Below, piece by piece: positions 1 to 48,708 of a stretch of 48,708 nucleotides of DNA (its first letter is position 1; the number at the start of each line of letters is the position of its first letter). Source of the DNA: Bdellovibrio sp. ArHS (GTDB lineage: Bacteria; Bdellovibrionota; Bdellovibrionia; Bdellovibrionales; Bdellovibrionaceae); the NCBI RefSeq assembly GCF_000786105.1, contig NZ_JTEV01000029.1, positions 1 through 48,708 of the forward strand, in the 5' to 3' direction. The position numbers were made by a program, and so were the translations under genes. The notes beneath the pieces were generated by a model. The model was given only the letters and a program-made list of their open reading frames with translations, was not told the origin of the DNA and searched no databases.

Positions 1-131
1 CCGATAACAAGAACGCAGGCGATGAAACTTGTAATCAGCAAGAAACCGTACAGATTGTCCACCTGCTTTGCAATCTCGGTCCCCTGCGTTGGCATGAAGG
101 ATTGGGCCTTCGCAATATTAAACCACATCAT
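1..131 (-). CDS. coxB: Cytochrome c oxidase subunit II, N-terminus (partial)
   Basis: Only the first 43 or so codons are in the window; the gene runs off the left edge. The start is an ATGATG pair (131 or 128) preceded by GGAG/AAAGG, 6 bases after the stop of the Sco gene. The peptide begins MMWFNIAKAQSF, continues with a short polar stretch, then a hydrophobic helix (GFLLITSFIACVLVIG). This suits the periplasmic leader and first membrane helix of CoxB. The assignment leans on the upstream cytochrome c and Sco genes, since the CuA site lies outside the window. Another oxidase membrane subunit remains possible. Confidence 0.7.
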   Translation of the reverse strand, partial: MMWFNIAKAQSFMPTQGTEIAKQVDNLYGFLLITSFIACVLVI

Positions 132-137
132 GTACCT

Positions 138-1013
138 TTATCTCCCCGCCGTGTTGTTCTTCGATCTGCGAGAGCGAATATAAAACGGCAATAACCATAA
201 TACCATCACCAGAACCATCACCGCTCCGCCGACCTTCATAAGATTGAAAGCCGCCAGAGTGTACTTGCTCTGATGTGGGTCATACTTAAAACAATAGAGC
301 ACTAAGTTGTCGACGATGCTGCCGATTTTTCCTTCGGTCGCTTCGTTTAAGGCCAACTTGATATCCTGCGGATTAAACATAATCCCAGGTAGGTAGCGAG
401 AGATTGTTCCGTCAGGAGTGATAATCACTGCCGCCGAAGCATGTGCCCATTCTTTCGCAGCCTCGTCCCACTTAAATTTAAAACCCAATGACTGTGTGAT
501 CGCCTGAACAGTGGGCTCATCTGCCGTCAGAAAATGCCAACCAGCTGCGGCTTCAGGACGTTCATAAAGCTTTATGTAAGTCTCTTTCTTCTTCGCCGCC
601 AAGTCGGGTGTCTCTTTTGAGTCAAAACTCATAGATAACAATTTATACTTCTTACCGACCGTCCAATCCTTATCCATTAACTTCAAAGCGTCAGTAAGAC
701 CGTTCAAATGGAAGTTACAAAGGCCGGGGCAGGAAAAATAAACGGGAGAAATAATCACGGGGTGCTTACCATCAAAAAAAGACCCCAAGGTCACTTCCTG
801 GCCATTGTCGTCTTTCACTTTTAAAGACAGATCAATTTTGCCACCCAGTTTTTCATCAATACCGACACCTTCAAGCTCTTTGGGCGCTTCACTTGCGACC
901 ATGGGAGCCGGTTTGCCGTCGTAGGCGTGCGCTCCTGAAAACAAGACAAGAATGCTTGCAGAAAGCAGCATTCCCATTGTTTTCATTTTAAAAACACACG
1001 CGTTTTTTAACAT
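138..1013 (-). CDS. Sco1/SenC/PrrC-family copper chaperone
   Basis: 291-residue thioredoxin-fold protein that would deliver copper to the CuA centre of cytochrome oxidase on the periplasmic side. The copper ligands are visible: CPGLC at residues 95-99 (CxxxC) and His191 in AHAS. The N-terminus is a signal peptide (cleavage likely after GAHA, about residue 30). A second hydrophobic helix at about 258-278 followed by RSRR should anchor the C-terminus in the inner membrane, an addition many Sco proteins lack. It sits 14 bases downstream of the cytochrome c gene and just before coxB, so the three look co-transcribed. In-frame Met10 and Met13 are alternative starts. Confidence 0.92.
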   Translation of the reverse strand: MLKNACVFKMKTMGMLLSASILVLFSGAHAYDGKPAPMVASEAPKELEGVGIDEKLGGKIDLSLKVKDDNGQEVTLGSFFDGKHPVIISPVYFSCPGLCNFHLNGLTDALKLMDKDWTVGKKYKLLSMSFDSKETPDLAAKKKETYIKLYERPEAAAGWHFLTADEPTVQAITQSLGFKFKWDEAAKEWAHASAAVIITPDGTISRYLPGIMFNPQDIKLALNEATEGKIGSIVDNLVLYCFKYDPHQSKYTLAAFNLMKVGGAVMVLVMVLWLLPFYIRSRRSKNNTAGR

Positions 1014-1027
1014 TAATAAATCCTTAA

Positions 1028-1564
1028 TTATTGTGCTGTTTTTGCAAACTCAGCAACTTTAGCAGGATCGTCTTTAGATTTATTTTGAGTGATAGATTCG
1101 ATGTAATGAACTAGAGCCCAACGGTCAGCCGGCTTGAAATGAGCGTAAGCAGCCATGGAAGTTCCTTTAATACCGACAGTTAGAACTTTGAAGTGAGCAA
1201 TAGCGCCTTCACCTTGAGTCCACTTACCTTCAATAAGGTTACGAGGTTTTGGATTCAATCCAGCACCCGCAGCACCGTCGCCTTTTCCTTCGTTACCGTG
1301 GCACATCGCACAGTTCGTCATAAAGACTTTCTGTCCGTAAGCCACCATCTCGGGAGAAGAAACCCAAGGTTCGGTAACTTTCGTGATATCAAAGACTGGA
1401 GCCGCGCCTTCCGCTACTGGAGCATTAGGATCGATTACGTTCTCAGCCAAATCTACACCTTTGTTGATAGCAACTAGGTAAAAGAAGAAAGCAAAGCAAA
1501 ACGCCATTGAAAAGGCGAACGCAAGCAAACCGGCACGATTATACTCATCTCTATTTTCAGACAT
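1028..1564 (-). CDS. Membrane-anchored monohaem cytochrome c
   Basis: 178 residues. An N-terminal membrane helix (about 12-33) anchors a single class I cytochrome c domain. The haem site is CAMCH at 85-89 and the likely axial methionine is Met137 in GIKGTSMAAY. It is the first gene of the cytochrome c - sco - coxB run and would act as electron donor to, or subunit of, the terminal oxidase. The ribosome site GGGAG lies upstream of the ATG at 1564. The 146-base gap above it (1565-1710) should hold the promoter; I see no convincing -35/-10 pair there. Confidence 0.9.
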   Translation of the reverse strand: MSENRDEYNRAGLLAFAFSMAFCFAFFFYLVAINKGVDLAENVIDPNAPVAEGAAPVFDITKVTEPWVSSPEMVAYGQKVFMTNCAMCHGNEGKGDGAAGAGLNPKPRNLIEGKWTQGEGAIAHFKVLTVGIKGTSMAAYAHFKPADRWALVHYIESITQNKSKDDPAKVAEFAKTAQ

Positions 1565-1710
1565 AGGTGGGCACTCCCTAGGAGACGCAAAATAGTTTTG
1601 TCACAATATTGTAATGTATTGATCTAACTATCTTAAAACACATGGGTCGGCAACTAATTAAGCCAACCCAGGTCGAGGTTCCTCAGGAGCGACACTAAGC
1701 ATCACAAGAA

Positions 1711-2487
1711 TTAGAATAAGAATTTACGGGTAATTTCCACGAACTTTTCAGGAGATTCAATATTAGGACAGTGGCCCCAGCCATCAATAACCTGAAATTG
1801 TCCTCGTGAAAACAGGGCTGCCATGGCCTTTGAGTCTTCCACTGGCAAAAGCTTATCGTGCTCACCGTGCAAAACCAGAACTTCATTCGGGACTTTCTTT
1901 AATTCATCGCGAACATCCAGCCCGTCCAAAGCCTTTAAAACCCAGTGCCCTACGGTCTTAACTGCGTGAAACGCATCCTCGACCAGAACATCCTTAAAGA
2001 ATTTATTTTCAGGATTATTATTATGAATCGTAGATCCCAACACCACGCCAGTCAGATTCTTATCCTGCTTCATTTGCTCAAAAGCAGCGATCATTGAATT
2101 GTCAAAGGTCACACCTTTGGCACCAACAGGATCCAAAAGAACTGCCTTGCCAAACAATTCAGGCGCTTTTGCCATCATCAAAGACGCGATCAAACCGCCT
2201 GTGGAATGCCCAACTAGATGCACGGGCCCTTTATTCAGGCTGCGAATCAAGGCGATGAAGTCCTCGGCAAAAAGATGCATATTCACTTCATCAGCGCCGT
2301 TCGGCGGAGTGCTGCCTCCGCACCCTCGAAACTCGGCATAAATCAAAGAACCTTGATAGTTCTTTCCGGCTGCGGCTTTTTTCCAAATTTCTTCGGAAGG
2401 CAACCACCAACGATTGGAAGCGAGATTGCCGTGAATGAAAAAGACGTCTTGAGGAACCAGTCCGGGTTTAATCTCGTGGTGAATCAT
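1711..2487 (-). CDS. Alpha/beta hydrolase (cytoplasmic)
   Basis: 258 residues with a complete serine-hydrolase signature: oxyanion motif HGN at 19-21, nucleophile elbow GHSTG (Ser95), acid Asp211 in HGEHD and His239 in GWGHC. No signal peptide. The start ATG overlaps the upstream hydrolase stop in an ATGA arrangement (2484-2487), so the two are probably translationally coupled. Substrate cannot be read from the sequence; its place beside FabG-like and KAS-like genes suggests an acyl ester or thioester. Confidence 0.88.
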   Translation of the reverse strand: MIHHEIKPGLVPQDVFFIHGNLASNRWWLPSEEIWKKAAAGKNYQGSLIYAEFRGCGGSTPPNGADEVNMHLFAEDFIALIRSLNKGPVHLVGHSTGGLIASLMMAKAPELFGKAVLLDPVGAKGVTFDNSMIAAFEQMKQDKNLTGVVLGSTIHNNNPENKFFKDVLVEDAFHAVKTVGHWVLKALDGLDVRDELKKVPNEVLVLHGEHDKLLPVEDSKAMAALFSRGQFQVIDGWGHCPNIESPEKFVEITRKFLF

Positions 2488-3485
2488 TCACGACCCACCT
2501 TGATATTTTCCTGCCCCGAACGAACTTCGCCACGATATGGATAGCCTTCAAAGTCGTCGCCTTTGTAAAGACGCTTATTGCCTTTGACGATCTCGTAAAC
2601 CCAAGCCGCCGTGAAGTTTGGAACAGCTTCGACCATTTTATGCTCAGACCCGTTGACATAAAGACGGCTAGCGCGCGCCTCTTCTGGAACTGCATCCCAA
2701 TATTCGTCCAAAACGCTGGTAGAAATGTATTGATCCTGGCGTGCGATCATCAAGTGCAGTGAACGAGCAGGAATTAAATGAGTCAAGTCGATAGGGCGGG
2801 CTTTGCGAATGCCTTGCACCAGGCGATACGTCGCCTCAAGCTTGAATGGGTTCTCCAACACAATCGGCTCGGCCTGGGGATATGTGGCATAAACGATCTG
2901 GTGGAGATAATAGTCATACAGATCATCATCAGACATTTTGTTGAAAGGGAAAATTTGGCGAGTGGCCCAGATCTGCGCCTTAATCCAATTGTCCGTTCCA
3001 TCCAAAGGACGTGTGAAAGGAGCCATCAACACTAGATTCTTAACAAGTGTTGGATAAGCAGCGGCAAAGCCTGCGGCAATGCCGCCACCATAAGACAGCC
3101 CAACTAAATTATAAGGGCCTTTAATATTCATTTTTTCTAAAAGACTTTTAAGATCGACGATCTGATCCTGATACGGAATAGGCGCCATGACAGGAGCATA
3201 CTTCAAAAGTGTCTGACCTTGCCCGATGGGATCGTAGCGAAGAACACCGACACCCTTTGCAAGAAGAGCCTCTGTGAAGCCGTTCCACTGACGAGTGCTG
3301 TAGGTAAGACCATTAATGAGAACGACAGTGGGTTGCTTGCCCTGAGCAGGAACATAATCAACGAAAAGTTCCTTTTGCGCCGAAAGAGCCACAAAGCCTT
3401 TGAAAGCTTCTTCTTCAGCTACCGACTCTATCGAAACAAATAAAGCAGAGATCACCACAAATACCGCTAACAAAACTGATTTCAT
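2484..3485 (-). CDS. Exported alpha/beta hydrolase
   Basis: 333 residues from the ATG at 3485, chosen because a GGGGGA ribosome site lies just upstream and the protein then begins with a clean signal peptide (MKSVLLAVFVVISALFVSIESVA). A 24-codon upstream extension is open but has no such features. Catalytic residues: nucleophile Ser131 in GLSYG, Asp251 in ARQDQ, His282 in GSEHK. It follows the SDR gene by 46 bases and overlaps the next hydrolase by 4. Two paralogous hydrolases in a row, one exported and one cytoplasmic, is unusual. Confidence 0.86.
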   Translation of the reverse strand: MKSVLLAVFVVISALFVSIESVAEEEAFKGFVALSAQKELFVDYVPAQGKQPTVVLINGLTYSTRQWNGFTEALLAKGVGVLRYDPIGQGQTLLKYAPVMAPIPYQDQIVDLKSLLEKMNIKGPYNLVGLSYGGGIAAGFAAAYPTLVKNLVLMAPFTRPLDGTDNWIKAQIWATRQIFPFNKMSDDDLYDYYLHQIVYATYPQAEPIVLENPFKLEATYRLVQGIRKARPIDLTHLIPARSLHLMIARQDQYISTSVLDEYWDAVPEEARASRLYVNGSEHKMVEAVPNFTAAWVYEIVKGNKRLYKGDDFEGYPYRGEVRSGQENIKVGRE

Positions 3486-3531
3486 AATTCCCCCGTTCAG
3501 TTCTAGCCAGATCGTCAATCTAATGGATCGC

Positions 3532-4281
3532 TTATAAAACGATACCACCGTCGACACTCAGTACGGTGCCGTTAATATAGCTGGCTTGCTCACTTGCCAA
3601 GAACAAACATGCGTTTGCAATATCTTCAGTTTCACCAAGGCGAGTCACTGGAACTTTGGCAGCCATACCTTCTAAAACTTCTTTGGGCATCGCTTTCGTC
3701 ATAGCCGTCATAATGAAGCCGGGAGCGATCGCGTTCGATGTAAAACCTTTGCGACCCAATTCTTTGCCCCAAGTCTTCGTCATTCCGATCACGCCTGATT
3801 TCGCAGCCGCGTAATTTGTTTGACCGAAGTTTCCATAAAGTCCAACCACGGAGGAGATATTGATGATTCGTTTGTGGTTAGAACTTGCGTTGAATTTTTC
3901 CAATAATGTTTTTGTAACGTTGAATAGGCCCGTCAGATTCGTGCTGATGACCGCATCCCAATCCTCTGCGCCCATTTTTGCAAAAGATTTGTCACGAGTG
4001 ATTCCGGCGTTATTCACAAGGATATCCACAGCCCATGGCAAAGAGGCCGCCGCTTTCGTAACGGAGTCGCGATTCGTAACATCCACTTGCGTCGTGTGCA
4101 CCTGCGCACCGTACTTAGCAAATTCTGTTTTTGCTGTCTGCAAAGCCTGCTCAGAATAATCCCAGATAGAAACGTTTCCGCCGGCCTCTAGAAATTTTTG
4201 GGTGATTTGAAAACCGATACCTGCGGCACCGCCGGTAACGATCGCATTTTTATTTTTGAAATTAAAAGTAATATTTGTCAT
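3532..4281 (-). CDS. FabG-like short-chain dehydrogenase (3-oxoacyl reductase type)
   Basis: 249-residue classical SDR. Cofactor motif TGGAAGIG at 16-23, NNAG at 90-93, structural Asn115, and the catalytic Ser144/Tyr157/Lys161 set within NISS and YAAAK. Sequence features around the active site resemble FabG/PhaB, which reduce 3-oxoacyl-ACP or 3-oxoacyl-CoA with NADPH. First gene of a minus-strand operon with two hydrolases and divergent from a KAS III-like gene. A genome-wide fabG elsewhere is expected, so this is probably a specialised paralogue. Confidence 0.88.
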   Translation of the reverse strand: MTNITFNFKNKNAIVTGGAAGIGFQITQKFLEAGGNVSIWDYSEQALQTAKTEFAKYGAQVHTTQVDVTNRDSVTKAAASLPWAVDILVNNAGITRDKSFAKMGAEDWDAVISTNLTGLFNVTKTLLEKFNASSNHKRIINISSVVGLYGNFGQTNYAAAKSGVIGMTKTWGKELGRKGFTSNAIAPGFIMTAMTKAMPKEVLEGMAAKVPVTRLGETEDIANACLFLASEQASYINGTVLSVDGGIVL

Positions 4282-4427
4282 TAAATGGGCTTACCCCAGT
4301 GAGCCCCTACCCCGTCAAAGGAAATCGCACTTTTTCGCTCTGTGAATAGAGTATTTGCACTAAATTTCTTTTCTTGCCAAATCGACAAAATGGTTTGTAG
4401 ATGAGCCCATTTGCAAAGGATAAAACG
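4282..4427. promoter_or_regulatory. Divergent intergenic promoter region of the acyl cluster
   Basis: 146 bases separate the ATG of the SDR gene from the ATG of the KAS-like gene, so both promoters must lie here. The 9-mer AAATGGGCT (4283-4291) recurs as its reverse complement AGCCCATTT (4404-4412), each just upstream of one of the two start codons. This could be a pair of operator half-sites or a leader similarity; no regulator is identified. The ribosome site AAAGGA (4415-4420) supports the start at 4428. Confidence 0.4.
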
Positions 4428-5432
4428 ATGAGCAAAAGAACCGCGACAATCGTAGGGACCGGGATGTACGCGCCAGAACGCGTGATTTCCAATCAGTATT
4501 TTAACGATCTCTATAAGAAGGACATCGGCACTTTTTTAAGTGAGAGCCGCAACATTCGCGAGCGACGTTGGATGGACAAAGATCAACGCACTTCAGATCT
4601 TATCCTGCCTGCTGCGGAAGAGGCGATGAAGAATGCCGGCATCACGGCCAAAGATTTGGATCTTATCATCGTGTCCACCGACACTCCTGATTATCTTTCT
4701 CCATCCACGGCATCGGTCGTCGCCTATCGCATGGGCGCTGTGAATGCCGGCACTTACGACATTAACACGGCCTGCGCGGGTTTCGTGGTTGGCTGTGATA
4801 TCGCCTCCAAATACATTGCCGCAGACGAAAAGTACAAAAACATTCTCGTCGTCGGCGCTTATGGCATGAGTAAATATCTGAACTTCGACGATTACAAAAT
4901 TGCTTCCCTATTTGCTGACGGCGCTGGAGCTGTGGTGATTCAACCGGCGAAAGATACTCGTGGCTTTATTGACAGCCAAATGTACACCGACGGTCAATAT
5001 CACGACTACATGGGAATTTACGCTGGCGGAACGGCCCAGCCTGTGACTCATGAGGTGATCGAAAATAAAGGTCATCTATTGGCTTTCCCTAAGCGTATTC
5101 CGCCTGAAACAAATGGCATTCACTGGCCACGTTTGACGAACATGCTTCTGGATCGTTTGCACATGAAGCCTGATGACATCAATCACTTCTTTATTACGCA
5201 GTTTAACGTTCAAAGCATTTATGAAACTCTGGATAAACTGAACTTGCCTCGCGAACGCGCGCATTACGTTATGGACCGTTTCGGCTATACGGGATCAGCT
5301 TCGATCGGAATGGCGATTGCGGATGCCGCTCGCCAAAAGAAAATGAAAAAAGGTGATATGGTCTTTATGTTGGGTTCTGGCGGTGGTATGAGCATGGCGG
5401 CCTTGGCTCTTGAATGGGGATACGACACATAA
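4428..5432 (+). CDS. KAS III-like (thiolase-fold) acyltransferase/synthase with altered active site
   Basis: 334 residues from the ATG at 4428 (AAAGGA 7 bases upstream; an open 9-codon extension is ignored). The fold family is clear: nucleophile Cys116 in DINTACAGF, FADGAGA at 162-168 and a glycine-rich C-terminal LGSGGG. However, the FabH His in HQAN is replaced, reading TQFN (257-260), and the FabH Asn of GNTS is Tyr in GYTGS (286-290). Both decarboxylation residues therefore appear lost while the Cys is kept. An acyltransferase or an unusual condensing role is more likely than normal FabH activity. The stop overlaps the next start (TAATG). Confidence 0.85.
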   Translation: MSKRTATIVGTGMYAPERVISNQYFNDLYKKDIGTFLSESRNIRERRWMDKDQRTSDLILPAAEEAMKNAGITAKDLDLIIVSTDTPDYLSPSTASVVAYRMGAVNAGTYDINTACAGFVVGCDIASKYIAADEKYKNILVVGAYGMSKYLNFDDYKIASLFADGAGAVVIQPAKDTRGFIDSQMYTDGQYHDYMGIYAGGTAQPVTHEVIENKGHLLAFPKRIPPETNGIHWPRLTNMLLDRLHMKPDDINHFFITQFNVQSIYETLDKLNLPRERAHYVMDRFGYTGSASIGMAIADAARQKKMKKGDMVFMLGSGGGMSMAALALEWGYDT

Positions 5433-6931
5433 TGGAACTGGATTGGCTAAAACGATGGAAGCTTTATTCGCCTCATAATATCGCTATCAAAGATGGCGAT
5501 ACCGGGCGTGAATTTTCTTACGCTAAACTTTTTGATTTGGCCAATCGCGGAGCCCACTATCTGCACAACCAATTTGGCATTCGCAAAGGGGACCGCGTTG
5601 CGGTCCTGGCCATGAACGAATTGGAATACGTTTTTCTATTCTTCGCTTTGCAACGCTTAGGCGCCATTATGGTGCCCGTAAATTTCCGACTGACCCAACG
5701 GGAAGTAGATCACATTATCAGCGATTCTTCGCCAAAGTTGGTACTATTCCAAGAAGCGTATCGCAGCATCGTCGAAAATCTTCCTACCTCCTTGAAACCG
5801 GAACTCCTGAAACTGCAAGGCGACAATAGTTTTGCCAGCTTTCTTGAATCCAGCTCAGCCGTCGAAGATTACTCTTTCACATCTCAGGAAAATGATCCTG
5901 TGATGATCATGTACACATCCGGAACGACGGGCGCTCCCAAAGGGGCGATCCTGACTTACAAGATGCTTTTCTGGAACTCGATTAATACCACTTTACGACT
6001 GAACATTTCCCAGAACGACTGTACGGTGATCTTTTTACCGTTCTTCCACACCGGCGGCTGGAATGTCTTAACGACTCCTTTCATTCATCGCGGGGCCAAG
6101 GTCGTATTTCTGAAAAAGTTCGACGCTGATCAGATCCTCAGCTTGAGTGCCCAAGAAAAAGCGACTTTGCTTTTCGGCGTTCCGACAACAATGGACATGA
6201 TGGCGCGCTCTCCTTTATTCGACCAAGTGGATTTATCAAATATTCGTTACGCCATTGTGGGTGGCGAACCGATGCCAATCGAATTGATTCGTATCTGGGA
6301 CAAAAAAGGCATTCCTGTACGGCAAGGCTATGGCTTAACCGAGTTCGGCCCGAATGTTTTTTCATTGAACGAAGAAGATGCGCTTAGAAAAATCGGCTCT
6401 ATTGGTTTCCCAAATTTCTACATTGAAGCCAAAGTCGTCGACATGGAAGGCAAAGAACTTAAAGACAACGAAGTCGGCGAGTTGATCTTGCGTGGCCCGA
6501 TGTGCATGCAAGGCTACTGGCATAACGAAAAAGCGACGCAGGAAACAATCAAAGAGGGTTGGCTTTATTCAGGTGACCTAGTCCGCCGCGATTCCGAAGG
6601 TTACTACTATGTCGTTGGACGTAAAAAAGACATGTTCATTTCTGGTGGAGAAAACGTATATCCTCCTGAAATTGAACAGATTCTTCGCGCGCATCCGGCT
6701 GTATTAGAAGCCGCCGTTATCGGTGTTCCCGATGAAAAGTGGGGCGAGGTAGGTAAAGCTTTCGTTGTGTCCAAACAAAGTGACCTGACCGCCGAAGATC
6801 TGCATCAACATTGTATTAGAAATCTTGCGAAATTCAAAATCCCTAAACATTTTGTGTTTTTACCTGCTCTACCCAAGGGTGATAGCGGCAAGATTCTAAA
6901 GCGCAAGTTGGTTGAATTGGCCCCCAACTGA
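5432..6931 (+). CDS. Acyl-CoA synthetase (AMP-forming, FadD-like)
   Basis: 499 residues from the ATG at 5432, which overlaps the preceding stop by one base. All adenylate-forming motifs are present: the P-loop at about 160-172 containing TSGTTGAPKG, YGLTEFG at about 300, GRKKDMFISGGENVYP from about 396, and the C-terminal catalytic Lys487 in GDSGKILK. It would activate a carboxylate as acyl-AMP and load it onto CoA (or a carrier), presumably providing substrate to the adjacent KAS-like protein. Length and motifs suit a medium/long-chain acyl-CoA ligase. Confidence 0.93.
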   Translation: MELDWLKRWKLYSPHNIAIKDGDTGREFSYAKLFDLANRGAHYLHNQFGIRKGDRVAVLAMNELEYVFLFFALQRLGAIMVPVNFRLTQREVDHIISDSSPKLVLFQEAYRSIVENLPTSLKPELLKLQGDNSFASFLESSSAVEDYSFTSQENDPVMIMYTSGTTGAPKGAILTYKMLFWNSINTTLRLNISQNDCTVIFLPFFHTGGWNVLTTPFIHRGAKVVFLKKFDADQILSLSAQEKATLLFGVPTTMDMMARSPLFDQVDLSNIRYAIVGGEPMPIELIRIWDKKGIPVRQGYGLTEFGPNVFSLNEEDALRKIGSIGFPNFYIEAKVVDMEGKELKDNEVGELILRGPMCMQGYWHNEKATQETIKEGWLYSGDLVRRDSEGYYYVVGRKKDMFISGGENVYPPEIEQILRAHPAVLEAAVIGVPDEKWGEVGKAFVVSKQSDLTAEDLHQHCIRNLAKFKIPKHFVFLPALPKGDSGKILKRKLVELAPN

Positions 6932-7014
6932 CGTTCGGTCGATAATATCATTCCAAATATGCATTGCACTTTTGGGCGCAATGGCGTTTATATCGGCCAT
7001 CTCGGAGGATTCCT

Positions 7015-7536
7015 ATGAAGAAGTTTTTTGGCTTCCTGTTTATGGCAACGCTATCCCTATCGGCTCAAGCGGATCAATTTTTTGTTGGTGGTCGCGACTT
7101 CTATGACCTGATGGAGCAGTACAACCAAGTTTGCACCGATATTTGCAAAAAGCCTTTCTATCACACAGTCGTTTACCGTGACGGACAAACATCTGCGCTG
7201 TTGACCAACAACGATTTAACCGCTTTGAAAAAAATCATGATTCAACAGTCCAACATCTGGGCAGATACGATCCTTGAAGGTGATTATCACGCAGAAGGCA
7301 ATACTCGTTTGGATGAAGTTGTGGCTATTTTCAAGTCAGCAAAACTTGTGGGCTATAAGATCACTTACTCTGAGCGCGCCTGGGATATCGGCAGCTGTGA
7401 TTATGATTATGAAGACGAAAGCGAAGATAAGTTTGCGGGCTGCACAGAAGGGCGCATTTCAGAACGTTCCTTCGTTAATACGGATTTCAAAACATATTTC
7501 CGTGATGATAACGCCATGGCGGAATTTTTCGATTAA
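7015..7536 (+). CDS. Exported protein of unknown function
   Basis: 173 residues from the ATG at 7015, supported by GGAGG 8 bases upstream and an immediate signal peptide (MKKFFGFLFMATLSLSAQA). The mature part is acidic, with paired cysteines at its start (CTDICKK) and again in GSCDYDYEDE and GCTEG. That implies disulfides in the periplasm or outside the cell. I do not recognise the family. Followed at once by a strong terminator, so it is probably a single-gene unit. Confidence 0.8.
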   Translation: MKKFFGFLFMATLSLSAQADQFFVGGRDFYDLMEQYNQVCTDICKKPFYHTVVYRDGQTSALLTNNDLTALKKIMIQQSNIWADTILEGDYHAEGNTRLDEVVAIFKSAKLVGYKITYSERAWDIGSCDYDYEDESEDKFAGCTEGRISERSFVNTDFKTYFRDDNAMAEFFD

Positions 7537-7550
7537 ACTCGACCTTTGCA

Positions 7551-7574
7551 GGAGGCTGAAAAGCCTCCTTTTTT
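7551..7574 (+). terminator. Rho-independent terminator
   Basis: GGAGGCT / AGCCTCC stem with a GAAA loop, followed by TTTTTT, 14 bases after the stop of the exported protein gene. Confidence 0.9.
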
Positions 7575-7676
7575 GTTCTCAGATCTTTCTTAAGATTTAA
7601 TAAAATTTCTTGTCTCAATTTTAGAAATTATCCAGATAAATCTAAACTTTTGCTATAGATAGCCGAACAACACTGA

Positions 7677-9887
7677 ATGAAACGTCGATCCGTTTTATTC
7701 GCATTGTTTTTTCTTGTATCTGCATGCACGAGTGCGAAACGCACCCCGAGTTCAGTTGTTTATGACGATCAACGCGTCAATCGCATTCAAGAGATTGATC
7801 TGGAGCTTTCGAAATTTTGGAATAATGACTGGAAAGGAAATCAACAGTTTTTCCAATCCAAAGAGGGCCTGAACGCGCCACAAGCTTTCGACGGACGACT
7901 GTACCAAGACCCGCAAGTGCGCGATCAAATCGACCGTCTTTGGCGCGCCCGTCAACATGAGGTCGATGTTCTTTCCTCCAAACTTTCTTTGCGTGAATGG
8001 GACGGCTTAGGCCCTTGGTTTTCCGCTTCCTTCCGTTCGCCCCTGTTCAACAAGGAAGAAATTGTTGAGATCACAAATCCAAAAGAGTATTTGAATGAAG
8101 ATATTCAAATCAACAATCCCTTCCCTTTAGAACACAACTTCTATTCTTCCTATTCGTTGCGGCTGATGAATAATCTTCCCGTGGAAAACTCTCCCTTTGC
8201 GACTGAAAATGATGAACGAGGACAGAAGTATCTAAAAGCCCGACTGGACTGTGACGGCGATATTATCTATCAATCAGGCTTTTTATTTTTCCAGAAAGAA
8301 ACCCGCAGCCCGGTTTATGAATTCAATTGGTATTACAACAAGCATAATGGACAAAAAATTTCCGTTCGTTTTGCACCAATAGTTCGTAACTGTCAGTTGC
8401 GATACTACGATCCGGAGAAGGCAAAAACATGGACTCATACCATAAAAATGAAGGACGTCGCCATAACCACTCCAGAATGGATTAAGCTGACAAACCAAAT
8501 CGATGTGTGCGCCCGTCCCGTCGGTGATTTTGGCGGAAACAATGTCACGAGCTTCTTCTGGCAGCAGGACTATCTGTTTACGACCTGCCCGCAAACCTAT
8601 GATAAGCTTTTGAATTTACGAGACCCCTATCAGTCCATGAATCGCCGGGTTCTTTCGTTGACTGGTTCTACCTTAAGTCGCCAAGACTTTAACAATAAAA
8701 ACCCCATGGCTATTTTGAATTTCGACAAAGCGCCTCAGTTTGACGTTATTTGGGTTTCTTCTTTGAACTTTTCGGCGGATTTTTACGGGATGGTGCTGGC
8801 ACGGGCCCTTCGCTATCACGCGGGCCGTGGCACTCAGATTCGCATCTTGGTTCCTGAAGTGACCATGACCAAAAAAGACAAACAAATTCTGGAATGGCTG
8901 GCTTGGGGCATGCCCAATGTGAAAGTACAATACTATAAGTATCGTCTTTCTGAGGCCAACGACGGTTCTTGGCTTGATAAATTCCACCGCGTGAATCACA
9001 CAAAAATCGTGATGGGCTATTCTTCCAAAAACTGGAAGGACAGCTTCTTGATTACCGGCGGAAGAAATATTCGCGACTCTTATATATTTAGCGATACACC
9101 TTTTTATAAGGCTTATAAATATCTGAAAAACTATGGCGAAGGTGAAGAGGCTTACATCTATTACAATGATTTCGAAGTTGAAATGCGCGGTCACCCTTTT
9201 ATTCAGTCCGTGATGGCACAAATGCTTTCGTTCTGGATGCGTGATCCCGAATCGAATCGTTTTCGTTCTACTAACGTCAATATCCCGCAAGTCGCCACAG
9301 CAAGCCAGGTCGCACGCTTGTCGGCTCTGCCCCAACTTTACCCGCTGGTCCGTCATGTGATGTCTTTGCCTTTCTTTGATGGCTTTCAGCTAGAAAAGTT
9401 CTACATCAACATGATTGATTCAGCTCAGTCAGAGCTTCTGTTAACCACGCCCTACTTTCGACCTTCAGTCGCTATTAGCGCCGCCCTCGATCGCGCAGTA
9501 CAAAGAGGCGTAAAAGTGAAGATTTTGACACGCATTCATCTGGCCGGTGATGGAACTCCGCAGATCGCAGAGGACGTCAACAAAGAGGGCATCAATCGTC
9601 ATTTAAAGAACGTGGACATTTACGAATGGACGGATTCTCATTCGATCATGCACGCGAAAATTTTGGTTATTGATAAGAAGCTCAGTTTTGTCAGCAGTGT
9701 GAATCTGAATCGTCGCAGCTTTATTCACGACACGGAAAGTGGCGCCTTGATTCTGCATGAACCAACTGCCACAGAAATGCGTCGAGAAGTTTTAGATTTC
9801 CTGAAAGGCGGGCGGCGCATCACCGCGAAAGAAAAAATTTCTTGGATCAATAGCACCCTGATTGATTGGGCGGATTCCTATTTCTAA
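7677..9887 (+). CDS. Phospholipase D-family lipoprotein (cardiolipin synthase-like)
   Basis: 736 residues beginning with a lipoprotein signal (lipobox VSAC, mature Cys17). Two PLD/HKD half-sites are present: His441-x-Lys443 in NHTKIVMG followed by ITGGRN, and His659-x-Lys661 with Asp666 in HAKILVIDKK followed by SSVNLN. The first copy has Gly where the HKD Asp usually sits, so it is atypical. The N-terminal ~330 residues match nothing I know. COG1502-type enzymes exchange phosphatidyl groups; a lipid-anchored envelope enzyme could act on its own or on prey phospholipids. Confidence 0.88.
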   Translation: MKRRSVLFALFFLVSACTSAKRTPSSVVYDDQRVNRIQEIDLELSKFWNNDWKGNQQFFQSKEGLNAPQAFDGRLYQDPQVRDQIDRLWRARQHEVDVLSSKLSLREWDGLGPWFSASFRSPLFNKEEIVEITNPKEYLNEDIQINNPFPLEHNFYSSYSLRLMNNLPVENSPFATENDERGQKYLKARLDCDGDIIYQSGFLFFQKETRSPVYEFNWYYNKHNGQKISVRFAPIVRNCQLRYYDPEKAKTWTHTIKMKDVAITTPEWIKLTNQIDVCARPVGDFGGNNVTSFFWQQDYLFTTCPQTYDKLLNLRDPYQSMNRRVLSLTGSTLSRQDFNNKNPMAILNFDKAPQFDVIWVSSLNFSADFYGMVLARALRYHAGRGTQIRILVPEVTMTKKDKQILEWLAWGMPNVKVQYYKYRLSEANDGSWLDKFHRVNHTKIVMGYSSKNWKDSFLITGGRNIRDSYIFSDTPFYKAYKYLKNYGEGEEAYIYYNDFEVEMRGHPFIQSVMAQMLSFWMRDPESNRFRSTNVNIPQVATASQVARLSALPQLYPLVRHVMSLPFFDGFQLEKFYINMIDSAQSELLLTTPYFRPSVAISAALDRAVQRGVKVKILTRIHLAGDGTPQIAEDVNKEGINRHLKNVDIYEWTDSHSIMHAKILVIDKKLSFVSSVNLNRRSFIHDTESGALILHEPTATEMRREVLDFLKGGRRITAKEKISWINSTLIDWADSYF

Positions 9888-9979
9888 ACACGACACTAGT
9901 CCTAAGACTTAAGTCGAGCTTTAAATATCGGCCTTCTATTCCCAGTTAAGAAGCAACGACTTCGTGTAAACTGAGGAAT

Positions 9980-10618
9980 ATGTATAAATTGCTTTTCCTC
10001 ATCTTCGCTGCCGTCACTTTTGTGTCTTGCCAGCAAGGACCCGCTTTGGGCCCCGGAGATGATGATCATTTAGCCAGCGCTGCGGAAACCGACTGTGGTT
10101 TTATACAAAACAGCTATGGGCAAAGAGTTTCCTGGAAAATGAATATTCCGGTTGTCCTGCAACTTCACACGGATTACCCCGCCGAATATGAAGAAGTCAT
10201 CAAAAGAGCTGCCAAACACTGGAACGATGCTGCAGGCTTGACACTTTTTCGTTTCGAACGAACCAATGCGAGCTTGGGCGGCGAGGTTTCGCGTAATGCT
10301 GTTAATACGATTCATTGGATGAAGACTTGGGCTGAAAATCAGAAAACACTTCAGGCGATTACCAACCTTTACTGGCGTGGTGCTCAAATCTATGAGTCCG
10401 ACATTGCGATTGACAATAAGTACTTTAATTTCTTCATCGAAGAATCCACGACGCCATATGATGTGCACTTAGAAAGCCTGCTCATTCACGAATTGGGACA
10501 CGTTTTGGGTTTAAAACACCGCACCGTTCCTAGCGTGATGTGGTCGACATTGAATGGTGCCGTCAAACGGGATTCTTTAACCGCCGCCGATCGCGAGACG
10601 ATCAAATGCGAGTACTAA
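9980..10618 (+). CDS. Matrixin-like zinc metalloprotease lipoprotein
   Basis: 212 residues. A lipobox (VSC, mature Cys17) is followed by a metzincin catalytic domain: HELGHVLGLKH at 170-180 supplies His170, Glu171, His174 and His180, and Met187 in SVMW provides the Met-turn. This is an M10A-like catalytic core without hemopexin or large C-terminal domains. It is one base from the next gene, so both are likely co-expressed. Bdellovibrios are rich in such secreted proteases; the substrate is unknown. Confidence 0.88.
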   Translation: MYKLLFLIFAAVTFVSCQQGPALGPGDDDHLASAAETDCGFIQNSYGQRVSWKMNIPVVLQLHTDYPAEYEEVIKRAAKHWNDAAGLTLFRFERTNASLGGEVSRNAVNTIHWMKTWAENQKTLQAITNLYWRGAQIYESDIAIDNKYFNFFIEESTTPYDVHLESLLIHELGHVLGLKHRTVPSVMWSTLNGAVKRDSLTAADRETIKCEY

Positions 10619-10619
10619 G

Positions 10620-11312
10620 ATGAAAAAAGAAAAAACGAATCTGCAAAAAATGTCGCGAATGATTAGTCTGATGCTGATCCTGGCGGCTTTGCCTTTTGGT
10701 GTCTTGCTGCTAAATAAAAAAGTGTCGCAGCTTCGCCTCGTCGCTTCCAGCGAGGACGGGCCTTCCGTCAATGTCACCACTTTTGACTACGACTTGTCTG
10801 AAGCTTCTGCGCACGAATTTAAAAAGGCTTTCAAATATCAGGTGTTAAAAGAAGCCTCCGTCTTAAAAACCCCTCAGGGACCAGCCATGCGACTAGGTCT
10901 TTTCCTGATGAAGAATGCCGCCGGAGGTAAGGTGTTCGCCTGCGAACAATATCCCACCATCGATCTGCTTTTTGCCGCCGAGGGCATCGCCTTTTCCGGA
11001 GAAATTCCACAAATGATTTTGCGTGTCCCCTGTACTGTGGCCACAGATCAACGCCATATCGACACTTTGCCAATCCCCTTTTCGAAGATTCTTAAAAGTC
11101 CCGTCACTCAATATGAGTTCACCACTCAGGCGGAAAATTCACGCGAGCAGGGTAAGGTATATTTTCGTCACGTCGTGGAGTTCTGGCCCACAGAATGGAC
11201 GTGGACCGGCGTAAAATTTTATGCGGAAGACCCTGGCGATACTTTACAAATTAACGGCTATGAAGTGATCTCTGTTCTGGGAGAGCCTTTAGTCATTAAA
11301 GCTACCGAATAG
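10620..11312 (+). CDS. Membrane-anchored protein of unknown function
   Basis: 230 residues. The N-terminus has a lysine-rich cytoplasmic tail, then one membrane helix (about 14-32), then a soluble periplasmic domain with no motif I recognise. The start ATG lies one base after the stop of the metalloprotease gene, indicating a two-gene operon. A role as partner or inhibitor of the protease is possible but only inferred from position. Its 3' end overlaps the convergent lipoprotein gene by 11 bases. Confidence 0.75.
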   Translation: MKKEKTNLQKMSRMISLMLILAALPFGVLLLNKKVSQLRLVASSEDGPSVNVTTFDYDLSEASAHEFKKAFKYQVLKEASVLKTPQGPAMRLGLFLMKNAAGGKVFACEQYPTIDLLFAAEGIAFSGEIPQMILRVPCTVATDQRHIDTLPIPFSKILKSPVTQYEFTTQAENSREQGKVYFRHVVEFWPTEWTWTGVKFYAEDPGDTLQINGYEVISVLGEPLVIKATE

Positions 11313-11745
11313 ACTCGAATTCGGGAACATAGCGGACTTTGTCTTCTCCGCGCGCCTTGGCTTCATAATCGCTGTATTCACGACGATGCTGTTCGACCTC
11401 TTTGGCAATCTGCTCGTCAATCTCTTTATTCTTTTGGTCATTGATGGCATCTATGGCGGAAGCTGTTTTCGTTGCTTCAGGTTGCGCAATGTCGCCGACA
11501 TAAATGGCATTGCCATTGAAAAACTGTACTTCCTTTTCAAAGCGAATGCGGTCGTCATAGAAAACATAAGTCCAACGATCTTTACCCTGAAAGCGTTGTG
11601 TTCGAGAGGGGCTTCCCATTAAATCAAGAACGTCATCTTTTTCCATTCCAGGTCTTACTTCGCCAAATTGCTTCAGCATTGATGTCTGACAGGCTGTCGT
11701 CAGCAAACCAAGTAAAACGACAGGAATAGCCAAATAACGGAGCAT
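11302..11745 (-). CDS. SmpA/OmlA (BamE-like) lipoprotein
   Basis: 147 residues. Lipobox TTAC (Cys19), then a BamE-type segment FGEVRPGMEKDDVLDLMGSP and a WTYVFYDD strand, which fits the SmpA/OmlA domain (about 25-85). The C-terminal third is charged and probably helical. BamE family proteins support outer-membrane protein assembly; many genomes carry several SmpA-like lipoproteins, so this need not be the Bam subunit. Located downstream of rsgA on the same strand. Confidence 0.78.
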   Translation of the reverse strand: MLRYLAIPVVLLGLLTTACQTSMLKQFGEVRPGMEKDDVLDLMGSPSRTQRFQGKDRWTYVFYDDRIRFEKEVQFFNGNAIYVGDIAQPEATKTASAIDAINDQKNKEIDEQIAKEVEQHRREYSDYEAKARGEDKVRYVPEFESIR

Positions 11746-11851
11746 AGTTCCCCCATCCTTCTATGCTACTAGTTTACTAAGAAGCTTGGAAAGCCGCCAC
11801 TTTCTTTTGTCTCATTTTGGAACAAAAAATAGGGCGGCCCCAGGCCAGGGT

Positions 11852-12940
11852 TTAAATTTCTCCCCGGCCTTTTCGCGCCATATGCGCTTTGGCGTTAAGA
11901 TGTATTTTCTTCCATCGTTTTCTCTCTTCAGCCATTTTGGCGGGATCAGAACGACGTTCTTGATAAGAGACTTCCTTTTGCAATTTCAAATAGCTGTCCC
12001 AACGATCCGGGTCCAAGTCACCGTGACTCAAAGCTTTTTGAATCGCACAACCTGGTTCCTGATCATGAGCACAGTCACGAAATCGGCAGGCCTCGGCCAG
12101 AGCAACGATGTCCGAAAACAATTCCTGCACCCCTTCTTCCTGATCGACTAAGCCCAATTGCCGCATTCCCGGCGTATCCATAAGGACCGCACCGTCGTGC
12201 AACCGAAACAGCGACCGTGACGTGGTCGTATGTCTGCCGCGGTCGTCGTCAGCGCGGGCACTTTGCGTTTGCAAAGTTTCTTCGCCCAGAAAGAAATTCG
12301 TCAGGGTTGATTTTCCAACTCCGGAAGAGCCCATCAAAGCGACCGTTTTACCGGGCCGCAAATACTGTCGCAGAATATCGCAAGTTTGTGGCTCTAAGAC
12401 GCTGACAGCGTGAATAGGCACCCCGATATAGGTGTTTTCAAGGTCCTGCGTGATGGCTTCAGGATCTTCCACCAGATCGGATTTGCTAAGCACAATAACG
12501 GGTGAGGCCCCGCTATCCCAAGCCAAGCTTAAATAGCGATCCAGCCTCTTGGCGTTGAGATCTCTATTTAATGAGGTGACAACAAATATCACATCAACGT
12601 TGGATGCGATGACCTGAACACCGTGCCCCGGGTCCCTACGATAAAAGCAAGTCCGGCGATCTAAAACTCTGTGGATCACAGCTTTGTCTTGATCGCCGTC
12701 CATTTGACAAAGAACCCAGTCGCCCACGGAAGGGAACGCCCCCGGGGAACTTTCGAAGTCATGACGAAAACGCCCTGAAACCTGGGCAAAAGAGGTCCTA
12801 TCATCTCCCCAACTGAGGCGATAAAGATCTCGCTCTTGGTTTATGACTCGGGCGACTTTAAGACCCTCGTCTTTGTTTGTAACTTGTAGCTCAAAAAATA
12901 AATCCCATCCCCACGACTGGAGGTTAGAATATGAATTCAC
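11852..12940 (-). CDS. rsgA: Ribosome small-subunit biogenesis GTPase RsgA
   Basis: 362-residue circularly permuted GTPase: G4 motif SKSD (152-155) precedes G1 GSSGVGKS (204-211), then DTPG (255-258). The switch segment has DDRGRHTTTS. The C-terminal zinc site is Cys285, Cys290, His292 and Cys298. The N-terminal OB domain precedes the GTPase. RsgA helps late 30S maturation. Translation starts at GTG (12938-12940) with GGGAG 7 bases upstream. Followed on the same strand by the SmpA-like lipoprotein gene. Confidence 0.95.
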   Translation of the reverse strand: MNSYSNLQSWGWDLFFELQVTNKDEGLKVARVINQERDLYRLSWGDDRTSFAQVSGRFRHDFESSPGAFPSVGDWVLCQMDGDQDKAVIHRVLDRRTCFYRRDPGHGVQVIASNVDVIFVVTSLNRDLNAKRLDRYLSLAWDSGASPVIVLSKSDLVEDPEAITQDLENTYIGVPIHAVSVLEPQTCDILRQYLRPGKTVALMGSSGVGKSTLTNFFLGEETLQTQSARADDDRGRHTTTSRSLFRLHDGAVLMDTPGMRQLGLVDQEEGVQELFSDIVALAEACRFRDCAHDQEPGCAIQKALSHGDLDPDRWDSYLKLQKEVSYQERRSDPAKMAEERKRWKKIHLNAKAHMARKGRGEI

Positions 12941-13152
12941 GCGAAACTCCCATAGATATTTTCGTTAAAATAAAAAGCGGAAGCTCTCGTGGATTTAAAC
13001 TGTCAGAATTTGTGCGACTAAATGAATAGATCCAGAGAGCTGTGATTTGATTTAAAGAATTTTACAATCATAAGCCCTCCTTGTTCATGGCTGTCTTTAT
13101 CTTCCCGGAAGGCCTTGTTTTCGTCAAGCGGCTGCCCCATTCTTTGGCAAAA

Positions 13153-14118
13153 TTATTTCAATAGAGCGTAAAACTGGCGAAAAATCTTGGGTGTTTTCCC
13201 CAGACCCCACTGCGGATTCAGGACTCCACCAAAATCCGCCGGATCGGCTTTTTCACCATTAATATAAAGCTCGGATTGTGATTCAGTTGAAATACTGACA
13301 ATTCGAAGTGCGCCTCGCACCGTTTGCAAATCCAGCAGAGAGCGCGTTTGCATCGCGCCGGTGGCACTGTCCATACTCATCTGAAACTGAATCGGTCCGC
13401 TGACAGTGTCACCATCGGCAAGTCGGATCAGGACACGACCCGATCCAGTGGTCTTCATCAGCATTACCATTGCCTGCTTGGCAACAGTGACGTCCGCATC
13501 CGTCACTGAGTTCAACTCAAGAAGAGATTCGATGATGTTCGTGGCTTGGCGCAACTTTTCGTCCTGCAGATGACCATAAATTTTTTGTTTGAGTTTCACC
13601 TGGCTTAAAGTTTGAGCGGGTTGTTCCGCTTGATTCACGCGCACCCGGTTGATCTGAGTAATAACCTCGCCCTCTTCTAGATAATTTAAGGGGCAGCCCT
13701 TTGCCGCAATCGACATCTGAGCACGCTCGCCAGAGACCGCACCTTCCCGCGCCTGGGTGTCGCCCCACTGGGCGCCAAAGGCCGGAAAAATCTCGCAGTC
13801 TTTTTTTATTTTTTTTAAAACTGCCAAGCCTTCTGGAGAAAGTTTCTCTATCGCTTTTTGTCTTTCTTCAACTTCGACTGTTTTCGCAGATCCCCCAGAC
13901 ACAACCGCCGTAAAGATCGCGTGTGGAGAAGGGATGAGTTTACCAAAAGCCATGTTAAGTTCCGCGTAATATTTCACGTCACTTGAGGACATGGCATTGA
14001 CGGGTTTTTCGTAGGGCCTAAAGATGTCTACGGGGGTTTCTTCAGCGCTATCCCCGCCCGCACCAGAACAAGCCGTGATTGCAAACACCGCGATATATAG
14101 GAAATATATTTGTTTCAT
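13153..14118 (-). CDS. Lipoprotein of unknown function
   Basis: 321 residues with lipobox ITAC (mature Cys17) and a Gly/Ser/Glu-rich linker. The remainder is soluble and mixed alpha/beta, with a helical central part and a C-terminal segment (SMDSATGAMQTRSLLDLQTV) that could form strands. Two cysteines (in KKDCEIFP and AKGCPLN) may form a disulfide. Family not recognised. The upstream coiled-coil gene on the same strand lies 68 bases away, so it may belong to the secA transcription unit. Confidence 0.72.
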   Translation of the reverse strand: MKQIYFLYIAVFAITACSGAGGDSAEETPVDIFRPYEKPVNAMSSSDVKYYAELNMAFGKLIPSPHAIFTAVVSGGSAKTVEVEERQKAIEKLSPEGLAVLKKIKKDCEIFPAFGAQWGDTQAREGAVSGERAQMSIAAKGCPLNYLEEGEVITQINRVRVNQAEQPAQTLSQVKLKQKIYGHLQDEKLRQATNIIESLLELNSVTDADVTVAKQAMVMLMKTTGSGRVLIRLADGDTVSGPIQFQMSMDSATGAMQTRSLLDLQTVRGALRIVSISTESQSELYINGEKADPADFGGVLNPQWGLGKTPKIFRQFYALLK

Positions 14119-14186
14119 GCAAACCCCTCAGTAGGCTTCTGAAGAGTATTAAATAACGTCCAAAATAAGAGTCAATAATGGAACTA

Positions 14187-14768
14187 TTACTTCTTTAGGA
14201 TGATCGGGTCCACGATGCGGGGCGCGGACTCTGGGGACTTTTTCTTTTCTTCGACCAGTGCCGTTCCCAGTTCATTTTTTTCCGGCTTTTCATATTGCAT
14301 GCGCACTTTTTGCAATGTCTTTTTAACGGTGTTTCCCAGACTCATTTGCGTTTCCATTTCTTCAATGGACTTCACTTCGATACGTTCGTATTCGCGTTTT
14401 TCCGTCAAACCCTTTTCTGGATAGCGGTACTTCAGAAGAGCGCGCTGTTGATCGTATTCTTTGACGTTTGCATTCAAATCTTTGTGCAATGACTTCATTT
14501 GGTTGATGATTTCGGCGACCCGGGAAGAATCTTTGGTTTGTTGCTTCTCAGTGATCAGCTTTTGAATTTCCGTTTCTGCAGAGCGAACTTTTGCCTCTAA
14601 GGCCTGAACCCGCGCCTGTACAACAGCATAAGAGTCTTCGCTGGATTTGATTTCTTTTGCCGGAGCTGCGGGGGCGGCACCATGCTCAGCGGGAGCCTCT
14701 TCATTGGCAAATGCCATTGTCGTCAATGTCAAAAAAGTAAACGAAATTTTAAGAACCAGAGAGTACAT
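14187..14768 (-). CDS. Exported coiled-coil protein
   Basis: 193 residues. Signal peptide ending near TMAFA, an Ala/Pro/Glu-rich linker (about 24-42), then a long heptad-like helical stretch (about 45-120), and a basic, proline-containing tail. No enzyme motif; a periplasmic structural or scaffolding role is likely. The start overlaps the end of the zinc-ribbon gene by 20 bases, so the pair is translationally coupled. Confidence 0.75.
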   Translation of the reverse strand: MYSLVLKISFTFLTLTTMAFANEEAPAEHGAAPAAPAKEIKSSEDSYAVVQARVQALEAKVRSAETEIQKLITEKQQTKDSSRVAEIINQMKSLHKDLNANVKEYDQQRALLKYRYPEKGLTEKREYERIEVKSIEEMETQMSLGNTVKKTLQKVRMQYEKPEKNELGTALVEEKKKSPESAPRIVDPIILKK

Positions 14769-15609
14769 CTTGCCTCCAAGAAATTTTAAAAGGCAGATAT
14801 TTAATTCGGTTGATTAAGACGCTGGCTTTAGCGGGCGAAAGACCTTTTAGGACCAACCGCCCTTGCCCAATCTGATTAAGAAGCTCATTCACATCCCAAC
14901 CAAAGCGGGAATCTGTCATCGCCTCTTTTAACTGCATTACAAGATGGCTGGACTCTATACCGTCGATAATCACGGCATAGGTCATTGGACCAGCCAGTGT
15001 GTCGGCATTCCCGAACTCAGTCACATCGGAAAAATCAGGTGTATCCGGAGTCGCCACGTTCGTTATCGGCTGTGGCGTACGGTCCAGTGTTTGTGAGAAG
15101 TCGTAAGGGGCTTCCTCAACAGGAGCCGCGAACGCTTCTTGCCCAACTTCTGCCGCGGCGGCATAGGACTGCTCTGAGCTTTGATAACCTTCCCCTGGAA
15201 CTTCGATTTCTGTTCCCGGAGGAATTTCATCCGCTGGAGTTAAATAAGGGTCTTCTTGAGGCGCATTTTCCTCGGGAACTTCTTGGGGGATTTGCCCCTG
15301 ATAAACCGTTGGCTCGGACGTGGCTGAATAGTCTTGAGGCACTTCTACGGGAGCTTCACCGTAAGCATTGAAGTCTTGCGGAGTCGGGTTTTCGAAGGAC
15401 GTGCCTGCCTGAAAATCAGCCCCGCCTTCGAAGTCAGTTCCAGATTGAATTTCGGGTTCTTGAGCCGGCTCAGATTCGTGCTCGGCCATTTCCGGCTGCC
15501 CATTCCAATCGATAAAGTAAACCGCATTGCAATGGGGACATGTGAACAAAGTCCCCAGGTGCTTATCTAGAATCTCTACCGGCTGTTGGCAACTCGGACA
15601 AGGGATCAA
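14749..15609 (-). CDS. Zinc-ribbon protein with acidic disordered linker
   Basis: 286 residues in three parts. Residues 4-27 form an MJ0042-type zinc ribbon (CPSC and CPHC pairs). About 40-200 is a Glu/Pro/Ala-rich low-complexity linker with repeated PQE/PEE patterns. About 205-286 is a compact domain (MTYAVIIDGI through SWRQDVLSGS) that I cannot name. The start is TTG, placed directly after the secA TAG stop with zero spacing; the ribosome site AAAGGA lies inside the secA end. It is therefore tied to secA expression. Confidence 0.78.
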   Translation of the reverse strand: MIPCPSCQQPVEILDKHLGTLFTCPHCNAVYFIDWNGQPEMAEHESEPAQEPEIQSGTDFEGGADFQAGTSFENPTPQDFNAYGEAPVEVPQDYSATSEPTVYQGQIPQEVPEENAPQEDPYLTPADEIPPGTEIEVPGEGYQSSEQSYAAAAEVGQEAFAAPVEEAPYDFSQTLDRTPQPITNVATPDTPDFSDVTEFGNADTLAGPMTYAVIIDGIESSHLVMQLKEAMTDSRFGWDVNELLNQIGQGRLVLKGLSPAKASVLINRIKYLPFKISWRQDVLSGS

Positions 15610-18285
15610 CTATCTTTTTCCTTTACCTTGTTTTTCAAGGCGACGACGTTCCTCGCGATTCATCGGACGATCATCACGCGGTCCACTTTGAAAGGTCATC
15701 TTACGTGTGGGTGCTGCTTCACTGGTTTCCACTTCAGGAAGACTGTGACCGATGTCCGTTTCTGACGGAGACGAGTAATCCAACTCGTCAAGGTCCGCTT
15801 CTTCCGGGCGCAGACTGTCCAAAACCTCTTCTTGCGATTGCTGAGCCACAAGTTGCACACGCATGATCTTTTCGATCGCATCGCTTTTAATGGTATTGTT
15901 CAGGCTTTCGAAGGCTTTAAAGGCCTCTTTTTTATACTCAATCAAAGGATCTTTCTGCGCGTAACCGCGAAGACCAATGCCCTCTTTAAGCTTGTCGATC
16001 ACGTAAAGATGATTTTTCCAGTGATGATCGATGCTTTGTAAAAGGATCATTTTCTGAACCTGCTCAAAGAAAGGTCCCATAGAAGTTTTTTGTTTTTCAA
16101 AAACTTCTTTCACACCTTTTTTCACTGCTTCCGTCACCGTGTCTGAATTGATCGGCATGTTAGCAAAATCAATCTTGAAACCGAAGCTTTGCACAAGAGA
16201 GTTGTTCAACCCTTCCATGCTCCACTCTTCCTTCTTGCCACCCTCTGGAGCATAAGTGTCCAGAAGATTCGAGACGACGTCTCCCAACCAATCCAAGGTT
16301 GTTCTTTCGATCTCTTGACCTTCAAGAACTTTACGGCGCATTCCATAGATCGCATTTCTTTGCGCATTCATGACAGAGTCATACTCCATCAAATTCTTAC
16401 GAATATCGAAGTTGTGTCCTTCGACCTTGCGTTGTGCGCCTTCAATTGCGTTCGTCACCATTTTTGCCGTGATCGGTTCATCTTCAGGAATGTTGAGCAT
16501 TTCCATGATTTTTTGAATACGCTCACCGTTGAAAATTCTCATCAGCTTATCTTCCAAAGAAAGATAGAAACGGGATTCGCCCGGATCCCCTTGACGACCG
16601 GCACGACCACGAAGCTGATTGTCGATACGACGAGATTCATGTCTTTCGGTACCGATGATATAAAGGCCGCCCAACTCACGAACTTCGGCGCGCTCTTTTT
16701 CAACTTGCGGTTTAACTTTGGCCAAGGCTTCCTGGAATTCTGGAGACTCATCATTGCCTACCGCTGCCTTCGCCAACATTTCGGCGTTACCACCCAACAT
16801 GATGTCAGTACCACGACCGGCCATGTTTGTTGCGATGGTCACAGCACCTTTACGACCCGCTTGTGCCACGATTTCGGCTTCGCGTTCGTGTTGTTTGGCG
16901 TTAAGAACTTCGTGCTTGATACCTTCTTTACGAAGATACGCGCTTAGGGATTCCGACTTTTCAATCGACTCAGTACCAACCAGAATTGGCTGACCTTTGG
17001 CGATACGTTCCTTGATATCCGCAGTGATCGCTTTGTATTTTGCTTTTTCAGACTTATAAACAACGTCTTCCTGATCTTTACGTTGGATAGGTCTGTTCGT
17101 TGGAATCACGTTCACATCAAGATTGTAGATCTTTTTGAACTCGACCGCCTCAGTATCCGCTGTTCCCGTCATACCTGAAAGTTTCGTGTACATACGGAAA
17201 TAGTTTTGGAAAGTGATTGTCGCCAAAGTTTGGTTTTCAGATTTAACTTCCACGCCTTCTTTAGCTTCGATGGCTTGGTGAAGGCCATCACTCCAACGAC
17301 GACCCGGCATCAAACGACCCGTGAATTCGTCAACGATGACGATCTCGCCGTCTTTGATCATGTATTCCACATCACGACGGTAAAGATAGTAAGCTTTCAA
17401 GCCCTGGTAAACGTGGTGAAGAATCTCAATATTTTGAGGGTCGTAAAGATTAGAAAGACCCATTAGCTCTTCAACCTTTGCATTTCCTTCGTCGGTCAAA
17501 GAAGCGGTTTTGGTTTTTTCCTCCATCGTGAAGTGCACATCGCGCTTCAGTTGCGGGATGATCGCATTGACGGCGTAATACTTGTCAGTAGAAGCCTCTG
17601 CGGGACCAGAAATGATCAGTGGCGTACGTGCTTCGTCGACCAAGATAGAGTCACACTCATCCACGATAGCGAAGTTATGACCGCGCTGAACATAGTCGTT
17701 CAAATCAAACTTCATATTGTCACGTAGGTAATCGAAGCCCAATTCATTATTTGTACAGTAAGTGATATCACAAGCGTACATCTGCTTACGTTGCTGGTCG
17801 TTCAAACCGTGAACGATAATGCCCGTCGTAAGACCCAACCAACCATAAAGACGTCCCATCCATTCAGCATCACGACGCACTAGATAGTCATTCACCGTCA
17901 CAAGGTGCACGCCTTTACCAGTCAGCGCATTCAAGTAAACCGGCAAAGTCGCCACAAGCGTTTTACCTTCACCCGTTCTCATCTCGGCGATATTTCCGCG
18001 ATTAAGAACGATACCACCGATCAACTGAACGTCATAATGGCGCATGCCCAAAACGCGCTTAGAAGCCTCACGACAAACCGCAAATGCCTCAGGCAATATA
18101 TCGTCAACAGTTTCGCCTTTACGAAGACGTTCTTGGAATTCTGGAGTCTTGGCTTTAAGTTGTTCGTCCGTGAGAGCCGCCATCTTGGGCTCTAGGGCAT
18201 TAATACGATCCACAGTGGGTTGGATCTTCTTCATTTCACGATCGTGTTTGGTACCGAAAATTTTTGTAAGTACTTGTGTAATCAT
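15610..18285 (-). CDS. secA: Preprotein translocase ATPase SecA
   Basis: 891 residues from the ATG at 18285; the protein then starts [15 protein letters not shown], the normal SecA beginning, whereas the 24 codons above it look non-coding. Walker A lies at MRTGEGKT (102-109), with the DEAD-type box in [15 protein letters not shown] and helicase motif [11 protein letters not shown]. The C-terminus ends in a basic Arg/Lys/Glu-rich tail and lacks the CxCxSG zinc motif that binds SecB in many Gram-negatives. It powers Sec export at the inner membrane. Downstream genes encode the zinc-ribbon and coiled-coil proteins. Confidence 0.97.
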
Positions 18286-18434
18286 AGTCTTAGAGAATAG
18301 ACCCAAATCCTTAGGGGCGGCAAGGCAACAGGGCAATTCTAGTCCCGCGTCATTCACTTGGAAAACACCTCTTTCCTCGACGAAAGGTTGGCTTCAAAAA
18401 AGACACTGAACGAGCGAGAAAATTAGCGCACTCT

Positions 18435-18920
18435 CTATTTCGAATAATTAATCTGACGAAGACCTTCATAAGCAGCGATGGCAACGCTCGTGGCAAGGTT
18501 AAGGCTGCGGGCGCCCTCACCAATCATAGGAATTGTGACTGTTTGGGCTGGATATTTCAATAATAGCTCCGGATCCAGCCCCTTGGTTTCTTTGCCAAAG
18601 ACGAACCAATCACCCGGTTGGAATTTAGGTTCGAAATAAGTACGTTTGGTTTTAGTGGTAAAGAGCCACAGGCGAGACGTATCTTCGACCTTGCTCCACC
18701 AGTCTGCGAAGGTTTCGTGACGGTGATAGGTTAGGTGCGGCCAGTAGTCGAGACCGGCACGCTTAAGATTGGTATCGTTGATCTCAAAGCCCATCTTTCC
18801 GACAATATGCAGCTCGCAGTTGGTAGCGACACAGGTTCGCCCGATGTTCCCCGTATTTTGGGGAATTTCGGGCTCGATAAGAACAATGCGGAAGAGTTTT
18901 GATGAAGCAGAACTAGGCAA
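18435..18920 (-). CDS. trmL: tRNA (cytidine/uridine-34-2'-O)-methyltransferase TrmL (SpoU family)
   Basis: About 161 residues. The SPOUT core is clear: FRIVLIEPEIPQNTGNIGRT, then FVFGKETKGL and the C-terminal IPMIGEGARSLNLATSVAI knot. These match TrmL, which 2'-O-methylates the wobble base of tRNA-Leu isoacceptors. I place the start at a TTG (18918-18920), overlapping the GGCT-like gene by 8 bases, with AAGAGG upstream. An ATG at 18977 would add 19 residues that overlap the upstream gene and look unlike the family. The start is the main uncertainty. Confidence 0.9.
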   Translation of the reverse strand: MPSSASSKLFRIVLIEPEIPQNTGNIGRTCVATNCELHIVGKMGFEINDTNLKRAGLDYWPHLTYHRHETFADWWSKVEDTSRLWLFTTKTKRTYFEPKFQPGDWFVFGKETKGLDPELLLKYPAQTVTIPMIGEGARSLNLATSVAIAAYEGLRQINYSK

Positions 18921-19515
18921 GATGTCTATAAACCTCTTGGCCAAGTTTAGATAAAGCCAGACGGCGACCTTTATCAACGATCAGTTCTAGATTCATCAGT
19001 TCGCGATACAAAGTCAGGTCAATTGGGACAATCTCTCGGCCAGTCGATTTTCCCAGTCTTTGAATGTATGTGACCTGCTTTTCAGAAAGCTTGGATGTCA
19101 GAGTGGGCTGTTCTTGGATAGAACGTTTCCAGTCTCCCCCGGGAATCACAGCGGCATTCACTGGGAGTTTTAATGGATTTAAGAAATAAATCCAAGCGCG
19201 GACTGACGAAGACGCCCCCTCTGGATACACTTCAACTTCTTCTCTAGAATAAAGACTCTGGTCAGGGTTATGACGATTAAAACCGTGGAACTCATCCATG
19301 AGGCTCAAAAGCAACTCCGAGCTTTTAAGTTCCACAAGCTGTCCTGGCACCAGGTCACCGCCGGCCTTAACGATAGCCGGAAAGCCTACTTTTAAACGGT
19401 AGGCTGTCGCTTTAACGCGCGCAAGTACTGAAGATTCCAAGAAATTTTTGATCTTATTAAAGTGAACCATGCCTTCACAAAAAGATCCGTAGACGAAAAA
19501 ACGTGTTGTAGTCAT
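18913..19515 (-). CDS. Gamma-glutamylcyclotransferase-like protein
   Basis: 200 residues from the ATG at 19515, supported by a run of seven G 3 bases upstream. The N-terminus FFVYGSFCEGMVHF has the YGS(L/F) substrate loop of the GGCT/AIG2 fold, and MDEFHGFN fits the second conserved block with its acidic residue. The C-terminal ~70 residues form a helical extension not seen in minimal GGCT proteins. Family members act on gamma-glutamyl or isopeptide amines; substrate unknown. Confidence 0.75.
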   Translation of the reverse strand: MTTTRFFVYGSFCEGMVHFNKIKNFLESSVLARVKATAYRLKVGFPAIVKAGGDLVPGQLVELKSSELLLSLMDEFHGFNRHNPDQSLYSREEVEVYPEGASSSVRAWIYFLNPLKLPVNAAVIPGGDWKRSIQEQPTLTSKLSEKQVTYIQRLGKSTGREIVPIDLTLYRELMNLELIVDKGRRLALSKLGQEVYRHLA

Positions 19516-19673
19516 TATCCCCCCCGAGTACGACAACAATAAGGCTTTTCCTAAAAGAGGTCCCGTGTGTACCAAAAACCACAGGGGCTCGCAAGTCGGT
19601 TTCTAGGCACTTGTTCTTTTTTTCCAAGAAGTGACAGTTTATGTTTTGCGTTATTAGCAATTAAAAAAATTAA

Positions 19674-20087
<414 letters not shown>

Positions 20088-20117
20088 ATTGGTTTTTCAA
20101 ATGGCTCGGAGGCCCCT

Positions 20118-21542
20118 ATGACCCAAATGACAGGTAAAGACGTTCTGAAGTTCGCCAATGAAAAAGGCGCAAAAATGGTAGATCTCAAGTTCTGTGATAT
20201 GATCGGAACTTGGCAACACTTAACCGTCCCCCTTCATCAGCTGACTGATGAAACTTTCGAAAATGGCTTCGGCTTTGACGGAAGTTCTATTCGTGGTTGG
20301 AGAGGAATCGAAGAATCTGACATGATCATCATGCCAGATCCCACAACGGCCATGATGGACCCCTTCATGCAGGTTCCCACTTTATCTATTATCTGTGATG
20401 TATGTTTACCTGAAACACTTCAACCTTATAATCGCGATCCCCGTCAGGTCGTAAAAAAAGCGATCGCTTATATGCAGTCCACGGGTATCGCGGACACGGC
20501 TTACTTCGGACCTGAAGCGGAATTTTTCATCTTTGATGATGTTCGCTACGAACAAACAAGCAATTCTGCGTTTTACATGATCGACAGTGATGAAGCCGCT
20601 TGGAACACCGGTCGCGACGAAGGCGGTCGTAACTTGGGTTATAAAGTCCGTAGCAAAGAGGGCTACTTCCCTGCTCTGCCAACTGATACGCAACAAGACC
20701 TGCGCACCGAGATCTGTCTGGAGCTTGAAAGATGCGGAATGCAGGTTGAGCGCCACCACCACGAAGTCGCTTCCGCAGGTCAGGGCGAAATCAACTTCCG
20801 CTTTGATACCGCACTGAATATGGGCGACAAAATGATGTGGTTCAAATACATCGTTAAGAACGTGGCAAAACGCTACGGCAAAACAGCGACGTTCATGCCG
20901 AAACCTGTTTTTGGCGATAACGGATCTGGAATGCACATTCACATGTCGTTGTGGAAAGATGGCAAAAATCTTTTTGCGGGCAATAAATATGCGGGCCTTT
21001 CCGAGATGGCTCTTTATTATATCGGCGGCGTTTTGAAACATGCTCCAGCACTTTGTGGTATCATCAATCCGACGACAAACTCTTATAAACGTTTGGTGCC
21101 GGGCTTCGAAGCTCCAACAAAATTAGCTTATAGCTTTAAAAACCGTTCAGCGGCGATGCGCATCCCGAACTCTGGACCGAATCCAAAAGCCCGTCGTATT
21201 GAGTTCCGCACACCAGATCCAACAGCGAACATCTATCTGGCGGAAGCCGCCATCTTGATGGCGGGTCTTGACGGTATCATCAATAAAATTCACCCCGGTG
21301 ATCCTTTAGACAAAGACATTTACGGTCTTCCACCTCAGGAAGCCGCAGCCATTCCTTCTGTTCCGGGAACTTTGGAAGAAAGTTTGATGAATCTTCAGGC
21401 AAACTGCAGTTTCTTGAAAAAAGGCGATGTTTTCACTGACGACCTGATTGAAAACTGGATTCAGTACAAAATTGATAAAGAAGTGCGACCGGTCCAACAA
21501 AGACCTGTCCCTTATGAATTCCATTTGTACTATGACTGCTAA
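20118..21542 (+). CDS. glnA: Glutamine synthetase type I
   Basis: 474 residues, typical GSI-beta length. N-terminal [15 protein letters not shown] and FDGSSIRGW (Asp50/Ser53 region), the ammonia/glutamate site [13 protein letters not shown] site NRSAAMRIP and the C-terminal [12 protein letters not shown] are all present. The tyrosine in DIYGLPPQE corresponds to the adenylylation site. It makes glutamine from glutamate, ammonia and ATP, under P-II control from the upstream gene. Ribosome site GGAGG lies 6 bases before the ATG. Confidence 0.97.
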
Positions 21543-21561
21543 TGCACCTTAGCGTAAGGAC

Positions 21562-21581
21562 GGGGCGAGGCCACTCGCCCC
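21562..21581 (+). terminator. GC hairpin after glnA
   Basis: GGGGCGAG / CTCGCCCC perfect stem with a 4-base loop, 19 bases past the glnA stop. There is no T-tract, so it may be an mRNA 3' stabiliser rather than an intrinsic terminator. Confidence 0.55.
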
Positions 21582-21638
21582 ACTTTACATCACCACACAA
21601 TTGGTGAATAATCTTAGAAAAACAACTTAGGAAAAGAC

Positions 21639-22043
21639 ATGGCATCAGACGACGTAAGAAATTTTATGGGCTATCTGTGGATTCGCCAGGAAGATGGCGT
21701 CATCACTATCGGTATTAACGAGGACGGTTTGGAAGATTTTGAAGAAATCTCATCTGTAGAGCTTCCGGCGGAACAAGAAAAGATCGATGCAGACGTTGTT
21801 ATTGGCACCTTAGAAACCGACGATGGTCCATTGGACATCTACTCTCCTGTTTCTGGGACGGTTATCGAGGTCAACACTCAGGTTATTGAAGATCCGTCTC
21901 TTATTGTGGAAGACCCTTACGAAGAAGGTTGGCTGATTCGCGTTGAGGCTGATGAAGACTACGACGACGAGGATGAAGACGAAGAAGATGATGACGACGA
22001 TGATGATGAGGATGAAGACGATTACGAAGATGACGAAGACTAA
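21639..22043 (+). CDS. GcvH-like lipoyl-domain protein lacking the lipoyl lysine, with acidic tail
   Basis: 134 residues. Residues 10-102 follow the glycine-cleavage H protein pattern (GITEDG-like strand, YSPVSGTVIEVN at 68-79, EDPYEEGWLIRV at 91-102). At the position of the lipoylated lysine (ES-V-K-A in GcvH) this protein has ETDDG, so Asp62 replaces the lysine and it cannot be lipoylated there. Residues 103-134 are almost entirely Asp/Glu with two Tyr. It is a lone gene between glnA and a terminator. A role as a non-catalytic H-like scaffold is possible; function unknown. Confidence 0.82.
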   Translation: MASDDVRNFMGYLWIRQEDGVITIGINEDGLEDFEEISSVELPAEQEKIDADVVIGTLETDDGPLDIYSPVSGTVIEVNTQVIEDPSLIVEDPYEEGWLIRVEADEDYDDEDEDEEDDDDDDDEDEDDYEDDED

Positions 22044-22055
22044 GCGTCGTTAAAT

Positions 22056-22084
22056 AAAAAAAGCCCCAGAAATGGGGCTTTTTA
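22056..22084 (+). terminator. Rho-independent terminator
   Basis: AAAAAGCCCC / GGGGCTTTTT stem with an AGAAAT loop and flanking A and T tracts; works in both directions, serving the GcvH-like gene and the convergent DUF1328 gene. Confidence 0.9.
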
Positions 22085-22102
22085 ATTTTAAGAACAACAA
22101 CG

Positions 22103-22279
22103 TCACCTGTGTCCCCTCTTCCCTCCGATAAGGTTGATAAGGAAGCTGATCACTGCCAAAGCCAGGAACACCATCAATAAAAGACGTCCGATTTCCATCG
22201 ACATCCCTGCGATTCCTGAAGCTCCGAAGATGAACGCGACGATTGCGATAATAAAGAAGATAATCGCAGCTCTAAGCAT
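22103..22279 (-). CDS. Small DUF1328-family (YtjA-like) membrane protein
   Basis: 58 residues, missed by length cut-offs. It starts MLRAAIIFFIIAIVAF, has two hydrophobic helices (about 3-24 and 31-52) with GIAGMS between them, and ends GGKRGHR. This matches the DUF1328/YtjA pattern of short two-helix inner-membrane proteins. GGAGG lies 7 bases before the ATG at 22279. Function is not known for the family; several members are stress-induced. It has its own transcript, convergent with the GcvH-like gene. Confidence 0.85.
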   Translation of the reverse strand: MLRAAIIFFIIAIVAFIFGASGIAGMSMEIGRLLLMVFLALAVISFLINLIGGKRGHR

Positions 22280-22416
22280 TAGGACCTCCTTTGAGTAAAG
22301 CTCACGTACACTCTTATTATGGCTTGATAGAACGACCTGTTAAAGACTCATTGAACTCGTGTGTTCACATACAAATCAGAAGTGACCCCGAAGTCAGTTT
22401 TTGTTACACCTAGTTC

Positions 22417-23331
22417 ATGAAAACAGCCCGATTTGAAAACTTAATCCTCTATGCCATCTGCACATTGATCTGGGGATCAACATATTTGGTCATCACCTTT
22501 CAAGTCGATGCGGCATCACCAATCACATCCGTGTTTTGGCGCTTTCTTCTGGCTGCGGCTTTGCTTTTCGGATTTTGTATTTTTAAAAAACAGAATCTTC
22601 GCTATCACCGACAAGAGCATGTCCTGTTTGCCCTTCAAGGCATTTTTATGTTTTCGGTAAATTATATGCTGACTTATATCGCCGAAACGATGATCAGCTC
22701 GGGACTGGCAGCGCTGACATTCACGTCTCTCATCTATTATAATATGTTTGGGATGCGGGTCTTCTTCAAAAAGCCGATCACCCGCAACGTGATTCTTGGT
22801 TCTTTATTGGGTGGCCTGGGCATCATCTTTATTTTTCTAAACGAAATACTGCACTTTGATTCAAACTCGAAAACCATCATGGGCTTACTCATCGGGTTCC
22901 TGGCATCCATGTCAGCTTCGACGGGCAATATGGTGGCACAAAAAAGCTATCAATTGCGCATCCCGGTTTTGATCACAAATACTTGGGGCATGCTTTACGG
23001 AAGCCTTTTCACATTGCTGGTCGTTTTTATAAATGGGGATAGTCTGGAAATTCCGCTCAACGCACGCTTCTTAAGTGCTCTTCTTTATCTGGCTCTTTTC
23101 GGATCAGTGATTGCCTTCGGTGCCTATCTTTCCCTGGCTGGTAAAATTGGCGCGGAAAAAGCGGCTTATACGAGTGTGATTTCTCCTATTATAGCCATCA
23201 CACTCTCGAGCTTTTTTGAAAACTTCATATGGACGCCGTATATTATTACCGGCGTCGCGCTATGTCTTTTAGGAAATATACTTACTTTAACGAAGCGGAT
23301 CGAATTACCAAAGCTTCGATTCAATCGATAA
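22417..23331 (+). CDS. EamA/DMT-superfamily transporter
   Basis: 304 residues with ten predicted membrane helices in two EamA repeats (about 8-142 and 155-292). The first repeat opens with IWGSTYLVITF, a typical EamA start. The second carries GSVIAFGAYLSLAGKIGAEKAAY and ends TGVALCLLGNIL. Such proteins export amino acids or metabolites; substrate not predictable. The 3' end overlaps the convergent outer-membrane gene by 27 bases. Confidence 0.9.
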   Translation: MKTARFENLILYAICTLIWGSTYLVITFQVDAASPITSVFWRFLLAAALLFGFCIFKKQNLRYHRQEHVLFALQGIFMFSVNYMLTYIAETMISSGLAALTFTSLIYYNMFGMRVFFKKPITRNVILGSLLGGLGIIFIFLNEILHFDSNSKTIMGLLIGFLASMSASTGNMVAQKSYQLRIPVLITNTWGMLYGSLFTLLVVFINGDSLEIPLNARFLSALLYLALFGSVIAFGAYLSLAGKIGAEKAAYTSVISPIIAITLSSFFENFIWTPYIITGVALCLLGNILTLTKRIELPKLRFNR

Positions 23332-24108
23332 ATAAACGATCACACCTGTTTCGTGATCTTCGGCAGAGGGGCCTATACCCAAAAGGGCGCCAATACCTGG
23401 AACGATTTCCGTTTCTTGGCCAGCCTGAAAGGCCGAGCGAATTCCCGGTACCACATAATATGTGGAAGCCGCGGTTTTCATGTCAGGTCCGATAACGGAT
23501 TCATTGCTGTTGAATACAAATTCACAAAGAAAATTTGTCTTAGGTGTGTAATTGTAGATCACACTCGAACCAAAGTTGAATCCGAAAACATTTGCCGTAT
23601 CTTCGTTAGAATCTTGCGCGTTGGGAGTGTAAGTGAAACCTGCATTCCAATGATTCGTCCAACGATCGTTAATCGCGATAGAAACGGCCTGGTTAAATTG
23701 CACACCTACAGCGCCCGAACCAAAACCTTTCTTGAAATCGCCGGTAGGCAAAATCAAAGAAAGTCTTGGGGCCATCGCCAGCATTTCCGTATTCAAGAGC
23801 TGATACCTATAATTTAAAAGAATATCGCCAATCTGCGTTTCATCATTTTGTCCCGCATCGCCCGTTTGCTTCATGACCGGAACAACAAAGGAAAACTGGT
23901 GAGTTTCATCTGTAATAGGGATTTCACTCGTAAAATTGTAAGTCCAGTCGTTCGTTGGGTTCATATGTTGGTAGGTCTGAATGAACTGAACAACACCGGG
24001 CTCCTGATTATAGGCTTCCTCGATCAAGAACGAATTGTCCTTAACCTGAGCCTGAGCCAAAGATGTCATCATCAATGCAAAAATATTCAAAACGGCGAAA
24101 TTGCGCAT
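23305..24108 (-). CDS. Outer-membrane beta-barrel protein (MetA-pathway/transporter-like)
   Basis: 267 residues. Signal peptide cleaved near LAQA, then NSFLIEEAYNQEPGVVQ and alternating-hydrophobicity strands ending in a C-terminal aromatic (KLW), as expected for outer-membrane insertion. This resembles the PF13557 group annotated as putative MetA-pathway phenol-degradation or transporter proteins, where the phenol link is not general. GGAGAAACC precedes the ATG at 24108. Confidence 0.75.
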   Translation of the reverse strand: MRNFAVLNIFALMMTSLAQAQVKDNSFLIEEAYNQEPGVVQFIQTYQHMNPTNDWTYNFTSEIPITDETHQFSFVVPVMKQTGDAGQNDETQIGDILLNYRYQLLNTEMLAMAPRLSLILPTGDFKKGFGSGAVGVQFNQAVSIAINDRWTNHWNAGFTYTPNAQDSNEDTANVFGFNFGSSVIYNYTPKTNFLCEFVFNSNESVIGPDMKTAASTYYVVPGIRSAFQAGQETEIVPGIGALLGIGPSAEDHETGVIVYLSIESKLW

Positions 24109-24210
24109 GGTTTCTCCTGAGAGTGTTTCGAATATCTTTTCTTGAAGTTGCGGGAAAATCTACGTGGTACTAACATCACCGCAAAGAACAAAACTTTAGG
24201 AGGGGTTTTC

Positions 24211-24483
24211 TTACTTTGTTCGCTTAATTATATGATATCCAAAACGAGTTCGCACCGGCTTAGCCACTGTTTCATCGACCTTTAAAGCAAAAGCCGCTTC
24301 CTCGAAATCTTGATCCATACGGCCTGGTCCAAAAACTCCCAAATCTCCCCCCTGCGCCCCGGAAGGGCAGGTTGAATAACGTTTGGCCAATTCCTCAAAA
24401 CTTTTTCCCAAGTTCAAGGCTCGCAAGACATCTTCGGCTTCATATTGATGCTTCACTAGAACGTGACTGGCGCGAATTTTCAT
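24211..24483 (-). CDS. ppiC: Parvulin-type peptidyl-prolyl isomerase (PpiC-like, cytoplasmic)
   Basis: 90 residues, a single parvulin domain without signal peptide: IRASHVLVKH, FEELAKRYSTCPSG, GGDLGVFGPGRM, VRTRFGYHIIKR. Size and sequence match E. coli PpiC, which isomerises Xaa-Pro bonds during folding. It is divergent from clpP across about 200 bases, placing two protein-quality genes back to back. Confidence 0.93.
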   Translation of the reverse strand: MKIRASHVLVKHQYEAEDVLRALNLGKSFEELAKRYSTCPSGAQGGDLGVFGPGRMDQDFEEAAFALKVDETVAKPVRTRFGYHIIKRTK

Positions 24484-24691
24484 GTCGCCATTTTACTAAG
24501 AGTCTACAAAAATGTCACCGAAAAGCGTTTTTTCGCCTTATTCAATCCATAAGAAAATCTTTGGCCGTCAGCTCGCGGTTTTATATTTTTCATCTGAGAG
24601 CCTCATCGTTTCAGCCTGAAACGGTCTTCCTTTTTGAAAAAGTGGGTCGTCAATCTTGCAAGGTCATTCATAAAAAGAAGGGAAAAATATT

Positions 24692-25306
24692 ATGGCTATC
24701 AATCCGTACGTGATCGAACAAACATCTTCCGGCGAGCGCAGTTATGACATTTACTCTCGCCTACTTAAAGACCGGATCATCATTCTGGGGTCGGCTGTCA
24801 CTGACGAGGTGGCAACGTTGCTTATTGCGCAGATTTTGTTTCTGGAGGTCAATGATCCCGATAAAGACATCCATCTTTATATTAACTCACCGGGTGGCTC
24901 GGTTTCGGCGGGAATGGCTCTCTATGATATCATGCAGTTCGTGAAGTGCGATATCGCCACCTATTGCCTGGGTATGGCCGCGAGTATGGGATCTCTTCTG
25001 CTCACCGCTGGCACCCCGGGGAAGCGCTACGCAATGCCTAACAGCCGCATTCTTTTACATCAGCCCCACTTGGGTGACGGAGGCTTGGGTGGTCAAGTCA
25101 CCGACATCGAAATTCATGCGAAAGAACTGGTCCGCACAAAGAAGAAGATGACCCAAATTTACTCTCATCACACGGGAAAAAAGACCGAGTTTTTGGCTAA
25201 AGTTATGGAGCGCGACTACTATCTGAGCGCAGAAGACGCCAAAAACTTCGGTGTAATCGATCAGGTAATTCCGGCCAGGAAAAACCACTTTAAGGCCACC
25301 GGTTAG
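24692..25306 (+). CDS. clpP: ATP-dependent Clp protease proteolytic subunit
   Basis: 204 residues. Catalytic Ser98 in GMAASMGS, His123 in LLHQPH and Asp175 in ERDYYLS; the handle-helix DIEIHAKEL is intact. It assembles as a tetradecamer under ClpX or ClpA. The gene is alone here, without clpX next to it. A ribosome site AGGGAAAA precedes the ATG. A small inverted repeat GTTTCA/TGAAAC (24608-24622) lies upstream, possibly regulatory. Confidence 0.96.
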
Positions 25307-25313
25307 GCGGTTA

Positions 25314-25332
25314 GGGGAAGTGCCAATTCCCC
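25314..25332 (+). terminator. Hairpin after clpP
   Basis: GGGGAA / TTCCCC stem just past the clpP stop. No T-run follows, so terminator strength is doubtful. Confidence 0.4.
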
Positions 25333-25462
25333 TCCCTACAAACTTTGGACCTGCCCACACTCTACGCTCTTAAAAGGTCTTGTTAAGCCGGGAGTACGGC
25401 CTCACACTATAAGTGCGAAGACTCCACTTAATTAGAATTTTAGGAACCGAGGAGGGGGGCGC

Positions 25463-26311
25463 TTGAGTGCCGTTTATTATTTAACTACCGGCAAACAGAA
25501 GCTGGGTCCTTTGACCGAGAAGAACATCATCGACGGTGTTCGTAGCGGAAAGATCAGCCTTTTTGACATGATTCTAAATAACCAAACCGGTGAATGGATG
25601 ATGTTAGCACAACATCCGGACTTTTCTGATCTGGACGAATCTAACGAAAGCAGTGGCACCTCCGAGTACGGCAACCATTTGGCCGTCGGCCTTATCTCTG
25701 ATCAGGAGTCCGACGAAAAATTGGATCTGCCGGACTTCATCACTCCTGATAACTTTCCGATTTTGACCCCCGTCTACTGGTATGAAAAAGACAAAGCCAA
25801 TCACCGTTTGAAGTATTTGGATGTTTTAGAGCTGATTCACTCGCAAAAACTGTCTGAACAAAGTCTGATCTCAAAAAATCCCCATGGGCCCTGGCAACCC
25901 GTCATTAGCTGGGACGAATTTTCACCGAAGTCCTTAGACGACTACAAGCGGGCCTCGAATGAAAGTTTGCCAGATGTTCATATCCGTCGAAAAGCTCAAC
26001 GCTTCAATTGCGGAAAAGTCTTTGTCGCCCTTTCAAGAAAGGGCACCGGCTTTCAAGTTTTCTGCGCTGACATATCTAAAACGGGACTTGGTTTTTTGGT
26101 TCGCGCTGCCAAGTGCGATCTGAATGAAGAACTGATGATTAAATTCGACGACACCTTGCAGGACAGTAAATTCGATGCCAAAGGAACTGTCGTCTCGATC
26201 CGCAAGGTGAAGCTTCCGGGGGCAGACAGTGTCTACATTCGCTATGGCGTTCGGTTCACTGCCCTTTCAGAAGCTGGCAAAAAATATATTTTGAGTGTGA
26301 CGAAAGCCTAA
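25463..26311 (+). CDS. PilZ-domain protein with two GYF_2-like modules
   Basis: 282 residues from a TTG start preceded by GAGGAGGGGGG. Residues 4-55 (YYLTTGKQKLGPLTEKNI through GEWMMLAQHPDF) and about 100-153 (PVYWYEKDK through GPWQPVISWDEF) each read as GYF_2-like modules. Residues 174-280 form a PilZ domain with Arg176/Arg180 of the RxxxR motif and Asp203-Ile-Ser-x-x-Gly208, so c-di-GMP binding is plausible. GYF-like modules bind peptides, so this may couple second-messenger binding to a protein partner. Bdellovibrio lifestyle switching depends on c-di-GMP. Confidence 0.85.
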   Translation: MSAVYYLTTGKQKLGPLTEKNIIDGVRSGKISLFDMILNNQTGEWMMLAQHPDFSDLDESNESSGTSEYGNHLAVGLISDQESDEKLDLPDFITPDNFPILTPVYWYEKDKANHRLKYLDVLELIHSQKLSEQSLISKNPHGPWQPVISWDEFSPKSLDDYKRASNESLPDVHIRRKAQRFNCGKVFVALSRKGTGFQVFCADISKTGLGFLVRAAKCDLNEELMIKFDDTLQDSKFDAKGTVVSIRKVKLPGADSVYIRYGVRFTALSEAGKKYILSVTKA

Positions 26312-26318
26312 AGTGAAA

Positions 26319-27989
26319 CTACGGTTGCAGGGTTCTGACAAACGCTTCGACCTGCGGCAAAATCTGATCAATTTCACTTTCATGAAAATTCAAGCTGGGA
26401 CGAATCACCTCTGGAGGCATCTGCTTGGTCTTCAGTTTCGTCCAAAAAGTGCTTTCAAAAGGATTTTCAGAAGTTAACATTCCACCTTTCATTTCAAGAA
26501 TCATCTCTTTGCTGTTAGATTTCTGAAACTGTGAGTGGCACATGGCGCAGTTCTTTTTCAAAAATGGCAGAAGAGGCGCAAAGGCTTGCAAAGTCTTTTC
26601 TGAAACGGTCTCGACAGACGGTTGGGTGGGGTCCATCTGGGCTTTCTTTCCGGAAGAGATTCTTAGAACCGCCCCGTTTTTATCATCAAGAACAATAATA
26701 GATCCGTCGTTCATTATCGTCAGTCCGGTCGGGGCACCTCGTGGGCGCAGGCCTTCTTGGGCTTTCCAATTAAAGACCACCTCTTGATATTCGGTAGAGG
26801 TCGGCACACCCAACTCATCCGTTGGATAAGCGACAATGCGCTGACCGTATTTCTGATATCCGTGCCAGCCCACCAGAAGTTTGTTTTTAAGCTGTGGCAA
26901 CAATTCGGACCTGTAGTACAGAAGTCCCAAAGGAGCCGTGTGCGCGGGCATGAACACCTTTGGCAAAGCGTAGTTCTTCGCGCACATTTCTGATGAAACC
27001 GATTTTGTAAAATTGGGTGCCACCTCGCCTCGAGAATGACAGTAAGGCCAGCCGTAATGCTTGCCCTCTTCCAAAATATTAAGTTCTTCGTAAGGGCGTT
27101 CTTCATTCGCCAGATCAAGTCCGTTTTCACCCTGAATCACAAGTCCTGACACGGGATGCACCGCCAATGCCATAGAATTTCTAAGTCCGCGCGCAAAAGG
27201 AGCGATTTTAACGGCCTTTCTTTGGGTGTCGTTACTCAGAGTCACTTTCCAAACCGCGGCACTGGCCAAAGGGCTTTCCGCCTGGATGCATTTCCCATTG
27301 CCATCCACAGTTTTTAGACCCGAACCGCAGTCATCTGAGGGCGCTCCTACGTTGATGTACATTTCGGTGAAATCACGATTTGTTGCCATTTGAATAAGAG
27401 GATGTTTGTTTTTATTTTTCGAAGCCATGGAATTATAACTTCCCGCACTCGCATATTCGTCTTTGCGGAAAATAGACTTTGCGAAATCATCCACAACAAC
27501 TTCGACCTCAGAATCAATATTGAACTGACCCGTTTGTGGATGGCGCGGCTGAAATCGAATCACTGCGGTTGGTGTTCCGACGTAAAGACGGCCCTCAGGG
27601 TCCATCACAATTCCATTTGGCGTCGTTAATTTTTTGGTTGGAAACAGATTTATGACCACGGTCTTTTCTTCACCGCCAGATCCTTTGCCGCGGTAGATGG
27701 CGTACACTGTACCGCGCCCGTATGCCCAGCCGCCCATCTCTGTGACGTAAAGAACACCCTCTTTGGATTGCACGGCATAGCGAGGCATCTTGAATCCCTC
27801 TTTTTTTCCTGCCACTATTCCAACACACAGACCTTCAAGAGTCCCCACGCTGATCTGAGGAAAGCCGTCACAAAGAGTGGCCGAGTCCAATTTGTAACCC
27901 GAATTTTCAAAAACCTCTGCCTGCGCCTGCGCACCACAGAACGCCATCACAAGAATGACCCATTTCGAGACAAAAGTTTTGATACTCAT
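26319..27989 (-). CDS. Sorbosone/glucose dehydrogenase-like beta-propeller fused to cytochrome c
   Basis: 556 residues. Signal peptide ending near AQAQA, then a six-bladed PQQ-dehydrogenase-like propeller (about 35-460; motifs PNGIVMDPEGRLYVGT, ENGLDLANEERP, HYGWPYCHSRGE) and a C-terminal cytochrome c domain with CAMCH at 481-485 and likely axial Met524 in KQMPP. The fusion would oxidise a sugar or alcohol in the periplasm and pass electrons to its own haem. Cofactor and substrate are inferred from the fold only. It converges with the PilZ gene, 7 bases apart. Confidence 0.87.
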   Translation of the reverse strand: MSIKTFVSKWVILVMAFCGAQAQAEVFENSGYKLDSATLCDGFPQISVGTLEGLCVGIVAGKKEGFKMPRYAVQSKEGVLYVTEMGGWAYGRGTVYAIYRGKGSGGEEKTVVINLFPTKKLTTPNGIVMDPEGRLYVGTPTAVIRFQPRHPQTGQFNIDSEVEVVVDDFAKSIFRKDEYASAGSYNSMASKNKNKHPLIQMATNRDFTEMYINVGAPSDDCGSGLKTVDGNGKCIQAESPLASAAVWKVTLSNDTQRKAVKIAPFARGLRNSMALAVHPVSGLVIQGENGLDLANEERPYEELNILEEGKHYGWPYCHSRGEVAPNFTKSVSSEMCAKNYALPKVFMPAHTAPLGLLYYRSELLPQLKNKLLVGWHGYQKYGQRIVAYPTDELGVPTSTEYQEVVFNWKAQEGLRPRGAPTGLTIMNDGSIIVLDDKNGAVLRISSGKKAQMDPTQPSVETVSEKTLQAFAPLLPFLKKNCAMCHSQFQKSNSKEMILEMKGGMLTSENPFESTFWTKLKTKQMPPEVIRPSLNFHESEIDQILPQVEAFVRTLQP

Positions 27990-28360
27990 AGCTCATCCTT
28001 CCGAAAATCTTTTCACAAAAGAATGAAGCAAAAGGCACGCCTCCTTATCTTAATCATAATCTCTATAAATGCCTCAATGCGGGATAGCCCTGTCAGAGCG
28101 ACAAACTTTGCCGACGCCCAACCTTGGGCACGACGATAAGACGACTGCAAAAAAGTGAGGCTAGGAGTCTCAGACCCCGGCGGAACAGAAGCCCTCTTTG
28201 GGGTCCTGCGTTTGATAGCATCTAAGTTATTAGCAATTCTAAGAAAAAAAGATCCGGAAACCTCGACTCAAGATGAGGCTTGTCGCATTTTTTGCGAGTG
28301 AAATGTCCGTTTCTTTGCAAAAATAAAAAAAAGATCTGCGCGTTCGCCGGGAGTTCTTGA
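27990..28360. other. Intergenic region, possible structured RNA
   Basis: 371 bases without a convincing gene. It must hold the promoter of the dehydrogenase (left) and of the small lipoprotein (right). A GACCCC / GGGGTC pair separated by about 24 bases (28171-28205) and TCGCA / TGCGA around a T-run (28283-28298) could fold. A 38-codon open frame at 28023 begins with a hydrophobic stretch but lacks a ribosome site. Confidence 0.3.
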
Positions 28361-28492
28361 ATGAAAAATAATAAGATAAGAAGCTTTCTGGCACTGTCGG
28401 TGATTTATCTTATTCTTTGCTTCTTCTATTCTAATTGCGCACGCACCGAAGAATCGCGTTCTCCGGCGTCTATGGGCATTATCACTCAGTAA
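28361..28492 (+). CDS. Small lipoprotein-like peptide
   Basis: 43 residues, too short for most gene callers. GGGAG lies 8 bases before the ATG. The peptide has a basic N-terminus (MKNNKIRS), a hydrophobic core (FLALSVIYLILCFF) and a possible lipobox ending in Cys26 (YSNC), with a short polar tail rich in Ser/Arg/Glu. Asn before the Cys is not ideal, so lipidation is uncertain. Size resembles entericidin-like or small envelope lipoproteins; no family match. Convergent with infA, 9 bases apart. Confidence 0.5.
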   Translation: MKNNKIRSFLALSVIYLILCFFYSNCARTEESRSPASMGIITQ

Positions 28493-28501
28493 TTTAAAAA
28501 A

Positions 28502-28723
28502 TTAAAACTTGTGACGATGAAGAATAAGTCCGTGGCTAGGATCATAGGGTGATACGCCTAAGCTGACCCGATCGCCCACGACGACTTTGATGTTAAATCT
28601 TTTCATCTTGCCGCAAAGGCGAGCTTTTACTGTGATGCCATTTTCAAGAGTGACCGAATAAACTCCGCCCCCTGAAAGATCGACGACTTTTCCTTCTACG
28701 TTAACCAAATCATCTTTTGCCAT
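28502..28723 (-). CDS. infA: Translation initiation factor IF-1
   Basis: 73 residues, a single S1/OB domain: the central GITVKARLCGKMKRFNIKVVVGDRV and the N-terminal GKVVDLSGGGVYSVTLENG follow IF-1 closely. It binds the 30S A site during initiation. AGAGG lies 7 bases before the ATG. The ribosome site directly abuts the terminator hairpin of the upstream RRM gene, so expression seems to depend on read-through. Some genomes carry a second infA; a divergent paralogue cannot be excluded. Confidence 0.93.
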   Translation of the reverse strand: MAKDDLVNVEGKVVDLSGGGVYSVTLENGITVKARLCGKMKRFNIKVVVGDRVSLGVSPYDPSHGLILHRHKF

Positions 28724-28732
28724 TTAGTACCT

Positions 28733-28770
28733 CTAAAAAAAAAGGCAGGTTGGCGAAACGCCAACTTGCC
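28733..28770 (-). terminator. Strong terminator/attenuator between the RRM gene and infA
   Basis: Stem GGCAAGTTGGCG / CGCCAACCTGCC (12 bp, one mismatch) with a TTT loop and a run of nine or more T on the minus strand. The last T is only about 10 bases from the infA start codon. Confidence 0.88.
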
Positions 28771-28793
28771 ATTTTACGATCCAACTAAAAAAA

Positions 28794-29099
28794 TTAAAAA
28801 GAACGGCGCGAACTGAAACCGCCGCTACGACGACTTGCCATAGTGCGATTTTCTTGAGGTCTAGCCTCAGCAACGCTCATCGCACGGCCTGACAATGCGA
28901 TACCATTGAGTTTCTGAATTGCTTGTTGAGCATCATCTTCGGACGACATCTCTACAAATGCAAACCCTTTACTCCGGCCTGTTTCCCTGTCAGTCAAAAC
29001 GTTGACCGATGAAACAGATCCAATCTCTGCAAACATTGAACTAAGTTGTTCGGAATCAACCGTAAATGACAGGTTGCCGACGTATAATTTTCTTCCCAT
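28794..29099 (-). CDS. RRM RNA-binding protein
   Basis: 101 residues, a single RNA-recognition motif with RNP2 LYVGNL (5-10) and RNP1 KGFAFVEM (44-51), ending in a Gly/Arg/Ser-rich tail (RRSGGFSSRRSF). It resembles the small bacterial RRM proteins of cyanobacteria and deltaproteobacteria, which are often cold-induced and bind mRNA. GGAGG lies a few bases before the ATG. Transcribed towards infA with a terminator between them. Confidence 0.92.
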   Translation of the reverse strand: MGRKLYVGNLSFTVDSEQLSSMFAEIGSVSSVNVLTDRETGRSKGFAFVEMSSEDDAQQAIQKLNGIALSGRAMSVAEARPQENRTMASRRSGGFSSRRSF

Positions 29100-29387
29100 T
29101 GTGCCTCCTTAAAAAGCTAGGGGCCATTCGCAAAAGACAAAAGGGAATCTAATGAACGATGTGAACGACTTGTATTTATACTAGAACACAAAGACGAAAT
29201 ATTAGATACAAGCAAAATAGAAACATTTAAGTCGATGTCAGATCGAAGACGGTGTATTTGAGGAGCAAAATATACAGAACTGCGGCATTTATGCTGAAAC
29301 ACACCACGATTTTGGTCGCAGTATTTTTGCAACCTCTCTATTCCCTGTTCTCCGAGGGTGCTATACCAAAAGACACCGGAGATATCA

Positions 29388-30494
29388 GTGGCAAACAATT
29401 TTGAAGAGATCAAAAGCAACATCAAATTGCAGCTTACGGAGTTGGCAGCGAAAGAATCCGAAACCGGTATTAAACCCGCTTTAGCAAACTTCCTATCACC
29501 GTTTTTAGACGATCTTTTAGACTCTATAAACTCAGAGGACAAAACTTCTTTTTCTCGCCGAAAATCTGACGAAGTTTCCGCCCCCTACGGCAGAGCCCAG
29601 GCGGCTCTAGCAAGCTACCCACTGCCTGAATTGTTGCAGGAATTTAGTTTGCTCAGAAAAGTTGTAAATGCAGAACTTCACCGACAAAGGAAGCTCAACT
29701 ACCAATCAAGAAACAAAGTCGACGAAGCGATTGATACCGCGATTTCCCTTGCTGTTACCGAGTTTGTGGCAATCAAAGGTAGAAAAACTGAAAATGCACT
29801 TAATGAGGCAGAAATTAGTAATAGAAGCTTAGAACAGTTCGCTGGAGTTGCCGCCCATGATCTCAAATCACCGCTAGCCACAATTTCTGGCTACCTCAGT
29901 TTATTGGAAGATGAATTAGGCCAGGCCCTTCCCGGAAATGAATACATACCGATCATAGAAGGTGCTGCCGAAAGAATGCGAAAGCTGATCGATCGACTGC
30001 TGGGTTATGCGCGTTTGGGTGGCAAGGGAATTCCCTTTGAAGAGGTTGATTTAAATGATGTTTTAAAAACTACCATTCAAAGTCTTCACAGCGCCATCCA
30101 GGAAACTCGAACTCAAATTATTTCTGATCCCTTGCCCACGGTACACGGCGACTTTGAGCTTCTTTCTCAGCTATTCCAAAATATTTTTTCGAATTCCATG
30201 AAGTTTCGGGGCGACGGGCCTTCGGAAATCCGAATCTCCAGCAACAAAGAACCTCATGAAGACTTTTATGTTTTTCGCTTTAAGGACCAAGGAATTGGTT
30301 TTGATCCCAAACACAAAGAGAACATTTTTGAACTCTATAAAACTCTGCATTCGGGGAAGCGGTATTCAGGATCTGGAATTGGCCTTGCAACGTGCAAAAA
30401 AGTTGTCGAATTGCATGGCGGACGTATTTGGGCCGAGTCTAAACCGGGACAGGGAACTTCGATCTTTTTTACGCTTCCTGTAAAACCCAAATAG
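29388..30494 (+). CDS. Sensor histidine kinase with RsbRD_N-like input domain
   Basis: 368 residues from the GTG at 29388 (CGGAGA 6 bases upstream; a GTG at 29358 is in frame but has its purine run directly against it). Residues 1-140 are helical and resemble the RsbRD N-terminal domain (YPLPELLQEFSLLR), a moderate-confidence match. HisKA phospho-acceptor His157 lies in AAHDLKSPL. The N box is NIFSNSMKF, with G boxes DQGIGFDP and GSGIGLATCKK. No transmembrane helix, so it is a cytoplasmic kinase; no response regulator is adjacent. Confidence 0.88.
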   Translation: MANNFEEIKSNIKLQLTELAAKESETGIKPALANFLSPFLDDLLDSINSEDKTSFSRRKSDEVSAPYGRAQAALASYPLPELLQEFSLLRKVVNAELHRQRKLNYQSRNKVDEAIDTAISLAVTEFVAIKGRKTENALNEAEISNRSLEQFAGVAAHDLKSPLATISGYLSLLEDELGQALPGNEYIPIIEGAAERMRKLIDRLLGYARLGGKGIPFEEVDLNDVLKTTIQSLHSAIQETRTQIISDPLPTVHGDFELLSQLFQNIFSNSMKFRGDGPSEIRISSNKEPHEDFYVFRFKDQGIGFDPKHKENIFELYKTLHSGKRYSGSGIGLATCKKVVELHGGRIWAESKPGQGTSIFFTLPVKPK

Positions 30495-30599
30495 TCTATC
30501 CATTGGGGCCCGGTGTAATTTTTATTATCGCAGGAAAGAAGTTGCGCCTAAAGGAAGTGCTCGGTAAGGTCGCCCCATTCTAAACACAAAGGAGATTCC

Positions 30600-30839
30600 A
30601 TGAAAGCACTTATCGCTTTATCTTTGGTTTTTGCAGTATCAACTTCTCATGCTTATGGCCTTTCTTGCGGCCAACTTGTTGATTACAAAAACAATCTTGT
30701 AAAAGAAATGAACTGGTTGAGAGAAAAAATGAGAGCTTCCAGAAATTCAGACGCTCTTGAGCTTTACATGGATCAGTACGAAGAGCTTTACGCTAAATAC
30801 CAAAACGCAGAAAAAGCTATCAACAGCGATTGCAAATAG
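30600..30839 (+). CDS. Small exported helical protein
   Basis: 79 residues. Signal peptide MKALIALSLVFAVSTSHA, then a 60-residue charged amphipathic helix pair with one Cys at each end (LSCGQ and SDCK), which could close a disulfide hairpin. AAAGGAG lies 7 bases before the ATG and a terminator follows. Family not recognised. Confidence 0.75.
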   Translation: MKALIALSLVFAVSTSHAYGLSCGQLVDYKNNLVKEMNWLREKMRASRNSDALELYMDQYEELYAKYQNAEKAINSDCK

Positions 30840-30861
30840 TAAAGCAATTGCTCTTAAGACT

Positions 30862-30892
30862 AAAAAAAGGCTGCCGATGGCGGCCTTTTTTT
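30862..30892 (+). terminator. Bidirectional terminator
   Basis: GGCTGCC / GGCGGCC stem (one G-T pair) with a GAT loop, flanked by an A-run and a T-run; it lies between convergent genes and overlaps the GNAT stop codon. Confidence 0.85.
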
Positions 30893-31406
30893 ATTCAGAA
30901 GTCCATCGAAATAGACTGGTGAATGTCCCGTCATCGTTCAAGACCTCTTTTTCCAGAACGAAACCGCTCTTGGTAAGAACTTTTTTAGAAGCCTCATTTT
31001 CCGGATGTGTGGTTGCGATAATGTTCGTGATGCTTAGCTTCGACTTTGCATATTTTAGAAGCGCCTGAATAAACTCAGATGCAAATCCACGCCCCCAAAA
31101 ATCCCGTAGGTAGGCGTATTTGACTTCTACCTCGACTTGTTCACCAGGATGCACCAAGCCGCCAAAGCCAATGATCTGCTCTGATTTCTTTTCCAGAATT
31201 GTGAACATTCCATAACCGCGTTTTTCATAATTACGCGCCGTAACCGCCAACCACTTTTCTGCCTGAGTTTGGGTTAAGACAGAACCATCCCCGACCCATT
31301 TCATCGCGTCGGGGTCTCCATAAACCTTAAGAATCGCTGGCAGATCCTCAGAAATCCAATGCCGCACGATTAAATTTTCTGTCGAAAAAAGCGTGGATGC
31401 TTTCAT
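30891..31406 (-). CDS. GNAT acetyltransferase (RimJ/RimL type)
   Basis: 171 residues: N-terminal LIVRHWISEDLPAILKVYGDPDAM, the motif A region LRDFWGRGFASEFIQALLKYAKSK (acetyl-CoA pyrophosphate loop) and the C-terminal HPENEASKKVLTKSGFVLEKE typical of RimJ/RimL-like N-acetyltransferases. Substrate unknown; members acetylate protein N-termini or small amines. Starts 39 bases from the DUF1697 gene on the same strand. Confidence 0.9.
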   Translation of the reverse strand: MKASTLFSTENLIVRHWISEDLPAILKVYGDPDAMKWVGDGSVLTQTQAEKWLAVTARNYEKRGYGMFTILEKKSEQIIGFGGLVHPGEQVEVEVKYAYLRDFWGRGFASEFIQALLKYAKSKLSITNIIATTHPENEASKKVLTKSGFVLEKEVLNDDGTFTSLFRWTSE

Positions 31407-31444
31407 ATCACGAAGTCTTTCATCTTACTAAGGTGGGACGCCCA

Positions 31445-31984
31445 TTATACATCTTTTTGTCGCGCAATTTCCAGTAGCTTGAACATTGTATTGTGATTCC
31501 TTGTTGTTGCCCGCAACGACAACCTCTTTTCAAAAAAGTTATTGTTGTACTTGGATTCACTGATCAAAGTTTTGTACTCCGCATAAATCACCGTCCCTTT
31601 AAGTTCGAACTTATCAGGATGAAAATCAATTTCAGCAAACGCCTTTCTCGCCGCTGCGCCGGGCGCTTCAGAAAGCAATGTGTAGTAATGCCTTTTGCCA
31701 TCGAATTTTTTAAAAGGACTCTCGAAAAGAATGCGATCCAACTCTTGAGGTGTCAGAGCAAATGTATCCAAATCTCCGCCAAAATTTTTCTTAATCAAAG
31801 ATCTGACTTTCTTTTCAACCTCACGAGCGCCTAAAGAAGTCCTTAAAAGAACATTTCCACTTTGAATATAAGTTCGAACTTCAAAAAAACCATTCTTCTG
31901 AAGCAAAACTCTCAACTCCGCCATCGGAACCCTGTTCGTCCCCGTCGGCGTCACTGCGCGCAAAAATACGATAAAGTAGTTCAT
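31445..31984 (-). CDS. DUF1697 family protein
   Basis: 179 residues matching the DUF1697 pattern: start YFIVFLRAVTPTGTNRVPMAELRVLL, the YIQSGNVLL segment at about 39-47 and a C-terminal ATTRNHNTMFKLLEIA. The family has no established function. It precedes the GNAT gene on the same strand, so both may share a transcript. Confidence 0.85.
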   Translation of the reverse strand: MNYFIVFLRAVTPTGTNRVPMAELRVLLQKNGFFEVRTYIQSGNVLLRTSLGAREVEKKVRSLIKKNFGGDLDTFALTPQELDRILFESPFKKFDGKRHYYTLLSEAPGAAARKAFAEIDFHPDKFELKGTVIYAEYKTLISESKYNNNFFEKRLSLRATTRNHNTMFKLLEIARQKDV

Positions 31985-32168
31985 GAGGGCAGTTTATCTT
32001 AGTTTGCGGAGCCAATACAACCAGCACGAAATAGCTTAAGCGTAAAACGTGCCTAATATCAGCTCAGGCGAGCGCAAGAAGAAATAAAGTTGGCGGAACG
32101 AACAGAGCCCCTCTTTGCTCAGCCCCGTTTAAAATGCTTAAATGTCAAAACGAAGGGATGGATGATCT

Positions 32169-32663
32169 TCATTTAATTTCGATGCCGAATTCCCGGCGAA
32201 TATCTTTAAGAGATCGATCCAAGTACTGGTCACTATCTTCCCAAGGCCATTTTCTATGCATACGACGAACCTTTAAGTAAACCCAGATTGGTGCAAACAA
32301 TGCGCGCACGAAGTCTCGGCGAATCTCCTTGCGTAGCCTTGCTTTTGCATCTGCCGTCATTTTAGTCTTAAGATCCTGATGAAGGTCTCGGACGACAGGG
32401 CTAGCCGCTAATCTTAGGTAATTCATAAAGCCAATATCGGCGCCCATCACCGTCCAGAAATCTGCTTTAGCTTCGCCAACAAAGCTAGTATCACAGCCGA
32501 ACACGACGTGAATGCGATCATGGCGGCGAAAGAACTCTCCAGTTTCGTTTTTAAACATATTCACATCTAAAAGTTCCGGGTTAGCTTTGTAATAGTCGTC
32601 TAGCGCCTGCCTTAGCGTAAGAGTCGAATCCTGTTTTTGATAATCTAGACTAATTCTTTCCAT
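32169..32663 (-). CDS. COQ4-like protein
   Basis: 164 residues from the ATG at 32663 (AAAGGA 7 bases upstream). It contains the exact COQ4 zinc motif HDxxHx(11)E: His48, Asp49, His52 and Glu64. The rest is helical with several basic patches and a C-terminal YLKVRRMHRKWPWEDSDQ. COQ4 takes part in ubiquinone ring assembly in mitochondria and some bacteria. This lineage is expected to rely on menaquinone, so the role is open. It overlaps the TetR gene by 14 bases and should be co-expressed under its control. Confidence 0.7.
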   Translation of the reverse strand: MERISLDYQKQDSTLTLRQALDDYYKANPELLDVNMFKNETGEFFRRHDRIHVVFGCDTSFVGEAKADFWTVMGADIGFMNYLRLAASPVVRDLHQDLKTKMTADAKARLRKEIRRDFVRALFAPIWVYLKVRRMHRKWPWEDSDQYLDRSLKDIRREFGIEIK

Positions 32664-33267
32664 CACTTTTCCTTTCAAACATTTGGCCAATCCCTTCTGA
32701 AAACTTTCGCCAAGCAATCTCAAGATCGCTTCTATCCTTAAAAATAATGCAGAACTTTCCCAGACCTTCAAGACACATAGTTATCAGAAGCGGGGCCACG
32801 ATGAGTTCATCCTCATTTAGAGGACGAGCGAGAATTGATTCAAGGCTTTTACGAACATGCACCAATAGCGACTCAACGACTTTAACCTGCAATTTTCGAA
32901 AAACTTCTTCATGGGCCGCGCGTTCATAAAAATAAAGAAGCGCTGCTGATAATTTTCGGTGTGAAAACGGCGCATCGATAGTAGCTAGTCCCATTTGCAT
33001 TACGAAATCAGCCACAGTGGGATATTTATGTACTGTTGCCAAGTCGGAAAACTTCTCGAATAGATGCTCAAAAACTGCGATTGTAACTTCGTCGACATCT
33101 TTGAAGTGGTGAAACAAGACTGCTTTACTGACTTCAGCCTTTTTCGTGATGATCCCTGCGGTTAAACTTTTAGGCCCCTCGTCAATCATAATGGCAAATG
33201 CGGCATCGACAATGCGCCGACGAGTTTGAATGCCTCTTTCTTTTCTCAGATCCTTGCTTGTACTCAT
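32650..33267 (-). CDS. TetR-family transcriptional regulator
   Basis: 205 residues from the ATG at 33267 (a second ATG at 33282 lies inside the operator palindrome; neither has a clear ribosome site). The HTH domain at about 10-60 reads RRRIVDAAFAIMIDEGPKSLTAGIITKKAEVSKAVLFHHFKDVDEV, the standard TetR helix set. The C-terminal ligand domain is typical in size. The 34-bp palindrome upstream points to autoregulation. The overlapping COQ4-like gene is the probable target. Confidence 0.9.
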   Translation of the reverse strand: MSTSKDLRKERGIQTRRRIVDAAFAIMIDEGPKSLTAGIITKKAEVSKAVLFHHFKDVDEVTIAVFEHLFEKFSDLATVHKYPTVADFVMQMGLATIDAPFSHRKLSAALLYFYERAAHEEVFRKLQVKVVESLLVHVRKSLESILARPLNEDELIVAPLLITMCLEGLGKFCIIFKDRSDLEIAWRKFSEGIGQMFERKSDGKN

Positions 33268-33278
33268 AAGGACATAGT

Positions 33279-33312
33279 CCATTAATATTGACCGATCGGT
33301 CAATATTAATGG
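33279..33312. promoter_or_regulatory. TetR operator: 34-bp perfect palindrome
   Basis: Perfect inverted repeat centred between 33295 and 33296, core TTGACCGATCGGTCAA, with matching AT arms and CC/GG ends. The GACCG..CGGTC core is the type bound by many TetR proteins. It sits at the start of the TetR gene; an ATG (33280-33282, minus) lies within it. Confidence 0.85.
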
Positions 33313-33795
33313 CGCGGCGTTATGAAACTCATCTTTTAATCTCAACATCTAATCCTGGCGGCGAATGTGGATATGATATTGCTAGGAGAAATGCAGACTT
33401 GATTAACTTCCCACTTTTAATTCTCTTAATCTCCGCAAAATGACCTCAAAAATTCAGCATTAATCTCAATCCGTCACTGAATACATAAATCCGTCCGATC
33501 ATAATAAAAGTTATGAATACCGGAGTTTCACAGGACCTTTTATAGATTTCAAATTGCTTCCTATTTCGATCAAACTGAAGTTAACGAAATGGCTGAGACA
33601 TTTTTAGCAAAGTATGAAACGTTTCGACTCAATTCCAAAATGAGATTCGTAATTGCTATCAAACGAAGAATGCATATTTTTATATGCAAATGATAACTTA
33701 TTAAACACTTTTTTATTTTTAAGCAGCACTTGTTTGTTCTGCCTAGGCATCACAATTGCTAATAGCCTTTATATCACCTAAACAAAGGAGAAGTT
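33313..33795. other. AT-rich intergenic region at the left margin of the accessory stretch
   Basis: 483 bases with no convincing gene. Contents: AT-rich sequence, the inverted repeat TGCATAT / ATATGCA around four T (33671-33688) and the AAAGGAG ribosome site of the next gene. A 34-codon ATG frame at 33589 lacks support. It marks the drop in GC where the accessory region begins. Confidence 0.4.
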
Positions 33796-34083
33796 TTGAA
33801 ATACCTAGCATTATTTTTATCTGTTGTGCTCTTGGGCTCATCGTTTGCAAATGCGGATACATACGTAAGTGGTTATTATCGAAAAAACGGTACGTATGTT
33901 CAACCCCATTACCGCTCTGATTCAAATGGAAGCACCTCAGACAATTGGTCCTCAAAAGGAAATTCAAATCCATATACTGGGCAAAAGGGATATAGAAACT
34001 CTTACTCGTCGGGCAGCAACTACGACAGTGGGTCATCTTACAACACAGAAAGTAACTCATACTCTAGTGGATGGAACGACTAA
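33796..34083 (+). CDS. Small secreted Ser/Tyr/Gly/Asn-rich protein
   Basis: 95 residues from a TTG start with AAAGGAG 5 bases upstream. Signal peptide ends near FANA. The segment YVSGYYRKNGTYVQPHYRS, followed by NPYTGQKG, matches a short motif common in small exported proteins of many proteobacteria; the function is unknown. The tail (about 60-95) is a low-complexity Ser/Tyr/Gly/Asn run, probably disordered or surface-exposed. Confidence 0.8.
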   Translation: MKYLALFLSVVLLGSSFANADTYVSGYYRKNGTYVQPHYRSDSNGSTSDNWSSKGNSNPYTGQKGYRNSYSSGSNYDSGSSYNTESNSYSSGWND

Positions 34084-34152
34084 AAAATTGCACTTTGGGC
34101 CCTTAACTGAGTGTTCTGAGGTCTTTCGCAAATAAATAGTGTTTCTTAAAAA

Positions 34153-34575
34153 CTATCTTCTTGAGTTGACTACTTTATAGATAATTTTTGATTTTGCATC
34201 TTTTTCGAGACTCACCAGATGTGTCTGAACTAAATTTTCTACGTGCGGACTATAGTGATTTTCGTTCGAAACAACCAAATACTTCCTAAAGGCGGCACCA
34301 TATTTGTCAAACCTATTTAAACACCTCGCCTGCGAAGCGTCCGCGATTTCATAAGCATTAGATTTTGAAGAAACTAAAGAATCTGACTCCACTTCCATGC
34401 ACAAAATGTATTCATTCGCGCATTGATCTAAGTTATCTTTATAAAAACTGACCGTCTCTTCGGGCTGCCGTTCTGTAGGACTAAACCCGCGTTCGAGTCT
34501 TTCTAAAAACGCCGACGATGCGCAACCTCCAAGAATGAAGATTGAAACAAATAACGCAAAAATAGTGATTTTCAT
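34153..34575 (-). CDS. Lipoprotein of unknown function
   Basis: 140 residues with a clear lipobox (LGGC, mature Cys18). The mature part is helical with three further cysteines (DQCANEYILC and ARC). Family not recognised. It follows the outer-membrane gene by 27 bases on the same strand, so the two are likely co-transcribed with the XRE regulator above. Confidence 0.72.
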   Translation of the reverse strand: MKITIFALFVSIFILGGCASSAFLERLERGFSPTERQPEETVSFYKDNLDQCANEYILCMEVESDSLVSSKSNAYEIADASQARCLNRFDKYGAAFRKYLVVSNENHYSPHVENLVQTHLVSLEKDAKSKIIYKVVNSRR

Positions 34576-34602
34576 TTATACCACCCAAGCACAGAAAATA
34601 GA

Positions 34603-35505
34603 TCAGAATATCGCCTTGATAACGATCTGCAAGTAGGTCAGAGATCCCACCTCTGGAACCAATGTATAGGTACCGCTAGAACTTGTATAAGTTCCGCCAG
34701 CACTATAAGTCGTATGAACATTAAGCATAGTCTCAAGATTGAGTATATCATTGATGACATAACCCGCACCCAAAGCCACAAATACTCGCGTGGTAACGGA
34801 TTTCAAAAATTGATCTTTACTATTTAAAATTCCATTGGAAAGGCCCGCATAAACTGGAAGATAGAAAGTGTGCCAGCGATATTTTCCAGCATAGGCGGCA
34901 GTTAAAATACTAAGATCACTATCAGCAATAGTACCAGAGGAAGATTGTCCCGCAAGAGCAACAGTACCCTTATCCAACTTCATATTTACATAAGATAGCA
35001 ATACCCCGTTATTCCACGAGTATTTCTTAAACTGACTCCACTCTCCATTTAAAGAAATCGCGCTACCGAAATCAAACTCGGCATTTCCGCTAAGTTGGGT
35101 GGCACCAGAATAATATTTGAAATCCATTTTTGCTTTTGGACTAAAAACAAGCCCCAGTCCGATACTAAAATAGCTTTCTTTTGTTGAAGCTAACGGCTCA
35201 ATCTTAGATTCGTCTATCTTAACATTTTTTTCTACTTCCTCCACATCAACAGTGTTGGCAACAATTCCAGGGATGATTTTAGATGGATCTGCACAAGTCC
35301 CCAATAGGGCAGAAACTCTCCGCCCTGATACGGTGGTTACTTTGGCAAAGCAGTTTTCAGGCAAAGAAAGTACATCTCCCACCGATATTTTTTCACCGGC
35401 ATCAAGAGCAAAATCAACATTTGTACCGTCAACATCGATGATAGTTGCAGCAACAGAGTTGCCAGCCAAAAGAAAAACAGAAAACAACAACGACAAACGT
35501 CGCAT
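34603..35505 (-). CDS. Outer-membrane beta-barrel protein of unknown function
   Basis: 300 residues. Signal peptide ending near NSVAA, a small N-terminal domain (about 20-100) with two Cys (ENCF and GTC), then about 12 alternating strands with aromatic girdles (SYFSIGLGLVFSP, YSWNNGVLLSYVNM) and a C-terminal IKAIF as expected for Bam recognition. Family not recognised. Situated directly downstream of an XRE gene, as is the lipoprotein at 40215 in the neighbouring unit. Confidence 0.7.
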   Translation of the reverse strand: MRRLSLLFSVFLLAGNSVAATIIDVDGTNVDFALDAGEKISVGDVLSLPENCFAKVTTVSGRRVSALLGTCADPSKIIPGIVANTVDVEEVEKNVKIDESKIEPLASTKESYFSIGLGLVFSPKAKMDFKYYSGATQLSGNAEFDFGSAISLNGEWSQFKKYSWNNGVLLSYVNMKLDKGTVALAGQSSSGTIADSDLSILTAAYAGKYRWHTFYLPVYAGLSNGILNSKDQFLKSVTTRVFVALGAGYVINDILNLETMLNVHTTYSAGGTYTSSSGTYTLVPEVGSLTYLQIVIKAIF

Positions 35506-35603
35506 CCAAACTCCTCCATTACGAACTATTTTATTATCTAGAAAAATCCCAAAACATTTTCGACGATCATTTCAGCTTCACGATGCAGGAAGAGTTTTTG
35601 CCG

Positions 35604-35616
35604 CCCCCCCTTTTTT
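35604..35616. repeat. Homopolymer tract C7T6
   Basis: Seven C followed by six T in the spacer between the XRE gene and the outer-membrane gene. Such runs can slip and alter spacing; no second evidence for phase variation is visible. Confidence 0.5.
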
Positions 35617-35635
35617 CGTTTTCATAAAGTCTTTC

Positions 35636-35941
35636 TTAATCTTCAACTTTTACCCGCTTAATAGTGATCTCAAAAGTCCCCTTAAAAAAGTCTTCCTTAA
35701 GGATCTTTTGTATCGGCTCTTGCGAGTCGTCCTTACCAAATAGTAGAAAATGAAGGCTCACACTTAAATGCGTGGCAACCTTTACCGCCTGGGAAGGGTT
35801 CGGCGCCCTATTGTTAAGCCACTCAGAAAGAGTGGACTTCGGCACACCAGTTGCTTTAGAAATTGAGGCTAAAGTGTGCCTCTCATTTTTCATCAATTTT
35901 TCGAGTGTTTTTCCAATTTTTAATTCCACAGATTCAACCAT
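35636..35941 (-). CDS. XRE-family transcriptional regulator (copy C)
   Basis: 101 residues. Lambda-repressor-type HTH at about 23-77 (LASISKATGVPKSTLSEWLNNRAPNPSQAVKVATHLSVSLHFLLFGKDD), then a short C-terminal strand FEITIKRVKVED. It is paralogous to the XRE at 40880: both share SVSL(H/S)F(L/I)L and a C-terminal ITI(K/Q)R segment. A large palindrome upstream is the probable operator. Likely the regulator of this unit's envelope genes. Confidence 0.88.
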   Translation of the reverse strand: MVESVELKIGKTLEKLMKNERHTLASISKATGVPKSTLSEWLNNRAPNPSQAVKVATHLSVSLHFLLFGKDDSQEPIQKILKEDFFKGTFEITIKRVKVED

Positions 35942-35973
35942 CGTCGAACTCCACTAAACAAAAAAGACCAGAA

Positions 35974-36024
35974 CCGACATCTCGGATAACAATGTTACAT
36001 CTCGAATATTTATTCGAGATGTCG
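35974..36024. promoter_or_regulatory. Likely XRE operator: palindrome plus extra half-site
   Basis: ACATCTCGAATA / TATTCGAGATGT (35997-36022, perfect, 2-base centre), plus a third copy CCGACATCTCG at 35974-35984 that mirrors CGAGATGTCGG at 36014-36024. Located 33-83 bases upstream of the XRE start. Confidence 0.7.
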
Positions 36025-36101
36025 GCAACAGCACAAAAGTTCGCCTGCCCCATCCAGCCGAGGCGTTTGGCGATAGATGTTTTGAATAGAGTTAGTTAGA
36101 C

Positions 36102-36281
36102 AGTCTGTAGTGCGCCAACAAATTCTCTATGACGAGAATTACCAGAGCGGTTATTTCGGATAATTTCCCGTTATCGAGACTAGATGAACTAAATCCCTGA
36201 TTTGCGTTTTAAATTATTGTTTTTATTATCTGTTTCTTATTTTTATCTGACTTTGAAGAATCACTGCGGGAAATGGTAGGG
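36102..36281. repeat. Diverged repeat copy C (XRE upstream region to att-like end)
   Basis: Resembles the repeat next to the tRNA (44912-45178). Shared blocks are TCTGTAG, GGTTATTTCGGAT followed by AT.TC, GAACTAAATCCCTGAT versus GAAACAATCTCTGAT, and TCAyTG before ATGGTAGGG. Similarity is partial, so this is the most diverged of the three copies. Confidence 0.5.
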
Positions 36282-36288
36282 AGTGCGG
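36273..36288. other. Possible attachment-site remnant (tRNA 3' end-like)
   Basis: ATGGTAGGGAGTGCGG compares with ATGGTAGGGGGCGAGG at the tRNA 3' end (45179-45194): 9 identical bases first, then interrupted matches. It lies 55 bases beyond the integrase stop, where a left att site would be expected. Confidence 0.4.
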
Positions 36289-36324
36289 AGGCTGAAATTG
36301 CTTAATAATTTCAAGCCTCTTTTT
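36288..36324 (+). terminator. Hairpin with T-run beside the integrase gene
   Basis: GAGGCTGAAATT / AATTTC-A-AGCCTC stem then TTTTT on the plus strand. It would stop rightward transcription from entering the integrase gene antisense. Confidence 0.65.
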
Positions 36325-36343
36325 CCTCGCTAAATACAAATTG

Positions 36344-37444
36344 CTACAACTTCGAAAAGTTAATAATTTGCGCTGAATTTACACCATGAGTCTGCATATC
36401 ATCAAGGCAGGCGGTCGCATCTTTAATGTTAATACCCGCCTTGCGCATATAAATCATCATCGTGTCCATATCGCGCCAACCGCCCATAGACATAACTTTG
36501 CTCGGGGCCACGCCTTTGCCAAGCAATAAAGTCGCCCAGCTCGCTCTAAGGTCATGGAATCTAATCTCCGGCAGGCCTAGAGATTTTAAGATGAATCGAA
36601 GCTCTCGGGCCTGATCTCCCTTATCCCATTTGCTTAGACGAGGCAGCACAAAGTTATTTCCCGCTGACTGAAGCTTCAACTCATTCAGCACTGGCAGCAG
36701 TGGCTTGGGAATCTCCACCAATCGATCGTCACCAGACTTCGTTGATTTGTAGCCATCCTTGCTGCTCCAAGAGCAATTCACCAAAATCTGCCTTTGTTCC
36801 AAGTTAACCTTGTCCCAAGTCAGCGCATAAAGCTCCCCATTTCTCATGCCCGTGTAAAGCGCCACCGCATAATGGGGATACCAATGCCAATCCAGCTCCT
36901 GCGATCTTCTAAGAAGAGTAATGATCTGCTCCTCATTCAAAACTGCTTTGATTTTATCGTTAACCTTGAACTTAATCAGCGGCGTCGGATTTCTTAGCAA
37001 AATGCCTTCTTCAACTGCGTACTGAAATACACCTTTAAGACATTTGATAAAAAATTTCTTATGCGCTTCTGCATTTTGTCCTAATCGCTCATTCAGCAAC
37101 TTATGAATATCGGGAGTCGTAATTTGATCAACCCTCTTTGCATCCCAAGCAGGCAGCGTATGAAAACGCAAAACCTTTTCTCTGTTGTAGACCGTGCTTT
37201 TCATAAGCTCGTTCTTTTCATCGATACTGATAAAATAATCAGTTAATAACTTACTCCACAAAGGAACAATTTTTTGATGAAAGTGATCGCTCATCCGAAT
37301 AACCATTTCACGTTCAGCTTTTACTGCCTCCGCTTTAGATTTCAGACCTGTCTTCTTATAGGTCTTCGGCATCTTAGTAACCGGATGGCGCTTACTGAAA
37401 TATGCAGACCATGTTTTTGTTGCATCATCGAATTTAATTCCCAT
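36344..37444 (-). CDS. Tyrosine recombinase (integrase)
   Basis: 366 residues. N-terminal arm-type/SAM-like domain (about 1-155), then the catalytic domain with Arg201 (GMRNGE), Lys236, His297-x-x-Arg300 (HDLR), Trp323 in GGWRD and nucleophile Tyr332. All catalytic positions are present, so it looks functional. It overlaps the excisionase-like gene by 11 bases. Its 3' end faces the tRNA-like att remnant, the usual island layout. Confidence 0.95.
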   Translation of the reverse strand: MGIKFDDATKTWSAYFSKRHPVTKMPKTYKKTGLKSKAEAVKAEREMVIRMSDHFHQKIVPLWSKLLTDYFISIDEKNELMKSTVYNREKVLRFHTLPAWDAKRVDQITTPDIHKLLNERLGQNAEAHKKFFIKCLKGVFQYAVEEGILLRNPTPLIKFKVNDKIKAVLNEEQIITLLRRSQELDWHWYPHYAVALYTGMRNGELYALTWDKVNLEQRQILVNCSWSSKDGYKSTKSGDDRLVEIPKPLLPVLNELKLQSAGNNFVLPRLSKWDKGDQARELRFILKSLGLPEIRFHDLRASWATLLLGKGVAPSKVMSMGGWRDMDTMMIYMRKAGINIKDATACLDDMQTHGVNSAQIINFSKL

Positions 37445-37697
37445 TGAAACCTCCTTGTCTGCTCGACGTGAGAAGCTTCAACAGGTCAGATTTTAAATAT
37501 CTATTTCGTCTTTGAAATTTGTAGTAAGGCACCTTGCCGTTACTAGATAAATTCAAAAGAGATTTCTTCGGTATCTTGAGATAAGCCGCAGCCTCTTCTG
37601 TTGTCATCCATTCTTCAATTTTCAAAGAACAATCTTCAGTCTCATGCGGCCTTATATCGGACAATTGACCAATCGACATTGAGGAAATCAAAGGCAT
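37434..37697 (-). CDS. Excisionase-like HTH protein
   Basis: 87 residues. The C-terminal half (MTTEEAAAYLKIPKKSLLNL through YLKSDLLKLL) is a MerR-like HTH_17 domain as in phage excisionases, preceded by a ~28-residue tail. It overlaps the integrase gene (11 bases) and the nuclease gene (10 bases), so the three are one translationally linked operon. It probably directs the integrase or represses its own promoter. Confidence 0.8.
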   Translation of the reverse strand: MPLISSMSIGQLSDIRPHETEDCSLKIEEWMTTEEAAAYLKIPKKSLLNLSSNGKVPYYKFQRRNRYLKSDLLKLLTSSRQGGFNGN

Positions 37698-38413
37698 GGC
37701 TTTTTCTCCGTAGAAACATGACGAAATTCTTTCGCTAAGCTAGACAGATTGCATTGAAAGAGCGACTCAATGTCCTGATCGGAAGCATTCAAGAAAATTG
37801 TTACCAAGTAGATTTTCAACCATATTCGTCTCTTGGCCCTGGTATCGGTAGGGCGAAAATAATACCGTGTATTTAGGAACTTCAATCGATCTGCAGCAAT
37901 ATCTGCATTCTTAACCCTTAGCGTGAGAATATTCATCCAATGCAAAAGCTCTTCTTTATGATTGTCCTTCAAAGCTTTAGGCCATAGATCATGGATAGGG
38001 CCATCCACTTCGATAGCTACTCCACAAAAGCTTTCCAATTGGCGATTAAAGCCAGAGAGTGTAGGAGCAAAGAGATCAACATTTTTTCGTCCGATCCAAA
38101 TCGAAGGCAGAAATTCGCATTTACTTACCGCATGTAACTTATTACGCAGAATGCGCTCTGATGAGGTTGGCGTGCTTTGCTCAGTGAAAGACTCATTTAA
38201 TTGCGCATTGAGTGCCTCGTATTTGATGCAGATTTCATCATGCTTGGGATGAACATAGGATTTTAGGTTTATCCGCAAAACCCCAATAGTAGTGCTATCA
38301 TTAAATAATCGTGGATATAATGACCGTAAGACAGAAAGCCGGAAGGCATCTTTTTTCTTTGCTGAGCGATTACGACAAAGCTCTTTCGCTATCTCTCTTT
38401 CCATTTTGGACAT
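37688..38413 (-). CDS. DUF559/Vsr-like PD-(D/E)xK nuclease
   Basis: 241 residues from the ATG at 38413, which has GGGGGAG 6 bases upstream. The central region follows the DUF559 pattern: SERILRNKL, RKNVDLFAP (Asp113), then AIEVDGPIHD (Glu135, Asp137, His141), KDNHKEELLHWMNILTLRV (Asp150 onward). These give an intact endonuclease-like active site. First gene of the xis-int operon and divergent from the AT-hook-like gene. DUF559 proteins are usually orphan; pairing with an integrase is unusual. Function (nicking, defence, transfer) unknown. Confidence 0.72.
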   Translation of the reverse strand: MSKMEREIAKELCRNRSAKKKDAFRLSVLRSLYPRLFNDSTTIGVLRINLKSYVHPKHDEICIKYEALNAQLNESFTEQSTPTSSERILRNKLHAVSKCEFLPSIWIGRKNVDLFAPTLSGFNRQLESFCGVAIEVDGPIHDLWPKALKDNHKEELLHWMNILTLRVKNADIAADRLKFLNTRYYFRPTDTRAKRRIWLKIYLVTIFLNASDQDIESLFQCNLSSLAKEFRHVSTEKKPCL

Positions 38414-38528
38414 AGTGCTCCCCCAAACCCAAGAAATCACAAGGGCTTTAAATATTTGTTTTCATTCAATTTGTGACTTTGTATAAGTTCGATCCGAGGC
38501 ACGTGCTCCTCAGAACCGAGCTGGAGTT

Positions 38529-39284
38529 ATGGCAAATAAAAGTGTTAAGAAAAATTACCTTAAACGTCGTGGTCGCCCTGCAAAAAAGGTGAATTTAAGC
38601 GATGAACGAAAAACTTTATTCTTAGAACATTTTAAATATTCTCTTTGGGACTCCTGCAAAAGGCACATCAAGGGCTATCTGTATCGACAAAAATTAGAGC
38701 AAGAGTGCATAAAAAAGTGTATCGCGATGACGGATGAATTTGACCGGCTGCTTGAGCCTCTTTCGCCACCTCAAAGAAAACGAATCAGATCGCAATTTAG
38801 AATTTCAAAGGTAAAAGGTGCTCAATCTGCAGCGAGTGATTTACAGCCTATGAAGCAAAGGAAAACCGGCAGGCCACCAAGACTCGGTGAAATTTCCTAT
38901 CTCATCTATTCGGCTTTAGAGGGTGCGAAAGGCGACAAGAATTTGATCAATGAAGTTGGTAGAGTCATAAAGGCTGGCGGTGAGCTACACACTCTCTTAA
39001 GAGATGCGTTTCCCGGAATAGATGCTTATGAGCTTTTTAATTTTCCAAGCGTACATATTTCTCAAGTAAAACCTTGGCACGAATCATATAAGTTTAAGTT
39101 AAAAGCACGGGCAAAAGAGTATTTTAAAAATCTTTGGCGTGAGCCCTACATGAAGGAACACTTCGGCCCTTACAGTGATGAACTCTTTGAGCAGATGGCT
39201 AATGATGGTGGTTTTTCTCAAAGGCATTCAAACTTTTTCAGAGTTCAAAGTGGTGGCAAGGCCATTGAATTTATTGAAGAGTAG
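38529..39284 (+). CDS. AT-hook-like DNA-binding protein, unknown family
   Basis: 251 residues, basic. Two AT-hook-type cores flanked by basic residues: RRGRPAKK at 13-20 and KTGRPPR at 112-118. The remainder is helical and the C-terminal half (PWHESYKFKLKARAKEYFKNLW) is aromatic. No enzyme motif seen. It is divergent from the nuclease-xis-int operon and likely a structural or regulatory DNA-binding protein of the element. GGAG lies 2 bases from the ATG, which is close. Confidence 0.65.
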   Translation: MANKSVKKNYLKRRGRPAKKVNLSDERKTLFLEHFKYSLWDSCKRHIKGYLYRQKLEQECIKKCIAMTDEFDRLLEPLSPPQRKRIRSQFRISKVKGAQSAASDLQPMKQRKTGRPPRLGEISYLIYSALEGAKGDKNLINEVGRVIKAGGELHTLLRDAFPGIDAYELFNFPSVHISQVKPWHESYKFKLKARAKEYFKNLWREPYMKEHFGPYSDELFEQMANDGGFSQRHSNFFRVQSGGKAIEFIEE

Positions 39285-39497
39285 ATGTCTTCTGCGATCT
39301 TTCTGTAAAACAAAATCATATTTGGCGAAACTGCAGTTTTGATATTCATAATTGCAGTGCCATTATTTCAGACTATATGCTTGTAAAATATTGAAAATAT
39401 TAAGTTATCTGGCGCAGGTTGATCCGAAAGTACGGCATTATTGCATACCTAAAAAGGGGCATTTGATTTTTTAGTATTTCGATACCGCTTTTAGGCT

Positions 39498-39517
39498 AGT
39501 GGAGGCTCACCTCCACT
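39498..39517. terminator. Perfect hairpin in the spacer between convergent genes
   Basis: AGTGGAGG / CCTCCACT with a CTCA loop, in the 261-base gap 39285-39545. No long T-run; the rest of that gap shows nothing else I can name. Confidence 0.5.
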
Positions 39518-39545
39518 TGAGTTTTATAAATACATTTTCACAGGC

Positions 39546-40016
39546 TTATAAAGTGGCGGTGTACTTCTTTGCTCTTTCAACATCGGTGAGAAGTTTGTCA
39601 CCAGCCTCTTTAAGTGCGGCAACCAACTTCTCCAGATTATTAATCGCAAGAAATCGATTTTGACGAGATAAATTGCTGATAGCTTGCGCCTCTCTAAAAA
39701 TAACCTCGTCGGATGCATTTGCAGTTTCTGATTTTTGATAAATCTCACTCAAAAGTTTTAATCCCCACTTGCCACCAACCTTTACCCAACCTAATGACAT
39801 CAATTCATAGCAAGGGGCCGACGTTAAAACGCGGTCTGGCCATAAACTTTTGGCATTTGAAAAAGGGATTTCGGTTCGCTGAATAACTGCTTCGGCTGTG
39901 ATGCCTAGGTTGAGCGTCATTAGTTGAGATTCAAAATTTTTTAGAGTCTGATTAGCTTCGTCGGTTGCTTCGTTGAGCTGCTTAGATAAAGCAGAAAGAT
40001 CTGACAATGGGGCCAT
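39546..40016 (-). CDS. Helical protein of unknown function
   Basis: 156 residues with a predicted N-terminal coiled coil (about 8-40: LSALSKQLNEATDEANQTLKNFES) and a second helical stretch (about 98-156). The central part (SAPCYELMSLGWVKVGGKWGLKLL) could be a small winged domain. No known family. GGAGG precedes the ATG. It is the last gene of the XRE-lipoprotein unit, 11 bases after a small open frame. Confidence 0.65.
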   Translation of the reverse strand: MAPLSDLSALSKQLNEATDEANQTLKNFESQLMTLNLGITAEAVIQRTEIPFSNAKSLWPDRVLTSAPCYELMSLGWVKVGGKWGLKLLSEIYQKSETANASDEVIFREAQAISNLSRQNRFLAINNLEKLVAALKEAGDKLLTDVERAKKYTATL

Positions 40017-40027
40017 GGGAATTCCTC

Positions 40028-40171
40028 CTATATTTGGGCTACCGCCCGGTTTAATTTTTGCGCCTCTTCCGAGACGCGTTTGTAATCAGCTTCCGCCGAT
40101 TGCTGCCAAACTAAGGCATTGAGGGACCCAAAGTCAACCGTGCATGGCACCTTGCCATCAAACAAAATCAT
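40028..40171 (-). CDS. Small helical peptide (47 residues)
   Basis: Open frame from the ATG at 40171 to TAG at 40028-40030. It starts MILFDGKVPC and runs into an amphipathic helix (LNALVWQQSAEADYKRVSEEAQ). It lies between the lipoprotein (43 bases above) and the 156-residue gene (11 bases below) on the same strand, in what reads as one operon. No ribosome site is clear, so translation may depend on coupling. Sequence composition looks protein-like. Confidence 0.45.
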   Translation of the reverse strand: MILFDGKVPCTVDFGSLNALVWQQSAEADYKRVSEEAQKLNRAVAQI

Positions 40172-40214
40172 CTATAGTCGTAATTGCAGTCCATGGGGGA
40201 ACTTTTAAAAGATG

Positions 40215-40883
40215 CTATTTGGGTGCTGCTGCTTCTAAGAAGTCCCAAAGAGAGTTGTCGATGAAAAACTCTTTGAATATTCCGTAGGTCTTTAAATCTT
40301 TCTTCTGTTCGGCTACTTCACTTGTAACCTTCTTAAATGAATAAACGGTCTTTGTGCTGCCCAAGGCATTCATGTATCGATACAAGCCTGTAAATGCGTA
40401 TAAATCCCAATTAAAGGCATTATCGACGAAACCATTGTCTACTAGCGCCCCCTCATTTGTTTTTTGAATAAAGGCCACTTTGGACGTTCTACCACCGTGT
40501 TCCCAATCAGGAGCATCCACGATGAATCCGTCAGGCAATACTTGGATGACTCGCAAGGTACTGCTTTGTGCCTTGAGCTTGCGTGACTCAAATAAATCAG
40601 GCTCAGTCACAATAAGGGCTGCGGCAGTGTAAAGACAATTTTCTGACGGAGTTTCCTTCGAGCTAGCAATGAGTTCTGAAACGCCTAGCTTAGGGCAAAA
40701 GATTTTTCCACCTAAGCGAGATGTTAAGGTTTTCTTTTCACCTTGAAACTCGTTGCTATTTTTTAGATCGCGCCACTTTTTGGCAACGCCGACATTCGAT
40801 GTTGCTGATATAATCGCACAACCAGATAAGAAACCAAGAACTGACGAAGTAAAAAGGATTACCGCGATGGTGTTTCTAATCAT
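40215..40883 (-). CDS. Lipoprotein of unknown function
   Basis: 222 residues. Lipobox LSGC (mature Cys22) and a mature part with mixed alpha/beta segments and two Cys (IFCPKLG and ENCLY). Family not recognised. Start ATG overlaps the XRE stop by 4 bases (ATGA), so regulator and lipoprotein are translationally coupled. Confidence 0.75.
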   Translation of the reverse strand: MIRNTIAVILFTSSVLGFLSGCAIISATSNVGVAKKWRDLKNSNEFQGEKKTLTSRLGGKIFCPKLGVSELIASSKETPSENCLYTAAALIVTEPDLFESRKLKAQSSTLRVIQVLPDGFIVDAPDWEHGGRTSKVAFIQKTNEGALVDNGFVDNAFNWDLYAFTGLYRYMNALGSTKTVYSFKKVTSEVAEQKKDLKTYGIFKEFFIDNSLWDFLEAAAPK

Positions 40884-41236
40884 TTTACTGTCTCCTTTTT
40901 TCTTGGGAGCAGTCGCTGGATGGTGATTTTAGCGTAGCCATCAAAAATAGCTCCCCCATCGTCAAATACTTCAGCCACAGAGGGCAGTTGGTTTGGTTCT
41001 TTTAAATCTTCTTCTCCGGTAAGAATAAATGACAGGCTTACGCTAAACTCCGTAGCGAGTCTTTTAACGGCAGAATAGTCCTCAGGTAATGCGCCGCCTC
41101 TCCAGTCATCAATCGTTGATGGCGCAACACCTGCGATCGCGGCCGCTTGCCTTATAGTCATTTTTCTTTCAGTCATTAGAGATCGAAGGATCTTTGCGAA
41201 AGGCGTTGTGCCCGATCGCTTTCGAGTTTTTTTCAT
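40880..41236 (-). CDS. XRE-family transcriptional regulator (copy A)
   Basis: 118 residues. HTH at about 18-74 (ILRSLMTERKMTIRQAAAIAGVAPSTIDDWRGGALP), then YSAVKRLATEFSVSLSFILTGEED and a C-terminal tail with ITIQRLL. Paralogue of the XRE at 35636 and of the broken copy at 44778-44911. First gene of an operon with the lipoprotein, small peptide and helical protein. Presumably binds the CCGG-rich inverted-repeat region just upstream (about 41280-41330). Confidence 0.88.
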   Translation of the reverse strand: MKKTRKRSGTTPFAKILRSLMTERKMTIRQAAAIAGVAPSTIDDWRGGALPEDYSAVKRLATEFSVSLSFILTGEEDLKEPNQLPSVAEVFDDGGAIFDGYAKITIQRLLPRKKETVK

Positions 41237-41331
41237 ACAGCGTGTCCCCTGGTTCTTGTTCGGCGATTCCTCACTCTGGTTGTAGGGAAATCCGATGAAA
41301 CGTACACGACCGGATTACCGGACAGATTCTA

Positions 41332-41566
41332 GCTTGTCTGCTAGTAAAGAGACTCGATGCTTTGAGAAAATTATTTATATTGTCGATTTTGCAGCTCTTC
41401 AAAAGCCTAATGCGTCCACGCTCTATAGCGTGGCTATTTTTAAATAAAATGAAAAAATCTCGACCGATTGAACTAATATCCGGCTATAAACTGTAAAATT
41501 TTAGATGTGATTTTTAAAAGCAAAAAGCCACGCATTTAATCCGTGGCTTTTCCATATTCATTTCTA
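41332..41566. repeat. Repeat copy A (XRE upstream region)
   Basis: Clear match to 44912-45178. Shared blocks in order: GCTTGTCTGCTA, GTCGATTTTG.AGC, GCGTCCACGC, GAACTAATATCC-like, TTTTAGAT.TGATTTTTAAAA, and the GCCACG/CGTGGC hairpin followed by TTCATT. Similarity to the tRNA-side copy stops at the base where that copy enters the tRNA 3' end. Confidence 0.75.
41523..41551 (-). terminator. Hairpin terminator downstream of the GHKL ATPase gene
   Basis: AAAAGCCACG / CGTGGCTTTT stem; same hairpin type as at 45129-45160 below the tRNA. Serves the ATPase gene ending at 41579. Confidence 0.75.
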
Positions 41567-41578
41567 CCTATTGGCAGA

Positions 41579-43531
41579 TTAAATCTTTTCCAATAGTCGT
41601 TTCATACGAACATCGTCAGGAACACGTTCAGATAGAACACCCAAAAAGTCATGCCAATTTGCAAAAGCTTCATTCAATAAAGTATTCCAGTCCATGGCAT
41701 ACATTTCATTTTTAGCCATTGCCTTAATTTTAATATTATTAGCAGGTTTTTTATCAATTTTATCAGCGATAATGTAACCAGACACTCGATTAAATCTGCC
41801 ACCTGTATTTGCGTTAAGAGATGCTTCAATGGTGTGAATATAAGTCTCAAAGCGTTGAATATGATCTCTATCGAGGGGTAAGCCCGGCTGCATAAATTCA
41901 ACAACCAAAAGATGATCTCCGCTGCTAAGTGCAAGATCAATTCGTTTATTCTTATCTTTGCCCAGATCTTTCTCCACCTCGGCGGCCCATTTCTCCAAAG
42001 TCTTTTTCAAAGACGTTTCAACGGCAAATGTTTCCCATCGCGGACCAATCAGCCAAGCATTCTTCGCAATATAATCTCTGACTGAATTTTCAAGATCTTT
42101 TCTTTCGATGCGCTCCTGAAGACCTGCAATTACCGATAGTTTCGTTTTTACAGCTTCTGCCGTATGCAAGGCATTTAAAACTTTGGCCTCAACAAGGATT
42201 GCAAGCAAATCTGATTCCTGCATCTCATCAATTTCTGATACTTTGCTAATTAAAGCTTTAAGCCTACCATCCTCCCAAGCTGTCAAAAGTGACTCTCCAA
42301 GTAGGGCAAACTGATCGTCATCAATTGACTCAATTGATGCCAACTTGCTAAGCGCTTGCTTTACCGTACTTCTCTCAGTCGGCTCAAGATTTTCTAATCG
42401 CTCACTAAAATTACCGCCAACCTTGTCATCTAAAATTTTTTCTTTTTTCTCAGCTCGAGCCTTCTTCCATAAAGAAAGCAAATCTTTAACCAATTTCTGC
42501 CCCCAGAGCAACAGCGGCTCTGCCTCTGAGTTTTCCCAATTAATTCTTTGTCGCTCAGGAGCAATAATATCTTCAGCAAATTTATCAATGAAATCCGCTT
42601 GGACTTGGCCGCTCATATACTCAAGTCCATGTTGACTTACAAGTCCGCCAGTTAAATTGAAATTGAAAGGTGTTTGTGCAATTTTTCCATTTGCAAAAAT
42701 AGAAATACCGCGAAGCTCGTCTTCACTAATTGGCTTTGCGAAAAAATTTACCCGCCACTTTACCACATCTCCCGAAGGTAAAATTTCGGTAGCCCAACCA
42801 TCTTTCTCGACCTCACACTCTCTATCGGTATCCTCAGGAAGGTCTCTTGGAAAGATAAATTCCACTTCTTTATCAGTGGCCTCTTGCGGAAGCGGTTCGC
42901 CGTTAACAAAAACTTTGAAGTCAGCCGATGTTTGCGGCAATAAAAATCTTCTTGCCATCTTAGACGAAAACTTATCTGGCTGCTTTTTAATTACCAAATT
43001 TTTCAAAGTTATCGTTGTACCGTGATCTTTAATTTTAGACTTATCTGGAGGAGAGTATTCTAAAACTGTAATCAATTTGGGATTTTGACCGATGTAGTCG
43101 GTTCCTCGAAGCTCATCTAAATCTAAACAGAATTTCGTCCTTTCACCGTCAGATTTACTAACAGTCAGAATTTCTATTTTTCTCGCGATTCCAAAACCTG
43201 CCAACTTTCCTATTCCCTTACGTCCTAGCACAGGACGAGATTTTTCAAGAGACTTACCTTCGCTCTTATCGCCTCGCCGGTTAAGACCTACTTTGAGGAA
43301 CTTCGTTTGGCAGTCGTCAAAGGTCATCCCATGACCGTCATCTACAATTGCGATTTCGCTATTCTCATCAATTTTTTCAGGAAAAATAATTTTGACTTGC
43401 TCAGCATCGGCATCCCAAGCGTTAGATACCATTTCAGCAATGGCAGCCACAGCACTTTGATACATTTGAATGCCGAGGTGATCTATAATCCGTCCATGGA
43501 ATGATAGCTCGAGAGTGGGCTTCTTGCTCAT
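41579..43531 (-). CDS. GHKL ATPase with nuclease-like C-terminus (restriction/defence candidate)
   Basis: 650 residues. N-terminal GHKL/HATPase domain: EMVSNAWDADA (33-43), VDDGHGM (63-69) and GRKGIGKLAGFGIA (103-116). Long helical middle (about 330-480). The C-terminal segment (530-548) reads RIDLALSSGD then VVEFMQPG: Asp532, Glu545 and Met547 where PD-(D/E)xK enzymes have Lys. It starts one base after the methyltransferase stop, with the GGAGAG ribosome site inside that gene. From memory, HgiDII/BbrUII-type restriction proteins pair a GHKL ATPase with a C5 methyltransferase; this fits, but recognition sequence is unknown. Confidence 0.8.
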   Translation of the reverse strand: MSKKPTLELSFHGRIIDHLGIQMYQSAVAAIAEMVSNAWDADAEQVKIIFPEKIDENSEIAIVDDGHGMTFDDCQTKFLKVGLNRRGDKSEGKSLEKSRPVLGRKGIGKLAGFGIARKIEILTVSKSDGERTKFCLDLDELRGTDYIGQNPKLITVLEYSPPDKSKIKDHGTTITLKNLVIKKQPDKFSSKMARRFLLPQTSADFKVFVNGEPLPQEATDKEVEFIFPRDLPEDTDRECEVEKDGWATEILPSGDVVKWRVNFFAKPISEDELRGISIFANGKIAQTPFNFNLTGGLVSQHGLEYMSGQVQADFIDKFAEDIIAPERQRINWENSEAEPLLLWGQKLVKDLLSLWKKARAEKKEKILDDKVGGNFSERLENLEPTERSTVKQALSKLASIESIDDDQFALLGESLLTAWEDGRLKALISKVSEIDEMQESDLLAILVEAKVLNALHTAEAVKTKLSVIAGLQERIERKDLENSVRDYIAKNAWLIGPRWETFAVETSLKKTLEKWAAEVEKDLGKDKNKRIDLALSSGDHLLVVEFMQPGLPLDRDHIQRFETYIHTIEASLNANTGGRFNRVSGYIIADKIDKKPANNIKIKAMAKNEMYAMDWNTLLNEAFANWHDFLGVLSERVPDDVRMKRLLEKI

Positions 43532-43532
43532 C

Positions 43533-44564
43533 TCATTTCTCTCCTAATATTGAATCCTTTATTACTTTAGCATGTCGTCGTATAAATTCTGGTGGCAACG
43601 CATTCCCGACCATCAGGGCGGCCCCGTGCTTTCCTTTTCTCATAGAGAAGTAATATGACTTCGGAAAGCTTTGGATGAGTGCTGCCTCACGCACGGTAAT
43701 TGTGCGGTTCTCAAATGGATGAAGAAAACGACCTTTAGTGGGATTAATGCACCCGCCAGTTATTGTAGGCCCTACATCATTCCACTTTATACGACCGAAG
43801 ACATCTAGAAAGCCCTTAGTCTTTTGATGACATTTCATCTGCAGGCGCTTCGGAAGAGATGTTCTACTACCTCCGTCGAGAGGAATGTAAGAGATCATCT
43901 CACGAATTTTTTCATTTCTTTTCTCACCGTGATTATGAGCCGGATCGAAACTTTTCAATGGACTTTCAAGTCCCTTCAAAGCATCTCCAACTGTAATCAT
44001 TTTTTTAGCAGGTTTCGCAAACTCGATTGGTCGTTTATGACCCGCAACTAAAATGAATCTTTTTCTTCTCTGTGCTACTCCATAATGAGCCACGTTTAGC
44101 ACATCGAATTTCACTTCATATCCCATGGATTTTAATTCTGAGACAAATTTCGCTATCCTGCGTCCCTTGGCCAATCCTGGAACATTCTCCATCATAATTG
44201 CCTTAGGAAGAAATGCCCTTACAAAATCCAGAAAGTTGAACATCAAATTATTTCTGTAATCCTGAACTGCAACTGTTTTCCTATTCGTTCTTAAAGTGGA
44301 GAATCCCTGACAAGGAGGACAGCCTGCGATAAGGTCTAGGTCACCTTTTTTTAAACCTAGTTCTTTCATTAACTTCGTCGGATTTATTTTTCTAATATCT
44401 TGCTCAATTAATTTTGTATTTTTATGGTTTTGCGCATAAGTCTCAGCCGCCAAACTATCGATTTCTACGGCAGCAATTACATCGAAGCCTGATTTTTTGA
44501 GCCCCAAACTGAGGCCACCACAACCAGAAAACAGATCGATTGCCTTTAATTTTTTGTTTTTCAC
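43533..44564 (-). CDS. DNA (cytosine-5)-methyltransferase
   Basis: 343 residues from the GTG at 44564, preferred over a TTG at 44579 because GGAGAG lies 7 bases above the GTG. Motif I is DLFSGCGGLSLG; motif IV is GCPPCQGFS with catalytic Cys85. Motif VI is ENVPG (126-130) and VIII is QRRKR (165-169). Motifs IX/X include REAALIQSFPKSYYF and VGNALPPEF. All are intact, so it should methylate DNA. The target-recognition region is between VIII and IX and gives no readable specificity. Operon with the GHKL ATPase. Confidence 0.95.
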   Translation of the reverse strand: MKNKKLKAIDLFSGCGGLSLGLKKSGFDVIAAVEIDSLAAETYAQNHKNTKLIEQDIRKINPTKLMKELGLKKGDLDLIAGCPPCQGFSTLRTNRKTVAVQDYRNNLMFNFLDFVRAFLPKAIMMENVPGLAKGRRIAKFVSELKSMGYEVKFDVLNVAHYGVAQRRKRFILVAGHKRPIEFAKPAKKMITVGDALKGLESPLKSFDPAHNHGEKRNEKIREMISYIPLDGGSRTSLPKRLQMKCHQKTKGFLDVFGRIKWNDVGPTITGGCINPTKGRFLHPFENRTITVREAALIQSFPKSYYFSMRKGKHGAALMVGNALPPEFIRRHAKVIKDSILGEK

Positions 44565-44636
44565 TAAATGTCTCTCCAAGATGTGAACTTATTTTCAAAC
44601 CTATCAAAATTGCTGTAAACATCTTTTTATTAATTA

Positions 44637-44655
44637 GACCATCATCCTGATGGTC
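44637..44655. promoter_or_regulatory. Inverted repeat upstream of the methyltransferase operon
   Basis: GACCATCA / TGATGGTC, 8-bp perfect arms, 3-base centre. It lies about 75-90 bases above the methyltransferase start, in position for an operator or for a terminator of an opposing transcript. Confidence 0.45.
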
Positions 44656-44749
44656 GCACACGCGCGGGAAATATTACCCTCTAGACTTTGGTTTAGGCAA
44701 ACTGAAACCAGACAGCCGAAAATCAGATTTTAAAATTGGAGATTAATAA

Positions 44750-44833
44750 ATGAAAAACCCAAATAGCAAGAAACTGATCAAAACAGATGCAACACAACTT
44801 CTGTTTCCTTCAATATCTCCTTTTTCAAGGTGA
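44750..44833 (+). CDS. Very short open frame, probably truncated
   Basis: 27 codons from an ATG with GGAG 9 bases upstream (MKNPNSKKLIKTDATQLL, stop at 44831-44833). It runs into the decayed XRE region on the opposite strand. It may be the start of a gene cut off when the repeat units recombined. Weak evidence. Confidence 0.25.
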   Translation: MKNPNSKKLIKTDATQLLFPSISPFSR

Positions 44834-44911
44834 GATTGGTATTTTTAGTAAGCCTCTTTACGGCAGAGAAACTCTCGTCTGATAACATTCTACTACCAGT
44901 GTTTCCACCTT
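44778..44911 (-). pseudogene. Decayed XRE regulator gene (copy B)
   Basis: The minus frame reads LSDESFSAVKRLTKNTNLTL then EILKE, aligning with LPEDYSAVKRLATEFSVSLSF of the intact XRE at 40880. Base changes within SAVKRL are mostly synonymous (TCTGCCGT.AA.AG.CT). The start codon and N-terminal helices are missing: the homologous upstream repeat begins immediately beside it, so about 270 bp have been deleted. Stop at 44778-44780. Confidence 0.65.
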
Positions 44912-45178
44912 GCTTGTCTGCTATGAAAGAAGCCCAATGTTCTGGGAAAATTCTCTGTAGCGTCGATTTTGTAGCGTTTCAAAAATCTGTAGCGTCCACG
45001 CGCTACAAAAACACTGCAAATGGGGTTATTTCGGATGATCTCGGGTGATATGAAGAAAATCTGACCTATTGAAACAATCTCTGATGGCAGACTGTAAATA
45101 TCTAATTTTAGATATGATTTTTAAAAACAAAAAAGCCACGCTTTTGATTCGTGGCTTTTTCAAAATTCATTGTTTGGG
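44912..45178. repeat. Repeat copy B (abuts the tRNA 3' end)
   Basis: Direct-repeat partner of 41332-41566 and, more distantly, 36102-36281. It contains GCGTCCACGC, GGTTATTTCGGAT, the GCCACG hairpin and TTCATT. It is directly followed by the CCA end of the tRNA gene (45180-45182), so it represents the tRNA-proximal end of an integrated element. Confidence 0.75.
45129..45160 (-). terminator. Hairpin terminator downstream of the tRNA
   Basis: AAAAGCCACG / CGTGGCTTTT stem with flanking A and T runs, 20 bases past the tRNA 3' end; its minus-strand T-run would end tRNA transcription. Confidence 0.8.
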
Positions 45179-45179
45179 A

Positions 45180-45256
45180 TGGTAGGGGGCGAGGGACTTG
45201 AACCCCCGATCCCAGTGTTATGAGCACCGTGCTTTAACCAACTAAGCTAGCCCCCC
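45180..45256 (-). tRNA. tRNA with CAT anticodon (elongator Met or lysidine Ile2)
   Basis: 77 nt including an encoded CCA. Acceptor GGGGGGC pairs with GCCCCCT (one G-U) and the discriminator is A. The D arm is GCTTAGTTGGTTAAAGC. Anticodon arm is CGGTG-CTCATAA-CACTG, giving anticodon CAT. T arm GGGGG-TTCAAGT-CCCTC. The anticodon stem lacks the three G-C pairs of initiator tRNA and the 1-72 pair is formed, so it is not fMet. Met versus Ile2 cannot be settled by eye. Its 3' end is the island insertion point. Confidence 0.92.
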
Positions 45257-45454
45257 ACTTTAGAGCTTCTAAAGTAGCAAAAGAGCTTACATCGCGCAAA
45301 GGCGGGATACGACGCTCCACTCCGCAATAGCTTTGTTCTCATGTTTTCGCCGATTACGAATGGACCATCTTCAAGACTGGACAACCCTAGAGCCAAGACC
45401 GAGGGAGTAAAATGGAGGCTCAAGCAATTTAATGCAACAAGGGAGGAGACTGCC

Positions 45455-46261
45455 ATGGATAAACACTATGAAGGACTGTGGGCCGTCATCACGGGGGCAT
45501 CCAGCGGAATCGGCTACGAACTCGCCAAACAGTTCGCTTTACATGGTTTCGATATTCTTGTCGCCGCAGAGGACGCAGGGATCGTCGAAGCCGCACACTC
45601 GTTCTCTCAATACGGCACAAAAGTGGACTACATTCAGGTCGACCTAAGAAAAGCGGAGGAAGTGGAACGACTTCATTCACGCATTCTTCAAGAAGGCCGG
45701 GCCTTGGACGCTATTGCCATTAATGCCGGAGTCGGCGTGGGAGGAGCTTCGTTTGACAAAACAGATCTGAAAACCGAAATCGACCTGATTCATTTAAACG
45801 TCGTTTCGGTGGTTCATCTAACAAAACTAGTATTAAAGGATATGATTGAGGCTGGCCATGGCCGCATTCTTTTCACATCTTCCGTCGCGGCATTCATGCC
45901 GGGACCGTATGAAGCCGTTTATTCAGCATCAAAAGCCTTCGTACAATCCTTTGCTGAAGGTATTCGCGCAGAGGCTAAAGACAAAGGAATTTCTATCACC
46001 GCACTTCAACCAGGCCCCACCGAAACAAACTTCTTCCATCGCTCAGGCATGGATGACACGAAGGTGGGCGACCAAGAAAAAGACCGTGCCGCTGATGTGG
46101 CAGAGGATGGTTTCGAAGCTTTAATGGCCGGCAGAGATAGCATTATTGCTGGCTCTTTGAAAAATAGAATTCAAGCGAACATCGCCAAGATCCTTCCTCA
46201 AAAAGTCGCAGCCAAAACTCACGAGAGTATGACAAAACCAAACAACCCCAAAGACCGATGA
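45455..46261 (+). CDS. Short-chain dehydrogenase/reductase
   Basis: 268 residues from the ATG at 45455 (GGGAGGAG 7 bases upstream; an open 38-codon upstream extension is ignored). Cofactor motif TGASSGIG (14-21), NAGVGVGG, catalytic TSS and YSASK. The tail extends beyond the classical SDR core with a Lys/Pro-rich end. Substrate unknown. Single gene closed by a long hairpin terminator. Confidence 0.9.
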   Translation: MDKHYEGLWAVITGASSGIGYELAKQFALHGFDILVAAEDAGIVEAAHSFSQYGTKVDYIQVDLRKAEEVERLHSRILQEGRALDAIAINAGVGVGGASFDKTDLKTEIDLIHLNVVSVVHLTKLVLKDMIEAGHGRILFTSSVAAFMPGPYEAVYSASKAFVQSFAEGIRAEAKDKGISITALQPGPTETNFFHRSGMDDTKVGDQEKDRAADVAEDGFEALMAGRDSIIAGSLKNRIQANIAKILPQKVAAKTHESMTKPNNPKDR

Positions 46262-46272
46262 GCTTGGCCAAA

Positions 46273-46307
46273 AAAGTAAAGGGAAGCTTATCGCTTCCCT
46301 TTACTTT
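46273..46307. terminator. Bidirectional terminator
   Basis: 15-bp perfect stem AAAGTAAAGGGAAGC / GCTTCCCTTTACTTT with a 5-base loop, between the convergent SDR and TraT-like genes. Confidence 0.88.
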
Positions 46308-46316
46308 AGTATCTTG

Positions 46317-47054
46317 TTAAAAAATGCCCGCAATACTTTGAGCTAACGATCTTTGCAGCTCAGGCTTGGCCTCTTCAAAGGCCAGATTTACTTTATTCGC
46401 CGAACTCAGAACTCGAGTTTGAGAAATCTTCCAATCACTTTTCTCTGAGTATTTTGAAATCGAGGCTCCACTAGTTCCGGACTGATTATTATGCAGGAAT
46501 GTTTGCTCCATTTTCCCTTTCCCCAAAAGACGCTCACGAATCTGTAGATCTGTGATCACACTGAAGTGCACGTCCTTCACCATCGAATCCGCCACCACCG
46601 CTGCCAGACCTCCTAAAATCCCCGCGCCCATGACCGCCTTGTCACTGCCGCCTAAAATAGAGGTCGTACCGGCTGCGATGATTGCGCCATCCATGCCATA
46701 ACCCTTATACATGGCGGCCTCTGCCGCGTTGGGGTCCATCTTACCCACTTGCAGCACATTGACCTGAATTACGAAATTCGCCTGATTCATCTTCGATGCG
46801 ATTTTAAAGCCCTTTGCGGCCAATGAGTTTCTTAGTTCCGATTCTAAAGAAAAATCCTTGTCAGATGTGTTCTTCACTTGAAGATACACTGTCTTAAGGG
46901 CCTCATCCTCAATGGGATCAATGAAAAGTGTCGCACTCATCTTGGTTTGCACGTCTAAGTTACGCTTAGAAACAGCAACCTGAGTCGCCGCACACCCCGA
47001 CAGCAGGGACAGTATGGAAATAAAAGCGGTTGTTTTAAAAAGATTCGGTTTCAT
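46317..47054 (-). CDS. traT: TraT-family outer-membrane lipoprotein
   Basis: 245 residues. Lipobox LSGC (mature Cys21) and TraT landmarks throughout: VSKRNLDVQTKMSATLFIDP, VYLQVKNTSDKDFS, a glycine/alanine-rich helical middle (AAGTTSILGG, GAGILGGLAA), QSGTSGASI and TRVLSSANKVNLAFEEAKPEL then QSIAGIF at the end. Plasmid TraT gives surface exclusion and serum resistance. Here it is chromosomal, without any conjugation gene nearby. The symbol is by homology only. Confidence 0.88.
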   Translation of the reverse strand: MKPNLFKTTAFISILSLLSGCAATQVAVSKRNLDVQTKMSATLFIDPIEDEALKTVYLQVKNTSDKDFSLESELRNSLAAKGFKIASKMNQANFVIQVNVLQVGKMDPNAAEAAMYKGYGMDGAIIAAGTTSILGGSDKAVMGAGILGGLAAVVADSMVKDVHFSVITDLQIRERLLGKGKMEQTFLHNNQSGTSGASISKYSEKSDWKISQTRVLSSANKVNLAFEEAKPELQRSLAQSIAGIF

Positions 47055-47206
47055 AAAAGGCCTCCGTTAGTTGAAGCCCTGTTAATCCAAATTCGAAACC
47101 AACAAATTGAAGATTCAAAGCCGTTTAAATTCGATCTAATGAAAAAACGTCTTTAAATTAAGAACGAAATCCAGGACTGAACCACCGATTAAGTTCAAAC
47201 ATTTAA

Positions 47207-47304
47207 AAAACAAAAGGGCCAGCTAAGAGTCCTTCAAGGTGACTTTGTTTAAGCCCTGAAAGGGCTTGTCACAGCGAAGGGGCCTTAGCTGACCCTTTTG
47301 TTTT
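47207..47304 (-). ncRNA. 98-nt rod-like RNA hairpin downstream of rpoD
   Basis: Outer arms AAAACAAAAGGG-CAGCTAAG / CTTAGCTG-CCCTTTTGTTTT pair over about 20 bases with one mismatch. Inside them CCTTC/GAAGG, GTGAC/GTCAC and the apical AAGCCCT-GAA-AGGGCTT continue one long rod. It could be the rpoD terminator with T-run, or a stable 3' RNA. Confidence 0.55.
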
Positions 47305-47324
47305 CCCCTTAAGAGGATCCGTGT

Positions 47325-48708
47325 CTAGCTATCAACAAACGCTTTTAGCTTGTTCGAGCGAGAAGGATGACGAAGCTTGCGAAGAGCTTTCGCTTCGATC
47401 TGACGGATACGTTCACGAGTAACGTTGAAGTCTTGACCCACCTCTTCAAGAGTATGGTCAGATTCTTCACCGATACCGAAACGCATACGAAGAACTTTTT
47501 CTTCTCTTGGAGTCAATGTCGAAAGAACACGGCGAGTTTGTTCCGCCAGGTTCAGGTTCACAATCGCTTCTGCAGGATTGATCACCTTCTTGTCTTCGAT
47601 AAAGTCACCCAAGTGTGAATCTTCTTCTTCACCCACCGGAGTTTCCAAAGAGATTGGTTCTTTAGCAATTTTCAAAACTTTACGAACCTTATCAACTGGC
47701 ATATCCATTTTATCTGCGATCTCTTCAGGGGTCGGCTCACGGCCTAGTTCCTGGATAAGATAACGGGATGTACGAACCAGCTTGTTGATTGTCTCGATCA
47801 TATGCACTGGGATACGGATTGTACGAGCTTGGTCGGCAATCGCGCGAGTGATCGCCTGACGAATCCACCAGGTCGCGTAAGTCGAGAACTTGTAACCACG
47901 ACGGTATTCGAATTTATCAACGGCTTTCATCAAGCCGATGTTACCTTCCTGGATCAAATCCAAGAATTGAAGACCGCGGTTTGTGTACTTCTTCGCGATA
48001 GAAACCACCAGACGCAAGTTTGCTTCAACCAATTCAGATTTCGCTGCATCGGCCTCACGCTCACCTTTCCAGATCGCTGTGTAGGTTTCCTTAACCCAGT
48101 TGTGGTTCATCTCAGTCTCAGAGTCCAAACGCTTGATACGTTTTTCAGCTTCTTGAGCCTGTAACACGTAAGACTTGAACTTTTGATAGTTCAAACCCGT
48201 GTCGCGAGTCATTCTTGTTAATTCTTTTTCGTTCGCGTCGATCAACTTCATACGCTCAGCCATAGCCGCAACGTCTTTAGAGAACGTACGCTCTACACCA
48301 TCTTTGATACGACGACGAAGAGTTCCGATACGGTTCACCAAGTTTTTGAACTTGATTACAACGCGATTGATCGTCTTACGATTGAAGTTCACGGACTCGA
48401 AGTTCGCCATCAACTTGTCGTTCATCACAACAAGTTCTTTCATAGCGGCTTGACGAGCTGGAGTGTTCGTTTCTTCTTTACGAAGAACCATGAAAAGCTT
48501 CTCAGCACCTTTTTGGTACTCAGTCACTTTACCGATAAGTTCGTGAATCTTATCGATGTATTCCTTTTCATCGTATTGAGTGTCTTCGTCCTCAAGACCA
48601 CGGAAGATCGATTTAACTTTGATACGGCCTTCATCAAGACGTTTACCAAGTTGAATGATCTCGTAGGTACCTAAAGGTGACAAAAGGATCGCACGAACGA
48701 TTTCACGC
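47325..48708 (-). CDS. rpoD: RNA polymerase primary sigma factor RpoD (5' part outside window)
   Basis: The last ~460 residues are present; the reading frame stays open to the right edge ([19 protein letters not shown]), so the gene continues beyond it. Region 2 is intact ([55 protein letters not shown]). Region 3 ([12 protein letters not shown]) and region 4.2 ([22 protein letters not shown]) are also intact. The insert before region 2 is moderately long. It is the housekeeping sigma factor. Confidence 0.97.

Follow-up and report, generated by a model that had tools for sequence, protein, structure and literature searches.

The region described here lies beside the 3' end of a tRNA-Met gene of Bdellovibrio sp. 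ArHS, within a stretch of 48,708 nucleotides (the window, that is, the whole of the DNA analysed) which is one contig of a 3.54-Mb draft assembly in 47 contigs. It contains three copies, A, B and C, of a repeat that we call R, together with genes for an integrase, for XRE regulators, for a restriction-modification pair and for predicted envelope proteins. Relatives are named by their genome labels. From left to right, the features are as follows.

31985-36273, no strand assigned: predicted remains of an older unit
34153-34575 and 34603-35505, minus strand: envelope-type cargo, lipoprotein-like and OMP-like respectively (ORFs and signal sequences judged by eye)
35636-35941, minus strand: XRE regulator A, beside R(A)
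36096-36273, plus strand: R(A), predicted tRNA-side end of the older element, now against the core
36274-36281, plus strand: attL core TGGTAGGG, repeating the tRNA 3' end, at a head-to-tail junction (sequence comparison with relatives)
36282-36349, plus strand: left arm of the integrase element, beginning AGTGCGGAGGCTGAAATT, with CTACAA at 36344-36349 (73-82% identical in G022, G011 and G020)
36344-37444, minus strand: tyrosine integrase (PF00589, 1.5e-19; phrog_1, 6e-50; 86% identical to that of G022)
37434-37697, minus strand: excisionase-like HTH_17 protein (PF12728, 1.5e-11; TIGR01764 excise, above cut-off)
37688-38440, minus strand; 38529-39284, plus strand; 39546-40016, minus strand: three cargo ORFs
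40215-40883, minus strand: predicted lipoprotein downstream of XRE B (signal and lipobox judged by eye)
40880-41236, minus strand: XRE regulator B, beside R(B) (Pfam and PHROGs HTH matches)
41329-41566, plus strand: R(B), an internal and decayed version of the element-end sequence, lacking the 24-bp box
41579-43531, minus strand: paraMORC3 / BbrUII-HgiDII-like GHKL ATPase, predicted restriction enzyme (PADLOC REase_II, 2e-43)
43533-44579, minus strand: C5-cytosine DNA methyltransferase, Dcm (PF00145, 1e-62; NCBIfam dcm, above cut-off; PADLOC MTase_II)
44820-44908, minus strand: probable XRE remnant beside R(C), DESFSAVKRLTKNTNL (a weak match)
44968-45179, plus strand: R(C), predicted tRNA-side end of the composite element
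45131-45160, minus strand: hairpin resembling a rho-independent terminator, part of R(C) and immediately 3' of the tRNA (-15.6 kcal/mol on folding, z -3.0)
45180-45256, minus strand: tRNA-Met(cat), integration target (ARAGORN; same tRNA and tRNA-rpoD synteny in relatives)

Repeat copies and genes of the region

An earlier sequence-only reading had noticed that three stretches of this region share sequence, and this observation holds. Copies B (41329-41566) and C (44909-45178) can be aligned over ~265 bp, far past the terminator hairpin to which the similarity might have been confined, with a local alignment score of 208 against 38±7 in 500 dinucleotide shuffles, none of which reaches 208. For A and C the score is 58 against 31±5, again with no shuffle out of 500 attaining it; the direct alignment of A with B is not significant (28 against 32±6, 500 shuffles). 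R(B) and R(C) are ~75% identical. As the matrix of R identities leaves out gaps, which gives it a high baseline, it was used only for values above ~73%. A profile of ten element ends from other genomes, with the window sequence left out, was also used to search the window, where it matches C at 44968-45085 (E=1e-19) and A at 36098-36281 (E=1.2e-7), the latter match ending exactly at the last base of TGGTAGGG; a smaller profile finds A at E=0.0012. Besides A and C nothing else real was found with the profile in the window, and B was missed, so that B is tied in through C. Judged by these comparisons, A, B and C are diverged copies of one sequence. That the similarity stops exactly at the tRNA end, as had been claimed, does not hold for B and C, where it stops ~7 bp short. 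Copy A is continued by 8 bp that repeat the tRNA end (36274-36281), a feature absent from the earlier account. The possibility that R is a dispersed repeat was rejected, as the genome itself holds no further copy at a meaningful score.

R(C) contains CTACAA sites at 44969-44974 (as reverse complement) and 45003-45008, a hairpin at 44988-45007 and a 24-bp box, TTATTTCGRRTGATTTCGRRTGAT, at 45026-45049, besides the terminator. Equivalent terminator hairpins have z -4.9 in R(B) and z -3.4 in G022, and the tRNA terminator lies within R in C and in several other R copies. An XRE gene or its remnant had been placed beside each copy; this is correct for the genes at 35636-35941 and 40880-41236, which have Pfam and PHROGs HTH matches, and is less firm for the remnant near 44820-44908, whose local score of 40 compares with 37 for the best of 300 shuffles.

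In the integrase, the catalytic motifs R, K, HxxR and Y are intact (TGMR, GYKS, HDLR, MMIYM). The excisionase-like protein forms with it a shared backbone, with homologues at nearly all sibling integrase loci. The three cargo ORFs between 37688 and 40016 have neither a convincing family match nor a homologue in sibling elements, and family searches with the lipoprotein (40215-40883) gave no convincing match either; close to the integrase gene of G065 there is a homologue of XRE B with 51% identity.

From their sequences, the methyltransferase and the ATPase are predicted to form a Dcm and paraMORC3 (HgiDII-like) restriction-modification system. The ATPase matches NF050001 (NCBIfam) over nearly its full length with 314 bits, below the cut-off of 550. 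Its nearest homologue found (51% identical) is encoded in a Pantoea prophage, beside a Dcm gene, and a Dcm/ParaMORC3 pair is annotated in the P2-like E. coli phage PhiR44_1. The paraMORC3 protein is absent from 39 sampled relatives, and by sequence no solved structure was found for the ATPase.

Element boundaries and the junction at 36274

The tRNA 3' end is directly repeated at both boundaries of the integrase element, with TGGTAGGG at 36274 and at 45180 (the tRNA-Met 3' end on the plus strand, 45180-45187), and likewise in relatives. The end of the family on the integrase side, next to the 3' end of the integrase gene, is TGGTAGGG+AGTGCGGAGG, and at 36274 it stands directly against R(A). An exact 18-mer that includes the core, TGGTAGGGAGTGCGGAGG, follows the integrase 3' end in the window, G022, G020, G002 and G024 and, with a single mismatch, in G011, all six genomes having the element at tRNA-Met; the tRNA carries TGGTAGGGGGCGAGG, and the core common to it and TGGTAGGGAGTGCGGAGG is TGGTAGGG. 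The left boundary is fixed to the base by the comparison of G002 with G024, from two genera, as their similarity starts at the first core base. Over ~11 kb of compared element parts the two are 86-88% identical, against 76% for the tRNA-adjoining DNA towards rpoD, a difference that shows horizontal transfer, for the family and not for the copy in the window. The viral contigs searched contain no integrase relative and no left-end sequence. Two candidates at this end were rejected: a degenerate tRNA relic at 36274, for the intact 8-bp core and the element left arm found there, and an attachment site at the 15-bp GGTAGGGGGCGAGG copies of G022 and G011, which are native flank, present at empty sites too, the real core in these two genomes lying 0.3 kb further right.

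On the tRNA side, R adjoins the same tRNA-Met in G022, G002, G024, G009 and G020, and it is found at other tRNAs as well, namely tRNA-Val (G051), tRNA-Ser (G058, G067) and, in a shorter form, tRNA-Asn (G080). In all well-matched cases R ends at the core. CTACAA, which the left arm and R both contain, is the top-enriched hexamer of element ends versus interiors (p=7e-11 before correction for ~2,000 hexamers), and we infer that its repeats at both ends are putative integrase arm sites.

R(A), core and left arm are contiguous (36096-36349), and this order corresponds to the arrangement that a second insertion beside an older resident would have to leave. The head-to-tail junction shows that the integrase element was added on the tRNA side of an older relative. 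The proposal first made for this locus, that related elements were inserted repeatedly at a single tRNA 3' end, is supported by R(A) abutting a core and a left arm at 36274, by the single-unit genomes and the empty site, and by an independent stack in another genus. XRE A, which is 71% and 70% identical to the XREs beside R in G051 and G058, respectively, places the older unit in the same family. The remainder of this unit is less complete. No core, left arm or integrase was found for its left end, and TGGTAGGG does not occur within 1 mismatch in 31900-36273. The orthologue of the gene at 31445-31984 is ~0.7 kb from the tRNA in G001, as against 13.2 kb in the window. The site of the window itself is in part eroded towards the left, and the native flank that G001 retains is missing as well. 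The loss of both the left end of the unit and the G001-type flank makes a deletion likely. The protein at 34603-35505 has no family match, and homologues of the envelope cargo of the window are lacking in sibling elements.

The relatives contain both the empty site and the single units that the sequence-only reading had suggested looking for. In the single-unit genomes G022 and G011, the DNA left of the core is chromosomal flank matching the empty site, and the joined flanks of both align to the empty site of G021, except for ~90 bp next to the junction, which are part of the filled-site flank and missing from G021. Five other genomes have single elements of 8.1 to 19.9 kb at tRNA-Met, and the family as a whole comprises elements of 7-20 kb in Bdellovibrionaceae, at tRNA-Met, tRNA-Val, tRNA-Ser and probably tRNA-Asn. 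In the case of G058, which belongs to another genus, there is an independent stack at tRNA-Ser: the tRNA end TGGCGGAGAG occurs at 404, 9753 and 15643 (oriented locus L148), and R precedes the first two of these cores. The unit between 404 and 9753 carries the family integrase, an excisionase-like gene, an XRE gene and a lipoprotein gene, the next one a different predicted recombinase (assigned by eye), and next to the R that precedes the first core, likewise on the left of this core, there are a DUF3800-like gene and an ATPase/HNH pair (also by eye).

All together, the region is very probably a stack of related tRNA-targeted integrative elements. In such a model, an intact element would consist of a core equal to the tRNA 3' end, the left arm, the integrase and excisionase-like genes, variable cargo, R, and the core within the tRNA. 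Recombination by the integrase would take place between the tRNA 3' end and the core carried on the circular element. It would restore the whole tRNA and place R with its own terminator just downstream, while the DNA previously there, together with any R end left by an earlier element, would come to lie beyond the new core. Both the integrase and the left end of the older unit would later have been lost. R(B) might be the worn right end of a second unit or of an internal duplication, and the restriction-modification pair may have been captured beside R.

The internal copy and the nature of R

The number of units depends on R(B). The sequence-only reading had divided the DNA right of the junction into an integrase/envelope unit and a methyltransferase/ATPase unit, a division that is not supported in that form: both lie within one attL (36274)/attR (45180) pair, which bounds 8.9 kb with the integrase, the three ORFs, the lipoprotein, XRE B, R(B) and the restriction-modification pair, and R(B) is followed neither by a core within one mismatch nor by a recognisable left arm. 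TGGCAG is present at 41572, the place expected for a core after R(B), and is a possible relic, without being statistically significant. We regard it as about equally probable that R(B) is the right end of a second unit, whose neighbour has lost its left end, and that it is an internal duplicate.

The main rival explanation accordingly has two units, an older relic ending in R(A) and then one composite element, 36274-45180, in which R(B) would be an internal duplicated end and the restriction-modification pair cargo acquired inside the element. Such an arrangement agrees with the single attL/attR pair, whose 8.9 kb are inside the 8.1-19.9 kb range of the single units at tRNA-Met elsewhere, with the absence of a core or left arm 3' of R(B), and with the loss of the 24-bp box from this copy. 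It is at odds with the XRE sequence beside both R(B) and R(C), weak as the remnant at C is, with the TGGCAG at the expected core position, for what this non-significant match is worth, and with the identity of only ~75% between R(B) and R(C), which excludes a recent duplication. On this evidence the two-unit reading could equally well be right or wrong. What it disputes in the preferred explanation is the third unit only.

The stack model further requires that R belongs to the elements. The repeats had been taken as sequence upstream of XRE genes, and one could accordingly propose that R is an operator or promoter region duplicated together with these genes, its placement at the tRNA being incidental. 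R does precede XRE A and B, at a distance of 90-160 bp, and XRE beside R is still a recurring layout (A and B in the window, G051, G058). However, R abuts the tRNA with no XRE gene beside it in G022, G002, G024 and G020, and therefore it is not XRE-upstream sequence; moreover, XRE homologues elsewhere are mostly without R, which in each well-matched case terminates at the core. We consider an operator origin very unlikely, and conclude from the sequence comparisons that R is the conserved tRNA-side end, the predicted attachment arm, of an element family defined by its integrase, and not an XRE leader. A further rival, in which R is simply native sequence 3' of the tRNA (terminators and spacer) that was multiplied by ordinary duplication, with no site-specific integration involved, is scarcely credible: R includes the terminator downstream of the tRNA, and G014 has the same terminator without the rest of R, but the flank differs in empty-site relatives, R is found at other, unrelated tRNA genes, and the cross-genus similarity block begins at the core.

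Meaning and relation to known systems

With both ends of this Bdellovibrionaceae element family defined, its islands can be found and exactly delimited in draft genomes. The two independent stacks, at tRNA-Met in the window and at tRNA-Ser in another genus, illustrate how a predator genome grows an array of defence and envelope genes at tRNA ends.

Sibling elements carry primase (G020), TerS (G002, G020) and TerL (G002) genes, and with these satellite-like genes the idea that predatory bacteria harbour phage satellites becomes testable. It is possible, and we propose it tentatively, that the integrase/R family represents an undescribed phage-satellite-like lineage in predatory bacteria, perhaps helped by Bdellovibrio phages, and with members accumulating at tRNA genes into arrays of defence and envelope cargo. 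On this reading, relatives with TerS, TerL and primase would move between genera, the family combining one conserved arm (R, CTACAA sites) with changeable tRNA cores. In the literature searched, no description of a phage satellite in Bdellovibrio was found, which is weak evidence of novelty. Like PICIs and phage satellites (PMC6092414), the elements have a terminal integrase gene accompanied by an excisionase/AlpA-like HTH gene, a size of 7-20 kb, no capsid genes seen, and defence cargo. Unlike PICIs, the element of the window has no primase match and no TerS match, and both its R end and the tRNAs it targets are peculiar to it; for want of these two matches it is not filed as a PICI under the definition of PMC6092414.

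In the case of the restriction-modification pair, the association of paraMORC family genes with methylases has been described (PMC2292703). The pair resembles the BbrUII/HgiDII systems in that a C5 methyltransferase adjoins a full-length paraMORC3-like GHKL ATPase, and differs from them in that the ATPase falls under the NCBIfam equivalog cut-off and the carrier is a Bdellovibrio element.

Tandem accretion itself is a known process, whereas the present family of elements seems to be undescribed. Accretion of the ICESt1 type, with the associated CIMEs, was reported by Pavlovic et al. 2004, as cited in PMC5704250. Compared with these systems, the region described here differs in that no conjugation genes were seen, the target is a tRNA gene, and the family belongs to Bdellovibrionaceae. 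The resemblance lies in the arrangement: head-to-tail units share one common target, a second element enters the attachment site of a resident, and the older unit is reduced by deletion.

Sequences on either side of tRNA-Met

In several relatives tRNA-Met(cat), the integration target of these elements (window 45180..45256, minus strand), is adjoined by a native flank of 200-290 bp, GGGGGCGAGGTTRTGCCCGCGG..., whose first bases repeat the tRNA 3' end. This flank is possibly another small inserted element. In the relative G014, the tRNA is adjoined by only the last 45 bp (terminator and core) of a G022-type R end, the conserved tRNA-side end of the element family, and this remnant may be what a lost element left behind.

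L053 1929-2219; L054 6087-6379; L059 and L063 (oriented) about 15730-15940: native flank
L061 (reverse complement) 15889-15934: partial R end of G014

On the 5' side, the interval that separates the tRNA from rpoD in the window holds an SDR gene and a lipoprotein-like gene (45341-47054). Since this distance is ~0.8 kb in relatives such as G001, DNA has been gained on this side too.

Phage-type and TetR genes

Elements at the same tRNA in G002 and G020 carry terminase small subunits, together with a terminase large subunit in G002 and a primase in G020; no capsid genes were seen in these elements.

L058 14077-15967; L056 6061-10437: terminase/primase genes of the G002 and G020 elements

The window also holds a TetR gene and its neighbour (32169-33348), with a paralogous pair on contig C19 of the same genome (68-71% aa) and no relative of the TetR gene among the 24 other genomes sampled. 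The two may represent a transferred two-gene unit.

The stack at tRNA-Ser in another genus

In G058, the tRNA-proximal unit of the stack has a different predicted recombinase, as judged by eye, and the tRNA-Ser site may therefore be common to unrelated elements. Directly left of R, the oldest unit carries a DUF3800-like gene as well as an ATPase/HNH pair that resembles Septu by eye.

L148 (reverse complement) 13807-15054: predicted recombinase
L161 (reverse complement) 16223-19645: Septu-like ATPase/HNH pair and DUF3800-like gene
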